DNA from: a virus
Direction: 5' to 3' (one strand)
DNA length: 39,467 nt
Virus record (IMG/VR): IMGVR_UViG_3300045051_000991
Location: 1 to 39,467 of that record
The position numbers were made by a program, and so were the translations under genes. Below the pieces are notes generated by a model. It did not search any database. It saw only the letters and a list, made by a program, of their open reading frames with translations, and had not been told where the DNA came from. This document shows positions 1 through 39,467 of this stretch, in pieces (the stretch's first letter is position 1; each line of letters begins with the position of its first letter).

Positions 1-127
1 GGGGCACTCAAGGTCGGTGGGCCGCTTGCGCCCGAGGGCCGGGGCCGGCCGAGCGGTCGCCAAGGAAGGGCAGAACGATCCGAACAGCGCCGCGCGCCCA
101 CCGACTCACTGCTCTGCATGGTGCCCT
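1..127. repeat. Terminal direct repeat, left copy (identical to 39341-39467)
   Basis: Bases 1-127 are identical to the last 127 bases. This shows the contig closes on itself into a circle of about 39,340 bp. The length of 127 equals a common maximum assembly word size, so I read it as an overlap left by assembling a circular or circularly permuted molecule, not as a biological terminal repeat. Read counts across the copy would distinguish the two. Confidence 0.95.
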
Positions 128-203
128 CGTCCATGTGAGCCCTGCCCTCGTCCGGTTCCTGAACACCGCCCACGGCCCCTGTGCTTCAACGGGCGGCAGG
201 GTC

Positions 204-226
204 ACCCTAGACCAAGGGGTCAGGGT
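204..226. other. Bulged hairpin in the divergent control region
   Basis: The sequence reads ACCCT-A-GACC-AAGG-GGTC-AGGGT. The arms pair over nine base pairs, with one bulged A at 209 and a four-base AAGG loop. It lies 17 bp before the palindrome at 243-254, between the first leftward gene (39337 and below) and the first rightward gene (318). There is no T-run, so it could be a protein-binding site or a structured leader instead of a terminator. Confidence 0.45.
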
Positions 227-242
227 CCTGCAAGAAAGAGTA

Positions 243-273
243 CTTGACGTCAAGAGGCCTGCCGATACATACT
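243..273 (+). promoter_or_regulatory. Candidate early rightward promoter with a palindromic operator
   Basis: CTTGACGTCAAG at 243-254 is a perfect 12-bp palindrome. It contains a -35-like TTGACG at 244-249. With an 18-bp spacer there is a -10-like CATACT at 268-273, about 45 bp before the ATG at 318. A regulator bound to the palindrome would cover the -35 box. No other gene lies between 127 and 318, so this stretch is the natural control region for the rightward cluster. The palindrome is seen directly; promoter function is inferred. Confidence 0.5.
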
Positions 274-317
274 CCTGGGTGTAGTCGAACAGGGGCAGTC
301 AAACAAGGGAGGGCACG

Positions 318-497
318 ATGAACCGCCGCCGCCTCACTGAGGTCCTCAACCGCGCGCATGTCCACGCGAACGCGCGCCCCAAGTCGAACGTCCGGGTCCA
401 GCGCTACGCGAAACTTCTGGGGCTGTGGCTCGCGCCGCGTCGTCGTGCGAACGAAGCCGCGACGGGCGTCCCGTCGTGGAAGGCGGTGCAGTCGTGA
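318..497 (+). CDS. Hypothetical basic protein, first rightward gene
   Basis: This 59-aa, Arg-rich protein starts at ATG 318, seven bases after a GGGAGGG-type ribosome-binding site. It opens with MNRRRLTEVLNRAHVHANAR and continues with a basic tract (residues 37-44, APRRRA). Its TGA overlaps the GTG of the next gene as GTGA, which supports it being translated. It is the promoter-proximal gene of the rightward cluster. I recognise no family. A small basic early protein could bind nucleic acid or a host factor, but nothing proves it. Confidence 0.6.
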   Translation: MNRRRLTEVLNRAHVHANARPKSNVRVQRYAKLLGLWLAPRRRANEAATGVPSWKAVQS

Positions 498-1081
498 CCG
501 CCAACTACCGGACCCGCCGGAACACGCTGAACGACCGCCAGCCGATCGTGGGCTGGAAGGTCTCGGTCTCTCGCAACTGCGTCCACGACACCTTCGCTCG
601 CCACTTCTCTTCTGACACCCGCCGGCTCGGGAGCCTCTTCAACTTCGACACCGCGCGGGTGATCTTCGACGAGAACCTCCAGCCCGCTTGGAAGAGCCCG
701 AACCTCCGTGGGGTGCCGACGGTGCCGGACGCGGTCTCGAGCGCGCCGATCAACCTCGGTCTCCTGATCGTGGTCGAGGCCCAGGACTGGCTCGTGCGCT
801 ACCTCAAGTACTCGGACTCCAAGGCCGCGGTCGCGTGGCGTGCGCGTGGCACGCCGACGAGCTGGGCCTGCTTCGTCATCACGCCGGACACTCCTGCTGG
901 CGCGACCAACGCGCTCAGGTTCGCGACCAAGGCAGAGGCGGAAGGCTACGGCCGCGAGCTCCTGTCGCGCTGGTTCGTGCCGACCAGTTTCGAGGCGCGG
1001 CCCTCGAGCGACCCGGTCAACTACCGGTTCGACGTCGAGCTCAACCGCGCGATCGCGCTGCGCGACGAGGTGACGTCGTGA
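494..1081 (+). CDS. Conserved phage-type hypothetical protein
   Basis: The 195-aa product starts at GTG 494, overlapping the previous stop by four bases. The start is set by that overlap, since earlier in-frame codons lie inside the upstream gene. The N-terminal two thirds is unrecognised. The C-terminal part, with FATKAEAEGYGRELLSRW near residues 143-160 and then a PVNYRFDV stretch, resembles a short module often seen in small uncharacterised phage proteins (FAT-x-x-EAE-x-Y-...-RW). That likeness is from memory and gives no function. It ends in another GTGA junction. Confidence 0.65.
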   Translation: MTANYRTRRNTLNDRQPIVGWKVSVSRNCVHDTFARHFSSDTRRLGSLFNFDTARVIFDENLQPAWKSPNLRGVPTVPDAVSSAPINLGLLIVVEAQDWLVRYLKYSDSKAAVAWRARGTPTSWACFVITPDTPAGATNALRFATKAEAEGYGRELLSRWFVPTSFEARPSSDPVNYRFDVELNRAIALRDEVTS

Positions 1082-1290
1082 TCGTCAACGTGACCGCAGT
1101 CCTGTTCGTCGATGGCTCGACCGTCGCGACCGCGCGGGGGACCGACGAAGAGGGCCGCGAGGTCCTCTTCGCGGCCGACCGCCGGCCGCTCTTCCCGGTC
1201 TGGGAAGCGCTCCACGCGACCCTTGAGCCAGTGGCCTGCGACGTCGAGCCGTGGCAGATCCTCGAGAGGGGGGCGTCGTGGCAGCGGTGA
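1078..1290 (+). CDS. Small hypothetical protein
   Basis: A 70-aa acidic protein starting at GTG 1078, coupled to the upstream stop as GTGA. The N-terminus (MIVNVTAVLFVDGSTVATAR) reads as two beta strands, and the rest is mixed. No cysteine motif or membrane segment is seen. It overlaps the start of the next gene by 13 bases. It has no recognisable family. Position and tight coupling are the main evidence that it is expressed. Confidence 0.55.
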   Translation: MIVNVTAVLFVDGSTVATARGTDEEGREVLFAADRRPLFPVWEALHATLEPVACDVEPWQILERGASWQR

Positions 1291-1538
1291 AGCTGGGCGA
1301 GCTCACGAACCCGGTCCCGGACTTCGATGCCGACGTCCGGAAGGTCGCGGAGCTCGCGGTCAAGGAAGCGGCGGCCCGCGAGAAGTACGCCCTGGTGACC
1401 GGGCCCCCGGGGACCCCGGAGGCCACCGCCGCGTACGGGGGACTCCTGGCCGCCTCGCGGGCGCTCGAGCACCAGATCCGCGAGGTGGTCGGGATGCTGC
1501 AGGGGTTGAAGGAGCTGGTCGAGGATCCGGAGGACTGA
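1278..1538 (+). CDS. Small alpha-helical hypothetical protein
   Basis: I start this 86-aa protein at GTG 1278, because a GAGGGGGG ribosome-binding site ends five bases before it; an earlier in-frame GTG at 1251 would add nine residues and lacks such a site. Most of the sequence is predicted helix rich in Ala, Glu and Leu (for example VRKVAELAVKEAAAREKY), broken by a Gly/Pro loop near residues 50-57 (VTGPPGTP). The pattern suits a small helical-hairpin or coiled-coil protein. Its stop forms TGATG with the next gene. Confidence 0.6.
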   Translation: MAAVKLGELTNPVPDFDADVRKVAELAVKEAAAREKYALVTGPPGTPEATAAYGGLLAASRALEHQIREVVGMLQGLKELVEDPED

Positions 1539-1678
1539 TGATCACGATCCTCGAGGTGTTGGTGCGGCTCGTGGACGTCGCGGTTGTCGTCCTCGCGCCG
1601 GTGTGGATCTACAGAACGATCAAGGGGCAGGACCCAGGGCGCCGGGGCGCGGCGTCATCAACGAGGAGGGGCAGATGA
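1538..1678 (+). CDS. Small single-pass membrane protein
   Basis: The 46-aa product has one hydrophobic helix at about residues 4-25 (ILEVLVRLVDVAVVVLAPVW), followed by a basic tail (YRTIKGQDPGRRGAA...RRGR). This pattern predicts an inner-membrane protein with the basic end in the cytoplasm. It is joined by TGATG to the gene before and ATGA to the gene after. Such small early membrane proteins can act in exclusion or membrane remodelling, but nothing specific is visible. Confidence 0.55.
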   Translation: MITILEVLVRLVDVAVVVLAPVWIYRTIKGQDPGRRGAASSTRRGR

Positions 1679-2439
1679 CTTCGAATCTGGTGCTGCACAA
1701 GGGCGGCGTCGCCGCGAGCTACGAGGACGTGTGTGAGGTTCAGGAGCCGGAGCGGACCGCGACCTACACGCCGGTCTCCCACCGGTTCGTGATCGATCAG
1801 GTCCGGCGCACCCTGCCAGCCTTCGGGCTCGAGGTCGTGAAGGAGCGCTTCGGGCTCGGGGCCGGGGGCAACAAGTTCTTCGGCGTGATCGACGTCAGGA
1901 ACGGGGCCGGTCAGCCCGACTGGGGGATCGCGGTGGGCCTGAGGAACAGCTACGACCGCTCGATCGCGCTCAATGCGGTCGCGGGCCAGCGGGTGTTCGT
2001 GTGCGACAACCTCGCGTTCTCGGGCGACGTTCGGCTGCGCGAGCGCCACGTCCGTGACATCGACAACCGGCTCCCGGACCTGATCAACGCGCTCCTCCAG
2101 GGCGTGATCAGCTGGAAGGATCGGATCGTGGCCCAGACCGACCGGTTCAAGGCCGCGGAGGTTGGGAACCTCGTGGCCCACGACGTGGTCTGCGAGGCCC
2201 TGCGGGCCGGCGTGGTGCCCGAGCGCCACATCAGGACCGTGCTCAAGGAGTGGCACGAGCCGAGCCATGCGGACTTCGAGCCCCGGACGGCCTGGAGCCT
2301 CTACAACGCGTTCACGGAGGCGGCGAAGGACCGCTCGCTCAACAGCGTCATCACGTCCACGATCGGGCTCACGGGCCTCTTCAACCGCGTCTTCGGTGAC
2401 AGCGCAGCGCTGCCCGAGGCGGTCGAGGTCGTGGGCTAG
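1675..2439 (+). CDS. DUF932-like protein
   Basis: A 254-aa protein starting at ATG 1675 after a strong GAGGAGGGG site, with ATGA coupling to the membrane-protein gene. The centre carries the layout typical of DUF932 (phage/plasmid-like) proteins: a beta-rich stretch (FFGVIDVRNGAGQPDWGIAV), a GLRNSYDRSIALNAVAG turn, then VFVCDNLAFSGD, corresponding to the family's conserved CxNxL/M region. The C-terminal half is helical. Family members occur on phages and plasmids near recombination genes; their activity is not established. The Sak4-like ATPase four genes downstream fits that context. Confidence 0.7.
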   Translation: MTSNLVLHKGGVAASYEDVCEVQEPERTATYTPVSHRFVIDQVRRTLPAFGLEVVKERFGLGAGGNKFFGVIDVRNGAGQPDWGIAVGLRNSYDRSIALNAVAGQRVFVCDNLAFSGDVRLRERHVRDIDNRLPDLINALLQGVISWKDRIVAQTDRFKAAEVGNLVAHDVVCEALRAGVVPERHIRTVLKEWHEPSHADFEPRTAWSLYNAFTEAAKDRSLNSVITSTIGLTGLFNRVFGDSAALPEAVEVVG

Positions 2440-2524
2440 TCGCGGGGCCAGGCCGGGGCACTGGGTCGCCCGCCTCGCGCGGCGCACCCGGTCCCCGGAC
2501 CCCGCTTGAACCCGGAGGGACACC
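2440..2524. other. Short untranslated gap with a weak dyad
   Basis: This 85-bp gap is the longest within the rightward cluster. It holds GGTCC-CC-GGACC at 2490-2501, a short dyad, and ends with the GGAGGGACACC ribosome-binding site of the next gene. I see no good promoter boxes. Confidence 0.35.
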
Positions 2525-2869
2525 ATGGCAGTGGATCAGAGGAAGCAGAGGGAGCAGTGGCAGGAGGCCCTGCTCGAGGCCGCGGAGCGGGTGATCGAGA
2601 AGCTGATCCCGGACCACCACGACGGGGCGCCGCACCGGACCCAGTGCGTGCTCTGCGCTCTCGTCCGGGCCGTGCGCGAACTGCGTCGGACGCGCTACGA
2701 GGTCTACGACACCGGCTCCAACTTTGAGCACTGGCGCTGGGCGGTCATCCACCAGGGCCCCGCCGGTGAGCACGGGGGTCCGGGTGCTGCGGTCTGCTAC
2801 ACGGTGAACGAGGAGGAGGCCAAGCGCATCGCTGACGCCCTCAATGCGGTGGAGGCCGCGAAAACATGA
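2525..2869 (+). CDS. Hypothetical phage protein
   Basis: A 114-aa product from ATG 2525, six bases after GGAGGG. The N-terminal half is helical and charged (QRKQREQWQEALLEAAERVIEK), followed by an HRTQCVLCALVRAVRELR segment with a CxxC pair near residues 43-46. The C-terminal part ends with EEEAKRIADALNAVEA, a helix seen at the end of many small actinophage- and podophage-type proteins. One CxxC and nearby His residues could hold a metal, but a full four-ligand site is not evident. It is coupled to the regulator gene by ATGA. Confidence 0.6.
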   Translation: MAVDQRKQREQWQEALLEAAERVIEKLIPDHHDGAPHRTQCVLCALVRAVRELRRTRYEVYDTGSNFEHWRWAVIHQGPAGEHGGPGAAVCYTVNEEEAKRIADALNAVEAAKT

Positions 2870-3246
2870 CCACCACCCAGGGAAGACAGGGCTCGCCGGC
2901 CGCCAGGCTCAGGCTCGAGTGCGGCGTCAGCGGGAAGGAGCTCGCGCGCCGTATCGGCGTGACCCCGGAGTACGTCTCGCGGCTCGAGCACGGGCGCTAC
3001 CCGCTCCTGCCCGCGGTCGAGCTCCGGATCGCCAACGCGCTATCTCTGTCGCGCAAGGAGGTCGCGCTGGCGTATCGTCTCGGCCGTGAGGGATTCATCG
3101 ATGGGGAAGCCAGGTCGCAGAAAGCCAGGACCCGAGGACGAGTCCGCCCGCCTCGAGCGGCTGCTGGTCTACCGCCACGCCCACGCCATGGAGCTGGTGG
3201 GCCCCGGCGTCGTCGACCCGCGGCTCGCGGAGATGATCGAGGCTGA
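2866..3246 (+). CDS. XRE-family helix-turn-helix regulator
   Basis: The first ~75 residues of this 126-aa protein form a Cro/CI-type HTH: ARLRLECGVSGKELARRIG (residues 13-31), then VTPEYVSRLEHGRYP, where the recognition helix lies at about 33-42, then a helix with LRIANALSLSRKEVA. After about residue 80 the protein is Arg/Pro-rich and low in hydrophobic residues, because that DNA also encodes the next gene in another frame (3101-3289). The C-terminal third may therefore be dispensable read-through. It probably binds one of the palindromes at 243-254, 36052-36067 or 38761-38777; the pairing is inference. Confidence 0.75.
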   Translation: MTTTQGRQGSPAARLRLECGVSGKELARRIGVTPEYVSRLEHGRYPLLPAVELRIANALSLSRKEVALAYRLGREGFIDGEARSQKARTRGRVRPPRAAAGLPPRPRHGAGGPRRRRPAARGDDRG

Positions 3247-3289
3247 GATCGAGCTGGTGAAGAAGTGGTCGAGGGACTCGGCGCAGTAG
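3101..3289 (+). CDS. Small hypothetical protein overlapping the regulator gene
   Basis: A 62-aa product from ATG 3101, eight bases after GAGGG. It lies for 146 bases inside the 3' end of the HTH gene, in a different frame. Its composition (MGKPGRRKPGPEDESARLER, then a hydrophobic/charged helical region ending IEAEIELVKKWSRDSAQ) is much more protein-like than the overlapping regulator tail, so it is likely the real use of this DNA. A basic N-terminal arm plus acidic helix is visible; no family is recognised. Confidence 0.55.
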   Translation: MGKPGRRKPGPEDESARLERLLVYRHAHAMELVGPGVVDPRLAEMIEAEIELVKKWSRDSAQ

Positions 3290-3321
3290 CCGGGTCCCTC
3301 TTCACATTGGGGAGGGATGCG

Positions 3322-4377
3322 ATGGACGAGAAGTTCGCAGCACTGTTCGAGCCGCTCGAGAACACGACGCCGTTCCTGAAGACCGGGATCACGGGGATGG
3401 CCGGCAGCGGGAAGAGCTTCACCTCGGCCCTGATCGCGGCCGGGCTCCACGCCCGCGAGAAGCGCGACCGCCCGGTCGTGATCTTCGACACCGAGCAGAG
3501 CTCGAAGTTCCTCAAGCCGCTGTTCAAGAAGGCCGGAATCCCGGTCATGGTCAAGCGGTCGCGGGCCCTGGTCGACCTGGTCGAGGTGATGCGGGCCTGC
3601 GACGAGGGCCACGCCTCAGTGCTCCTGATCGATTCGATCTCCCACATCTGGGAGAACTTCATCCAGGCCTACAAGGGGAACCGCAAGTTCATCGAGGTCT
3701 GGGACTGGGGGATCCTGAAGCCGAAGTGGAAGGAGGGCTTCGCCGATCCCTTCGTCCAGCTCCGCTGCCACTGCGTGTTCACTGGGCGCGCCGGCTGGGA
3801 GTATTCCGAGCACGAGGTCGAGAAGGACGGCGAGATGAAGACCGAGGTCAGGAAGTCCGGCATCAAGATGCGGACCGAGACCGAGACCGCCTTCGAGCCC
3901 GACCTCGTGGTGCTCATGGAGCGGATGCAGGAGCTCAGCGCCGCGGGCCTGAAGACCTGGCGCCAGGCCACGATCTTGAAGGACCGCTCAACCCTGATCG
4001 ACGGGAAGGTGTTCGTGAACCCGAGCTACTCGGACTTCGCACCCGTGGTCGAGTTCCTGCTCGACAGCCCCAAGCCTGAGACCCCGCGGGTGATGGGCAA
4101 CGACGCCGACCTCTTCCGCTCGAGCGGCGATGCCGCGGGTCGGCGCGAGCGCCAGGTCCTGCTCGAGAAGATCGAGGGCTCGCTCGTGATCCTTCACCCG
4201 GGCCAGAAGGCCGGCGAGAAGGCCGGGCGGCTCTCGGCGATGAAGCGGACCCTCGGGACCGTCAGCACGAAGGAGCTCGAGACCATGGACCTGGCGAAGC
4301 TCAGGGAGGGGCTTGCGTGCCTCGAACAAGAAGTCGCGGCCAAGGCTGCACCGTCCGCCACCTCGAGCCCGGAGTAG
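3322..4377 (+). CDS. RecA-fold ATPase, Sak4-like single-strand annealing/recombination protein
   Basis: The 351-aa protein starts at ATG 3322 behind GGGGAGGGA. It has a Walker A motif GMAGSGKS at residues 25-32, a strand with a polar end (VVIFDTEQSS, 52-61), and Walker B LLIDS at 101-105 followed by SHIWENF. This is the arrangement of phage P-loop ATPases of the RecA/AAA_24 type, which includes Sak4-like annealing proteins and other recombination ATPases. The C-terminal ~90 residues are helical and may form an accessory domain. No SSB or exonuclease gene is recognised next to it. The ATPase call is firm; the Sak4 subtype is tentative. Confidence 0.7.
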   Translation: MDEKFAALFEPLENTTPFLKTGITGMAGSGKSFTSALIAAGLHAREKRDRPVVIFDTEQSSKFLKPLFKKAGIPVMVKRSRALVDLVEVMRACDEGHASVLLIDSISHIWENFIQAYKGNRKFIEVWDWGILKPKWKEGFADPFVQLRCHCVFTGRAGWEYSEHEVEKDGEMKTEVRKSGIKMRTETETAFEPDLVVLMERMQELSAAGLKTWRQATILKDRSTLIDGKVFVNPSYSDFAPVVEFLLDSPKPETPRVMGNDADLFRSSGDAAGRRERQVLLEKIEGSLVILHPGQKAGEKAGRLSAMKRTLGTVSTKELETMDLAKLREGLACLEQEVAAKAAPSATSSPE

Positions 4378-4670
4378 ACGGGGAGGAGCTCGGATCCTTC
4401 GGGGCCGAGGAAGCGAATCGGCGGGCCGTCGCCCGCCGCCTCGCGCGCCTCGGCCTCGGCCGCGCCGGCTTCGCCTCCCCGGTCAAGGTCGGGGAGTGGT
4501 GGGTCTCGCGCGACAAGCAGCACTGCGGCCGCGGGCGTCCCTTCGAGATCGTGGCGATCGGCTGGGATCGGATCGTGGTGAGGCACGAGGACGGGACCGC
4601 CTCAGCGCTCTCGCCCCGGACGTTCAAGGGCTACCGGCGGCGCTACTCAAGGACGACGCCGCCCAGGTGA
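4317..4670 (+). CDS. Hypothetical protein, last rightward gene
   Basis: I place the start of this 117-aa protein at GTG 4317, because GGGAGGGG sits five bases before it, although this makes a 61-base overlap with the ATPase gene. The first ~50 residues are basic and disordered-looking. From about residue 56 there is a compact beta-type domain (VKVGEWWVSRDKQHCGRG, FEIVAIGWDRIVVRHEDG), resembling a small SH3/Tudor-like barrel. The ending RTFKGYRRRYSR is basic. The gene ends inside the convergent hairpin at 4653-4684. The function is unknown. Confidence 0.55.
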   Translation: MPRTRSRGQGCTVRHLEPGVDGEELGSFGAEEANRRAVARRLARLGLGRAGFASPVKVGEWWVSRDKQHCGRGRPFEIVAIGWDRIVVRHEDGTASALSPRTFKGYRRRYSRTTPPR

Positions 4671-4684
4671 CTGGACGGCGTCGT
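4653..4684. terminator. Convergent-gene hairpin, likely bidirectional terminator
   Basis: ACGACGCCG (4653-4661) pairs perfectly with CGGCGTCGT (4676-4684) around a 14-nt loop. It lies at the junction of the rightward cluster (stop 4670) and the leftward cluster (stop 4710). There is no clear T-run on either side, so termination by this hairpin is inferred from position and symmetry. Confidence 0.5.
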
Positions 4685-4709
4685 TACTCCACCCTCGACG
4701 TGGGCGAGT

Positions 4710-4895
4710 TCAACCCCCTCTTGAGAACCCCCTCAGCGTCCTCGCGAGGTTGGCCCTGCGGCGGGTCGTGGGGCTGCTGGACCTCGCGGCCTGGGCGAGC
4801 TTCTTCGGCGGGATGGTCTTCCCGGCCGGGACCCCGAGGCTCTTCTTCAGGGCCCCGGGTTTCTTGATCGCTCCCGCGATCCAGTTCTTCTTCAC
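4710..4895 (-). CDS. Small basic phage protein (KKPGAL...LGV family type)
   Basis: A 61-aa Lys/Arg-rich protein, last gene of the leftward set, coupled to the gene before by GTGA at 4892-4895. It opens with MKKNWIAGAIKKPGALKKSL and continues GVPAGKTIPPKKLAQAA. This matches a short phage protein type with a (W/I)xxAIKKPGALxxxLGVxxGxxIPxKKL signature that I recall from many tailed-phage genomes, often near structural genes. Its activity is not known to me. It could bind DNA or be a small virion component. Confidence 0.7.
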   Translation of the reverse strand: MKKNWIAGAIKKPGALKKSLGVPAGKTIPPKKLAQAARSSSPTTRRRANLARTLRGFSRGG

Positions 4896-5212
4896 GCGAG
4901 GAGTTCCTCGAGCAGGCCGTTCTTCAGGTGGCCGAGATCCACCGTCGAGAGGACCTGGTCGATCTCGCGCGCGAGCGCATCACGCTGGGCGCTGTGGTCG
5001 CCATCGGGCTTGAGGGCCGTGATGGCCTTCGAGCGCTCGACCGCGGCCGCGATCCGACTCGGGTCCCCGCCCAGCTCCTCGAGGATCCCGGTCCACTTCC
5101 CGGTCGGGAGCCCGGGCGGCTCCGCAGCCACTGCGGCCTTCGTGACCTTCACGACCGCGGCCTTCTTCACCGCGGCCTTCTTCGCGGTCGCCTTCTTCTT
5201 CGTGGACGCCAT
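4892..5212 (-). CDS. Lys/Ala-rich histone-like N-terminus, hypothetical protein
   Basis: A 106-aa product starting at ATG 5212, with AGGAGGA six bases upstream. The first ~30 residues are Lys/Ala repeats (KKKATAKKAAVKKAAVVKVT), like the tail of histone H1/AlgP-type proteins and suited to binding nucleic acid. The remainder is an acidic helical domain (TGILEELGGDPSRIAAAVER and a Leu-rich end). It lies at the end of the lysis region, next to another Lys-rich protein. DNA binding or condensation is plausible, but not shown. Confidence 0.6.
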   Translation of the reverse strand: MASTKKKATAKKAAVKKAAVVKVTKAAVAAEPPGLPTGKWTGILEELGGDPSRIAAAVERSKAITALKPDGDHSAQRDALAREIDQVLSTVDLGHLKNGLLEELLA

Positions 5213-5247
5213 GCTGTCCTCCTGCTCGTTGGGGGTGTGACGCTGCT

Positions 5248-5982
5248 TCAGAACACCAGCGCGAGCCGCGCCTCAGCGAAGCTCTGGTTGGAATCGGTTG
5301 AGCCGACGTTGTGCCCGTAGCGGCCATCGATCTTGATGTGGTCCGGGAACAGGTAGGGCACGGTGTAGCCGACCTTGAGATCCCAGTACGGCACCGCGCG
5401 CTCGGTCCCCGGGTTCTTCTCCCAGCGGTAGCCCACGCCTGGCGAGAGCGAGATGCGCTGGAACGAGAGGGCACCGTAGTGCTCGACCTCGGCCGCGCCC
5501 GCCGGCTGCGCGAGCGAGAACGCAAGCATTGAGGTGACGAGCAGTGCTGCACCCTTGGCCTTGAGCAGCCCCGCGGGCGTGGACTTTCCGCCCCAGCCCG
5601 TGATCAGGGAGTTGAGCCCGGTCCACAGCACGCCGGCACCGAGACCCACGACCGGGTTGTGGAAGAGGCCGCTGGCGAACAGTGCCGCAAGGATCGGCAG
5701 GATGAAGGGCTTCCAGCGCGCCCAGTGGGGGGCGAGCAGGGCCGCGAGCGCCGGGCTCAGGCGCAGAAGGATCATCCCGACCCACTCGGTCGTGAACACC
5801 ATGACGAGCACCGGCGAGCCCAGCACCAACGCTGAGAGCCACTGGACGAAGCCGTCCGGGATCCCGGGCATGACGGTGCTGAGGAAATCGTGAACGACCC
5901 TGGTCACGGCCACCGTGTCCGCGGCCGTGGCGGCCGCGAGCAGGACGGCGAACAGCGCGGCGAACAGCGTGAGGAAGAACAT
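5248..5982 (-). CDS. Polytopic membrane protein with beta-barrel-like C-terminus (possible lysis protein)
   Basis: The 244-aa product starts at ATG 5982 behind AAGGAGGT. Residues 1-21 are a hydrophobic helix or signal, and further hydrophobic segments lie near 45-66, 67-85, 91-106 and 108-122, giving a holin-like membrane domain. Residues 139-163 look like a second, internal signal peptide (basic KAK, hydrophobic core, PAGAAE). The last ~80 residues alternate polar and aromatic residues (LSPGVGYRWEKN, YWDLKVGYTVPYLF, HIKIDGRYGH) and end in LALVF, the C-terminal Phe signature of outer-membrane beta-barrels. Two of the three genes upstream encode lysozyme and a spanin-like protein, so a lysis role is inferred. 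A frameshift-free fusion of two genes is another reading. Confidence 0.55.
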   Translation of the reverse strand: MFFLTLFAALFAVLLAAATAADTVAVTRVVHDFLSTVMPGIPDGFVQWLSALVLGSPVLVMVFTTEWVGMILLRLSPALAALLAPHWARWKPFILPILAALFASGLFHNPVVGLGAGVLWTGLNSLITGWGGKSTPAGLLKAKGAALLVTSMLAFSLAQPAGAAEVEHYGALSFQRISLSPGVGYRWEKNPGTERAVPYWDLKVGYTVPYLFPDHIKIDGRYGHNVGSTDSNQSFAEARLALVF

Positions 5983-6028
5983 CCGCTACCTCCTTGAACC
6001 CCCGGCCGTCATGGCGCGGGGAGCTGGG

Positions 6029-6358
6029 TTAGTAAGGGGAAAGCGGCCCGCTGACGGTCCGCATCCGGCGCAGCTGCATCCGAGCCGCCGCCCGTTCGTC
6101 GGGGTCGCCGACCAACATCAGGACAACGTTCTCAGTCACGGTGTTCTGCCTGGTCTGGGCGGCGACCACGGTGCGAATCACGCGCGCGAGCGACGTGTCG
6201 GCCTCGATCCTGCGCTCCTCGGCCGCGATGATCTCGGACCGCATGCGCCAGGGAGAGATCGGAGAGAGGGCCCCCCACGCCGAGACGACGAGGGCCATGA
6301 GAGCGGCGATAGACACGATTGCCTCCCGCCACTCCTTCCAGATCTCGCCCGGGATCAC
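6029..6358 (-). CDS. Single-pass membrane protein, holin or inner-membrane spanin candidate
   Basis: A 109-aa protein from GTG 6358, joined to the lysozyme gene by GTGA. After a short N-terminus (MIPGEIWKEWREA) it has one hydrophobic helix, about residues 13-33 (IVSIAALMALVVSAWGAL), then a long charged, helical region (SEIIAAEERRIEADTSLARVIRTV...). An N-terminal anchor plus periplasmic coiled coil directly after an endolysin is the layout of inner-membrane spanins (Rz type); a pinholin-like role is the alternative. No partner o-spanin lipoprotein with a lipobox is seen nearby. Confidence 0.55.
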   Translation of the reverse strand: MIPGEIWKEWREAIVSIAALMALVVSAWGALSPISPWRMRSEIIAAEERRIEADTSLARVIRTVVAAQTRQNTVTENVVLMLVGDPDERAAARMQLRRMRTVSGPLSPY

Positions 6359-6873
6359 GCGGGCCTCCCACCGACGAAGAAGCCGACGCGACGGATCCAG
6401 CCCGCGACGTACTTCACCAGCGCGTGCTTCTGGGCCACGAGATCCGCGTAGGCGATCATCCGCGTCTCGCAGAGGCGGTAGTAGACGGTCGCCGCCGGGG
6501 TCGAGCGGAGCCGGGCCAAGGTGAGTGGCCCGATGACGCCGTCAACAGCGGTCCCGAGGATGGCCTGGAGCCAGCGGATCGTGCGCTCGCGGCCGTTGTT
6601 GACCCCTGAGTCGACGAGGAGCCAGCGGAGGTAGTCGTCGGCGACGTCAGCGAAACCGGGCCTGAAGATGTACCAGTGTTCATAGATCTGGCAGGCCTCC
6701 TCCTGGTCGAGATCCTTCACATCCCGGCTGGCCCAGCCGGCCTCGGCCCGCCACTCGTCGTAGGTTTTCTGCGTGATCCCGAAGTTGGTCGGGGGATCCC
6801 CGGTCTCTGGATCGCCCGCCGTGTAGCCGCCCTCGCGCTGCAGCAGATCCTGGACGATCTCGTTGTTCGTCAT
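6355..6873 (-). CDS. Endolysin, GH108-type N-acetylmuramidase
   Basis: The 172-aa protein starts at ATG 6873, overlapping the previous stop as ATGA. The N-terminus has the GH108 signature: Glu14 in LLQREGGYTAGD (general acid), then DPPTNFGIT at about 27-35, the region that shapes the active site in this family. From about residue 110 there is a peptidoglycan-binding-3-like module (GTAVDGVIGPLTLARL). The length of 170-180 aa is normal for the family. It has no signal peptide and so would need a holin to reach the wall. It should cut the glycan strands at the end of infection. Confidence 0.88.
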   Translation of the reverse strand: MTNNEIVQDLLQREGGYTAGDPETGDPPTNFGITQKTYDEWRAEAGWASRDVKDLDQEEACQIYEHWYIFRPGFADVADDYLRWLLVDSGVNNGRERTIRWLQAILGTAVDGVIGPLTLARLRSTPAATVYYRLCETRMIAYADLVAQKHALVKYVAGWIRRVGFFVGGRPA

Positions 6874-7841
6874 GGCGCCCTGTAGTAGACGCGGTGGGTC
6901 GGGTACCAAAACGCCGCGTTGATCGACGCACCGGCGTTGCTGCCCGATTGCGCGAAGCACGAGAGGCCGGTACCGCCGCCGCCCGCGGCCGGGAAGTAGC
7001 TTGCGTTGGTGATCCGTGCCCCCTCGATTCCGTTGATGCAGAACGCTGCGTACTTGGCGATCGGGTTGTACACGATGCGACAACGGAACATTCGGTTGGC
7101 TACGGGCGGGTCTACCCCCGTTAGCACGACCGGTGGGCAACTCGCGCCAGTACCATTCAGGTAGGCGCTCCAGCGGGGCGTCCCTTGGAAGTTATCGGCG
7201 TAGAGGATGCACAGATTGGCCGTGGTTGCCGAGATGTTGGTCACGCTGGCAAAGCCGAGCCCGAATCCGGCTTTGGTGTTGGCGCTGGGCGCGGTCGTCA
7301 TGCCCGTGCCGCCAGGGCTGCTGCTCACATAGTCAAATGCGATGATGCACTCCAAGATGTTTAGGCGGCTCCAAGTGCCAACAAGGGTCTGGACGGTGCT
7401 CGCTGCGTCCTCCGTAGTGCCGGTGGCCGCGAACGGGTCGCCCAGCGCCGTGCCGTCACTTTGCTGGACCTCGCCAACCCATATGGTTTTGCCAGCGCCG
7501 GGATGCCATCCGGTCGTATCGGTGGGCCAGGCGAAGCCCACGGTGTTCGCGTCGTTGTTGATGCCCCACCCGGTGTTGCCTCCGCCGTCACACGTCATCC
7601 CGCCAGCTCGGTAGGCGACAGACGGATAGGACGTCATCTGGTTGAGGGTGGAGTTGAAACTCGTGAACATCTCCCAAACGTGAATCTCGTAGTACTCGCG
7701 GTGGTCGAACAGGACGGAGTCGGAGAAGTTCGCGTCCGCGGGCTTGGGGCGGTCGAACAGCTGCGCCACGTTGAGCGTGGTGAGCACCAGCAGCGCGATC
7801 GGGATCATCACGCCACGCGCGCGGGTCAGGAAGTCACGCAT
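6870..7841 (-). CDS. Membrane-anchored or signal-bearing beta-rich protein, possible receptor-binding or lectin-like
   Basis: I start at ATG 7841, where AGGAGG lies seven bases upstream, rather than the in-frame codon at 7877. The 323-aa product has a basic N-terminus, then a hydrophobic segment at about residues 11-27 (GVMIPIALLVLTTLNVAQLF), as in an uncleaved signal anchor. The remainder is rich in Gly, Thr, Asn and aromatic residues with beta-strand periodicity, including FRCRIVYNPIAKYAAFCING, which looks like the back strands of a jelly-roll/LamG-like fold. Five or more cysteines suggest disulfides in an oxidising compartment. It sits between the virion proteins and lysozyme, where tail fibres are often encoded. 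Confidence 0.5.
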   Translation of the reverse strand: MRDFLTRARGVMIPIALLVLTTLNVAQLFDRPKPADANFSDSVLFDHREYYEIHVWEMFTSFNSTLNQMTSYPSVAYRAGGMTCDGGGNTGWGINNDANTVGFAWPTDTTGWHPGAGKTIWVGEVQQSDGTALGDPFAATGTTEDAASTVQTLVGTWSRLNILECIIAFDYVSSSPGGTGMTTAPSANTKAGFGLGFASVTNISATTANLCILYADNFQGTPRWSAYLNGTGASCPPVVLTGVDPPVANRMFRCRIVYNPIAKYAAFCINGIEGARITNASYFPAAGGGGTGLSCFAQSGSNAGASINAAFWYPTHRVYYRAP

Positions 7842-7851
7842 CGGGAGCCTC

Positions 7852-8526
7852 CTAGCGGTAGAGCCCGACCCAGCCACGCAGGCGGATCTTCTTCGTGACG
7901 TCGGTCGAGATGTAGTTGAGGACCCGCACCCGGGCCTGGGCCCGGGTGCAGTGGCACTCGGTCACGCCGTACTCGCGGGCGAAGTCGACCTGGAATCCAC
8001 GGATCCCGAAGAAGCGATTCGACGGCGCTCCCTGGGCCGCGGCCGCGCTCAGCCCTCGCCAAGGATCGACCGTGACCAAGATCTCCCCGGGCCAGAGGCC
8101 GGGCCCGCTGCCGGGCGGCGGCTCGGCGGCCTGCGTGAAGCCGGCGCTCCCGGCCACGGGCGTGATCGCGCTGCTGAGCGAGTCGGGGACCGCCTTGGTG
8201 CTGTCGGTCGCGACCGGCCAGCACTTGAGCGCGATCGCGAGCCTGACCTTGCTCGTGCTGTCGGAGACCGAGGGCGGCGTCAGGAGTCCGTAGAAGACCG
8301 CCTTCGTGAAGTTCGACATCGTGAAGACGACGGTCGACTCGGCCGTGAACCGCATGAACGCTGGCGAGCCCTGCTGCGCCGCCGTGAGCGCGTCCTGGGC
8401 CGTGATCGTGTCGTTGATCGCGGGGCTCGTGATCGTCCCCACGAACTTCGAGAGGACGGTCGTCTGGGCCGCCGCAACGCCTGAGAGCGCGAGCAGGAGC
8501 GCGAGCGCCGTGAACAGTCTCTTCAT
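7852..8526 (-). CDS. Secreted hypothetical protein
   Basis: The 224-aa product starts at ATG 8526 behind GGGGAGG. Residues 1-20 are a classical Sec signal peptide (MKRLFTALALLLALSGVAAA, cleavage before QT). The mature part is Ser/Thr/Ala-rich and predicted beta, with a CHC pair near residue 194 and one more Cys near 102. It ends in an amphipathic strand (KKIRLRGWVGLYR). Virion proteins seldom carry Sec signals, so this may act in the periplasm or outer surface, for example blocking superinfection. The protein at 26443-27045 has a very similar leader and similar size. Confidence 0.6.
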   Translation of the reverse strand: MKRLFTALALLLALSGVAAAQTTVLSKFVGTITSPAINDTITAQDALTAAQQGSPAFMRFTAESTVVFTMSNFTKAVFYGLLTPPSVSDSTSKVRLAIALKCWPVATDSTKAVPDSLSSAITPVAGSAGFTQAAEPPPGSGPGLWPGEILVTVDPWRGLSAAAAQGAPSNRFFGIRGFQVDFAREYGVTECHCTRAQARVRVLNYISTDVTKKIRLRGWVGLYR

Positions 8527-8536
8527 GGGGCCTCCC

Positions 8537-11500
8537 CTAGTACTTCTGGTCCTCGAGGTATCGCTTCTTCAGGATCCGGTTCAGCAGCGCCGGCGTCATG
8601 TCGGGCCGCAGCAGCTGCACCGCCTGCGTGTCGATCAGGACCGGGCTCCCGGGCGCCAGGTGCCGCGCGAGCTCGGTCCACCAGGTCTTCACGATCGGCG
8701 AAGTCAGGACCTCGCGCCCCTCGAGGGAGAGCGGGTGCGCCGACTCGCGCGCGTTCGGATTGATAACACCCCTGAGGGCCTGGACGGGAGGGACATTCGC
8801 CAGCTGCTCGGCGAGCGAGGGCCCCGGCGGCGTGACCTCGACGAGACCCCCGGGCAGCTCGCGCACCACGCGGCCGCGCCACTGCTCGATCGGGGTCTCG
8901 CTCGCGAGCCGGTAGTAGTGGCCGCTGTCCTCGATCGTGTGCATCTCCTGGTAGGGCATCCCGGTCGCCGGATCGCGCCCAGGCGTGAGGGCCCCGACCC
9001 CCCACTTGAGGACCGGGTTCAGGCCCCCGGCCATCCCGCGCACCAGGTCCTCGGGCTGCCCGGTCCAGCTCGAGCGCTCGTCCATGTTGAAGGTCGACCC
9101 GACGTTCAGGGGATTCATCCCGGCGGTCCGCCACCAGAGACGGACGTGGCGGGGGCCGGCCGCGGTCGTGAGATCGAACTCGATCCCGGTGTCGACCAGG
9201 CCCCGGTTGCGGTAGCGGTCGGGGAGCTTCGCGTTGTCGTCCGCGACCAGCTCCGAGCCCAGGTGCGTGAGCTCGTTCAGGATCAGGGCCCGGCCCGGGT
9301 ACTCGAGCGGGAGCCGGGTCACGAGCCGCAGCGCGTGCTTCGTGAACGACCCGAAGGGCAGCAGGCGCCTAAGCCAGGTCCGCTCCCAGATCGGGATGTG
9401 CTGGTAGTCGTTCATGAAGAACTTGACCTCGCTGAGCGCGGCCTCGATGTGATCGGGACCCAGGGCATCGAGGTCGTCGAGCTTGTCGATCGCGCGGATC
9501 ATCCGGTTGCCGGCCCCGACGAAGCGGCCCTTGTCGGCCACGCGGTCCGCGGCCTTGAGGAACGAGACCCGGCGCCAGTAGGCCTCGACCTCGGAGTTCC
9601 AAGCGAAGAGCCGGTCCTGAAGCGAGCCGATCTGCTTGAAGACCGGCCGGGTCTCGAGCCAGCTCATGAGCTTCCCCGCGGCCTCGTCCTGGGCCTGCCC
9701 GAGATGGGTCAGCTGCTGCTCCTGGGCCGTGAGCCCCTCGCTCGCGAGGTCGGGTGCGACCTCGGAGATCTTCGCCCGCCACCGCATCTGCGCCGCCCGC
9801 AGCCAGTGCTTGGGGGCCGCACCTTGGAGGGTGACGAACACGGTGTTGCCGACCGCGTTGTTGAGCACGAAGGCCGGACGGGCGAGCACCACGCGCTTCC
9901 ACCAGCCAGTGCCGTGGTCGTAGATCCGGCCCGCCACCCCGAAGTCGGGGTAGGTCTCCTGGAGCCCGCGGATCGCGGCCCGCGGGACGACGTACTGCTT
10001 CGCCCGCGCGATCCCGGCCACGGTTGCATCGAGCTTCCCCGAGTCGAGCTGGTCCCTGATCGCGGCCGCCATGGCGTCGTCGTAGACCCCGTCATCGAGG
10101 CGGGTCTTCCGGAGCTCCTCGAGCATGTCGACGACCTTCTTGCCGAAGCTCAGCTTGTGGCGGTAGATCAGGAGGAAGCCGTCGGGCGAGAACGTGGTCA
10201 TGTTCGAGGGGAGCTTCTCGCCGGGCTTGTAGACCCTCGCCCCGATCGCGGGATCGCTCAAGACGCGCTTAATCGTCTCCTCGGCCTGGCCGTACTTCTT
10301 GATCTGCCAGTCGGCGTGGAGCACCGCGAGCCGCACGTCCTTGACGTAGTCTCCGGTCGCGTAGCGCGAGCCCACCGAGTGCTTGAGCACCCCCGGCTTG
10401 TAGCGGCGCGTACTCGGGGCCGCGAGCCAGTCCTGATAGCGCGGGTCGTCGAGGTAGGGGTAGTAGACCGGGGCCCTGCGACCCATCTGCTGGAGCTGGG
10501 CCGCGAGCTGGTCGGTCTGGGTCAGGATCGCCTTCAGGCCCCCCTGGGCCGCCATCCTGGTCCAGGTCTCGTTCTGGCGCAGGACCTCGGCCGGGAGCTC
10601 GGTCCCCTTCCTGAGCTCGTGCTCGATGATCCAGGCGTAGGGATCAGCGCTCCCCTTCGGGACCCCGTAGCGCTTCGCGCGCCGGCGCTGGAGACCCGGG
10701 GGGAGTGCATCCCACTCGGAGCGCATCAGGTTGAATGGCCGGGTCCGCGTGATCGACTGGCCCACGCGGCGGTCGGCCACGCTCTTGCTCGAGAGCGGGG
10801 CCTCAGACCTCGCCTGCTGGAGCATCTCCTCCACACCCTGGGCCGCGTCCACGAACTCCGGGCGCTCGAGCGGCCGCTGGTGCATGGTCTGGTCGGCCTG
10901 CGCCCGCCAGGCCGCGCCCTCGTCGGTCCCGAGCCACTGGCCCACGGCCTCGCCGGCGGCATCGGGCGCGAGTGGGCCGCCCTGCGAGACCCGCTCGAGC
11001 TCGTTCGCGAAGCGCTCGATCCGCATCGGCTGGTAGGCGCGCATGAACGCGTCCTCGGGCGACAGCAGTCGCTTCTGGATCAGGTCGGTCGTGCGCTGAT
11101 CGCCCCAGCCGTAGAGGTAGTCGACCGCGTTCTTGAGCGCGGGGCTCGCGTCCGGCGGCAGGTCCTGGAGCCCGGTCATGATGCGGATCGCCTGCTCGTG
11201 TTCGACGTCGTCGAGGCCCGAGAGCGGACCGCGCATGAGCTCGCGGATCCGGTTGTTCCTCCAGGAGTAGGCATCGGTCCGCGGTCCCTGCGCGGCCGCT
11301 CGGCCGGCCGCAGTCGCACGCCTTGAGTCCATCGCGTCCTTCACGAAGGGGACCGCGGACTCGAGGCTCTCGAGCGCGCTCTTCCCCGCAGCGCGGTAGA
11401 GCCCCTCCTGGCCGATGCGCGTCGCGAGCTCGGCGCTGGTCCTGGCCGCGGTGCTGATCCCGCCCGTCGTCCGGTCCGCGGCCTCGCGCAGGAGGGCCGA

Positions 11501-12013
11501 GGCCGGCCGTGCCGCGATGTCGCCGGCGAGGCCGACTCCAGCCACCGCATCGAGCGGGTTCGACATCGCGTAGCCGGCGGGGTCGGACGCGAACTGCTTC
11601 GCCTGCTGGCCCACCATCTCCGCGGCCGCGTCGATCGGCCGGCGCAGTTGCGCGACCGACTCGCCGAGCCCGGTCTGATCCCCGACCGCGAGCCGCTTCA
11701 TGCCCTCGACCGCGGTCGGGATCACGTCGCCCGCGTAGCGGAGGGTGGCGCCAGCGAGGGCCGCGGTGCTGGGGCCGATCATGCCCATCTGCTTCAGCGC
11801 GTTCGGCAGGATCTGCCCCGGCTCGGCCGGGCGGTCCTCGAGGAAGGGCACGACGTCGGGCGAGTAGTCCCCGCCCTGGAACCAGGGCGAGAACCTCGTG
11901 GCCTCGCGGGTCGCGATCGCGGGCTTCGGGGGTGCGGCCGCGGTCTTGCGCTTGATCAGGTCCCGGAGGAGATCGAGCGGCGAGGGGCCCGCGGCGGGGG
12001 TGGCCGACGACAT
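8537..12013 (-). CDS. Very large virion protein, probable internal/ejection protein
   Basis: A 1158-aa protein starting at ATG 12013 and joined to the preceding gene by TGATG. The N-terminal ~250 residues are Ala-rich with hydrophobic stretches (for example MGMIGPSTAALAGATLRYAG and NPLDAVAGVGLAGDIAARP). The middle is long, charged and helical. From about 700 onward it has WWKRVVLARPAFVLNNAVGN and WRRVSFLKAADRVADKG, and near 895 RTWLRRLLPFGSFTKHALR, similar to the FPFYTW-type segment seen in large podovirus internal virion proteins. Position after the tail gene and size correspond to T7 gp15/gp16-type ejection proteins. No lytic-transglycosylase motif is visible. The assignment is by position and size. 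Confidence 0.6.
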   Translation of the reverse strand: MSSATPAAGPSPLDLLRDLIKRKTAAAPPKPAIATREATRFSPWFQGGDYSPDVVPFLEDRPAEPGQILPNALKQMGMIGPSTAALAGATLRYAGDVIPTAVEGMKRLAVGDQTGLGESVAQLRRPIDAAAEMVGQQAKQFASDPAGYAMSNPLDAVAGVGLAGDIAARPASALLREAADRTTGGISTAARTSAELATRIGQEGLYRAAGKSALESLESAVPFVKDAMDSRRATAAGRAAAQGPRTDAYSWRNNRIRELMRGPLSGLDDVEHEQAIRIMTGLQDLPPDASPALKNAVDYLYGWGDQRTTDLIQKRLLSPEDAFMRAYQPMRIERFANELERVSQGGPLAPDAAGEAVGQWLGTDEGAAWRAQADQTMHQRPLERPEFVDAAQGVEEMLQQARSEAPLSSKSVADRRVGQSITRTRPFNLMRSEWDALPPGLQRRRAKRYGVPKGSADPYAWIIEHELRKGTELPAEVLRQNETWTRMAAQGGLKAILTQTDQLAAQLQQMGRRAPVYYPYLDDPRYQDWLAAPSTRRYKPGVLKHSVGSRYATGDYVKDVRLAVLHADWQIKKYGQAEETIKRVLSDPAIGARVYKPGEKLPSNMTTFSPDGFLLIYRHKLSFGKKVVDMLEELRKTRLDDGVYDDAMAAAIRDQLDSGKLDATVAGIARAKQYVVPRAAIRGLQETYPDFGVAGRIYDHGTGWWKRVVLARPAFVLNNAVGNTVFVTLQGAAPKHWLRAAQMRWRAKISEVAPDLASEGLTAQEQQLTHLGQAQDEAAGKLMSWLETRPVFKQIGSLQDRLFAWNSEVEAYWRRVSFLKAADRVADKGRFVGAGNRMIRAIDKLDDLDALGPDHIEAALSEVKFFMNDYQHIPIWERTWLRRLLPFGSFTKHALRLVTRLPLEYPGRALILNELTHLGSELVADDNAKLPDRYRNRGLVDTGIEFDLTTAAGPRHVRLWWRTAGMNPLNVGSTFNMDERSSWTGQPEDLVRGMAGGLNPVLKWGVGALTPGRDPATGMPYQEMHTIEDSGHYYRLASETPIEQWRGRVVRELPGGLVEVTPPGPSLAEQLANVPPVQALRGVINPNARESAHPLSLEGREVLTSPIVKTWWTELARHLAPGSPVLIDTQAVQLLRPDMTPALLNRILKKRYLEDQKY

Positions 12014-13200
12014 CAGCGGGCCGGGGTCGCGGACCGGCCGCTCACCTCAGCGGCCCCCGAGGTCCCGACTGCGGCCGAGTGGCGCATGCGTGCCGCCTGG
12101 CCGATCTGGGGATCGTTGTTCAGCTCGGGCCTCGCCTCAAGGAGGGCGGCCACCTGGGGGAAGAGGCTCGCGGGGGCCTCGAGGATGAGCTGCGAGAGCG
12201 CGAGCGAGCTCGCGGGGTCTCCGGGCACGACCAGGCTCGCGACCTCGTCGATGGCACTCGGGTCCCCGCTCGCCTCGGCCCGGATCAGGGCCCTCGAGAG
12301 CGTGTGCTTCAGGGTCTGGACGACCGAGCTGTGGGCCGCCACCACGGCCATGTCCTGGTAGACGACCGGGGGCACGACCCCGGACATCACCGTGGCCTGG
12401 AAGTCGGCCGGCGTGATCGTCTTGTTCTGGTAGGCCCGGAAGGTCGCGTCCTTCACGGCCTGCTTGTAGGCAGCGTCGGCGGTCGACATCGCGGCCCGGT
12501 CAGCCTCGCTCAGGGCGTCGAACTTGGGCGGCTTCGGGTTCGCGCGATTCGAGACGCTGTACCAGGCGTTGGCGCTCACGGGCACCATCTTCCCGTCGGG
12601 CCCGCGCACGTTCACGGTCGGGCCGGCGCCGGGCCGGGCCTTGATGCTGGCCCAGATGTTCGCGTCGATCTTGGTCGGCAGGCCGTCGGGGCCCGCCACC
12701 GTGACCTTGTTCCGGTCGGCCGCGTTGACCCGAAGGTCCTCGCCGTACTTCATCTTGTCGAGCTCGAACTGGCGGTCAGCCCCCTTCGTCGCGATCTGGT
12801 TCTGTTGGTTGCGCTGCTCGTTCAGGTTCGCGCGACGCGCGTCGTAGGCGCTGGCCGCGCCGTGGCCCAGGATCGGGGCCGCGTAGGCGAGGAAGGCCTC
12901 GCCGCGGTGGGCGTGGGGTCGGGGCTGGATGAACGGGATCGAGCCGGCCGCACCCATGAGGGCAGCGACCAGTGGGTTCTCGGGCGCGGGCCCGAGGAGT
13001 TGGGGCTGGTGGTAGACCGGCGGCGGGACATCGCCGCCCCCCGTGATCGTGGCCGGGCCAGCCGCCGGCCCACCGCCGCCGATCACGGGGGGCGGCGCCT
13101 GGGTCGGGACCATGGGCGAGTTGAGCGGGTCCCAGGGGACGTCGTAGCCGTAGAACGGCGACGTCGGGTCGCGCGGATCGATCATGGCCGGAGCCGTCAC
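12013..13200 (-). CDS. Virion-associated protein, probable internal protein
   Basis: The 395-aa product starts at GTG 13200 (GTGA overlap; GGGGGG site eight bases before); a second start at ATG 13185 is possible. The first ~75 residues are Pro/Gly-rich and flexible (QAPPPVIGGGGPAAGPATIT). A short hydrophobic stretch follows (VAALMGAAGSIPFI), then a Gln/Asn/Arg-rich helix (RRANLNEQRNQQNQ) and a helical C-terminal half. It lies between a Gly/Ala-rich membrane-active protein and the 1158-aa protein, so I infer a member of the ejected internal protein set. No enzyme motif is seen. Confidence 0.5.
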   Translation of the reverse strand: MTAPAMIDPRDPTSPFYGYDVPWDPLNSPMVPTQAPPPVIGGGGPAAGPATITGGGDVPPPVYHQPQLLGPAPENPLVAALMGAAGSIPFIQPRPHAHRGEAFLAYAAPILGHGAASAYDARRANLNEQRNQQNQIATKGADRQFELDKMKYGEDLRVNAADRNKVTVAGPDGLPTKIDANIWASIKARPGAGPTVNVRGPDGKMVPVSANAWYSVSNRANPKPPKFDALSEADRAAMSTADAAYKQAVKDATFRAYQNKTITPADFQATVMSGVVPPVVYQDMAVVAAHSSVVQTLKHTLSRALIRAEASGDPSAIDEVASLVVPGDPASSLALSQLILEAPASLFPQVAALLEARPELNNDPQIGQAARMRHSAAVGTSGAAEVSGRSATPAR

Positions 13201-13616
13201 ATGCCCCCCTGCTGGTCAGCGTAGAGCAGCTGCGCGATCGTGGGGTTCATGGCCGGAGGTGGCAGGTAGGACCGCGGCTTGAGGGCGGGCGGGGGCGGGT
13301 TGAGCCCGCGGGCCGCGAGCTGGCTCGTGAGCTGGCCGCCGACCTGCTTGTAGGCGCTCTGGGCCGTCGGCCCGAGCCACCAGGGCACAGCCTCGGCCGC
13401 CGTAGCCGCCGTGGCACCAGCTCCAGCCACGCCAGCTCCAGCAGCACCGGCAGCACCGGCAGCACCGGCCCCCGCACCGGCCGCCGGCGCTGCGGCGGCA
13501 CCACCGCCGCCAGCGAGTGCTCCCAGGGCAGCCCCGCCGGTCGCGGCGACGGCCGCGCCGCCTCCGACGATCAGAAGGGTCTTCGCCCAGGGCGAGAGCT
13601 TCGACCACCACGACAT
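13197..13616 (-). CDS. Gly/Ala-rich membrane-active virion protein candidate
   Basis: A 139-aa protein from ATG 13616 with AGGAGGG upstream. After MSWWSKLSPWAKTLL it runs into an unbroken Gly/Ala region (about residues 17-70) with glycine-zipper spacing, then WWLGPTAQSAYKQVG and a Pro-rich end. Such sequences insert in membranes. Podovirus small ejection proteins (T7 gp14 type) precede the larger ejection proteins in the same way, so a pore or channel role is inferred. Part of the Ala/Gly region is encoded by a 9-bp tandem repeat (13442-13468). Confidence 0.5.
   Translation of the reverse strand: MSWWSKLSPWAKTLLIVGGGAAVAATGGAALGALAGGGGAAAAPAAGAGAGAAGAAGAAGAGVAGAGATAATAAEAVPWWLGPTAQSAYKQVGGQLTSQLAARGLNPPPPALKPRSYLPPPAMNPTIAQLLYADQQGGM
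13442..13468. repeat. Tandem 9-bp repeat, three copies
   Basis: The unit CAGCACCGG occurs three times in a row and then continues imperfectly. It lies in frame inside the Gly/Ala-rich gene and encodes an Ala-Gly-Ala pattern. It can change in copy number by slippage without shifting the frame. Confidence 0.8.
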
Positions 13617-13625
13617 CTCGCCCTC

Positions 13626-14342
13626 CTAGCGATAGATCAGTTCCTTCGGCTTGAGGTTGTACCCGTAGGCCCAGTTCGCATACTGCTGGTACATCTGGTC
13701 GAGCCGCTGCTGGTTCATGAGCGCGCTGTCGGTGTTGGCCTTCATGAGGCCCTGCGACATGTCCCCCTGGCGACCGAGCTGGCTCGAGAGCCGCAAGACC
13801 GAGGCCTGGGTCGGATCGAGGCCGCTCCCGCTGAAGGCGAGGTCGGCACCGCGGTTCTGGTTGAAGTAGTCGGCCTCCGCGTTCGCCCGCAGCATCTCGC
13901 GCATCGCCGGCGAGCCTGTGGGATCGAGCATGCCGTAGTCCTTCATCGTGTTCCTGAGCGAGCCGCCGAAGTCGTACGCGTTGGGGGCCTGGGCCCCGGG
14001 CGGTCCGAACTGGGGCGGCGGCATGTAGCCACCGTACTGCGGCTGCGGGAGCGCCGGTGGGGGCGGGGGCTGATAGCCCGGCCACGCCTGACCCTGGGAG
14101 GCCCGGGGCTTGATGATCGGAGGAGGGCCCGTCATCCGCTTGCGACCCCAACCGGCGGGCTGGCCCCATCCCAGCGGTCGCGGGGTAGTGTAGCCGAGAC
14201 CGAAGACCGAGGCGCCGCCAGAACCACCACCGATACCACCGCCGCCACCGTAGCCGCCGCGGCCGCCGCCGCCGGGGCCAGCTGATCCGCCGGGGTTGGC
14301 CTTGTACTCGGGCCACTCGCCGTAGGTGTCGAACATCCCCAT
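13626..14342 (-). CDS. Gly/Pro-rich structural protein candidate
   Basis: The 238-aa protein starts at ATG 14342 (GGGAGG upstream). Residues 17-45 are nearly pure Gly with Ser and Ala, then come Pro/Tyr/Gln-rich segments (QPPPPPALPQPQYGGYMPP). The C-terminal ~110 residues are helical and charged, with several Met and Asn (ADYFNQNRGADLAFSGSG, NQQRLDQMYQQYANWAYG). A disordered Gly-rich arm with a folded helical end suits a virion linker or internal protein. It lies directly after the 998-aa tail-type gene. No family is recognised. Confidence 0.5.
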   Translation of the reverse strand: MGMFDTYGEWPEYKANPGGSAGPGGGGRGGYGGGGGIGGGSGGASVFGLGYTTPRPLGWGQPAGWGRKRMTGPPPIIKPRASQGQAWPGYQPPPPPALPQPQYGGYMPPPQFGPPGAQAPNAYDFGGSLRNTMKDYGMLDPTGSPAMREMLRANAEADYFNQNRGADLAFSGSGLDPTQASVLRLSSQLGRQGDMSQGLMKANTDSALMNQQRLDQMYQQYANWAYGYNLKPKELIYR

Positions 14343-14354
14343 GGCCCGCCTCCC

Positions 14355-17351
14355 TCAGATCAGGTGAGTGTCGATGTAGAGCTCGAGGCCCCAGATCAGG
14401 TGCCTGCCCGTGCCGCTCGAGCTCTCGTAGCGCCACTCGATCGCGTCACGCGGTGACTGGGCCTCCTGCGGGACCCTGATCTCCCGCCGCCCGTAAGCAT
14501 CGCCTCCCGTCGACGGCACGGTCAAGGTATCCGACCCGCTGCGGTTCTGATCCCTGTACATCCTGATCGTGGCGGTGCCGGCCGAGGGCTTCGCGTACTT
14601 GAGCCAGCCATAGCGCGAGCTCTTCTTCTCGGGCGCGTCGGCACGATCGGTCGCGAAGTTGAGGTAGAGGTTGTAGGCCGCGCCGTTGTCGTCGTGGGTC
14701 CCGGCCTTGTTGAACTCGTCCATCCGGCCGGTCCCGGTCGTGTTCGCCCCGTCACCGGCCTCGTAGGCCCCGTAGAGATGGATCCCAGTCGAGCTCACGA
14801 CCTCGCCCATGACCGAGATCCTGAGATCGAAGGGCGAGCTCCAGCCGAACGGAATGATCTGGCCGTCCTGGGTCTCGCCCGCGTAGACCTGCCGGATCCC
14901 GAGGCGGTCCTTCCCGCCCGCGAATCGGTAGGCGACCATGCGGTCCGGGTAGGTCGAGTTCTGGTCCTTCCTGAAGGTGAGGTAGAGGACGGCCTGGGAG
15001 ACCAGGGCTGAGAAGAAGGCCCCGTCGGTGTCGGCCTCGCAGGCCTTGATGCACTCCCCGACCTCGTAGCTCGAGTCGCCGGTTCCGTAGCCGCCGTCGT
15101 AGACCTTCCCGCTGATGATCACCTCGCGCTCGCCGTCGTTGAACGCGTAGCCCTCGCGCTTCAGGTAGCCGACGAGGCCGTGGGTCTCGACCACGCTCGC
15201 GGGCGCGATGCAGCCGTCGCCCTTCGACTGGAGCTCGAGACGGTAGTCGTCGTCCTCGCCGCTCTTCCCGCCCTTCACGTTCCTGATCACGCCGACCGCG
15301 TTCGAGTAGAGAACGATCGCTCCGGACAGCAGCGTGCCGAGGCCGGTCAGGATCCCGGCCTGCTCCTCTGAGCTGCGGAAGCCGCCGTGGACCCCGGCGT
15401 AGAAGTTGTCCATCGCGATCCGGCCACCGGCGTGGGTTGGGCCACCGCCCGAGAACAGCACGTCGCGCTTGAGCGTGTCCTGGGCCGCGCGGTAGGCGTT
15501 GTTGAAGAAGAGGATCGCGGGGCAGCCGAACCCGAAGTCCCGCATCCCCCCCGGGGTCCCGTCCCCGAAGTCGAACCCGATCCAGATGTCCTCCGAGAGC
15601 GCGCCGGCGACGGCCGCGAGCGAGTTGCCGTCCGCGTCCACCATCGCGATATGCGTCGCGTCCGTGACCGCGCCGACGTAGTAGCCGGTCGCGTTCGGCA
15701 TCTTGGTGCCCTTGATCTTCATCCCGACCAGGACCTGGCTGAAGTCGCCAGCCACTCCGTCGGTCTGGTTGTTCGCTGTGAGCGTGGCGGTCCCGGCCGT
15801 GGCGCAGTTGATCTTGAACTGGGTGAGCTCGAGGTTGTCGAGTGTGGCGAGGTCGTCAGCCCCCGGCACGATCTGGCCCTTCCAGTCCCCGGCCGCGCTC
15901 GCGGGCCGCTGGGCTCCCAGGGTGTCGACCAGGTCCTGAAGCGTGTACCCGCTCGTTGCCGGGACCGTGGCCTCGCCCGTCCCCTCCTCTCGCCAGACCA
16001 CGAGCTTGAGCCTCGGGTTCTGGGTCTGGTCGTGGCGGACCGACGCGGTCGCGATCACGCTCCCGGTCGCGGCCGCGTCCTCGGTCGGCCGCGCGAGCCC
16101 CGAGCCGTTCTTCACCACCCGCTGGGTCAGTAGGACCGCCGCGTTGTGGCGCCGGATGTAGCCCAGGATCACGCGCTGATCGAAGGTCGTCGCGTAGCGG
16201 GCGCAGTAGGGCCAGATGTGGTCATAGCGGATCATGCTCGTGTCGACGCCGAGCGCCAGGTCCGAGCCCGCGGTGTCGCGGTAGGTGGTCTGGGTGTTGT
16301 TCGGGATGATGGCCGTGACCTTGAGCGAGTTGGGATCCGCAACCCCGTTCGTGGCCGCGCTCCCGTCCGCGATCGTGCCGCGGAGCAGCCAGCGCTCGAT
16401 GCAGTCGGGGCCGCCGGTCGGGATCTCGATCCAGTCGATGTACTCGTACTTGTCGGTGTCGGCGTCGCCGGACTTGGTGAGGTTCTCGATGTAGCCCGCG
16501 TAGTTCTGGGCCACGTCCGAGCCGTTCGCGGCCGAGACCGCGACCGACTTCGGTCCCCGGGGGATGAACGGCCGGGTGAAGGACCCGTCCTTGTTCTTGA
16601 ACATCACCGAGATGTAGAACCGGTTCTTCCCTGTCCAGGGGGCCACGATCCCGCCGCCGGTCTTGGCTGGGACCTGAATCTTCGGGACCGCGAGCGGTGG
16701 GATGTGGCCGAGGGGGCGCAGGCGCTCGTTGTTCGAGTCGCTCGTGGTCGTGCTGTCGTTGAAGCACCGGTTCCACTTCTGGGCGCAGCCGCCCGTGAGC
16801 GATCCGAAGAGCAGGTAGTCGCCCACGCCCACGGCCCTGCGCGTCCCGCTCAGGGCGAAGGTCCGCTGGCTCTTCGTCGCGAGCCTGCCCATCCGCTGGG
16901 CATGCTGGGACCAGTAGGGTACGCACTTGAGATCCCATGGGTTCGTCGCGTCGAGGGTGGGGTACTGGGCCGCGAAGGACTTCCCGATCACCTGCCCGGT
17001 GTTGTCGTTCGTGGACCTGAAGTAGAGCTGGGCCGCATGCGTGGTCTCGTTCGTCCACAGCGAGCCCACGACCGGGTAGCCGTCCGCGATCGAGGGCGAG
17101 CGGATCGGCAGGATCTGGCGGCAGCGGCCCGCGATCTTCTTCTCGAGCAGGCCGACCGGGGCCCCCGCGCCACCGGCGTCGAATACGATCGCGGACCCCA
17201 GTCGGCTCTGGAACTTCCCCTCCTGGGAGTCGAACTCGAAGTTGAGCGAGTCGCCGGTGATCTCGTCGGGCGAGACTGCGTGCCGCAGCTGGGCCGAGTT
17301 GTAGCCGGCGAACGGGGCCCCGAAGGCCCGGAGCTGGCGCGCGACCGGCAT
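14355..17351 (-). CDS. Large tail protein, probable tail nozzle / tubular B-like
   Basis: The 998-aa protein starts at ATG 17351, sharing a base with the previous stop (TGATG). Its N-terminus (VSPDEITGDSLNFEFDSQEG, then GKFQSRLGSAIVF) resembles the opening of podovirus tail nozzle proteins, where a short description of residues needed per subunit is followed by a repeated beta domain. The body is beta-rich, with Gly/Asp/Thr turns, aromatic strands and few cysteines, and holds repeated propeller-like pieces. Its place two genes after the coat, behind two ~240-aa adaptor-like proteins, matches T7 gp12 or P22 gp10-type order. A tail fibre or spike is a weaker alternative. Confidence 0.55.
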   Translation of the reverse strand: MPVARQLRAFGAPFAGYNSAQLRHAVSPDEITGDSLNFEFDSQEGKFQSRLGSAIVFDAGGAGAPVGLLEKKIAGRCRQILPIRSPSIADGYPVVGSLWTNETTHAAQLYFRSTNDNTGQVIGKSFAAQYPTLDATNPWDLKCVPYWSQHAQRMGRLATKSQRTFALSGTRRAVGVGDYLLFGSLTGGCAQKWNRCFNDSTTTSDSNNERLRPLGHIPPLAVPKIQVPAKTGGGIVAPWTGKNRFYISVMFKNKDGSFTRPFIPRGPKSVAVSAANGSDVAQNYAGYIENLTKSGDADTDKYEYIDWIEIPTGGPDCIERWLLRGTIADGSAATNGVADPNSLKVTAIIPNNTQTTYRDTAGSDLALGVDTSMIRYDHIWPYCARYATTFDQRVILGYIRRHNAAVLLTQRVVKNGSGLARPTEDAAATGSVIATASVRHDQTQNPRLKLVVWREEGTGEATVPATSGYTLQDLVDTLGAQRPASAAGDWKGQIVPGADDLATLDNLELTQFKINCATAGTATLTANNQTDGVAGDFSQVLVGMKIKGTKMPNATGYYVGAVTDATHIAMVDADGNSLAAVAGALSEDIWIGFDFGDGTPGGMRDFGFGCPAILFFNNAYRAAQDTLKRDVLFSGGGPTHAGGRIAMDNFYAGVHGGFRSSEEQAGILTGLGTLLSGAIVLYSNAVGVIRNVKGGKSGEDDDYRLELQSKGDGCIAPASVVETHGLVGYLKREGYAFNDGEREVIISGKVYDGGYGTGDSSYEVGECIKACEADTDGAFFSALVSQAVLYLTFRKDQNSTYPDRMVAYRFAGGKDRLGIRQVYAGETQDGQIIPFGWSSPFDLRISVMGEVVSSTGIHLYGAYEAGDGANTTGTGRMDEFNKAGTHDDNGAAYNLYLNFATDRADAPEKKSSRYGWLKYAKPSAGTATIRMYRDQNRSGSDTLTVPSTGGDAYGRREIRVPQEAQSPRDAIEWRYESSSGTGRHLIWGLELYIDTHLI

Positions 17352-18070
17352 CAGGTCGGCTGCTCGGGCGCCGTCGTCCTCGGGCGCGAGAGCCGCTCAC
17401 CGAGGCCGATCGCGGCCTGGACATCGTCCGGCAGCTCCATCCCGATCGTCTGGAGTTCATCGATGGCGAGGCCGTTGAGGCGGCCGAGCTCGACCGCGGA
17501 CATCACCGAGACGGTCCTCAGGTCGATCGGCTCGAGGTCGGGCAGGGTGGCGTCCTCAGGGTAGTTCTTCGTGACGTACATCGAGAAGAAGAGGTTGGTC
17601 CCGCCGAGATCCGGGTGCTTGTAGCACGGCCACCAGAAGAGGGTCGGGGCCCCGGCGTCGCCGTCGAGCTTCCGGATCGCGAAGTAGGTCGGCGTGAGCC
17701 CGTTCAGGTCGGGGGTCGTGGCCTGGTCCCTACGGAGTTGGTCGATCTCCCAGGGCTTCAGCCGCTTGAGTTCCTTCGCGACGTTCCCGGTCGTGTTGTT
17801 CGCGGACTCGAGGTAGACGTTGATGACCTCGGAGATGTTGAGGCCCGCGAGGGTGAGCTTCTTGAAGCCCACGTCCGAGGTCACGGCGGTCCCGCTCGTG
17901 ACGAGCTGGTTCCAGGCCAGGAGTGCCGCGCGCCTCCGGCGCATCGAGATGAACTTGATCACGTTCTTCTCGATCAGGCTGTTGAGCTGCGGGTCCGTGG
18001 CCGCAGTCGAGTTGGGATCGCGACCGAGGAGGCGAACCAGCGTCTTCAGCGCGGTGTAGTCGAAGGCCAT
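17351..18070 (-). CDS. Head-tail connector or tail tubular protein candidate
   Basis: A 239-aa protein from ATG 18070 (TAATG overlap with the gene before). It is mainly helical at the N-terminus (DYTALKTLVRLLGRDPNSTA, LIEKNVIKFISMRRRRAALL), followed by a beta-rich part with PTYFAIRKLDGDAGAPTLFW and a C-terminal helical end. The size and the place between coat and large tail gene fit a podovirus adaptor/tail tubular A-type protein. Its neighbour upstream is almost the same length and may form the second ring. There is no clear sequence motif. Confidence 0.5.
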   Translation of the reverse strand: MAFDYTALKTLVRLLGRDPNSTAATDPQLNSLIEKNVIKFISMRRRRAALLAWNQLVTSGTAVTSDVGFKKLTLAGLNISEVINVYLESANNTTGNVAKELKRLKPWEIDQLRRDQATTPDLNGLTPTYFAIRKLDGDAGAPTLFWWPCYKHPDLGGTNLFFSMYVTKNYPEDATLPDLEPIDLRTVSVMSAVELGRLNGLAIDELQTIGMELPDDVQAAIGLGERLSRPRTTAPEQPT

Positions 18071-18783
18071 TAGGCGCTCGCCTCGGTGACGTTGTCGTTG
18101 CGCCTTGAGAGGAGGATCCTCGTGCGCACGGCCTGCTCGAGGCGCTTCGCGTCAGCCCCGAGTTGGTCGACGTAGGGGAGCGCTAGCTTGATCTTCGCGA
18201 GCTGGTCCTCGGGCAGGGACCGGAGGAGGCGCTCGGCCACCCGGAGCTCGAGGACGCGCATCAGCCCCTGGTCGTTGACCCCGAGGGTCTGGGCGCCGGG
18301 GAACGTGATCTCGAGCGGGACGTAGCGGAACCGGACGTTCACCGGGGTGTTGCCCTGGGAGGTCGGAGCAACGTCGATCCAGGTCGCGCCGCTGGTGTCG
18401 AACCGGAGCGTCCAGTAGGTCACGGTCCCCTTCGGCCGGGTCGGGGACGAGGAGTAGTACCAGTCGATCCACTCGCGGGTCCGCCAGATCAGGGGGAAGT
18501 TGTCGGAGTTCCTGATCACGGCCAGGACCTGGCTCCCGGCCGGGAACGCGTTCGGGTCGGTCGCGTTGAAGACGGCGTCGGGGCTCTTCTGCCACTCGCC
18601 GTCCGCGTAGGTCATCGAGCCGGTGTCGTTCGTGCCCAGGACCTTGTCCTCGGCCATCTGCTGGATGCAGAGCTCGACCTGCTCCTTGAGCATGAGCGGA
18701 GAGACCGCAGGATCCCCGCGGTCCGTATCGTTCATGAGATTCCGGATCCGGGTCTCGATCTGCTCGAAGGTCTTGCTGGTCAC
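18070..18783 (-). CDS. Head completion / tail tubular A-like protein candidate
   Basis: I take GTG 18783 as start because it overlaps the upstream stop as GTGA, the pattern used throughout the genome; GTG 18789 would add two residues. The 237-aa product has an N-terminal helical section (TFEQIETRIRNLMNDTDRGD) and a beta-rich middle (AVIRNSDNFPLIWRTREWID, VTYWTLRFDTSGATWIDV), then FRYVPLEITFPGAQTL and a helical end (LMRVLELRVAERLLRSL). This helix-beta-helix arrangement is typical of gp4/gp11-type podovirus connectors. The identification rests on layout and order. Confidence 0.55.
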   Translation of the reverse strand: MTSKTFEQIETRIRNLMNDTDRGDPAVSPLMLKEQVELCIQQMAEDKVLGTNDTGSMTYADGEWQKSPDAVFNATDPNAFPAGSQVLAVIRNSDNFPLIWRTREWIDWYYSSSPTRPKGTVTYWTLRFDTSGATWIDVAPTSQGNTPVNVRFRYVPLEITFPGAQTLGVNDQGLMRVLELRVAERLLRSLPEDQLAKIKLALPYVDQLGADAKRLEQAVRTRILLSRRNDNVTEASA

Positions 18784-19319
18784 GCCCACCGGGCCTCCGC
18801 GATTTCAGCCGCCGTCCTCAGGGGGCGGCGGTCCTCGAGCTCCTCAGTGTCGAGCTCCCAATCGCGACCCTTGGGCCGCTTCCAGCGTCGACCGGCCTTG
18901 TCGGTGAAGTAGAGCGTCCCGCGCTGACCGCGTACGCGCCGGAACCCCTGGAGCTCGCGGGCCTCGACCGAGTGCTCCGGGGTCGCGATGATCCTCCCGT
19001 CAGGTGCCCGCATCGGGACCGACGAGACGAGGCCGTTGCGCCGGCCCGAGCGTTGGATCTCGAGTCGGCGCCTCGGCGTGGTGATCTCCAGCAGCTTCTG
19101 GATGTTCTTCTTGCGGGTCGCGACGTCGGTGACCCCCTTGTTGATGTCGAGGGTCCACCGGCCGTCGGGGCTCTCGGTCAGCTTCTCCTGACCGAAGAGC
19201 GCCACGGCGTCGGCCTTGGTGGGGCCGCTATCCTTGACCCGCTGGAGCTCCTTCGCGCTCTCGATCTTTCCCCGCACCTCGCTTGGCGTGGGGCTTGGCG
19301 CGATCGCCTTTTCGCCCAT
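18780..19319 (-). CDS. Hypothetical structural-region protein
   Basis: The 179-aa basic protein starts at ATG 19319 (GGAG seven bases before). This start puts its first 92 bases inside the preceding gene in another frame. A later GTG near residue 15 would shorten the overlap but has no good ribosome-binding site. The sequence is Arg/Lys/Glu-rich (ITTPRRRLEIQRSGRRNGLV, RRVRGQRGTLYFTDKAGRRW) and probably binds nucleic acid or neighbouring virion parts. Beta-type pieces occur around residues 100-140. No family is recognised. Confidence 0.5.
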   Translation of the reverse strand: MGEKAIAPSPTPSEVRGKIESAKELQRVKDSGPTKADAVALFGQEKLTESPDGRWTLDINKGVTDVATRKKNIQKLLEITTPRRRLEIQRSGRRNGLVSSVPMRAPDGRIIATPEHSVEARELQGFRRVRGQRGTLYFTDKAGRRWKRPKGRDWELDTEELEDRRPLRTAAEIAEARWA

Positions 19320-19956
19320 CCTTCGGCTCCTTGATCTTCTCGACCGTCGCCGCGGTCTCGCTCTTCTCGATCAGTCGCTGGACCTCGGGCGGAATCACCA
19401 CCCGCTGCTCCTCGTCGGCGTCGGTCCGCAGCTCCGGGTCGACCCCCAGGACCTCGAGCTCGCGCTCGCGCTCGATGTGGTCGGTCTCCTCCTCGCGCAG
19501 CTGCGAGAGGTAGGCCTCGTCGAGGAACTCGCTGCCGGGATCCGCCGGCCGCGCGAACTTCTTCACCTCGAAGTCCTTGAGCGCGGTGGTGAACACTGAG
19601 CTCTTGGGCTGGTCCTTGTACTTGTGCTCCGAGAGCTTCATCTTGATGAACTCGCCCTCTTCGGCGATCACCTTGAGGATCCCGTCGAGGCCAGCGATCA
19701 TGGTCTTGGTCTGGTGGACGACGAAGCAGGGCATCACCCGCTCGATCACGCTCACCCGCTCGCCCACCCTGCGGATGATCCGCACCCCCTTGTTCATGGG
19801 GCCGTCCTTCGCGCGCCTGAACTTGCAGGTGCGGTAGAAGCGACAGCCGACGTTGCGCGACTGGTCGGGCTCCGAGCAGGTCCCGTACTGCTCCTTGTTC
19901 AGGCCCAGGTCTTCGATCTCCTGCAGCGTTCCCACAGGCGTGCTGTGGAGAGGCAT
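19228..19956 (-). CDS. Hypothetical protein with N-terminal Cys cluster, after the coat gene
   Basis: A 242-aa product from ATG 19956 with GGGGGA upstream. The N-terminal part has three cysteines (CSEPDQSRNVGCRFYRTCKF, residues 27-46) and another Cys at 76, a possible metal site. The middle has helical and beta parts (MIAGLDGILKVIAEEGEFIK). The C-terminal half is highly charged and helical (REEETDHIERERELEVLGVD), ending in a Lys/Arg/Gly tail. It follows the coat gene after a strong hairpin (19973-20000), a spot often used for head decoration or head-tail proteins. The function is not determined. Confidence 0.5.
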   Translation of the reverse strand: MPLHSTPVGTLQEIEDLGLNKEQYGTCSEPDQSRNVGCRFYRTCKFRRAKDGPMNKGVRIIRRVGERVSVIERVMPCFVVHQTKTMIAGLDGILKVIAEEGEFIKMKLSEHKYKDQPKSSVFTTALKDFEVKKFARPADPGSEFLDEAYLSQLREEETDHIERERELEVLGVDPELRTDADEEQRVVIPPEVQRLIEKSETAATVEKIKEPKDGRKGDRAKPHAKRGAGKDREREGAPAGQG

Positions 19957-19972
19957 CTGTCCCCCAGGCTGA

Positions 19973-20000
19973 GACCCCGGGCCACGATCGGCCCGGGGTC
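19973..20000 (-). terminator. Strong hairpin after the coat gene
   Basis: GACCCCGGGCC (19973-19983) pairs perfectly with GGCCCGGGGTC (19990-20000) around a six-base loop. It lies 16 bases past the stop of the coat gene and 16 before the next start. No T-run follows, so it may act as a partial terminator or as a 3' stabiliser of the coat mRNA, lowering expression of the genes beyond. Confidence 0.6.
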
Positions 20001-20016
20001 CGCCGGCTGAAGTGGA

Positions 20017-20895
20017 CTACCCGTTGGTGAGGACCGCCATGCAGTACTGGTCCCACACCAGGCCGGCCCCGAGCTCCATCCAGGCGATGATGCGCTCGAC
20101 CAGCTCGTACTCCTGCACGAGGAAGTCGGGCTTCTGGTTGTAGCCGAGGACCATCGCGGGCCGCAGGAAGAGCGGGTTGTACGTCAGCCCGCCCGACTGC
20201 AGCACGTTGCCGGTCTCGTTGAGACGCAGGTTCCACGCGGTCCAGACCCAGCCCTTGACGTTCGGATTCTGGTCGTCGCCGCGGATCTGGGCGTTGGTGA
20301 TCTCCGGGATGTCGAGCAGGAACTGGATCTGCGAGGGGTGGATCACCAGGTCGGCCACCGTCACGCCGACCTTGAACATCTTCTTCGCCCGGGTCGCGAA
20401 ACCGCCCAGGCAGGCGAGCAGCAGGCCCTTGTCCAGGTCCTGCGCCCCACCCAGGTAGTTCGCGAAGCTCGAGGCGAGGGCCGCGACCTCCGCGTCCTGA
20501 CCCTCGGCCAGCGAGGCCGCGAGCTGGGTGCGGAAGCCGTTCCGCGGATTCAGAATCATCCGCGAGAAGACGTTCTTGTTGATCTCGAGGGCGGTGTAGA
20601 CCGTCTTCGGGACCACCGTGGTCTCGGTCTCGTCCTGGCCCTGGTAGGTCAGGCCCGTGCCCACGGCCGCCGTGCCGGTCCCATCGGCCAGCGTGGTGCG
20701 ACCGAAGGTTCCGAGCTTACGGATGTGGAGCTTCCCGGCGATCTTCTCCACGCCCTCGTTGCCGTCCTCGACCTTGTCCGCGAGCACGCTCTCTTCGGTG
20801 GTCGTCAGGCCCATCGACGGGCGCCAGACGTCCTCCATGAGCTTTCGCGCATCGGCCATCCCGGATCCGGTGCCGGGAACGTAGGTAGTAGCCAT
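20017..20895 (-). CDS. Major capsid (coat) protein
   Basis: The 292-aa product starts at ATG 20895; AGGAGG lies five bases before, whereas a TTG at 20898 would be too close. Its composition, size, acidic/beta mix and position directly after a scaffold-like gene identify it as the coat. Telltale pieces are a long helix region around LAASLAEGQDAEVAALASSF (spine-helix type of HK97-fold coats), VGVTVADLVIHPSQIQFLLD and an extended beta end (KPDFLVQEYELVERIIAWME). It lacks a protease domain, so no head-maturation protease is visible; the strong ribosome-binding site fits high expression. Confidence 0.8.
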   Translation of the reverse strand: MATTYVPGTGSGMADARKLMEDVWRPSMGLTTTEESVLADKVEDGNEGVEKIAGKLHIRKLGTFGRTTLADGTGTAAVGTGLTYQGQDETETTVVPKTVYTALEINKNVFSRMILNPRNGFRTQLAASLAEGQDAEVAALASSFANYLGGAQDLDKGLLLACLGGFATRAKKMFKVGVTVADLVIHPSQIQFLLDIPEITNAQIRGDDQNPNVKGWVWTAWNLRLNETGNVLQSGGLTYNPLFLRPAMVLGYNQKPDFLVQEYELVERIIAWMELGAGLVWDQYCMAVLTNG

Positions 20896-20930
20896 CAAGT
20901 CCTCCTAACGCGATCGAGGGCGTGCCCAGC

Positions 20931-21740
20931 TCAGTCTGCGAAGGTGAGCCGGCCCTCCTCCAGATCGCGAGTGATCTTCAGTACGTCCTGCCGCTTCTTC
21001 ACGTCGTCGCTCCCGGCCTGGTCGGCCTCCTGAGCGAGCCGCTGAAGCTCGGCCCTGGTGATCGTCTTGTTCCTGATCTGCACCCGGGGAGCGGTGCGGG
21101 TCACGGTGCTCACCGGCCTCGCCGGCTCCTCGGTCCGCTCGGCCGGCGTCCGGATCGGAGGCTTTGCCCCAGGCTTCGGGGTCTCCTTCGTCCTGCTGGC
21201 CTGCGCGGCACGCCGACCCAGAAGGGCCTCGTACGCCGCGTGCGGGTCTCCGAACCTCCCCGTCCCGTAGTAGAGCTGCGCCGTCGCCTCTCGATCGTCG
21301 ACCGGGATGTCGGCGAACATCGCCACGTCCCGCGTCTGGCGGCCCTGCTTGATCGACCGGCGGTGGTTCGCAAGCGAAACCCTCGCCACGGCGTCCCCGC
21401 TCGCGGCCCGGTACTCGAGCTCCTGGACCGACTGCGCGAGCTGCGGGTCATCGTCGGGATCGCCGGCGGGCTGCGCCGGACGGGTCCCAGACTCGATCTG
21501 GGCCCTCAGCCGATCGTTCTCGGCCTTCGTCTCCTCGAGGGTCTGCTTCTCCGCGAGCGACTGCTCGTGTTGACGCCTGAGCGTCGCGTTCTCTTCCTCG
21601 AGCTTCGCGAGTCGCTCCTCGACGGTCGGCTCTTCGTGCTGGTCGTCGTTCCGCTCCTCGGCATCGCCGCTTCCGGGGGCCGCCTCTTCGAGGGGCTCGT
21701 CACCGACTGGCTCTTCCGATGTCCGCGTCGTCGCCGGCAT
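20931..21740 (-). CDS. Scaffolding protein
   Basis: The 269-aa protein is acidic at its N-terminus (EEPVGDEPLEEAAPGSGDAE), has a coiled coil at about residues 42-85 (EERLAKLEEENATLRRQHEQ and on), and a basic helical C-terminus (AELQRLAQEADQAGSDDVKK ... ITRDLEEGRLTF). This acidic coiled-coil protein lying between portal and coat is the standard picture for podovirus and P22-type scaffolds. The C-terminal basic helix is the part that binds coat in that class. The start is ATG 21740 (GGGAG nine bases before). Confidence 0.75.
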   Translation of the reverse strand: MPATTRTSEEPVGDEPLEEAAPGSGDAEERNDDQHEEPTVEERLAKLEEENATLRRQHEQSLAEKQTLEETKAENDRLRAQIESGTRPAQPAGDPDDDPQLAQSVQELEYRAASGDAVARVSLANHRRSIKQGRQTRDVAMFADIPVDDREATAQLYYGTGRFGDPHAAYEALLGRRAAQASRTKETPKPGAKPPIRTPAERTEEPARPVSTVTRTAPRVQIRNKTITRAELQRLAQEADQAGSDDVKKRQDVLKITRDLEEGRLTFAD

Positions 21741-21799
21741 GGTCTGGTTCTCCCTGTGCCCCCTTGTCGCTTACCTGAGCCCCAACGTGCAACAGATCA

Positions 21800-23731
21800 C
21801 TACGCCGCCATCATGCCCTGCGGTGGCATCGGCGGCGGTCCCATGTTCGGTGGCGGCAGCCCGAGCATCGCCTGCGGTGGCATCGTCTGACCGAGCGCCG
21901 GCGGCGGCAGCTGCCCCGGCTGAGGCGGCTGCGCCATCGCGGCCTTCTGGCGGGCCTGCTGCAGCTCCATGATGTACTGGGTCGGGATGTTGAGGATCTT
22001 CGCGGTCACGGCCTGGAGCGCCATGTCGGGAATCTGTGCCCACTGCATGAAGGTCTGGAACTGATCGATGTCCATCGCCTTCAGGCTCGGGCTCGCCGTG
22101 ACCGCGATGTCGAAGTTCGGCATCAGGTCACCACGCACCAGGCCCATGACGTACGAGCCCTGCTGGCCCAGGAGCCGGACCCAGCGGTGCTCGGTCCAGG
22201 TCGCGCGGATCATGTCCCACACGATCCCGAAGAAGATCGACTCCTCGTCGCGGAGGTCTCGGATGTGCTGGTCGGTCGGGATCTCGCCCGTCTCCGTGAG
22301 CTGCCGCACGGTCCCGACCGCGATGTCGCGCGACCGATCGGGCGGGAGCCCGAAGTCGCTCGTCCCGCGGTTGCTGGCGTAGACGCCCTCGATCGCGTTG
22401 AAGTAGACCGCCCACGAGGGCGGGAGGCCCGAGCCCTGGAAGTGCTTCGTGGCGTTGGCCGCCATCGGGTCCGCGAAGTAGGCCACGCGCCCGACCTCGT
22501 CCGAGAAGTCGAAGGCCTCGCCGTTGCGATCGACCAGGCCCTCGGCCGGCGTCATGATCAGGTCGACGTTGAACCGCATCTGGTCGTAGCCGAGCCGGAG
22601 CATCGAGTTCGAGACCACCTGCAGCGACCAGTTGAGCGACGAGTCGCTCTGGCCGTGGTGGTCGCGCGGGGCCTCGTAGGCGATGAACTCGAGGAACGGG
22701 AACGAGCGCAGCGGCTGGGGCCAGCCCTTGTCGTAGAGGATCACCTCCTGATCCTTGGGCTTGATGATCAGGACACCCTTCCCGTACATGCGGTAGAACC
22801 CGATCTTCTCCTCGGTGTCGACCCGGACCATCACGTCGACACCGCAGGCCGGGCAGTCCTCGCCCACGATCGGCACGTCGCCGTTCTCGTCGGGCTGGGC
22901 CTGCTCCTCGTAGCCGCAGGAGGGGCAGCGCATCTTCTGGTCCTCGGCAGGGAGGTCGGTCTGCGACATCGGCTGCTCGACCGTGCGACCGAGCGGATCC
23001 TTCCGGTACCAGGCGAAGAGCAGGGTCACGAGCTCGCGGTTGTCGGGCCCCGAGGAGTCGCCGCCGCCGGCCGTGAGCGCGACGTTGCCGGCGGCGTCCC
23101 CGGTCCCGACCCCGGCGTGCTTCGTGGTCCCGTCCGCGTGGACCTTCTCCGTGTCCTCCCAGCCGTAGTCCTTCATCGCCTCCACGGCCGAGAGCGGGAC
23201 CGTCCGCTCCTCGATCACATAGGGCGTGCGGGCGTCGTGGATGTCGAGGCAGCCGGGCGGGACGTGGAACCTGGTGGGGTCCGTGTTCGAGAACAGGATC
23301 TCATCGATCTCGGGGTCGTACTCGACCTTGGTGATCCAGCTCCTGGCAGCGAACGCCCCGGTGACCATCCGCTTACGGGCCTTCCGGTAGCCGCGCATGC
23401 GATCGAAGAGCACCTGCTCGAGCGCGAACTTCGCGTAGTGGGCGAGGTCGGGGTCCTCCTCGGAGTCGCCGTCGATCGGCCGCATCTCGAGGTAGATCTC
23501 GCTCCCGGCCACGCGGGCGGTCTTGTGCCGCAGGATCTGGTAGAGCTGGAGCCCGCGGGGCTGGATCCGGCGGCGGTCCTTCGTCTCCCCCGTGTCGTTC
23601 ACATAGTGGAGGAGCTTCATCGAGAAGTCGTACTCGAGATCGATCAGGTCGTACCAGGGCTGGTAGTAGGTGGTGGAGTCGTCGTAGTCCTGGTCGACCC
23701 GCTTGCCGATGTCGGTCAGAGGCTCGCTCAC
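21800..23731 (-). CDS. Portal protein with an inserted zinc ribbon
   Basis: The 643-aa product starts at GTG 23731 (GTGA with the previous gene). Features of P22/T7-class portals are seen: an N-terminal helical region (QPWYDLIDLEYDFSMKLLHY), LRHKTARVAGSEIYLEMRPI, a long helical stem region late in the protein (DEESIFFGIVWDMIRATWTE), and a Pro/Met/Gly-rich C-terminal tail that may sit inside the barrel. Unusually, residues 269-296 hold CPSC-x20-CPAC, a four-cysteine zinc ribbon between two strands of the clip/wing part. It forms the DNA channel and head-tail connector. Confidence 0.82.
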   Translation of the reverse strand: MSEPLTDIGKRVDQDYDDSTTYYQPWYDLIDLEYDFSMKLLHYVNDTGETKDRRRIQPRGLQLYQILRHKTARVAGSEIYLEMRPIDGDSEEDPDLAHYAKFALEQVLFDRMRGYRKARKRMVTGAFAARSWITKVEYDPEIDEILFSNTDPTRFHVPPGCLDIHDARTPYVIEERTVPLSAVEAMKDYGWEDTEKVHADGTTKHAGVGTGDAAGNVALTAGGGDSSGPDNRELVTLLFAWYRKDPLGRTVEQPMSQTDLPAEDQKMRCPSCGYEEQAQPDENGDVPIVGEDCPACGVDVMVRVDTEEKIGFYRMYGKGVLIIKPKDQEVILYDKGWPQPLRSFPFLEFIAYEAPRDHHGQSDSSLNWSLQVVSNSMLRLGYDQMRFNVDLIMTPAEGLVDRNGEAFDFSDEVGRVAYFADPMAANATKHFQGSGLPPSWAVYFNAIEGVYASNRGTSDFGLPPDRSRDIAVGTVRQLTETGEIPTDQHIRDLRDEESIFFGIVWDMIRATWTEHRWVRLLGQQGSYVMGLVRGDLMPNFDIAVTASPSLKAMDIDQFQTFMQWAQIPDMALQAVTAKILNIPTQYIMELQQARQKAAMAQPPQPGQLPPPALGQTMPPQAMLGLPPPNMGPPPMPPQGMMAA

Positions 23732-26424
23732 TTCTTCCCCCTACGCGCAGAGGCCTCGACGGCCCGCTTCATCCACCTCACGCCCGCCCGGACCTTGGCG
23801 CCGCCTTCGGGACTGAGAAGCTCACCGCGAGCTGGGGGCGGCTGTCCTTGATCGGCGGGGCGTCCTTGAACCCGTGGGCCGCCTTCGCCCGCTGGAGGAA
23901 CTCCCCCACGGGATCGGTCGAAGAGGGCGTTGAGCTCTTCGCGCTCGAAGAGGTGCGTGTCGATGCGCCCGACCGTGAACCAGTCCGCGTTCTCCTTCGC
24001 CTGGATCCCATTCTTCCCTCCGACTCCAGCGCTCGCCATGACGCGCTTGACCTTCTCGAGGAACGGATCCCCCTCGCCCATGACATCGACGAAGTGGACC
24101 GAGCCGCCCTCGAGCTCCATCGCGCTCGCGACGTTCTCGCGCTCCGCGGCCGTGAAGATCTTGTTCATCTCGCCCTTGCTGAAACCGCGCCCCTCCGGCG
24201 GCCGGACGCGCACGAAGGCCGCGTTCCCGCGCTTCGAGCCCGGGAGGATCAGCCCGATCGCGTGCTGGGGCCAGCCCTCTTCCTGGGCGACGTTGTTGAT
24301 GATCGCGGCCGCCTTCTTCGCCTGCGTGGCGTTGAAGACCTTGACGACGAAGTTGTCCTCGGAGCTCGAGCCCCACTGTCCGCGTAGCCCAGCGTACACA
24401 CGGTGAGGAATCCCCGCAGCGTCCAGGGCCGCGAGGCGGCGGCTCTTCGCGTCGTAGACCCCCGGCCTCAGGATCTGTCGCTGGCGGTTGAGCCCCTCCT
24501 GGAGCGTGAGCTGCGGCGTGCCGATCGAGAGGTCCGGCGTCACCGGGGTCGCGGGCCCGGGCGTGGTCGAGGCCCGCAGCTGCGGCGCGTTCGCCCACAT
24601 GGGCTCGGTCTGGGCCGAGAAGTCCTGGGCTCCCTTGGCACCCTCGCCCTTGACACCGTAGCCCGTGAACTGAACGTCCCAGGGATCCGGCGCGGCCCCG
24701 CGCTGCGCCACGATCCTGCCGTTGTTGTCGAGGTCGAGCTGCGGCATCTCGACGCCCTTGTAGGGTGCGAACCGCTTCGCGAGGTCAGCGTTCTTCGCGG
24801 CGACGTCCGCCGGCTGACCGAGTTTCCCGAGCCGCTCCTTCGCGATCACGAGCAGGTCGTCCATGCTCTTCCGGCCGAGGGAGTAGTCGAGCCAGAGCTT
24901 GGGGTCCGTCTCCCCGATCGCCTTGATGGGTGCCCAGGCCGCAGCCTGAGCATGGGCGCCGTCCTCGAGCCCGAGCTGGGACGCGACCGCCTCCCACGTC
25001 CCGCTCCCGTACCCGTAGGCGAGCTCGCGCGACGGCGGCTGGGAGGCCCGGTGGGCGTTGAGGAATCCGCCCGCGAGCTTCCCCTGCTCGTTCGGCGTGC
25101 CGTAGAACCAGGCCTGGTCTGAGGGTGAGAGCTTCTTCCCGGCGTCCTCGAGGGAGCGGATGTGGCTCGCTCGCGCCGCGTCCCGCGGGGTCATGGGCGA
25201 CCAGCCGAGCCCCATCGAGGCCCAGGTGTCGTTCGTGGCCCCGATCTTCGGCGTGACGTCGTGGGCCGCGACCTGGTCCCCCGCGAAGTTCACCGCCTTC
25301 TCGCCGCCGGCCACGAGCCGCGTGTGCGTGAAGTAGTTGTCGAAGGTCCGCTCGACCTGCATGTCGGTCGCCGCGATCCCGAGGGAGCGGAAGCGCTGCT
25401 TGTAGAGCTGGAGGGCAGCGCGGCGGGTCTTCCCGATCAGGGCTCCGTCCCGATACATCTCGCGGATCGTGATCATGGCACCCATGGCCGCCCGGAGGTT
25501 GTTCGCCGGCGTGCTGCGCTCGGTCGTCGACGCGATCTGGACCGTGGCCTCGAGGAAGTCCTGGTCGCCCACGAACTGGTGGACCTTGTCCGTGAAGTCC
25601 CGGTACCAGCCCGCGAGCCCGCTCTTCTGCCCCACGGCCGCGAGCTTGGTCAGGTCCTCGAGGCGGTGGGGCGGGGCGGCGTCGCCGGCCAGCCCCGTGG
25701 TCCCGGGCGCACCAGGGACCGCCGCCTGGATCTCCTCAGGGCTCGCAGCTGGGTTTTCGAGGTGGAACCGGTACGAAGGGCCAGCTGCCCCCGGCATCGC
25801 CTCTGGCTGGATCCTGAGGCCCGCGCGCGACGGATCCTCGAGCGGCGTCGGGGCAGCGCGCTCGCGGGCGGCGAGTGCGGAGTTGAAGCCGAACTCGCTC
25901 TCGAGCCCGGGGCGGGCCATCGGCGGGAGCTCGGTCATGGGAAGCCTGAGCCGGCCCATGGCGCCAGGGATCATCGCGGAGGCGAGGAAGCCGGCCCCGA
26001 ACCCGGGCCAGCCACCGTGCTCGGCACCGACCGAGGGGAACGTCGACCCGCCGGTCAGGGCGTTCTCGGTGAGCTGGGGGGCGAGCATGGCCGCGATGTA
26101 GCGCGACGGCATGCCCGAGAGGGCCCCGGCCCCCGCGGTCGTGAGCACGTCGACCGGCGAGACCGGCGGCTCGACCAGCGGGTGATCGCGGGCCACGATG
26201 TTCTCCTGGGAGTAGGGGTCGGCGGTGTGGGCGCGGTAGCGCTCGAGCTGCTGGGCGCTCATGTCGTTGAAGACGTTGGGCAGGGCCGGTGGGGGTGCGG
26301 GGCTCCTGACGCTCAGGGCATCGGGCGGAACCTGCGAAGGATGCAGCAGAGCCGGCCCCGCCCATGGCGGGGCCGGATACCGCGGGTAACGCGGAACCTC
26401 ATCGAGCAAGGGCCAGCTGCTCAC
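23728..26424 (-). CDS. Large virion-type protein between terminase and portal
   Basis: The 898-aa product runs from GTG 26424, which has no good ribosome-binding site; M55 (26262) is a possible later start. The N-terminal ~90 residues are Pro-rich. A helical/hydrophobic stretch follows (VLTTAGAGALSGMPSRYIAA). Around residues 260-420 a helical domain with ATVQIASTTERSTPANNLRA and KAVNFAGDQVAAHDV is reminiscent of the DUF7178-type domain of phage polyvalent proteins; this is from memory and weak. Around 700-760 an alpha/beta piece (DNFVVKVFNATQAKKAAAII) stands out. It is probably an ejected or internal protein made early in head assembly. Confidence 0.5.
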   Translation of the reverse strand: MSSWPLLDEVPRYPRYPAPPWAGPALLHPSQVPPDALSVRSPAPPPALPNVFNDMSAQQLERYRAHTADPYSQENIVARDHPLVEPPVSPVDVLTTAGAGALSGMPSRYIAAMLAPQLTENALTGGSTFPSVGAEHGGWPGFGAGFLASAMIPGAMGRLRLPMTELPPMARPGLESEFGFNSALAARERAAPTPLEDPSRAGLRIQPEAMPGAAGPSYRFHLENPAASPEEIQAAVPGAPGTTGLAGDAAPPHRLEDLTKLAAVGQKSGLAGWYRDFTDKVHQFVGDQDFLEATVQIASTTERSTPANNLRAAMGAMITIREMYRDGALIGKTRRAALQLYKQRFRSLGIAATDMQVERTFDNYFTHTRLVAGGEKAVNFAGDQVAAHDVTPKIGATNDTWASMGLGWSPMTPRDAARASHIRSLEDAGKKLSPSDQAWFYGTPNEQGKLAGGFLNAHRASQPPSRELAYGYGSGTWEAVASQLGLEDGAHAQAAAWAPIKAIGETDPKLWLDYSLGRKSMDDLLVIAKERLGKLGQPADVAAKNADLAKRFAPYKGVEMPQLDLDNNGRIVAQRGAAPDPWDVQFTGYGVKGEGAKGAQDFSAQTEPMWANAPQLRASTTPGPATPVTPDLSIGTPQLTLQEGLNRQRQILRPGVYDAKSRRLAALDAAGIPHRVYAGLRGQWGSSSEDNFVVKVFNATQAKKAAAIINNVAQEEGWPQHAIGLILPGSKRGNAAFVRVRPPEGRGFSKGEMNKIFTAAERENVASAMELEGGSVHFVDVMGEGDPFLEKVKRVMASAGVGGKNGIQAKENADWFTVGRIDTHLFEREELNALFDRSRGGVPPAGEGGPRVQGRPADQGQPPPARGELLSPEGGAKVRAGVRWMKRAVEASARRGKK
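26352..26376. other. Perfect 11-bp hairpin near the start of the 898-aa gene
   Basis: CCGGCCCCGCC (26352-26362) and GGCGGGGCCGG (26366-26376) pair perfectly around the loop CAT. It lies about 50 bases inside the proposed GTG start at 26424. A second dyad, CCGCG-GGTAA-CGCGG at 26380-26394, is adjacent. Strong structure next to a start without a good ribosome-binding site suggests control of translation, or that the true start is downstream. Confidence 0.65.
26380..26394. other. Second short hairpin beside 26352-26376
   Basis: CCGCG and CGCGG flank a five-base GGTAA loop. With the larger hairpin it makes a tandem structured region at the 5' end of the 898-aa gene. Confidence 0.5.
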
Positions 26425-26442
26425 GCGGATCTACCGCGGCCG

Positions 26443-27045
26443 CTACTTGCCGAGCGCGTTGAACGCCGAGTAGCCGCTCAGGGTCGCCGTGATCGTGCGG
26501 GCGACCACCACGTTCGGGTCGAACTGGGCGATCACCCTGAAGAAGGGCCACAGGCGCTCGGCCCCGCCGTTGCCGACCGCGTTCGTCTCCGTGACCGCCG
26601 CGGGCACGAGCGTGAGACCGCGGCCGATCCAGCTGGCGATCGACTTCCCGAGCGTGTCGCCCGGCGTCACGTTGTAGCGCGCGAGCACCGTCAGCCAGTG
26701 AGACCCGTCCGCGCTGACCTGATGCGTGGTCGTGAGCGGGGTGTCGCAGCCGCAGGTCCCCGTGTAGGAGAAGATCAGCCGCCCGATGGCCGAGGAGTCG
26801 TAGGCCGCCGGGAGCGGAATCCAGCCCTGGGTCGAGATCGCCTGGGTTGTGCAGGCAACCGCGCCGGCGGGGAGCGAGATCGAGGGGACGAGGACGAAGC
26901 CGCCGTTGGTCCTGGTCTGGCTGATCGTGGTCCGGAACAGGATCTGCTTGTTCGCGTAGTGGGGCGCGACGAGGTTCTGCGCGGCCGCCAGCTGGGCCGT
27001 GGCGAACAGGGCGAGCGCAACGAGCACGAGCGTGAGTCTCTTCAT
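26443..27045 (-). CDS. Secreted hypothetical protein between terminase and virion genes
   Basis: The 200-aa protein starts at ATG 27045 with AAGGAGG seven bases upstream; earlier in-frame codons lack this. Residues 1-22 form a Sec signal peptide (MKRLTLVLVALALFATAQLA, cleavage before QN). The mature part is beta-rich with many Thr and Ser, and a Cys-Gly-Cys pair near residue 100 (TGTCGCDTPL) plus one Cys near 65. The leader resembles that of the protein at 7852-8526. A secreted product placed between terminase and portal is odd for a virion block; decoration, exclusion or periplasmic roles are all possible. Confidence 0.6.
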   Translation of the reverse strand: MKRLTLVLVALALFATAQLAAAQNLVAPHYANKQILFRTTISQTRTNGGFVLVPSISLPAGAVACTTQAISTQGWIPLPAAYDSSAIGRLIFSYTGTCGCDTPLTTTHQVSADGSHWLTVLARYNVTPGDTLGKSIASWIGRGLTLVPAAVTETNAVGNGGAERLWPFFRVIAQFDPNVVVARTITATLSGYSAFNALGK

Positions 27046-27101
27046 CTGGTGCCTCCTTGAGGTAGACGGGTCCCGCACACCGAACCCCAGAGTCGCTTTC
27101 C

Positions 27102-28682
27102 TCAGCGAAACCGGTCAACAGGTTGTGGCTTGCTCTTCGACGTCGGCTTGAGAACGTCCCGCCCGAAGTCGCGCCTGAGCGCCGCCGCCATGGTCTTCGA
27201 GGGAGCGTCCCTGCGCCTCGAGAACGATCGGCGGATCGCGCGCGTGCCCGGGAGCTGGAGCAGGTAGGCGTAGCGCCCGAAGGTGGTGAGGGCCTCGTCC
27301 TTCCGCCCCGAGACCGAGATCGGGCGGCCGACCGAGTCCACGGTGATCCCGCGCAGGGTCTCGACGATGTGCCGCGACCAGACCCTGATCGAATCCTCAA
27401 CCAGGGCCTGCTGGATCGAGGCCACGAACTCGCCCTTCAGGTTCGCGTTGATCGAGAACCCGAAGGGGTTGCGGTAGACCCCGGGCTGGTCCGGGTGGGT
27501 GTCCTGCATCAGGTAGCGGTACTTGGAGGCGGCCATCCCGGTGAAGCAGAGCTGGCCGTAGCCGCCGGTCGTGTCGAGGTCCACGAGCGCGTTGTTGTAG
27601 CGGGCCCCGACCAGGGCCGCGAGACTCCCGAGCGCGTAGGCCCCGCAGTAGCCGGAGTACTCGTAGACGATCCGGGGCCGGTGGACCGCGCCCACGATCA
27701 GGTGGGCCGGGTCGTGCTTCTTGTCGTTGACGCCGGTCGAGGGGTCGAGGATGCACAGGTAGTCCTCGTCCGCCTCGCAGGGCTCCCAGATCTCGGACTC
27801 GCAGGCCACGCGCGTGAGGGTGCGCCCATCCTCGGTCGTCCGCTCGCCCTGGACGATGACGCTCTCGCGCCAGCCCGGCTTGCAGAGCTTGAGCCACGAG
27901 CTCGTGAGGCGGTAGTTGAACGGGCAGGCCCCGGTCGTGTCGATGTACTCGCCGTCGATGCGGGCATCGATCAGCGAGTCGCCCTCGTAGGCCTCGAGCA
28001 GCTTCCGGATGTGCTCGTCGTTCAGTGCCAGGTTGTCGCGCACGCCGGAGCGGATCTCGACCCGGCCGTTGGCCGCGATGTCGGGGTGCTCGCCGAAGTC
28101 CCGCCTCAGCCACTCCCACTCCTCGCGATAGAGCGGGGTCGCGGTGATGTAGCGGATGAACGGCTTGTTCGCGCGTCCGCGGGCCCGGATCTCGCGCCAG
28201 ACCTTCTCGCTCGGGGGCTCGTCGGCGTGGCAGCTGTCGATGCGGCCGCCGATGCTCGAGTCGCCCTGCTCGCAGTGGAAGACGATCCGCGACCAGCTCT
28301 CGGGGTCGTTGTTGTCCCAGTTGTCGGGGCGGACCATGATCACGCCGATGTAGTTCAGGGCGCGGTTGATCCACCCGACCTTCACCCCGTGGTGGCCGAG
28401 GAGCCGCAGGTAGGCGCTCTGGACCGCGTCGACCTGCTGCTTGTAGGTCTTCGAGAGCACCCAGTGGGTGATCGGAAGGTCGAGCACCGGGAGCTTGACC
28501 CAGTGGTCGGGCCCACCGATGAGCCCGCAGTTGATCGCGCGCTTCCCGCGCACGAGCGCGATCCCGTAGCGTGCCCCGCCCTGGGTCTTCCCGCCCTGGT
28601 TGCCCGAGCGCCAGAAGACCTCGTAACCCTGGAGGATGAACTCGGCGAGCTTGCGATCCGCGAGGGACGCCGAACGCATCAC
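27102..28682 (-). CDS. terL: Large terminase subunit (TerL)
   Basis: From GTG 28682 the product has 526 aa. The ATPase domain shows Walker A SGNQGGKT (residues 26-33), Walker B ending in ADE (153-155, after GGRIDS), and coupling motif ITATP (179-183). The nuclease domain shows the first metal-binding Asp in LCILDPSTG (309-317) and a second acidic cluster NNALVDLDTTGGYG. It powers DNA packaging into the head and cuts the concatemer. The same frame stays open for about 31 codons above 28682 and looks protein-like (INPYAHLVNAAAVSRTLGLA), with no ATG, GTG or TTG; a CTG at 28763 could begin a 553-aa form. Confidence 0.88.
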   Translation of the reverse strand: MMRSASLADRKLAEFILQGYEVFWRSGNQGGKTQGGARYGIALVRGKRAINCGLIGGPDHWVKLPVLDLPITHWVLSKTYKQQVDAVQSAYLRLLGHHGVKVGWINRALNYIGVIMVRPDNWDNNDPESWSRIVFHCEQGDSSIGGRIDSCHADEPPSEKVWREIRARGRANKPFIRYITATPLYREEWEWLRRDFGEHPDIAANGRVEIRSGVRDNLALNDEHIRKLLEAYEGDSLIDARIDGEYIDTTGACPFNYRLTSSWLKLCKPGWRESVIVQGERTTEDGRTLTRVACESEIWEPCEADEDYLCILDPSTGVNDKKHDPAHLIVGAVHRPRIVYEYSGYCGAYALGSLAALVGARYNNALVDLDTTGGYGQLCFTGMAASKYRYLMQDTHPDQPGVYRNPFGFSINANLKGEFVASIQQALVEDSIRVWSRHIVETLRGITVDSVGRPISVSGRKDEALTTFGRYAYLLQLPGTRAIRRSFSRRRDAPSKTMAAALRRDFGRDVLKPTSKSKPQPVDRFR

Positions 28683-28784
28683 GCTCAGCGGGTCCGCGAC
28701 GGCGAGGCCCAGCGTCCTCGAGACCGCGGCCGCGTTTACGAGGTGGGCGTAGGGGTTGATCAGCTTCTGTCGGCCTCAGCCCTT

Positions 28785-29402
28785 CTAGGGTTCCCGCCCC
28801 GGGAGTGCGATGTCGTCGTCGCTGCCAGGCCCCGGCCTCGAGGGCCGCCGGCCTCGCTGGCGCTCGATCATGTCGTCGACCTTGCGCGACAGCGAGACGC
28901 GATCGTCCTTCCCCAGCTCGCGCTTCGGCATCGGGACCATCTGGCCGTTCAGAGCGTAGCAGTGTTGCTCGCACCTGATGCAACAGACCAGCGTCCCAGA
29001 CGGGAAGGCCGCGGCCACGGTCGCCCGGTCGTCGGGGACGAACCGGTAGACCGCGATCGGCTGGCCGTCCGGCGGCCGGGTGGGCACGGTGAAGAACTCG
29101 CTCTCGTTGCAGTTCGGACAGCGCAGCGCCGCCCGGACGCGTTCGAGCGTGCGCTTGTTGTCGGCGTCCTGCCGCTCGCGCTCTTCCCGGGCCTGCCGCT
29201 CGCGGGCGGCCTCCTCGGTGGCGAGCGACAGCCGACCGAGCACGTCGCTGAGCTCGCCCCTGCGCTGATGGAGCTGGACGCTAAGCATCCGCGCCTGATC
29301 CCGCAGCTGGCGCACCGGCTCGAGGATCCGAAGGAGCCACGGCAGCCCCTCCAGCTCCACCACCTGCTCCACTACCTCCGGATCGCGTCGGCGAACAGCC
29401 AT
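28785..29402 (-). CDS. Coiled-coil protein with C-terminal zinc ribbon, candidate small terminase
   Basis: The start is ATG 29402 (GGGGAGG eight bases before). The 205-aa product has a long helical first half (QLRDQARMLSVQLHQRRGEL ... RERQAREERERQDADNKRTL) likely to form a coiled coil, then four cysteines, CPNC (about residues 97-100) and CCIRC (140-144), and a charged tail with SDDDIALPG. It lies directly upstream of the large terminase, where small terminases are encoded. A zinc ribbon is unusual for that role, so this may be another packaging or DNA-binding protein. Confidence 0.5.
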   Translation of the reverse strand: MAVRRRDPEVVEQVVELEGLPWLLRILEPVRQLRDQARMLSVQLHQRRGELSDVLGRLSLATEEAARERQAREERERQDADNKRTLERVRAALRCPNCNESEFFTVPTRPPDGQPIAVYRFVPDDRATVAAAFPSGTLVCCIRCEQHCYALNGQMVPMPKRELGKDDRVSLSRKVDDMIERQRGRRPSRPGPGSDDDIALPGREP

Positions 29403-29665
29403 CTTGCGTACCTCCCCGAGTCGACGTCGCGGCCGTTCTCGTCCGTCATCACGAACCCGGGCGGGGCCGAGACCGTCGCGACTCTCTGTGCAGCGCGGGC
29501 GTTCTTCTTCCTGATCTTCTCCCGCCAGCGGGCGTCGGTCTCGTGCTTCCTGCGGGCCCGGCAGCGGCCGCAGTACTTCGGGACCTGGCCCGCGGGACTC
29601 GAGAAGCTCGCATCGCAATCACCACACCGGCACTCTACAACCCCTTCCTCTTGCCCCAGCTCCAC
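29372..29665 (-). CDS. Zinc-ribbon-type small protein
   Basis: The 97-aa product starts at GTG 29665 with AAGGGGG five bases before. Residues 12-35 (CRCGDCDASF ... KYCGRCRARRK) have the spacing CxCxxC...CxxC of a zinc ribbon, followed by a very basic helix (RKHETDARWREKIRKKNARA). This pattern predicts a small DNA/RNA-binding protein. It overlaps the next gene by 31 bases. With the two flanking genes it forms a small Cys-rich set just before the terminase. Confidence 0.6.
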   Translation of the reverse strand: MELGQEEGVVECRCGDCDASFSSPAGQVPKYCGRCRARRKHETDARWREKIRKKNARAAQRVATVSAPPGFVMTDENGRDVDSGRYARWLFADAIRR

Positions 29666-29691
29666 GACAGCCCCCTTGGTCGGCGGTCATT

Positions 29692-29880
29692 TCACAGCAG
29701 CGGGAGTTGCTCGAGCGGCTTGATCGTCTCCACCTGAACCATGCAGATTTTGAACGACCGCTCCGGCCACCAGACCTCCATCTTTTTCTTGTAGTCCGCG
29801 GCCTCGGCCAGCTCCTTGAACGGCTTCGTGCGCTCGGTCTCCCCCTCGCCCCAGCGCACCTCGTACATGGTCTTGATCAC
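29692..29880 (-). CDS. Small hypothetical protein
   Basis: A 62-aa product from GTG 29880, AGGAGG seven bases before and GTGA overlap with the gene upstream. It is a compact alpha/beta sequence (MIKTMYEVRWGEGETERTKP, YKKKMEVWWPERSFKICMVQ) with no known motif. It is well supported by the coupling and a strong ribosome-binding site. Confidence 0.6.
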   Translation of the reverse strand: MIKTMYEVRWGEGETERTKPFKELAEAADYKKKMEVWWPERSFKICMVQVETIKPLEQLPLL

Positions 29881-30992
29881 GGTGCCACCTCCTGGTTCGT
29901 CCAGAACCGCCCACGCTTGTTCACGGTGTCCAGCCGCACGACGCCGCCCGTGAAGTAGCGCACGAGCCTGCCCGGCCCGTCGGCCTGCGGTGGCGTGAGC
30001 GCGTTGCCAAGCTCGATTCCGTACAATGCCGACCACCGCTTCTCGCGCCCGTCCGGGTCCGGGCGGCCGTTGAGGCTCACGGTCGCGACACCCGTCTCGG
30101 TCATATAGGCGCACGCCAGCGCAAAGCCGATCGAGCTGTCGTGCTCGTCCCACGCCTCGCCGCCCTGCGGCTTCGTGTTGAACCAGTTGAGCCCCGGCTG
30201 GCGGCATGACTTCTCGCGGCGGCGCACAGCGTTGATCGCCGCCAGCGGGTCGAGGTCGAAGCCGGGGTCCTCGATCATCTGCCCCGACAGGTGCGCGTAC
30301 TCCAGCGGGTCGTCGTCGCCCGCGTTGATGTTCACGATCCAGTCGTCAGAGGGCGCGGCGTCCATCATCCGGCGCACGAAGTCGCGGTGGCCACCTCGAT
30401 AGAGAGCGTCGAACGTGGCCGAGTCCACGGGCCCGCCGGGTAGGCTTGCTGTCCGGCGATAGTCAATCTCATCCACCTGCCGTGGACCGCTCGCCCAGAG
30501 GATGCTGTGCTGCGCCCAGTCGAAGATGATGCCGTCGAACAGCCCGGAGCCGTGGACGCGCTTCACGATCACGTCCGCCAGCGCCGCCACCGCCGCCGGG
30601 CTCGCGAGGTTAGCCGCGAAGTTCGACCACGCTTTGCGCGCTCCGGGCGGGTTGAGCGGGTCGAACATCGCCCCATCGCGCGCCGACCACAGGATGCCGT
30701 TGTTGCGCTCCAGCGCCGTGTACATCCCGTAGCGCACGTCGCGCACCGCATCCATCGTGTGCGGCTCGGGGAACACCTGCGTGAGGTTGAGGAACGCGAG
30801 CAGCTTGAGCTTCGGATTCGCCGCCCGCAGCGCAGCCACGATGTCAGGCCGAATGAGCAGCGGTGCGGCCTCGAGCGAGAGCACGGGCCAGCGGGCGTGC
30901 TCGCTCACCGCCACCGGATCGAGGCTGCCGTCGGGGAGCAGGAAGGGGGCGCAGTCCCAGCGGCAGACGCCGTAGAGGGCCGCGCGGGTCAT
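29877..30992 (-). CDS. Putative glycoside-hydrolase-like (TIM-barrel, GHL15-type) protein
   Basis: The start is ATG 30992 (ATGA overlap), giving 371 aa. The order of beta-strand motifs is that of a TIM barrel: LLAFLNLTQVF early, then GLFDGIIFDWAQHS (about residue 150), DWIVNINAGDDDP near 220, and QMIEDPGFDLDP near 240, with acidic residues at strand ends. The FDGIIFDW piece and general layout recall putative glycosyl hydrolase family GHL15-like proteins. It carries no signal peptide. It may act on host surface sugar as a virion enzyme, or modify glycosylated DNA or host sugars. The enzyme type is inferred. Confidence 0.5.
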   Translation of the reverse strand: MTRAALYGVCRWDCAPFLLPDGSLDPVAVSEHARWPVLSLEAAPLLIRPDIVAALRAANPKLKLLAFLNLTQVFPEPHTMDAVRDVRYGMYTALERNNGILWSARDGAMFDPLNPPGARKAWSNFAANLASPAAVAALADVIVKRVHGSGLFDGIIFDWAQHSILWASGPRQVDEIDYRRTASLPGGPVDSATFDALYRGGHRDFVRRMMDAAPSDDWIVNINAGDDDPLEYAHLSGQMIEDPGFDLDPLAAINAVRRREKSCRQPGLNWFNTKPQGGEAWDEHDSSIGFALACAYMTETGVATVSLNGRPDPDGREKRWSALYGIELGNALTPPQADGPGRLVRYFTGGVVRLDTVNKRGRFWTNQEVAP

Positions 30993-31171
30993 GCGGCACC
31001 ATCGTTGAAATCGATCAGGAACCCGAGCGCGGCGAACCCGACGACAGCCCAGCCAGGGCCGTCCGCAAGATGCACCAGCACCCCGACTATCAGCCCCGTG
31101 ACGATTGCGAACGGAGCGCGCACGAGTCCGCGCACGAACCCCCGCGCCAATGCTTCCCGGGTTGCGCTCAC
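30989..31171 (-). CDS. Small two-helix membrane protein, holin-like
   Basis: The 60-aa product runs from GTG 31171 with GTGA and ATGA junctions on either side. It has two hydrophobic helices (about residues 19-37, APFAIVTGLIVGVLVHLA, and 39-55, GWAVVGFAALGFLI) joined by a short DGPG turn, a basic N-terminus and an acidic end. The layout matches small class II holin-like proteins. It lies beside the glycosidase-like gene, far from the lysozyme gene, so lysis is only one possibility; membrane anchoring or exclusion is another. Confidence 0.5.
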   Translation of the reverse strand: MSATREALARGFVRGLVRAPFAIVTGLIVGVLVHLADGPGWAVVGFAALGFLIDFNDGAA

Positions 31172-31899
31172 TTCGTCCCTCCCTCGCCCGGTGCGGGCTT
31201 GCCCTGCGGTTCGAGGTAGCGCAGCGGCTTGCCACGCGCGGTCGCGTACTCGATCTCGCGTCGCGTGCTCTGGCCGACATAGCCGCCAACGTTGAGCACC
31301 AGCACCTCGTCAGCGAGGTCGATCTTCCGCAGGTGAAGCTCGTCTAGCATCGGCTTGTGGTGCGCGAGTTCCTCCGACCGCGCCACGTCGTGCGCGTTGC
31401 AGCCGATGGTCAGCACGATTCTGCCCGCCAGCGTTTCGCCGTACTCGGCCTGCTCGAACGCCTCGCGGAATCTCCCGGAGCCGCAGAGGCAGATGATCTT
31501 CGGCCTAGCGATGGCAGGCTCCCCCTCACGCTCCGCAGCGCGGTAAGCGTCAACGGCGGCAGCCAAGGCTTTTGTCCTATCTACGCCGACGCACGGCGAG
31601 CCGTCATATTCGTCCGGGCACTCCGGGCAGCATTGGCCTTCACCATGAACTTGCATTGCGACATTTACCGCGTACACGGCCGCAGCCTTCGCCGCCTCCA
31701 CCACAGGCTTGACCCGCGCCAGCTCGGCATCCCGCTCGCGCAGCGTGGCGCGGGCATCGCGGAGGTCGAGCGTCATGTGGTGGAACTCCGTGTTTGGGAT
31801 GCACGCGGCCATGTGCTTCCCGCCTCGCGCCGCATCGAAGTTGTTGTTGATGAACGCTAGCCGTTCGTCGCTCACGCGCTGTGCCCTCGGCTCGCTCAC
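31168..31899 (-). CDS. Nucleoside 2-deoxyribosyltransferase-like protein with coiled-coil N-terminus
   Basis: The 243-aa product starts at GTG 31899 (GTGA). The N-terminal 80 residues are helical (LRDARATLRERDAELARVKP), followed by a CCPECPDEYDGSPC cysteine cluster (about residues 90-103). The C-terminal domain has ICLCGSGRFREAFEQAEYGE at about 135 and ADEVLVLNVGGYVGQSTRRE IEYA at about 198, matching the nucleotide-binding loop and the catalytic Glu region (here the REIEYA Glu) of the nucleoside 2-deoxyribosyltransferase superfamily. In phages such proteins may handle nucleotides or modified bases. Substrate unknown. Confidence 0.62.
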   Translation of the reverse strand: MSEPRAQRVSDERLAFINNNFDAARGGKHMAACIPNTEFHHMTLDLRDARATLRERDAELARVKPVVEAAKAAAVYAVNVAMQVHGEGQCCPECPDEYDGSPCVGVDRTKALAAAVDAYRAAEREGEPAIARPKIICLCGSGRFREAFEQAEYGETLAGRIVLTIGCNAHDVARSEELAHHKPMLDELHLRKIDLADEVLVLNVGGYVGQSTRREIEYATARGKPLRYLEPQGKPAPGEGGTK

Positions 31900-32183
31900 G
31901 TTCCCTCCCTTGGCAGCGCGTCGAGTAGGGCGCGGATGCGTTCGCGAGCGTAATCACAATCGCTCACGCCTGCCGCCTTCTCCAACCCCTCGCGCACGCC
32001 CTCGGCGCGGACGGCGGCGAAGGCGGCCGGAGTCACCAGTACAACCTTGTCGTGGACCCGCAGCGAATTAAACTGGTCCTTCGGAATCTCAACAAGCACC
32101 GCCCACCTGGGGCGAAGCGGATTGTCGCCGCCGTGGTCCATCTGCGTGCCAATGATGGTCCGCTGCACATGCCCCTCGCTCAT
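31896..32183 (-). CDS. Hypothetical protein
   Basis: The start is ATG 32183, since AAGGAGG lies close upstream; this gives 95 aa. The first 60 residues form a beta-type piece (QRTIIGTQMDHGGDNPLRPR, WAVLVEIPKDQFNSLRVHDK), and the end is helical (EGVREGLEKAAGVSDCDYAR). The last part resembles a C-terminal extension found on many small phage proteins that are otherwise unrelated (..ARERIRALL). It is coupled to the deoxyribosyltransferase-like gene. Confidence 0.55.
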   Translation of the reverse strand: MSEGHVQRTIIGTQMDHGGDNPLRPRWAVLVEIPKDQFNSLRVHDKVVLVTPAAFAAVRAEGVREGLEKAAGVSDCDYARERIRALLDALPREGT

Positions 32184-32224
32184 CCTCCCCCTCCTTATCT
32201 CCCCGCCCGCCGTCATCCGCCTGC

Positions 32225-32269
32225 GCCGCGCCGGGCGAGCGCGGCAGACGCCGACGAGCGAGGTCGCTC
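32225..32269. promoter_or_regulatory. Two dyads in the gap before the 31896-32183 gene
   Basis: GCCGCGC (32225-32231) pairs with GCGCGGC (32239-32245) around seven bases, and GAGCGA-GG-TCGCTC (32256-32269) is a nearly continuous palindrome. Both lie in the 94-bp gap after the methyltransferase gene. The first can be a terminator, the second an operator; I saw no clear -10/-35 pair. Confidence 0.4.
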
Positions 32270-32277
32270 CGATCCGC

Positions 32278-32883
32278 TCACAGCAATATCTCCTGCGCCA
32301 ACCGCTTCGCCGCGATCTCGCAGTAGCGTTCCTCGATCTCGATGCCGATGGCTTTGCGGCCGAGGTTCTTGGCTGCCACGAGCGTGGTGCCGGAGCCCAT
32401 GAAGGGGTCGAGGATTACCGTTTCTGGCAAGAACGAAAGGCACCAAGACATGAGGCTGAGCGGCTTCTGCGTCGGGTGCTGGCGGTCTCCGTCTGGATTA
32501 CGGTCCTCGCGGAACGCTTTCGCCGGACGATCAAGGCTTGTCCAAGCCAGTTCAAAGTCGGCCAGCGCTGGCATTCGCGATGACTTTTCCCATGAAAGCC
32601 AGCACCGCGACGGAGGCAGTTCGTAATAGTTTCCGCCCCAGACGATTGCCGTTGCGGCGCGGCTGACCATCCACCGCATCCAGTCGTTATCAACCGTCTC
32701 GCGGTCCCAGCGTCGGGCGTCTGCGTACATCGGGGCGGTGCCCCAGGTGCCGCCGCTCCAACGGTCCGCATGTCCGTAGGGCGGGTCCGTCAGTAGTCCC
32801 ATCCCGGCGGGCAGTTCCGGCAGCACCTCCCGGCAATCCCCGCAGTAGATGGTCACGCCCCCGTGCTCGTAGTAGGGCTTCAC
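32278..32883 (-). CDS. DNA methyltransferase, N4-cytosine/N6-adenine type (beta order)
   Basis: The 201-aa enzyme starts at GTG 32883 (GTGA). It has catalytic motif IV TDPPYG (residues 32-37) before the AdoMet motif I DPFMGSGTT (159-167), and HPTQKP (136-141) between them, the order of beta-class N4/N6 amino methyltransferases. It ends with AIGIEIEERYCEIAAKRL, typical of this family. The target-recognition part between 40 and 130 is short. No partner endonuclease is nearby, so it is an orphan enzyme, probably protecting phage DNA or tuning gene expression. Confidence 0.88.
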   Translation of the reverse strand: MKPYYEHGGVTIYCGDCREVLPELPAGMGLLTDPPYGHADRWSGGTWGTAPMYADARRWDRETVDNDWMRWMVSRAATAIVWGGNYYELPPSRCWLSWEKSSRMPALADFELAWTSLDRPAKAFREDRNPDGDRQHPTQKPLSLMSWCLSFLPETVILDPFMGSGTTLVAAKNLGRKAIGIEIEERYCEIAAKRLAQEILL

Positions 32884-33380
32884 GCCACCCCCACCGCCGC
32901 CAGCGCCTCGGCGGCCTCGATGCGGACGGTCGTGCGCGGGCTCCCCTTGCGCGAGCGCAGCCGCAGCTCGACCACCGTGCGCCAGTCGTCGTCGTCGATT
33001 AGGCCCTCGAACGCGGTCAGCAGCTTGCCGCCGACCTTGCGCCGGTAGGGCTTGAGCGCGTTCAGAACCTGGCGGGCGAGGTTGTCCGGGTCGCAGGGGC
33101 GGGGCGCATAGAACGTGAGCGTCACGATGACCGGCTCATTGAAGCGAACGGCCGCCAGTGGCGCATACAGAGCTACCATGCCACGCCACCGCGCATCCTC
33201 CTTCGCCCGCAGCGCCCAGTGCTGGTCGATCCGGTTGCGGCTCACGGGCACGGCGGGGACGGTGAACTCGATGGCCCGCGGCTTCGGCATCATCGGTCCT
33301 TCGGCCAGAGCGGCATCGGTTGCCAGAAGCCGCGCATTCACGGCCCGCTGCGTGGCGTCCACCTTCGGTGCGCGCCTCAT
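32880..33380 (-). CDS. rusA: RusA-like Holliday junction resolvase
   Basis: The 166-aa product starts at ATG 33380 (ATGA with the gene upstream; a GTG at 33392 is less likely). The RusA acidic signature is present: CDPDN at residues 96-100 followed by a LARQVLNAL helix, and LIDDDDW at 127-133, holding the metal-binding Asp residues. The N-terminus adds about 35 residues before the core. RusA dimers cut four-way DNA junctions, which in phages helps resolve branched concatemers before packaging. It lies between two methyltransferase genes. Confidence 0.87.
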   Translation of the reverse strand: MRRAPKVDATQRAVNARLLATDAALAEGPMMPKPRAIEFTVPAVPVSRNRIDQHWALRAKEDARWRGMVALYAPLAAVRFNEPVIVTLTFYAPRPCDPDNLARQVLNALKPYRRKVGGKLLTAFEGLIDDDDWRTVVELRLRSRKGSPRTTVRIEAAEALAAVGVA

Positions 33381-33931
33381 GGGCGGCCCCACTGTTCCGC
33401 CATCGCCGCCGCCAGTCCGGGCAGCGTGCGGCTGCGGTTCTTCCAGCGCTCCGGTGACGGCGGCTCACTGTGAACTCGCGCCGTGCGACCCGCCACGATG
33501 TTCGTTGGATTGAGCAGCGGAAGCCCCTTGAGCCACAGACAGGTCGCCTTCGTCTCCGGGTGCCCGAACATCCAGGGCTGCACGATCTGATCTGGCTTCC
33601 TGATGCGCGTTGAGATGACGCTGACCGGATTCTCCAGCGCGATGCGCGCGACTGGCGCGCCAAGCAACCAACGCACAAACTCCAGCGCTTCGGCCTGCTC
33701 CTTCATGCGCGAGGCGAACCACCGCGCCCCGCTGACAGCCAGAAAACGGCAGGGCGGGTGGCAGACCATCAGATCGAAGCCTGCGAGGCTCACCGTCCTG
33801 ATATCGCGCTGCATGTGCTGGCCCGGCCGCTCGCTGGGCAGCAGGTCGCAGGACCAGGCGTCCCAGCCGCGAGCCGCGAACGCGTCGCGCACGACGCCGG
33901 AGAACTCGCAAGCGACGATGGCGCGCCTCAT
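33377..33931 (-). CDS. Cytosine-C5-like DNA methyltransferase, short form
   Basis: The 184-aa product starts at ATG 33931 (ATGA). Residues 1-31 form the AdoMet-binding strand-loop (AIVACEFSGVVRDAF, then CDLLPSE), catalytic PPC lies in VCHPPCRFLAVSG (residue 61 is the Cys), and ENP follows at 100-102. These are hallmarks of m5C methyltransferases. At 184 aa it is well short of the 300+ usual, lacking a recognisable target-recognition domain and late motifs, so it may be a minimal or specialised phage enzyme, or act on nucleotides. No cognate nuclease is seen. Confidence 0.72.
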   Translation of the reverse strand: MRRAIVACEFSGVVRDAFAARGWDAWSCDLLPSERPGQHMQRDIRTVSLAGFDLMVCHPPCRFLAVSGARWFASRMKEQAEALEFVRWLLGAPVARIALENPVSVISTRIRKPDQIVQPWMFGHPETKATCLWLKGLPLLNPTNIVAGRTARVHSEPPSPERWKNRSRTLPGLAAAMAEQWGRP

Positions 33932-34179
33932 AGCCGGGCCTTCGCGGCGGCGCCGACGTGGGCTCCGCGCTCGATGGCGTCGGCAGCCGCGTCCGCAGCG
34001 CCCCCGGGGTACTCGTACTTCACCGCCCTTTCCCGCAGCCACGCGCACACGTCCTCGCGCTCGGACAGCCCGCGCTCGGCGAGGGCGAGAAGGCGGGCTC
34101 CATCAGCGACCGTCCATGCGAATACGCCTCGTTCCCGCAGACGCTCGATCAACTCAGCATCGCGCTCGCTCGGGGTCAT
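33928..34179 (-). CDS. Small helical hypothetical protein
   Basis: The start is ATG 34179, in ATGA overlap with the previous stop, giving 83 aa. The product is helix-rich and charged (SERDAELIERLRERGVFAWT, LLALAERGLSEREDVCAWLR) and ends with an Ala-rich, basic stretch. It looks like a small protein-protein interaction module. No known domain is recognised. Confidence 0.5.
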   Translation of the reverse strand: MTPSERDAELIERLRERGVFAWTVADGARLLALAERGLSEREDVCAWLRERAVKYEYPGGAADAAADAIERGAHVGAAAKARL

Positions 34180-34376
34180 GGGGCCGGCAGCCTCTCGGTC
34201 TTCGCCGCCTCGACCGTGCGCGGGCAGCCGCGGTGGGCGACCGTGAAGGAGGTGATCATCGACTTGAGGACCGAGCCCCGGATGACGCTCGGGACCTCCT
34301 GGACCTCTTTGCAGAGCTCGCACTCGAGCACCGGTGTGTCCCCGAGCTTGGTCATCACCCAGTCCATCCTCGGCAT
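34176..34376 (-). CDS. Small zinc-binding-type protein
   Basis: The 66-aa product starts at ATG 34376, next to the previous stop (TGATG). It has CELC at residues 19-22 and a later Cys near 51 with a His near 48 (VAHRGCPR), so a CxxC...HxxC-like site can bind zinc. It is probably a small DNA-binding or regulatory protein. The identity is unknown. Confidence 0.5.
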   Translation of the reverse strand: MPRMDWVMTKLGDTPVLECELCKEVQEVPSVIRGSVLKSMITSFTVAHRGCPRTVEAAKTERLPAP

Positions 34377-34477
34377 CAGTCCTCCCCGTGGGTCGCGATC
34401 ATGAGCGCGAGATAGAGACAGAAGACCAGCGCCACCCCAGCCACGGCGCCGGCGAAGAACCAGAACCAGGACGGCAT
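34376..34477 (-). CDS. Tiny membrane protein
   Basis: A 33-aa product from ATG 34477 in TGATG overlap with the preceding stop. It is almost entirely one hydrophobic helix (PSWFWFFAGAVAGVALVFCL), ending in THGED. The overlaps on both sides and the membrane pattern support a real gene despite its size. The role is not known. Confidence 0.5.
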   Translation of the reverse strand: MPSWFWFFAGAVAGVALVFCLYLALMIATHGED

Positions 34478-34812
34478 CAGCCGACGGCGTCGACCACGAT
34501 CGAGAGCACCTCGATCGTCTCGCTCAAGGCCTCTTCGGCCGACTGAAGGGCGTCGATCGGATGCGTCGGGAGCGGGGCTGGCTGCTTCTCGGGTGCCCTC
34601 ATGACGAGCCCCTCGCTCGCGCCGACGCGCCCACGGAGCGAGATGGCCCGGCCGCGCAGGTCTCCCGCCAGGGAGTTGATCCGCTGGGCCCGCTGCGCGA
34701 CCGAGCTCGGGTTCGCATCGACCGGCCCCGCTCCGATAACGCGCGCCGACCCCGCCATGGCCCCGAACCGACGACCCGCCTGCGCTCGTTCCTGCTCCTC
34801 GAAGTCGCTCAC
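34477..34812 (-). CDS. Hypothetical protein
   Basis: The start is GTG 34812 (GTGA), giving 111 aa. The N-terminus is charged (MSDFEEQERAQAGRRFGAMA), then a helical middle (RAQRINSLAGDLRGRAISLR), and an acidic helical end (LQSAEEALSETIEVLSIVVD). It has no motif that I recognise. The coupling supports translation. Confidence 0.5.
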   Translation of the reverse strand: MSDFEEQERAQAGRRFGAMAGSARVIGAGPVDANPSSVAQRAQRINSLAGDLRGRAISLRGRVGASEGLVMRAPEKQPAPLPTHPIDALQSAEEALSETIEVLSIVVDAVG

Positions 34813-35099
34813 CTGACACCCCCTGGTTGGCCCTCTTGCTTCGTGAGCTCGCAGGCCCGGCAGTAGCGCCGGTGGCCCTCGAGCGTCTCCTCGTCGACCA
34901 GCTCCGCGACCACATGACCGCAGCTCATGACCCGCCTCAGCTCCCGCCCCTGGGCCTCGAGCATCCCCAGGACCTCGGTGTGCGTGAACGAGAACCGCTC
35001 CCTGCGCTTCCACCTCGCGAGCAGCTTCGCCTTGTAGCTCGGGGCCTGCTTCTTCTTCCCCCGCCGCCCACGGCGGGTCGCGAACCGGTTCCCCTTCAC
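34809..35099 (-). CDS. Basic zinc-finger-type protein
   Basis: The 96-aa product starts at GTG 35099; no strong ribosome-binding site, but it follows the previous stop by five bases. The N-terminus is very basic (NRFATRRGRRGKKKQAPSYK), the middle is helical, and the end carries SCGHVVAEL and RRYCRACEL, giving CxH...CxxC zinc ligands. A nucleic-acid-binding role is likely. The family is unknown. Confidence 0.5.
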   Translation of the reverse strand: MKGNRFATRRGRRGKKKQAPSYKAKLLARWKRRERFSFTHTEVLGMLEAQGRELRRVMSCGHVVAELVDEETLEGHRRYCRACELTKQEGQPGGVR

Positions 35100-35104
35100 C
35101 GGGA

Positions 35105-35401
35105 TCAGTGGACCCTCCCGACCCCCGGCGGCAGGATCAGCTTCGAGGGCGGCCCGTGGCCCGGCTTGTACTGGATCCGGATCCCGACCTCGGTCCCCTG
35201 CTCGTTCGAACCCTTGAGCAGCACCGTCCGGTCGAGCACGTCGTTCAGCTCCTCGACCGTGGTCGCGAACACCCCGTTCGCGTGGCGCTCGAGCAGGAGC
35301 GCGATTAGGCCCTCCTGGACCGTCAGCGTCTCCTTCATCTGCTCGAGCGACTGCTTGAGCATCGTGCGGGGGACCGGTGGGGTCTTACGGCGCTTGGTCA
35401 C
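35105..35401 (-). CDS. Hypothetical protein
   Basis: The start is GTG 35401 (GTGA), giving 98 aa. A basic N-terminus (TKRRKTPPVPRTM) is followed by a helix (LKQSLEQMKETLTVQEGLIA) and a C-terminal beta part (GTEVGIRIQYKPGHGPPSKL). No motif is identified. Confidence 0.5.
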   Translation of the reverse strand: MTKRRKTPPVPRTMLKQSLEQMKETLTVQEGLIALLLERHANGVFATTVEELNDVLDRTVLLKGSNEQGTEVGIRIQYKPGHGPPSKLILPPGVGRVH

Positions 35402-35523
35402 TTCCACCTCCCACACCTCGTGCAGTAGAGAGCCGGGATCAGCTCCATGGGCCCGTCGTATCGGTAGCTCCTCACGTTCACCGTGACGTAGCGGTGGAGC
35501 CCGAACCAGCAGAGGAACTTCAT
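35398..35523 (-). CDS. Tiny Cys-rich protein
   Basis: The 41-aa product starts at ATG 35523 (ATGA). It begins MKFLCWFGLHRYVTV and ends ALYCTRCGRWK: a Cys-x-x-x-x-His, then CxxCG pattern seen in many tiny phage proteins, which are probably zinc-binding. Activity unknown. Confidence 0.55.
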   Translation of the reverse strand: MKFLCWFGLHRYVTVNVRSYRYDGPMELIPALYCTRCGRWK

Positions 35524-35894
35524 CCCTTCTCCTTCCGGCGGTGGGCCTCGTGCTCCCGGTCCACGGTGCGGGCGAAATCCGCATCGGCCTCGCTGTCGCC
35601 GACGTGACTGCCCACGGCACTCCTGGGGCCGAGGGAGCCGTCGAACTTGATCACGGCCCCACCGAAGGAATCGCGGCAAGTGTCCATGATGATCTTCTCG
35701 GCTCCGGGGCTGAGGGTGGTGGCTTCAACCGCGACGCAGACGGTCGCTCCACACCAGCCGTAGCAGCGCTTCCAGGCGATGACGCGCTCGCCTAGCTCGA
35801 CCTTCGAGCGGACCAGCTTCGGCGACGACCAGAGATGCCCGCCCATGAGGCGGTGGCAGATAAAGCGCCGGAGAGCGGCGTGGAGCCTGGTCAT
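35520..35894 (-). CDS. Hypothetical protein, first gene after the control region
   Basis: The 124-aa product starts at ATG 35894, six bases behind AGGTGG. Motifs: an N-terminal basic helix (MTRLHAALRRFICHRLMGGH), CYGWCGATVC (about residues 44-53), and a charged C-terminus (DADFARTVDREHEAHRRKEK). The cysteines and basic N-terminus suit nucleic-acid binding. It is the first gene downstream of the promoter-like region at 36062-36091. Confidence 0.55.
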   Translation of the reverse strand: MTRLHAALRRFICHRLMGGHLWSSPKLVRSKVELGERVIAWKRCYGWCGATVCVAVEATTLSPGAEKIIMDTCRDSFGGAVIKFDGSLGPRSAVGSHVGDSEADADFARTVDREHEAHRRKEKG

Positions 35895-35933
35895 AGGACC
35901 ACCTGGTGGAAAAACTCGCGGGGAGGCCCTGTA

Positions 35934-35956
35934 GGGGTGGTGGGGGTGGGGGTGGG
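35934..35956 (+). other. G-quadruplex-prone tract
   Basis: The + strand has G-runs of 4, 2, 5, 5 and 3 separated mostly by single T bases. It satisfies the usual four-run rule for a stable quadruplex. For leftward transcription it is on the template strand, about 40 bp before the ATG at 35894. Confidence 0.7.
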
Positions 35957-36051
35957 CCGTCTCCTCGCCCGGTCACCCTCCGGGCCAGATGCGCCGCAAC
36001 AGCTTAGGACCCACCGTCCAGTTTTGTTACACCAGCCACGTCGCAGGTTTA

Positions 36052-36067
36052 CATAATGCCCATTATG
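36052..36067. promoter_or_regulatory. 16-bp palindromic operator candidate
   Basis: CATAATG-CC-CATTATG is a perfect inverted repeat with a two-base spacer. It is in the most AT-rich spot of this GC-rich genome and overlaps the -10-like box of the leftward promoter candidate. It is a likely binding site for a dimeric regulator. Confidence 0.65.
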
Positions 36068-36091
36068 CGACATGACATGTGTCAAGCCCAA
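36062..36091 (-). promoter_or_regulatory. Candidate leftward promoter
   Basis: On the minus strand a -10-like CATAAT (36067-36062) lies 18 bases from a weak -35-like TTGGGC (36091-36086). A perfect TTGACA (36085-36080) is near but at 12 bases, too close for that -10. It would start RNA about 160 bases before the gene at 35894. The -10 is good, the -35 is not. Confidence 0.45.
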
Positions 36092-36099
36092 TGTTGACA
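36080..36099. promoter_or_regulatory. Inverted repeat TGTCAA-N8-TTGACA
   Basis: TGTCAA (36080-36085) and TTGACA (36094-36099) are inverted repeats around eight bases; each is a perfect -35 consensus on one strand. A nested TGACA-TG-TGTCA lies at 36073-36084. This may bind a regulator with TCAA/TTGA half-sites. Confidence 0.5.
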
Positions 36100-36223
36100 A
36101 GGGGATCCGCCTGCTTCTGGGGGCGAGCAGCTCTCGAGGCCTGCCCGCCGCCCAGCTGAGCCCGCCCAGGCCTGACTGGCAGCGCTGGCGGTAAGCCCTT
36201 ACGCTGCAACGGAGGCCTCGGAA

Positions 36224-36246
36224 CCGCCGCCGAACGCCCGCGGCGG
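36224..36246. terminator. GC hairpin after the 36409-36651 gene
   Basis: CCGCCGC (36224-36230) pairs with GCGGCGG (36240-36246) around a nine-base loop, 160 bases past the end of the leftward gene group. It may end its transcript; there is no T-run. Confidence 0.35.
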
Positions 36247-36408
36247 ACGCCCGCGAGTCGCGCAAGATCATGGACTGAACGCTGCAGGGTGCGGACGCCT
36301 GCACGAGAGTCTGGCGACTGCTCGCCGTCGCGCCAAGCACACGGAATGGCCTCCGTGGCACACTCGACCGGGCCCTACGGTCGCTCGCCGTCATCGTCCG
36401 CACCCACT

Positions 36409-36651
36409 TCACCTGAACCCTCCATCCACCGAGTCGGGGAGCCGCCCAGCCAACTGGGCCAGCCTCCACGAAGACCACAGCTGGGACCAGACGGTCCGCG
36501 CGTCGGCGCATGGGAACGCTGTGCAGTTCCACAGTGCGTAGTCCGCGATCGCTTCAGGCCAGCCGGCGAACATCGCGATCTCTAGCCAGGTCCAGCCGCC
36601 GGTCTCCAACCAGACCCAACGCGGTCGATACAGGGCGTCGACGCCACTCAC
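36409..36651 (-). CDS. Trp-rich hypothetical protein
   Basis: The 80-aa product starts at GTG 36651 in GTGA overlap with the previous stop; GGAAGGGGAAG precedes. It is rich in Trp (nine) with hydrophobic helices (RWVWLETGGWTWLEIAMFAG, ARTVWSQLWSSWRLAQLAG). It may be membrane-associated or a small binding protein. No family is known to me. Confidence 0.5.
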   Translation of the reverse strand: MSGVDALYRPRWVWLETGGWTWLEIAMFAGWPEAIADYALWNCTAFPCADARTVWSQLWSSWRLAQLAGRLPDSVDGGFR

Positions 36652-37274
36652 TGCGCTTCCCCTTCCGCCGGCTCAGCCTCAGCCACGACCAGGGTCCTGA
36701 CGTTCTCCGAGAGCTTCGCGACGATGTCGTCACGGCGCTCCGGATGCCGGTCGAGGTAGCCCATGAGCATGTTGACCGCGGACTCAGCGGCCGCGTCCTC
36801 GTCGACGTTCTGGACCTGGCGCAGGAGCCCGATCGCGTCCTGGGCCTCCTGCTCGCTCACGGCACCGATGCGGGCGAGGATCAGGGTCTGGTGCTGGATC
36901 CCCTGGCTCGTCCATCCCATGACCCTCGCGAAGATCTGGAGGCAGGTCGACTGGCCCTTGGAGGCACCCTTCCCGATGCGGTCGAGGACCTGCTTCGCCC
37001 ACTTGGGCCCGAGGTAGTTCGCCGCGGCCATCTGGGTCCCGAACTCTGAGCGTGCCATCTCGACGAGCTGGTGGGCGTTCAGGGTCACGCCCGGGATCGG
37101 TTCCTGGACGCGCTTGGGGACGGCCTTCTTGATGTCGCGCTTGACGTCTCTCAGCATCCGGTCCTGCTTCCTGGGCCCAGGGTGCTCGAACCTCGCAGCG
37201 GCTCGCCGGCCACGCTCGCGTTTCTGCTCGGGGCTCAGGGTCGGGTAGGTGCGGCCGATCACGTTCTTGGTCAT
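36648..37274 (-). CDS. Hypothetical protein, possible DNA-binding
   Basis: The 208-aa product starts at ATG 37274 (ATGA). A basic N-terminus (SPEQKRERGRRAAARFEHPG) is followed by a long helical part; LVEMARSEFGTQMAAANYLG PKWAKQVL has a shape like a helix-turn-helix. The end is acidic (AEAEPAEGEAQ). The position and helical character leave open a replication or small-terminase-like role, but no signature is decisive. Confidence 0.5.
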   Translation of the reverse strand: MTKNVIGRTYPTLSPEQKRERGRRAAARFEHPGPRKQDRMLRDVKRDIKKAVPKRVQEPIPGVTLNAHQLVEMARSEFGTQMAAANYLGPKWAKQVLDRIGKGASKGQSTCLQIFARVMGWTSQGIQHQTLILARIGAVSEQEAQDAIGLLRQVQNVDEDAAAESAVNMLMGYLDRHPERRDDIVAKLSENVRTLVVAEAEPAEGEAQ

Positions 37275-37474
37275 GACGTGATCAGCCCATCGAGGAACGA
37301 CTCGAACTCCCGGGCGTTCCGCTCGAGCTCCATGCGGTGCCGGAGCTGGATCTTGTGGACGAAGTCCCCGCAGGCCTGGTGCATCAGGATGTTCATCGAT
37401 GGGATCGCCCAGCGCATGGGACGCTCGTCGCTGAAGGGCTGCTCGCAGACATCACAGCAGTTGATCGCGGCCAT
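37271..37474 (-). CDS. Small Cys/His-rich protein
   Basis: A 67-aa product from ATG 37474 (TGATG). CCDVCEQPF at residues 6-14 and HQACGDFVH at 32-40 give a CxxC...HxxC zinc site; the end is a charged helix (QLRHRMELERNAREFESFLD). It is likely a small zinc-binding regulator. The target is unknown. Confidence 0.55.
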   Translation of the reverse strand: MAAINCCDVCEQPFSDERPMRWAIPSMNILMHQACGDFVHKIQLRHRMELERNAREFESFLDGLITS

Positions 37475-37860
37475 CAGCTTGCCTCGAGCACGCGATAGAC
37501 CGAGTCGATGGCCTCAGGCGTCGGTGCCGCGATCACCACGGCCTGGTCGGCCCTCGAGCCGAAGCCGACGCATCCGGTCTGGGCCAGCGCGAGCGACTCG
37601 GGATCGATCTTGAGCACCCAGCCATCGGCGACCTTGGTCCCGTTGTGGCGTGCGAGGGTCCCGATCAGGACCATGAGGCTCTCGACCTTCCCCTGGGCCA
37701 CGCCGAGGAACAGGTTCATCGGTGGCGATGTGCCGTTCGGCACATCGACGGGCCCGACGCGCAGCATGATCTCCCGGCAGATCGCGACCGCCTCCTGGGG
37801 ATCGAGGCGCTTACCCGTGAGCCACTCGCGGAGCAACTCGTGGGGGAGCTTGTCGTTCAT
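37474..37860 (-). CDS. Hypothetical protein
   Basis: The start is ATG 37860 (ATGA), giving 128 aa. It is an alpha/beta sequence (PHELLREWLTGKRLDPQEAV, GKVESLMVLIGTLARHNGTK) with a C-terminal part (VVIAAPTPEAIDSVYRVLEA) that suggests a small Rossmann-like or regulatory fold. No catalytic motif is evident. It sits next to the HExxH gene. Confidence 0.5.
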   Translation of the reverse strand: MNDKLPHELLREWLTGKRLDPQEAVAICREIMLRVGPVDVPNGTSPPMNLFLGVAQGKVESLMVLIGTLARHNGTKVADGWVLKIDPESLALAQTGCVGFGSRADQAVVIAAPTPEAIDSVYRVLEAS

Positions 37861-38234
37861 GGTCTCTGCCACCTCACGCAGCGGAGGAATCGCTGCACCG
37901 TGTACTCCTCCGCGGCCTCGAGCTCGTCCTCGGTCACGAAGCGTGAACCACCCAACCCGCACACCGCGGCGAGCGCGACATGCAGCGCCTCGTGCCGCGC
38001 GCAGTCCATCAGATCGCTCTCGCTCACGGGTCCATCGAACGTGGTCGCCAGGCGGATGGTCGCCGAGCGCTTGGTCAGCCGCGGCAGGCAGTCGGCCCTC
38101 ACGTTCGGCGCCAGCTTCGCGTGCTCGACGTAGACCTGCCAGTCGTTGACCCCGAGGTCGATCAGGGCCTGCTCGACGGTGCGCCTGAAGAGCGAGAGGT
38201 GGCGGTGGCTCGTGGCGTGTCTAGAAGGGGGCAT
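37857..38234 (-). CDS. HExxH metallopeptidase-like protein
   Basis: The 125-aa product starts at ATG 38234. It has HEALH at residues 81-85 in the context CARHEALHVALAAVCG, the zincin active-site helix, and acidic residues at 102-110 (EDELEAAEE) that may include the third ligand or a catalytic Glu. An N-terminal ~65-residue part is alpha/beta. It lacks a signal peptide, so it would act in the cytoplasm. Target proteins are unknown; a role in disabling a host factor or processing a phage protein is inferred. Confidence 0.6.
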   Translation of the reverse strand: MPPSRHATSHRHLSLFRRTVEQALIDLGVNDWQVYVEHAKLAPNVRADCLPRLTKRSATIRLATTFDGPVSESDLMDCARHEALHVALAAVCGLGGSRFVTEDELEAAEEYTVQRFLRCVRWQRP

Positions 38235-38718
38235 CGCCGGCCCTCCGCTGATCGAGCCTCAGCTGGACCTCTTCCCAGGTCGCGCAGTCGCTCAGGAACT
38301 GGGCGTACTTCCGCGCGAACTCAGCGAGCCGAGGGGCTCCTGCGAACTGCGAGACCCTCGAGTAGACCAGCAGGGCTGCGGCCTCGGGCGGCCCACCGGT
38401 TCCGGCCACGAGGGCGGCCTCGATCAGGACGTCGGTCAGGGCCTTCTCGGTGCCGAGGTCCGGGAAGAGCTGGGGCTGGCTCGAGGCATCGGCCGTGGGC
38501 GTCGAGCGTCTCGGTGTGGTGTCCTCCCCGCCGGCCTTCTCGTGCTCACCCCTGCAGATCACGAAGAGGTACGCGTTCGGGTCCCGGAGCGGACTCTTCA
38601 GGTGCTGCTCGTAGACCTGGCTCGCGAGCTTCGCGACGTCGGCCTTGGGGAACCTCCGCTGGAGCTGGGGCATGAGCCCGGGCTTGAACGTGGTCGCGAT
38701 GTAGTCGGGCAGCGTCAT
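38221..38718 (-). CDS. Hypothetical protein, possible replication-associated
   Basis: I start at ATG 38718, nine bases after GGAGG; a TTG at 38724 is too close to the site. The 165-aa product has a helical N-terminus (LPDYIATTFKPGLMPQLQRR), NAYLFVICRGEHEKA at about 48-62, a flexible Ser/Thr/Pro linker (TPRRSTPTADASSQPQLFPD) and a helical C-terminal half. The NAYLFxxxR piece resembles helix ends in some phage replication proteins, but this is only suggestive. A promoter-like box lies 35 bases upstream. Confidence 0.5.
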   Translation of the reverse strand: MTLPDYIATTFKPGLMPQLQRRFPKADVAKLASQVYEQHLKSPLRDPNAYLFVICRGEHEKAGGEDTTPRRSTPTADASSQPQLFPDLGTEKALTDVLIEAALVAGTGGPPEAAALLVYSRVSQFAGAPRLAEFARKYAQFLSDCATWEEVQLRLDQRRAGDAPF

Positions 38719-39068
38719 CAGCAAGATCCTCCGGTTGGCACGAGGCCTGCGTATTCTAGCCTTGAAGCTGATTCAAGATCGTCGGTAGTACCCCTTAGAA
38801 GCAGCTCCATTTCTATCGAAATGGTTCTTTCAAGAAGTTCAGGAGGGAGAGTCGTAGAGAGGGAGGAGACGAGCCCGGGGGCCACCACCAGCGCCGGCGC
38901 CGCTGCCGATCGCCTGGGGCCTGACCCCCGGGTGGCGGCCCTCTCGGACCCGAACTTCCTAGGATCGCCCAGGAGCCTCGAGCGACCCCACTGCGAAGAG
39001 AGACGCAGCTCGCTGCCGTTCGTGGATGCTGGGGCCACGCATGGGCTCGACAAGCGGTGCTGGATCAT
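38718..39068 (-). CDS. Hypothetical protein (moderately supported)
   Basis: The 116-aa frame is set by an ATGA junction at 39065-39068 and a TGATG junction at 38718. The N-terminal half is Ser/Arg/Ala-rich and weakly protein-like. The C-terminal part (PPELLERTISIEMELLLRGT, then DDLESASRLEYAGLVP) is convincing as protein. The DNA of that part also holds inverted repeats and a promoter-like box (38753-38824), so coding and control may overlap, or the gene may be false. Confidence 0.45.
   Translation of the reverse strand: MIQHRLSSPCVAPASTNGSELRLSSQWGRSRLLGDPRKFGSERAATRGSGPRRSAAAPALVVAPGLVSSLSTTLPPELLERTISIEMELLLRGTTDDLESASRLEYAGLVPTGGSC
38753..38777 (-). promoter_or_regulatory. Promoter-like box and inverted repeat before 38221-38718
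   Basis: On the minus strand TAGAAT (38758-38753) matches the -10 consensus at five of six positions and lies 35 bases before the ATG at 38718. CTTGAA-GCTGA-TTCAAG (38761-38777) is a perfect inverted repeat just upstream of it, in the place of a -35 region; no consensus -35 is seen. An activator- or repressor-type site is inferred. Confidence 0.45.
38807..38824. other. Short hairpin CCATTTC-TATC-GAAATGG
   Basis: A perfect 7-bp inverted repeat with a four-base loop, 30 bp from the CTTGAA repeat and in a locally AT-rich stretch. It may be part of the same control region. Confidence 0.45.
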
Positions 39069-39337
39069 CGGCCGTCCGCTACCTTCATCGCCATCTCGAC
39101 CGCCATGAAGCAAGGTAGGACGTAGACCTTGCCGTTCCTGCCCCTGACTGGGACATGGCGTGGTCCCGACCGCGACCTCCAGTAGAAGGGACAGGCCTGC
39201 CACGCCGGGCACCCGAGGTTGCCTGAGCGAGGCTTCGAGCAGCTGGCGTGGGTCTTCGAGCTGAGCCCGAGCAGGCGCAGCTCGCGGAGAGATCCGCGCG
39301 GGGTCGAGTCGAGGATGCCGCGGGTCAGGAGGGTCAT
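39065..39337 (-). CDS. Cys-rich hypothetical protein, first leftward gene
   Basis: I give the ATG at 39337 (90 aa); a TTG at 39403 in the terminal overlap would add 22 residues, and neither has a good ribosome-binding site. It has CSKPRSGNLGCPAWQACPFY at residues 33-52 and another Cys at 75 near GKVYVLPCFMAVEMAM. Four cysteines spaced this way could hold zinc or an iron-sulfur cluster. It lies nearest the divergent control region and reads away from the rightward cluster. The function is unknown. Confidence 0.5.
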   Translation of the reverse strand: MTLLTRGILDSTPRGSLRELRLLGLSSKTHASCSKPRSGNLGCPAWQACPFYWRSRSGPRHVPVRGRNGKVYVLPCFMAVEMAMKVADGR

Positions 39338-39340
39338 CGG

Positions 39341-39467
39341 GGGGCACTCAAGGTCGGTGGGCCGCTTGCGCCCGAGGGCCGGGGCCGGCCGAGCGGTCGC
39401 CAAGGAAGGGCAGAACGATCCGAACAGCGCCGCGCGCCCACCGACTCACTGCTCTGCATGGTGCCCT
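39341..39467. repeat. Terminal direct repeat, right copy (identical to 1-127)
   Basis: This is the second copy of the terminal overlap. Counting it once gives a genome of about 39,340 bp. It includes the upstream end of the first leftward gene's possible TTG start. Confidence 0.95.

Follow-up and report, generated by a model that had tools for sequence, protein, structure and literature searches.

Can a single gene in a phage lysis cassette supply protein for both the inner and the outer membrane? The question is raised by a 244-codon reading frame in a stretch of 39,467 nucleotides (IMG/VR record IMGVR_UViG_3300045051_000991, the whole of which is the window analysed here), for which an initial annotation had proposed a holin-like membrane domain joined, through a second, internal signal-peptide-like segment, to an outer-membrane beta-barrel-like tail in a phage with no o-spanin. 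The window begins and ends with an identical direct repeat of 127 bp (1-127 and 39341-39467), leaving a unit of 39,340 bp. Because a terminal repeat of this length is typical of assembler overlap (presumably reflecting a 127-mer), the window very probably represents a complete phage genome assembled as a circle, and absences from it are therefore meaningful; the record itself may carry no mention of end repeats.

The frame is indeed a single one, and it occupies the minus strand from 5982 to 5248; the annotation had given no strand. Its features are as follows:

5248-5982, minus strand: whole gene, 244 aa, with an ATG start and a TGA stop
5988-5995, minus strand: Shine-Dalgarno (SD) sequence AAGGAGGT, a perfect match spaced 5 nt from the ATG
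5575-5982, minus strand: multi-span, holin-like membrane domain, residues 1-136, from a hydropathy and apparent-insertion-energy scan, with helices in a low-confidence AF2 model
5494-5574, minus strand: internal Sec-signal-peptide-like segment, residues 137-163, from a rule-based pattern, with a predicted cut after A163
5251-5493, minus strand: hydrophilic tail of 81 aa, residues 164-244, predicted to be exported and possibly beta-rich, ending in F; read from the sequence, AF2 being uninformative
5251-5286, minus strand: last 12 residues of the tail, QSFAEARLALVF, an OMP-like C-terminal motif with F at -1 and hydrophobic residues at -3, -5, -7 and -9

GC content by codon position is a good test of coding frame in this genome, which is 68% GC. 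As GC3 lies at 0.86-0.94 in every interval of the ORF and keeps one phase from start to stop, we take the 244-aa gene to be real and continuous. A separate tail gene with a signal peptide of its own would find no in-frame ATG, GTG or TTG to start from between residues 118 and 152; in-frame CTG codons occur at residues 139 and 147 only, neither with a well-placed SD sequence. Where the two halves join, GC by codon position does not point to a sequencing error that changed the frame. A fusion of two genes by sequencing error, which had been named as a possible flaw in the original proposal, is thus unlikely, given the unbroken GC signal and the lack of these start codons at residues 118-152.

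The gene belongs to a minus-strand operon in which the order is 8526-7852, the protein ending at 6870, the endolysin (6873-6355), 6358-6029, the 244-aa gene, 5212-4892 and 4895-4710. The four genes that precede it are:

7852-8526, minus strand: 224-aa protein with a signal peptide, first in operon order
6870-7841, minus strand: protein of 323 to 335 aa with an N-terminal TM or signal-anchor segment (MRDFLTRARGVMIPIALLVLTTLNVAQLF) and its own SD sequence, directly upstream of the endolysin
6355-6873, minus strand: endolysin, 172 aa, Glyco_hydro_108 plus PG_binding_3, with no signal or SAR segment
6029-6358, minus strand: 109-aa protein with a single TM segment at its N-terminus, a charged C-terminal part and a GTG that overlaps the endolysin stop

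The first lysis genes overlap at their start and stop codons (ATGA, GTGA). With MTNNEIVQ at its N-terminus, the endolysin matches a PHROG endolysin family at 2e-32; being a GH108 enzyme with no export signal, it should, to judge from known lysis systems, need a canonical holin. When ORFs with coding-like GC3 were scanned for hydrophobic segments across the genome, the 244-aa gene was the only one likely to encode a multi-span membrane protein, and the same scan showed no small one-TM ORF adjoining the endolysin other than that of the 109-aa protein. The 109-aa protein belongs to no family, its sole match being a sub-threshold one to T4SS_pilin over the TM segment, and is a candidate i-spanin-like protein or single-TM holin partner. 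The ~323-aa protein at 6870-7841 has no family match in Pfam, PHROGs or NCBIfam. We also note that textbook Sec signal peptides are present in two proteins encoded on the minus strand at 7852-8526 (MKRLFTALALLLALSGVAAAQ) and 26443-27045 (MKRLTLVLVALALFATAQLAAAQ), each with a good SD sequence; neither has an NCBIfam match and the two are not similar to each other. Exported phage proteins encoded among structural genes are unusual.

Hydrophobic stretches line the membrane half of the 244-aa protein and continue beyond it: the first (residues 1-21) is strong, those at 45-73 and 93-130 (93-107 and 109-130) are moderate, and that at 137-158 is short. Apparent insertion energies of the segments other than the first are weak, at +2.9 to +5, and the number of spans is uncertain for this reason; of the four to five hydrophobic helices originally described, the multi-span layout can be seen, with segment 1 the only strong one. 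In a model with the N-terminus inside, the positively charged loops at 86-91 (R88/K91) and 131-143 (K133/K141/K143) would both be cytoplasmic, and everything past residue 158 would consequently lie outside the inner membrane. The protein has the TM segments, and the place in a lysis cassette with a GH108 endolysin, that are expected of a canonical holin; it has no match to a holin family, searches of Pfam, PHROGs and NCBIfam returning nothing or noise.

The segment that links the two halves (residues 137-163, AGLLKAKGAALLVTSMLAFSLAQPAGA, followed by AE) consists of a basic n-region, a short apolar core and an AXA site. This is the pattern of a Sec signal peptide of the SPase I type, with KAK (K141, K143) as the n-region, GAALLVTSMLAFSLA as the core and QPAGA as the site, the predicted cut falling before AE. 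The internal signal claimed for this position is therefore real by rule and at most suggestive, a comparable pattern being found somewhere in 6.9% of whole-protein shuffles; the statistics for the signal peptide, and those for the beta motif that follow, are rule-based and post hoc.

The tail had been described as about 80 residues ending in Phe, which agrees with the 81 residues and the terminal F seen here. Its C-terminus, AEARLALVF, follows the outer-membrane protein rule of an aromatic residue at -1 and hydrophobic residues at -3, -5, -7 and -9, as do 0.5% of shuffles in a test that was chosen after the sequence had been viewed. The alternating strands that had been read into the tail do not clearly stand out from chance, hydrophobicity alternating along it not clearly better than in shuffles (p 0.09-0.15), and the strands in the AF2 model are of low confidence: run without an alignment, AF2 gave a pLDDT of 51 for the full-length protein and 40 for the tail, which lends no support to a barrel. 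The smallest known single-chain outer-membrane barrel has eight strands (PMC6340704). A tail of 81 residues could provide about four at most, and we therefore rejected a single-chain barrel, which needs at least eight; an oligomeric barrel alone would remain. Being too short, and having neither a homologue nor a supporting structure prediction, the tail makes a weak case for an outer-membrane barrel.

The absence of a spanin is on firmer ground. Lipoprotein signals following any ATG, GTG, TTG or CTG start were sought in all six frames of the circularised genome, and this lipobox scan yielded a handful of candidates, all of them antisense or badly placed; no credible lipobox ORF was found in the complete genome, and the lysis region held no candidate at all. 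Two control phages gave positive results: in Klebsiella phage RAH2 the scan recovered the o-spanin already annotated, and in Pseudanabaena phage Pam1 one that is embedded and carries no annotation. The earlier observation that an o-spanin is missing thus holds on a complete genome with a control-validated scan, and for this reason we regard the phage as spanin-less. Nor does the 244-aa protein itself have the hallmarks of an o- or u-spanin: it contains no Cys anywhere, tail included, and so lacks the lipoylated Cys of the N-terminal lipobox that marks o- and u-spanins, and its final 81 residues are hydrophilic where a u-spanin has a C-terminal TM segment. Among 677 surveyed phages of Gram-negative hosts, a spanin was not detectable in 91 (about 13%), and some spanin-less phages have no lipoprotein in any frame (PMC6139136). 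Beside related endolysins, o-spanin-like lipobox ORFs could be seen by eye in Agrobacterium phage 7-7-1, Sphingomonas phage Birtae and Escherichia phage SaltyDalty, and none was visible by eye past the endolysin of Methylophilales phage Melnitz-3; the cassettes inspected are 6 of those of 318 phages with related endolysins. The Pam1 lipoprotein ORF (7237-7428, plus strand), which is unannotated, lies inside the coiled-coil ORF Pam1_24, and the two are likely to form a spanin pair of the Rz/Rz1 type.

Searches with the whole protein and with each half found nothing beyond chance in 50,697 phages (tblastn), 72,556 plasmids, IMG/VR (peptide patterns), 84,980 GTDB species, Pfam, PHROGs, NCBIfam or PDB sequences; those of IMG/VR and GTDB require an exact match of 8 residues, and distant relatives may escape them. 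Homologues in which the two halves are separate genes, a check suggested at the outset, did not turn up in the phage, plasmid, IMG/VR or GTDB searches. When the membrane half was sought with a degenerate DNA motif drawn up by hand, a single match came up, which we rejected as it was antisense in an unrelated phage. The phage itself has no recognisable kin: none was found through the terminase, portal or capsid-like ORF in the phage collection or IMG/VR, or through the endolysin in IMG/VR, and the endolysin's relatives in the phage collection are only 30-38% identical. The terminase-, portal- and capsid-like ORFs (13500-28700, minus strand) have no tblastn match in the 50,697 phages, and the portal was recognised solely by profile (PHROG 1216, 3e-7), which suggests that the phage belongs to an unsampled lineage.

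The reading that we tentatively favour, at just short of an even chance, is that the gene's product is a holin-type lysis protein of the inner membrane that carries an exported domain at its C-terminus. Residues 1-136 would sit in the inner membrane with the N-terminus inside and the positive loops in the cytoplasm, and would assemble into a lesion through which the signal-less GH108 endolysin could exit. Residues 137-158 would be either the last membrane segment or a signal peptide, carrying the 81-residue tail across, and the tail would then stay tethered as a periplasmic holin domain or be freed by signal peptidase I after A163. The tail would most likely act in the envelope as lysis proceeds, by timing it, by binding a partner or by contacting the outer membrane or peptidoglycan. 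What we infer is the function as a holin, the topology, the cleavage and whatever role the tail may have: the holin part because of the gene's position (in an operon with the endolysin, with ATGA/GTGA overlaps and a strong SD sequence), the endolysin's need and the lack of any other multi-span gene, and export of the tail because of the charge pattern and the signal-like segment. Counting against a holin, the protein has no homologue or family match, so that position and hydropathy carry the assignment; the adjoining 109-aa one-TM protein could be the holin instead.

Parts of this arrangement have counterparts elsewhere. The bacterial cytochrome b/c1 precursor (fbcH) contains an internal signal peptide at which signal peptidase cleaves it. 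It is likewise a polytopic protein joined to an exported domain via a cleavable internal signal, although its function and sequence are unrelated. The holin T of phage T4 has a periplasmic C-terminal domain, and export of the T4 antiholin RI, a lysis regulator, depends on a cleavable signal peptide whose cleavage site is suboptimal (PMC11413866). Like T, the 244-aa protein would place a C-terminal domain outside the inner membrane after its membrane part, but T has one TM helix and no internal signal-like segment, whereas several spans are present here and the sequences are not related. The u-spanin gp11 of phage T1 also combines in one chain a membrane segment and a Cys-free periplasmic part predicted to be beta-rich (PMC6139136); u-spanins, however, begin with a lipobox and end with a TM segment, whereas the present protein has no lipobox and the reverse order. 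With two-component spanins (of the lambda Rz/Rz1 type, as in Pam1 and RAH2 beside related endolysins) it shares a position after the endolysin, preceded by the one-TM 109-aa protein, but here there is no lipoprotein in any frame. The anchor of the trimeric autotransporter YadA, with about four strands per chain, would fit 81 residues and ends in a Phe-type motif, yet there is no homology, no passenger and no evidence of a barrel.

The T4 proteins also bear on a reading to which we give a modest chance, namely that holin and antiholin (or a timing domain) are united in one chain and the exported tail regulates the membrane domain or the 109-aa protein. The layout is compatible with this, and the periplasmic domain of T and the exported RI are comparable in role, but there is no sequence similarity, the tail has no Cys whereas RI has a disulfide, and nothing observed bears directly on regulation. 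The annotation's own reading, in modified form, would make the protein a two-function lysis polyprotein in which the tail, freed by signal peptidase, would stand in for the o-spanin by binding the outer membrane or by entering it as oligomerised four-stranded units; the 109-aa protein could be its partner in the inner membrane. A complete genome in which a scan that recovers control o-spanins finds no lipobox ORF, a tail preceded by a signal-like segment and ending in an OMP-like motif, a gene in the position where relatives with related endolysins have i-/o-spanins, and the YadA precedent, a 12-stranded barrel to which each chain gives four strands (PMC6340704), all speak for it. We nevertheless consider it unlikely, as 81 residues are too few for a barrel made of one chain, the strand alternation does not clearly exceed that of shuffles, there is no homologue, the AF2 pLDDT is 40-51, and, with ~13% of the surveyed Gram-negative phages lacking a detectable spanin (PMC6139136), the missing spanin does not by itself require a new effector. 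What survives of the dual-membrane proposal is a multi-span cassette protein with an exported, signal-like extension and the missing spanin; the barrel lacks support. Its full form, in which one gene would yield an inner-membrane holin and an unlipidated tail that is cleaved by signal peptidase and disrupts the outer membrane spanin-free, strikes us as highly improbable.

The unbroken GC3 phase, a junction with no well-placed SD sequence or ATG, GTG or TTG, and the failure to find homologues with the halves apart make it rather improbable that a holin gene and a gene for a small exported protein were joined through a very recent mutation or through an error in assembly or sequencing, although the second half would begin with a good N-terminal signal peptide were CTG139 a start codon, and the phage has other proteins with N-terminal signal peptides. 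There is a similarly small chance that the protein acts in the envelope outside lysis, for instance in superinfection exclusion or modification of the host envelope, and lies in the operon by chance. Such a role would fit the presence of three further proteins in this phage, two that carry textbook signal peptides and one whose N-terminus holds a TM segment, and it would fit the possibility that the 109-aa protein is the holin; the gene is, however, directly downstream in the endolysin cassette and is the only multi-span gene where the endolysin needs a holin.

The locus thus presents an unusual gene layout in a spanin-less orphan phage, and the idea of lysis at both the inner and the outer membrane is possible but unproven, with the spanin gap and the C-terminal motif for it, and the length, the lack of a clear strand signal and the lack of relatives against it. 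How spanin-less phages, about one in eight of those surveyed, break the outer membrane is largely open (PMC6139136). To these phages the present one adds a complete, lipobox-free genome together with a candidate, a signal-preceded tail fused to the sole multi-span protein of the lysis cassette. If the tail merely times or anchors the holin, the protein would be a variant of T4-type holins; should the tail instead act on the outer membrane, it would represent a lysis effector of a new kind.
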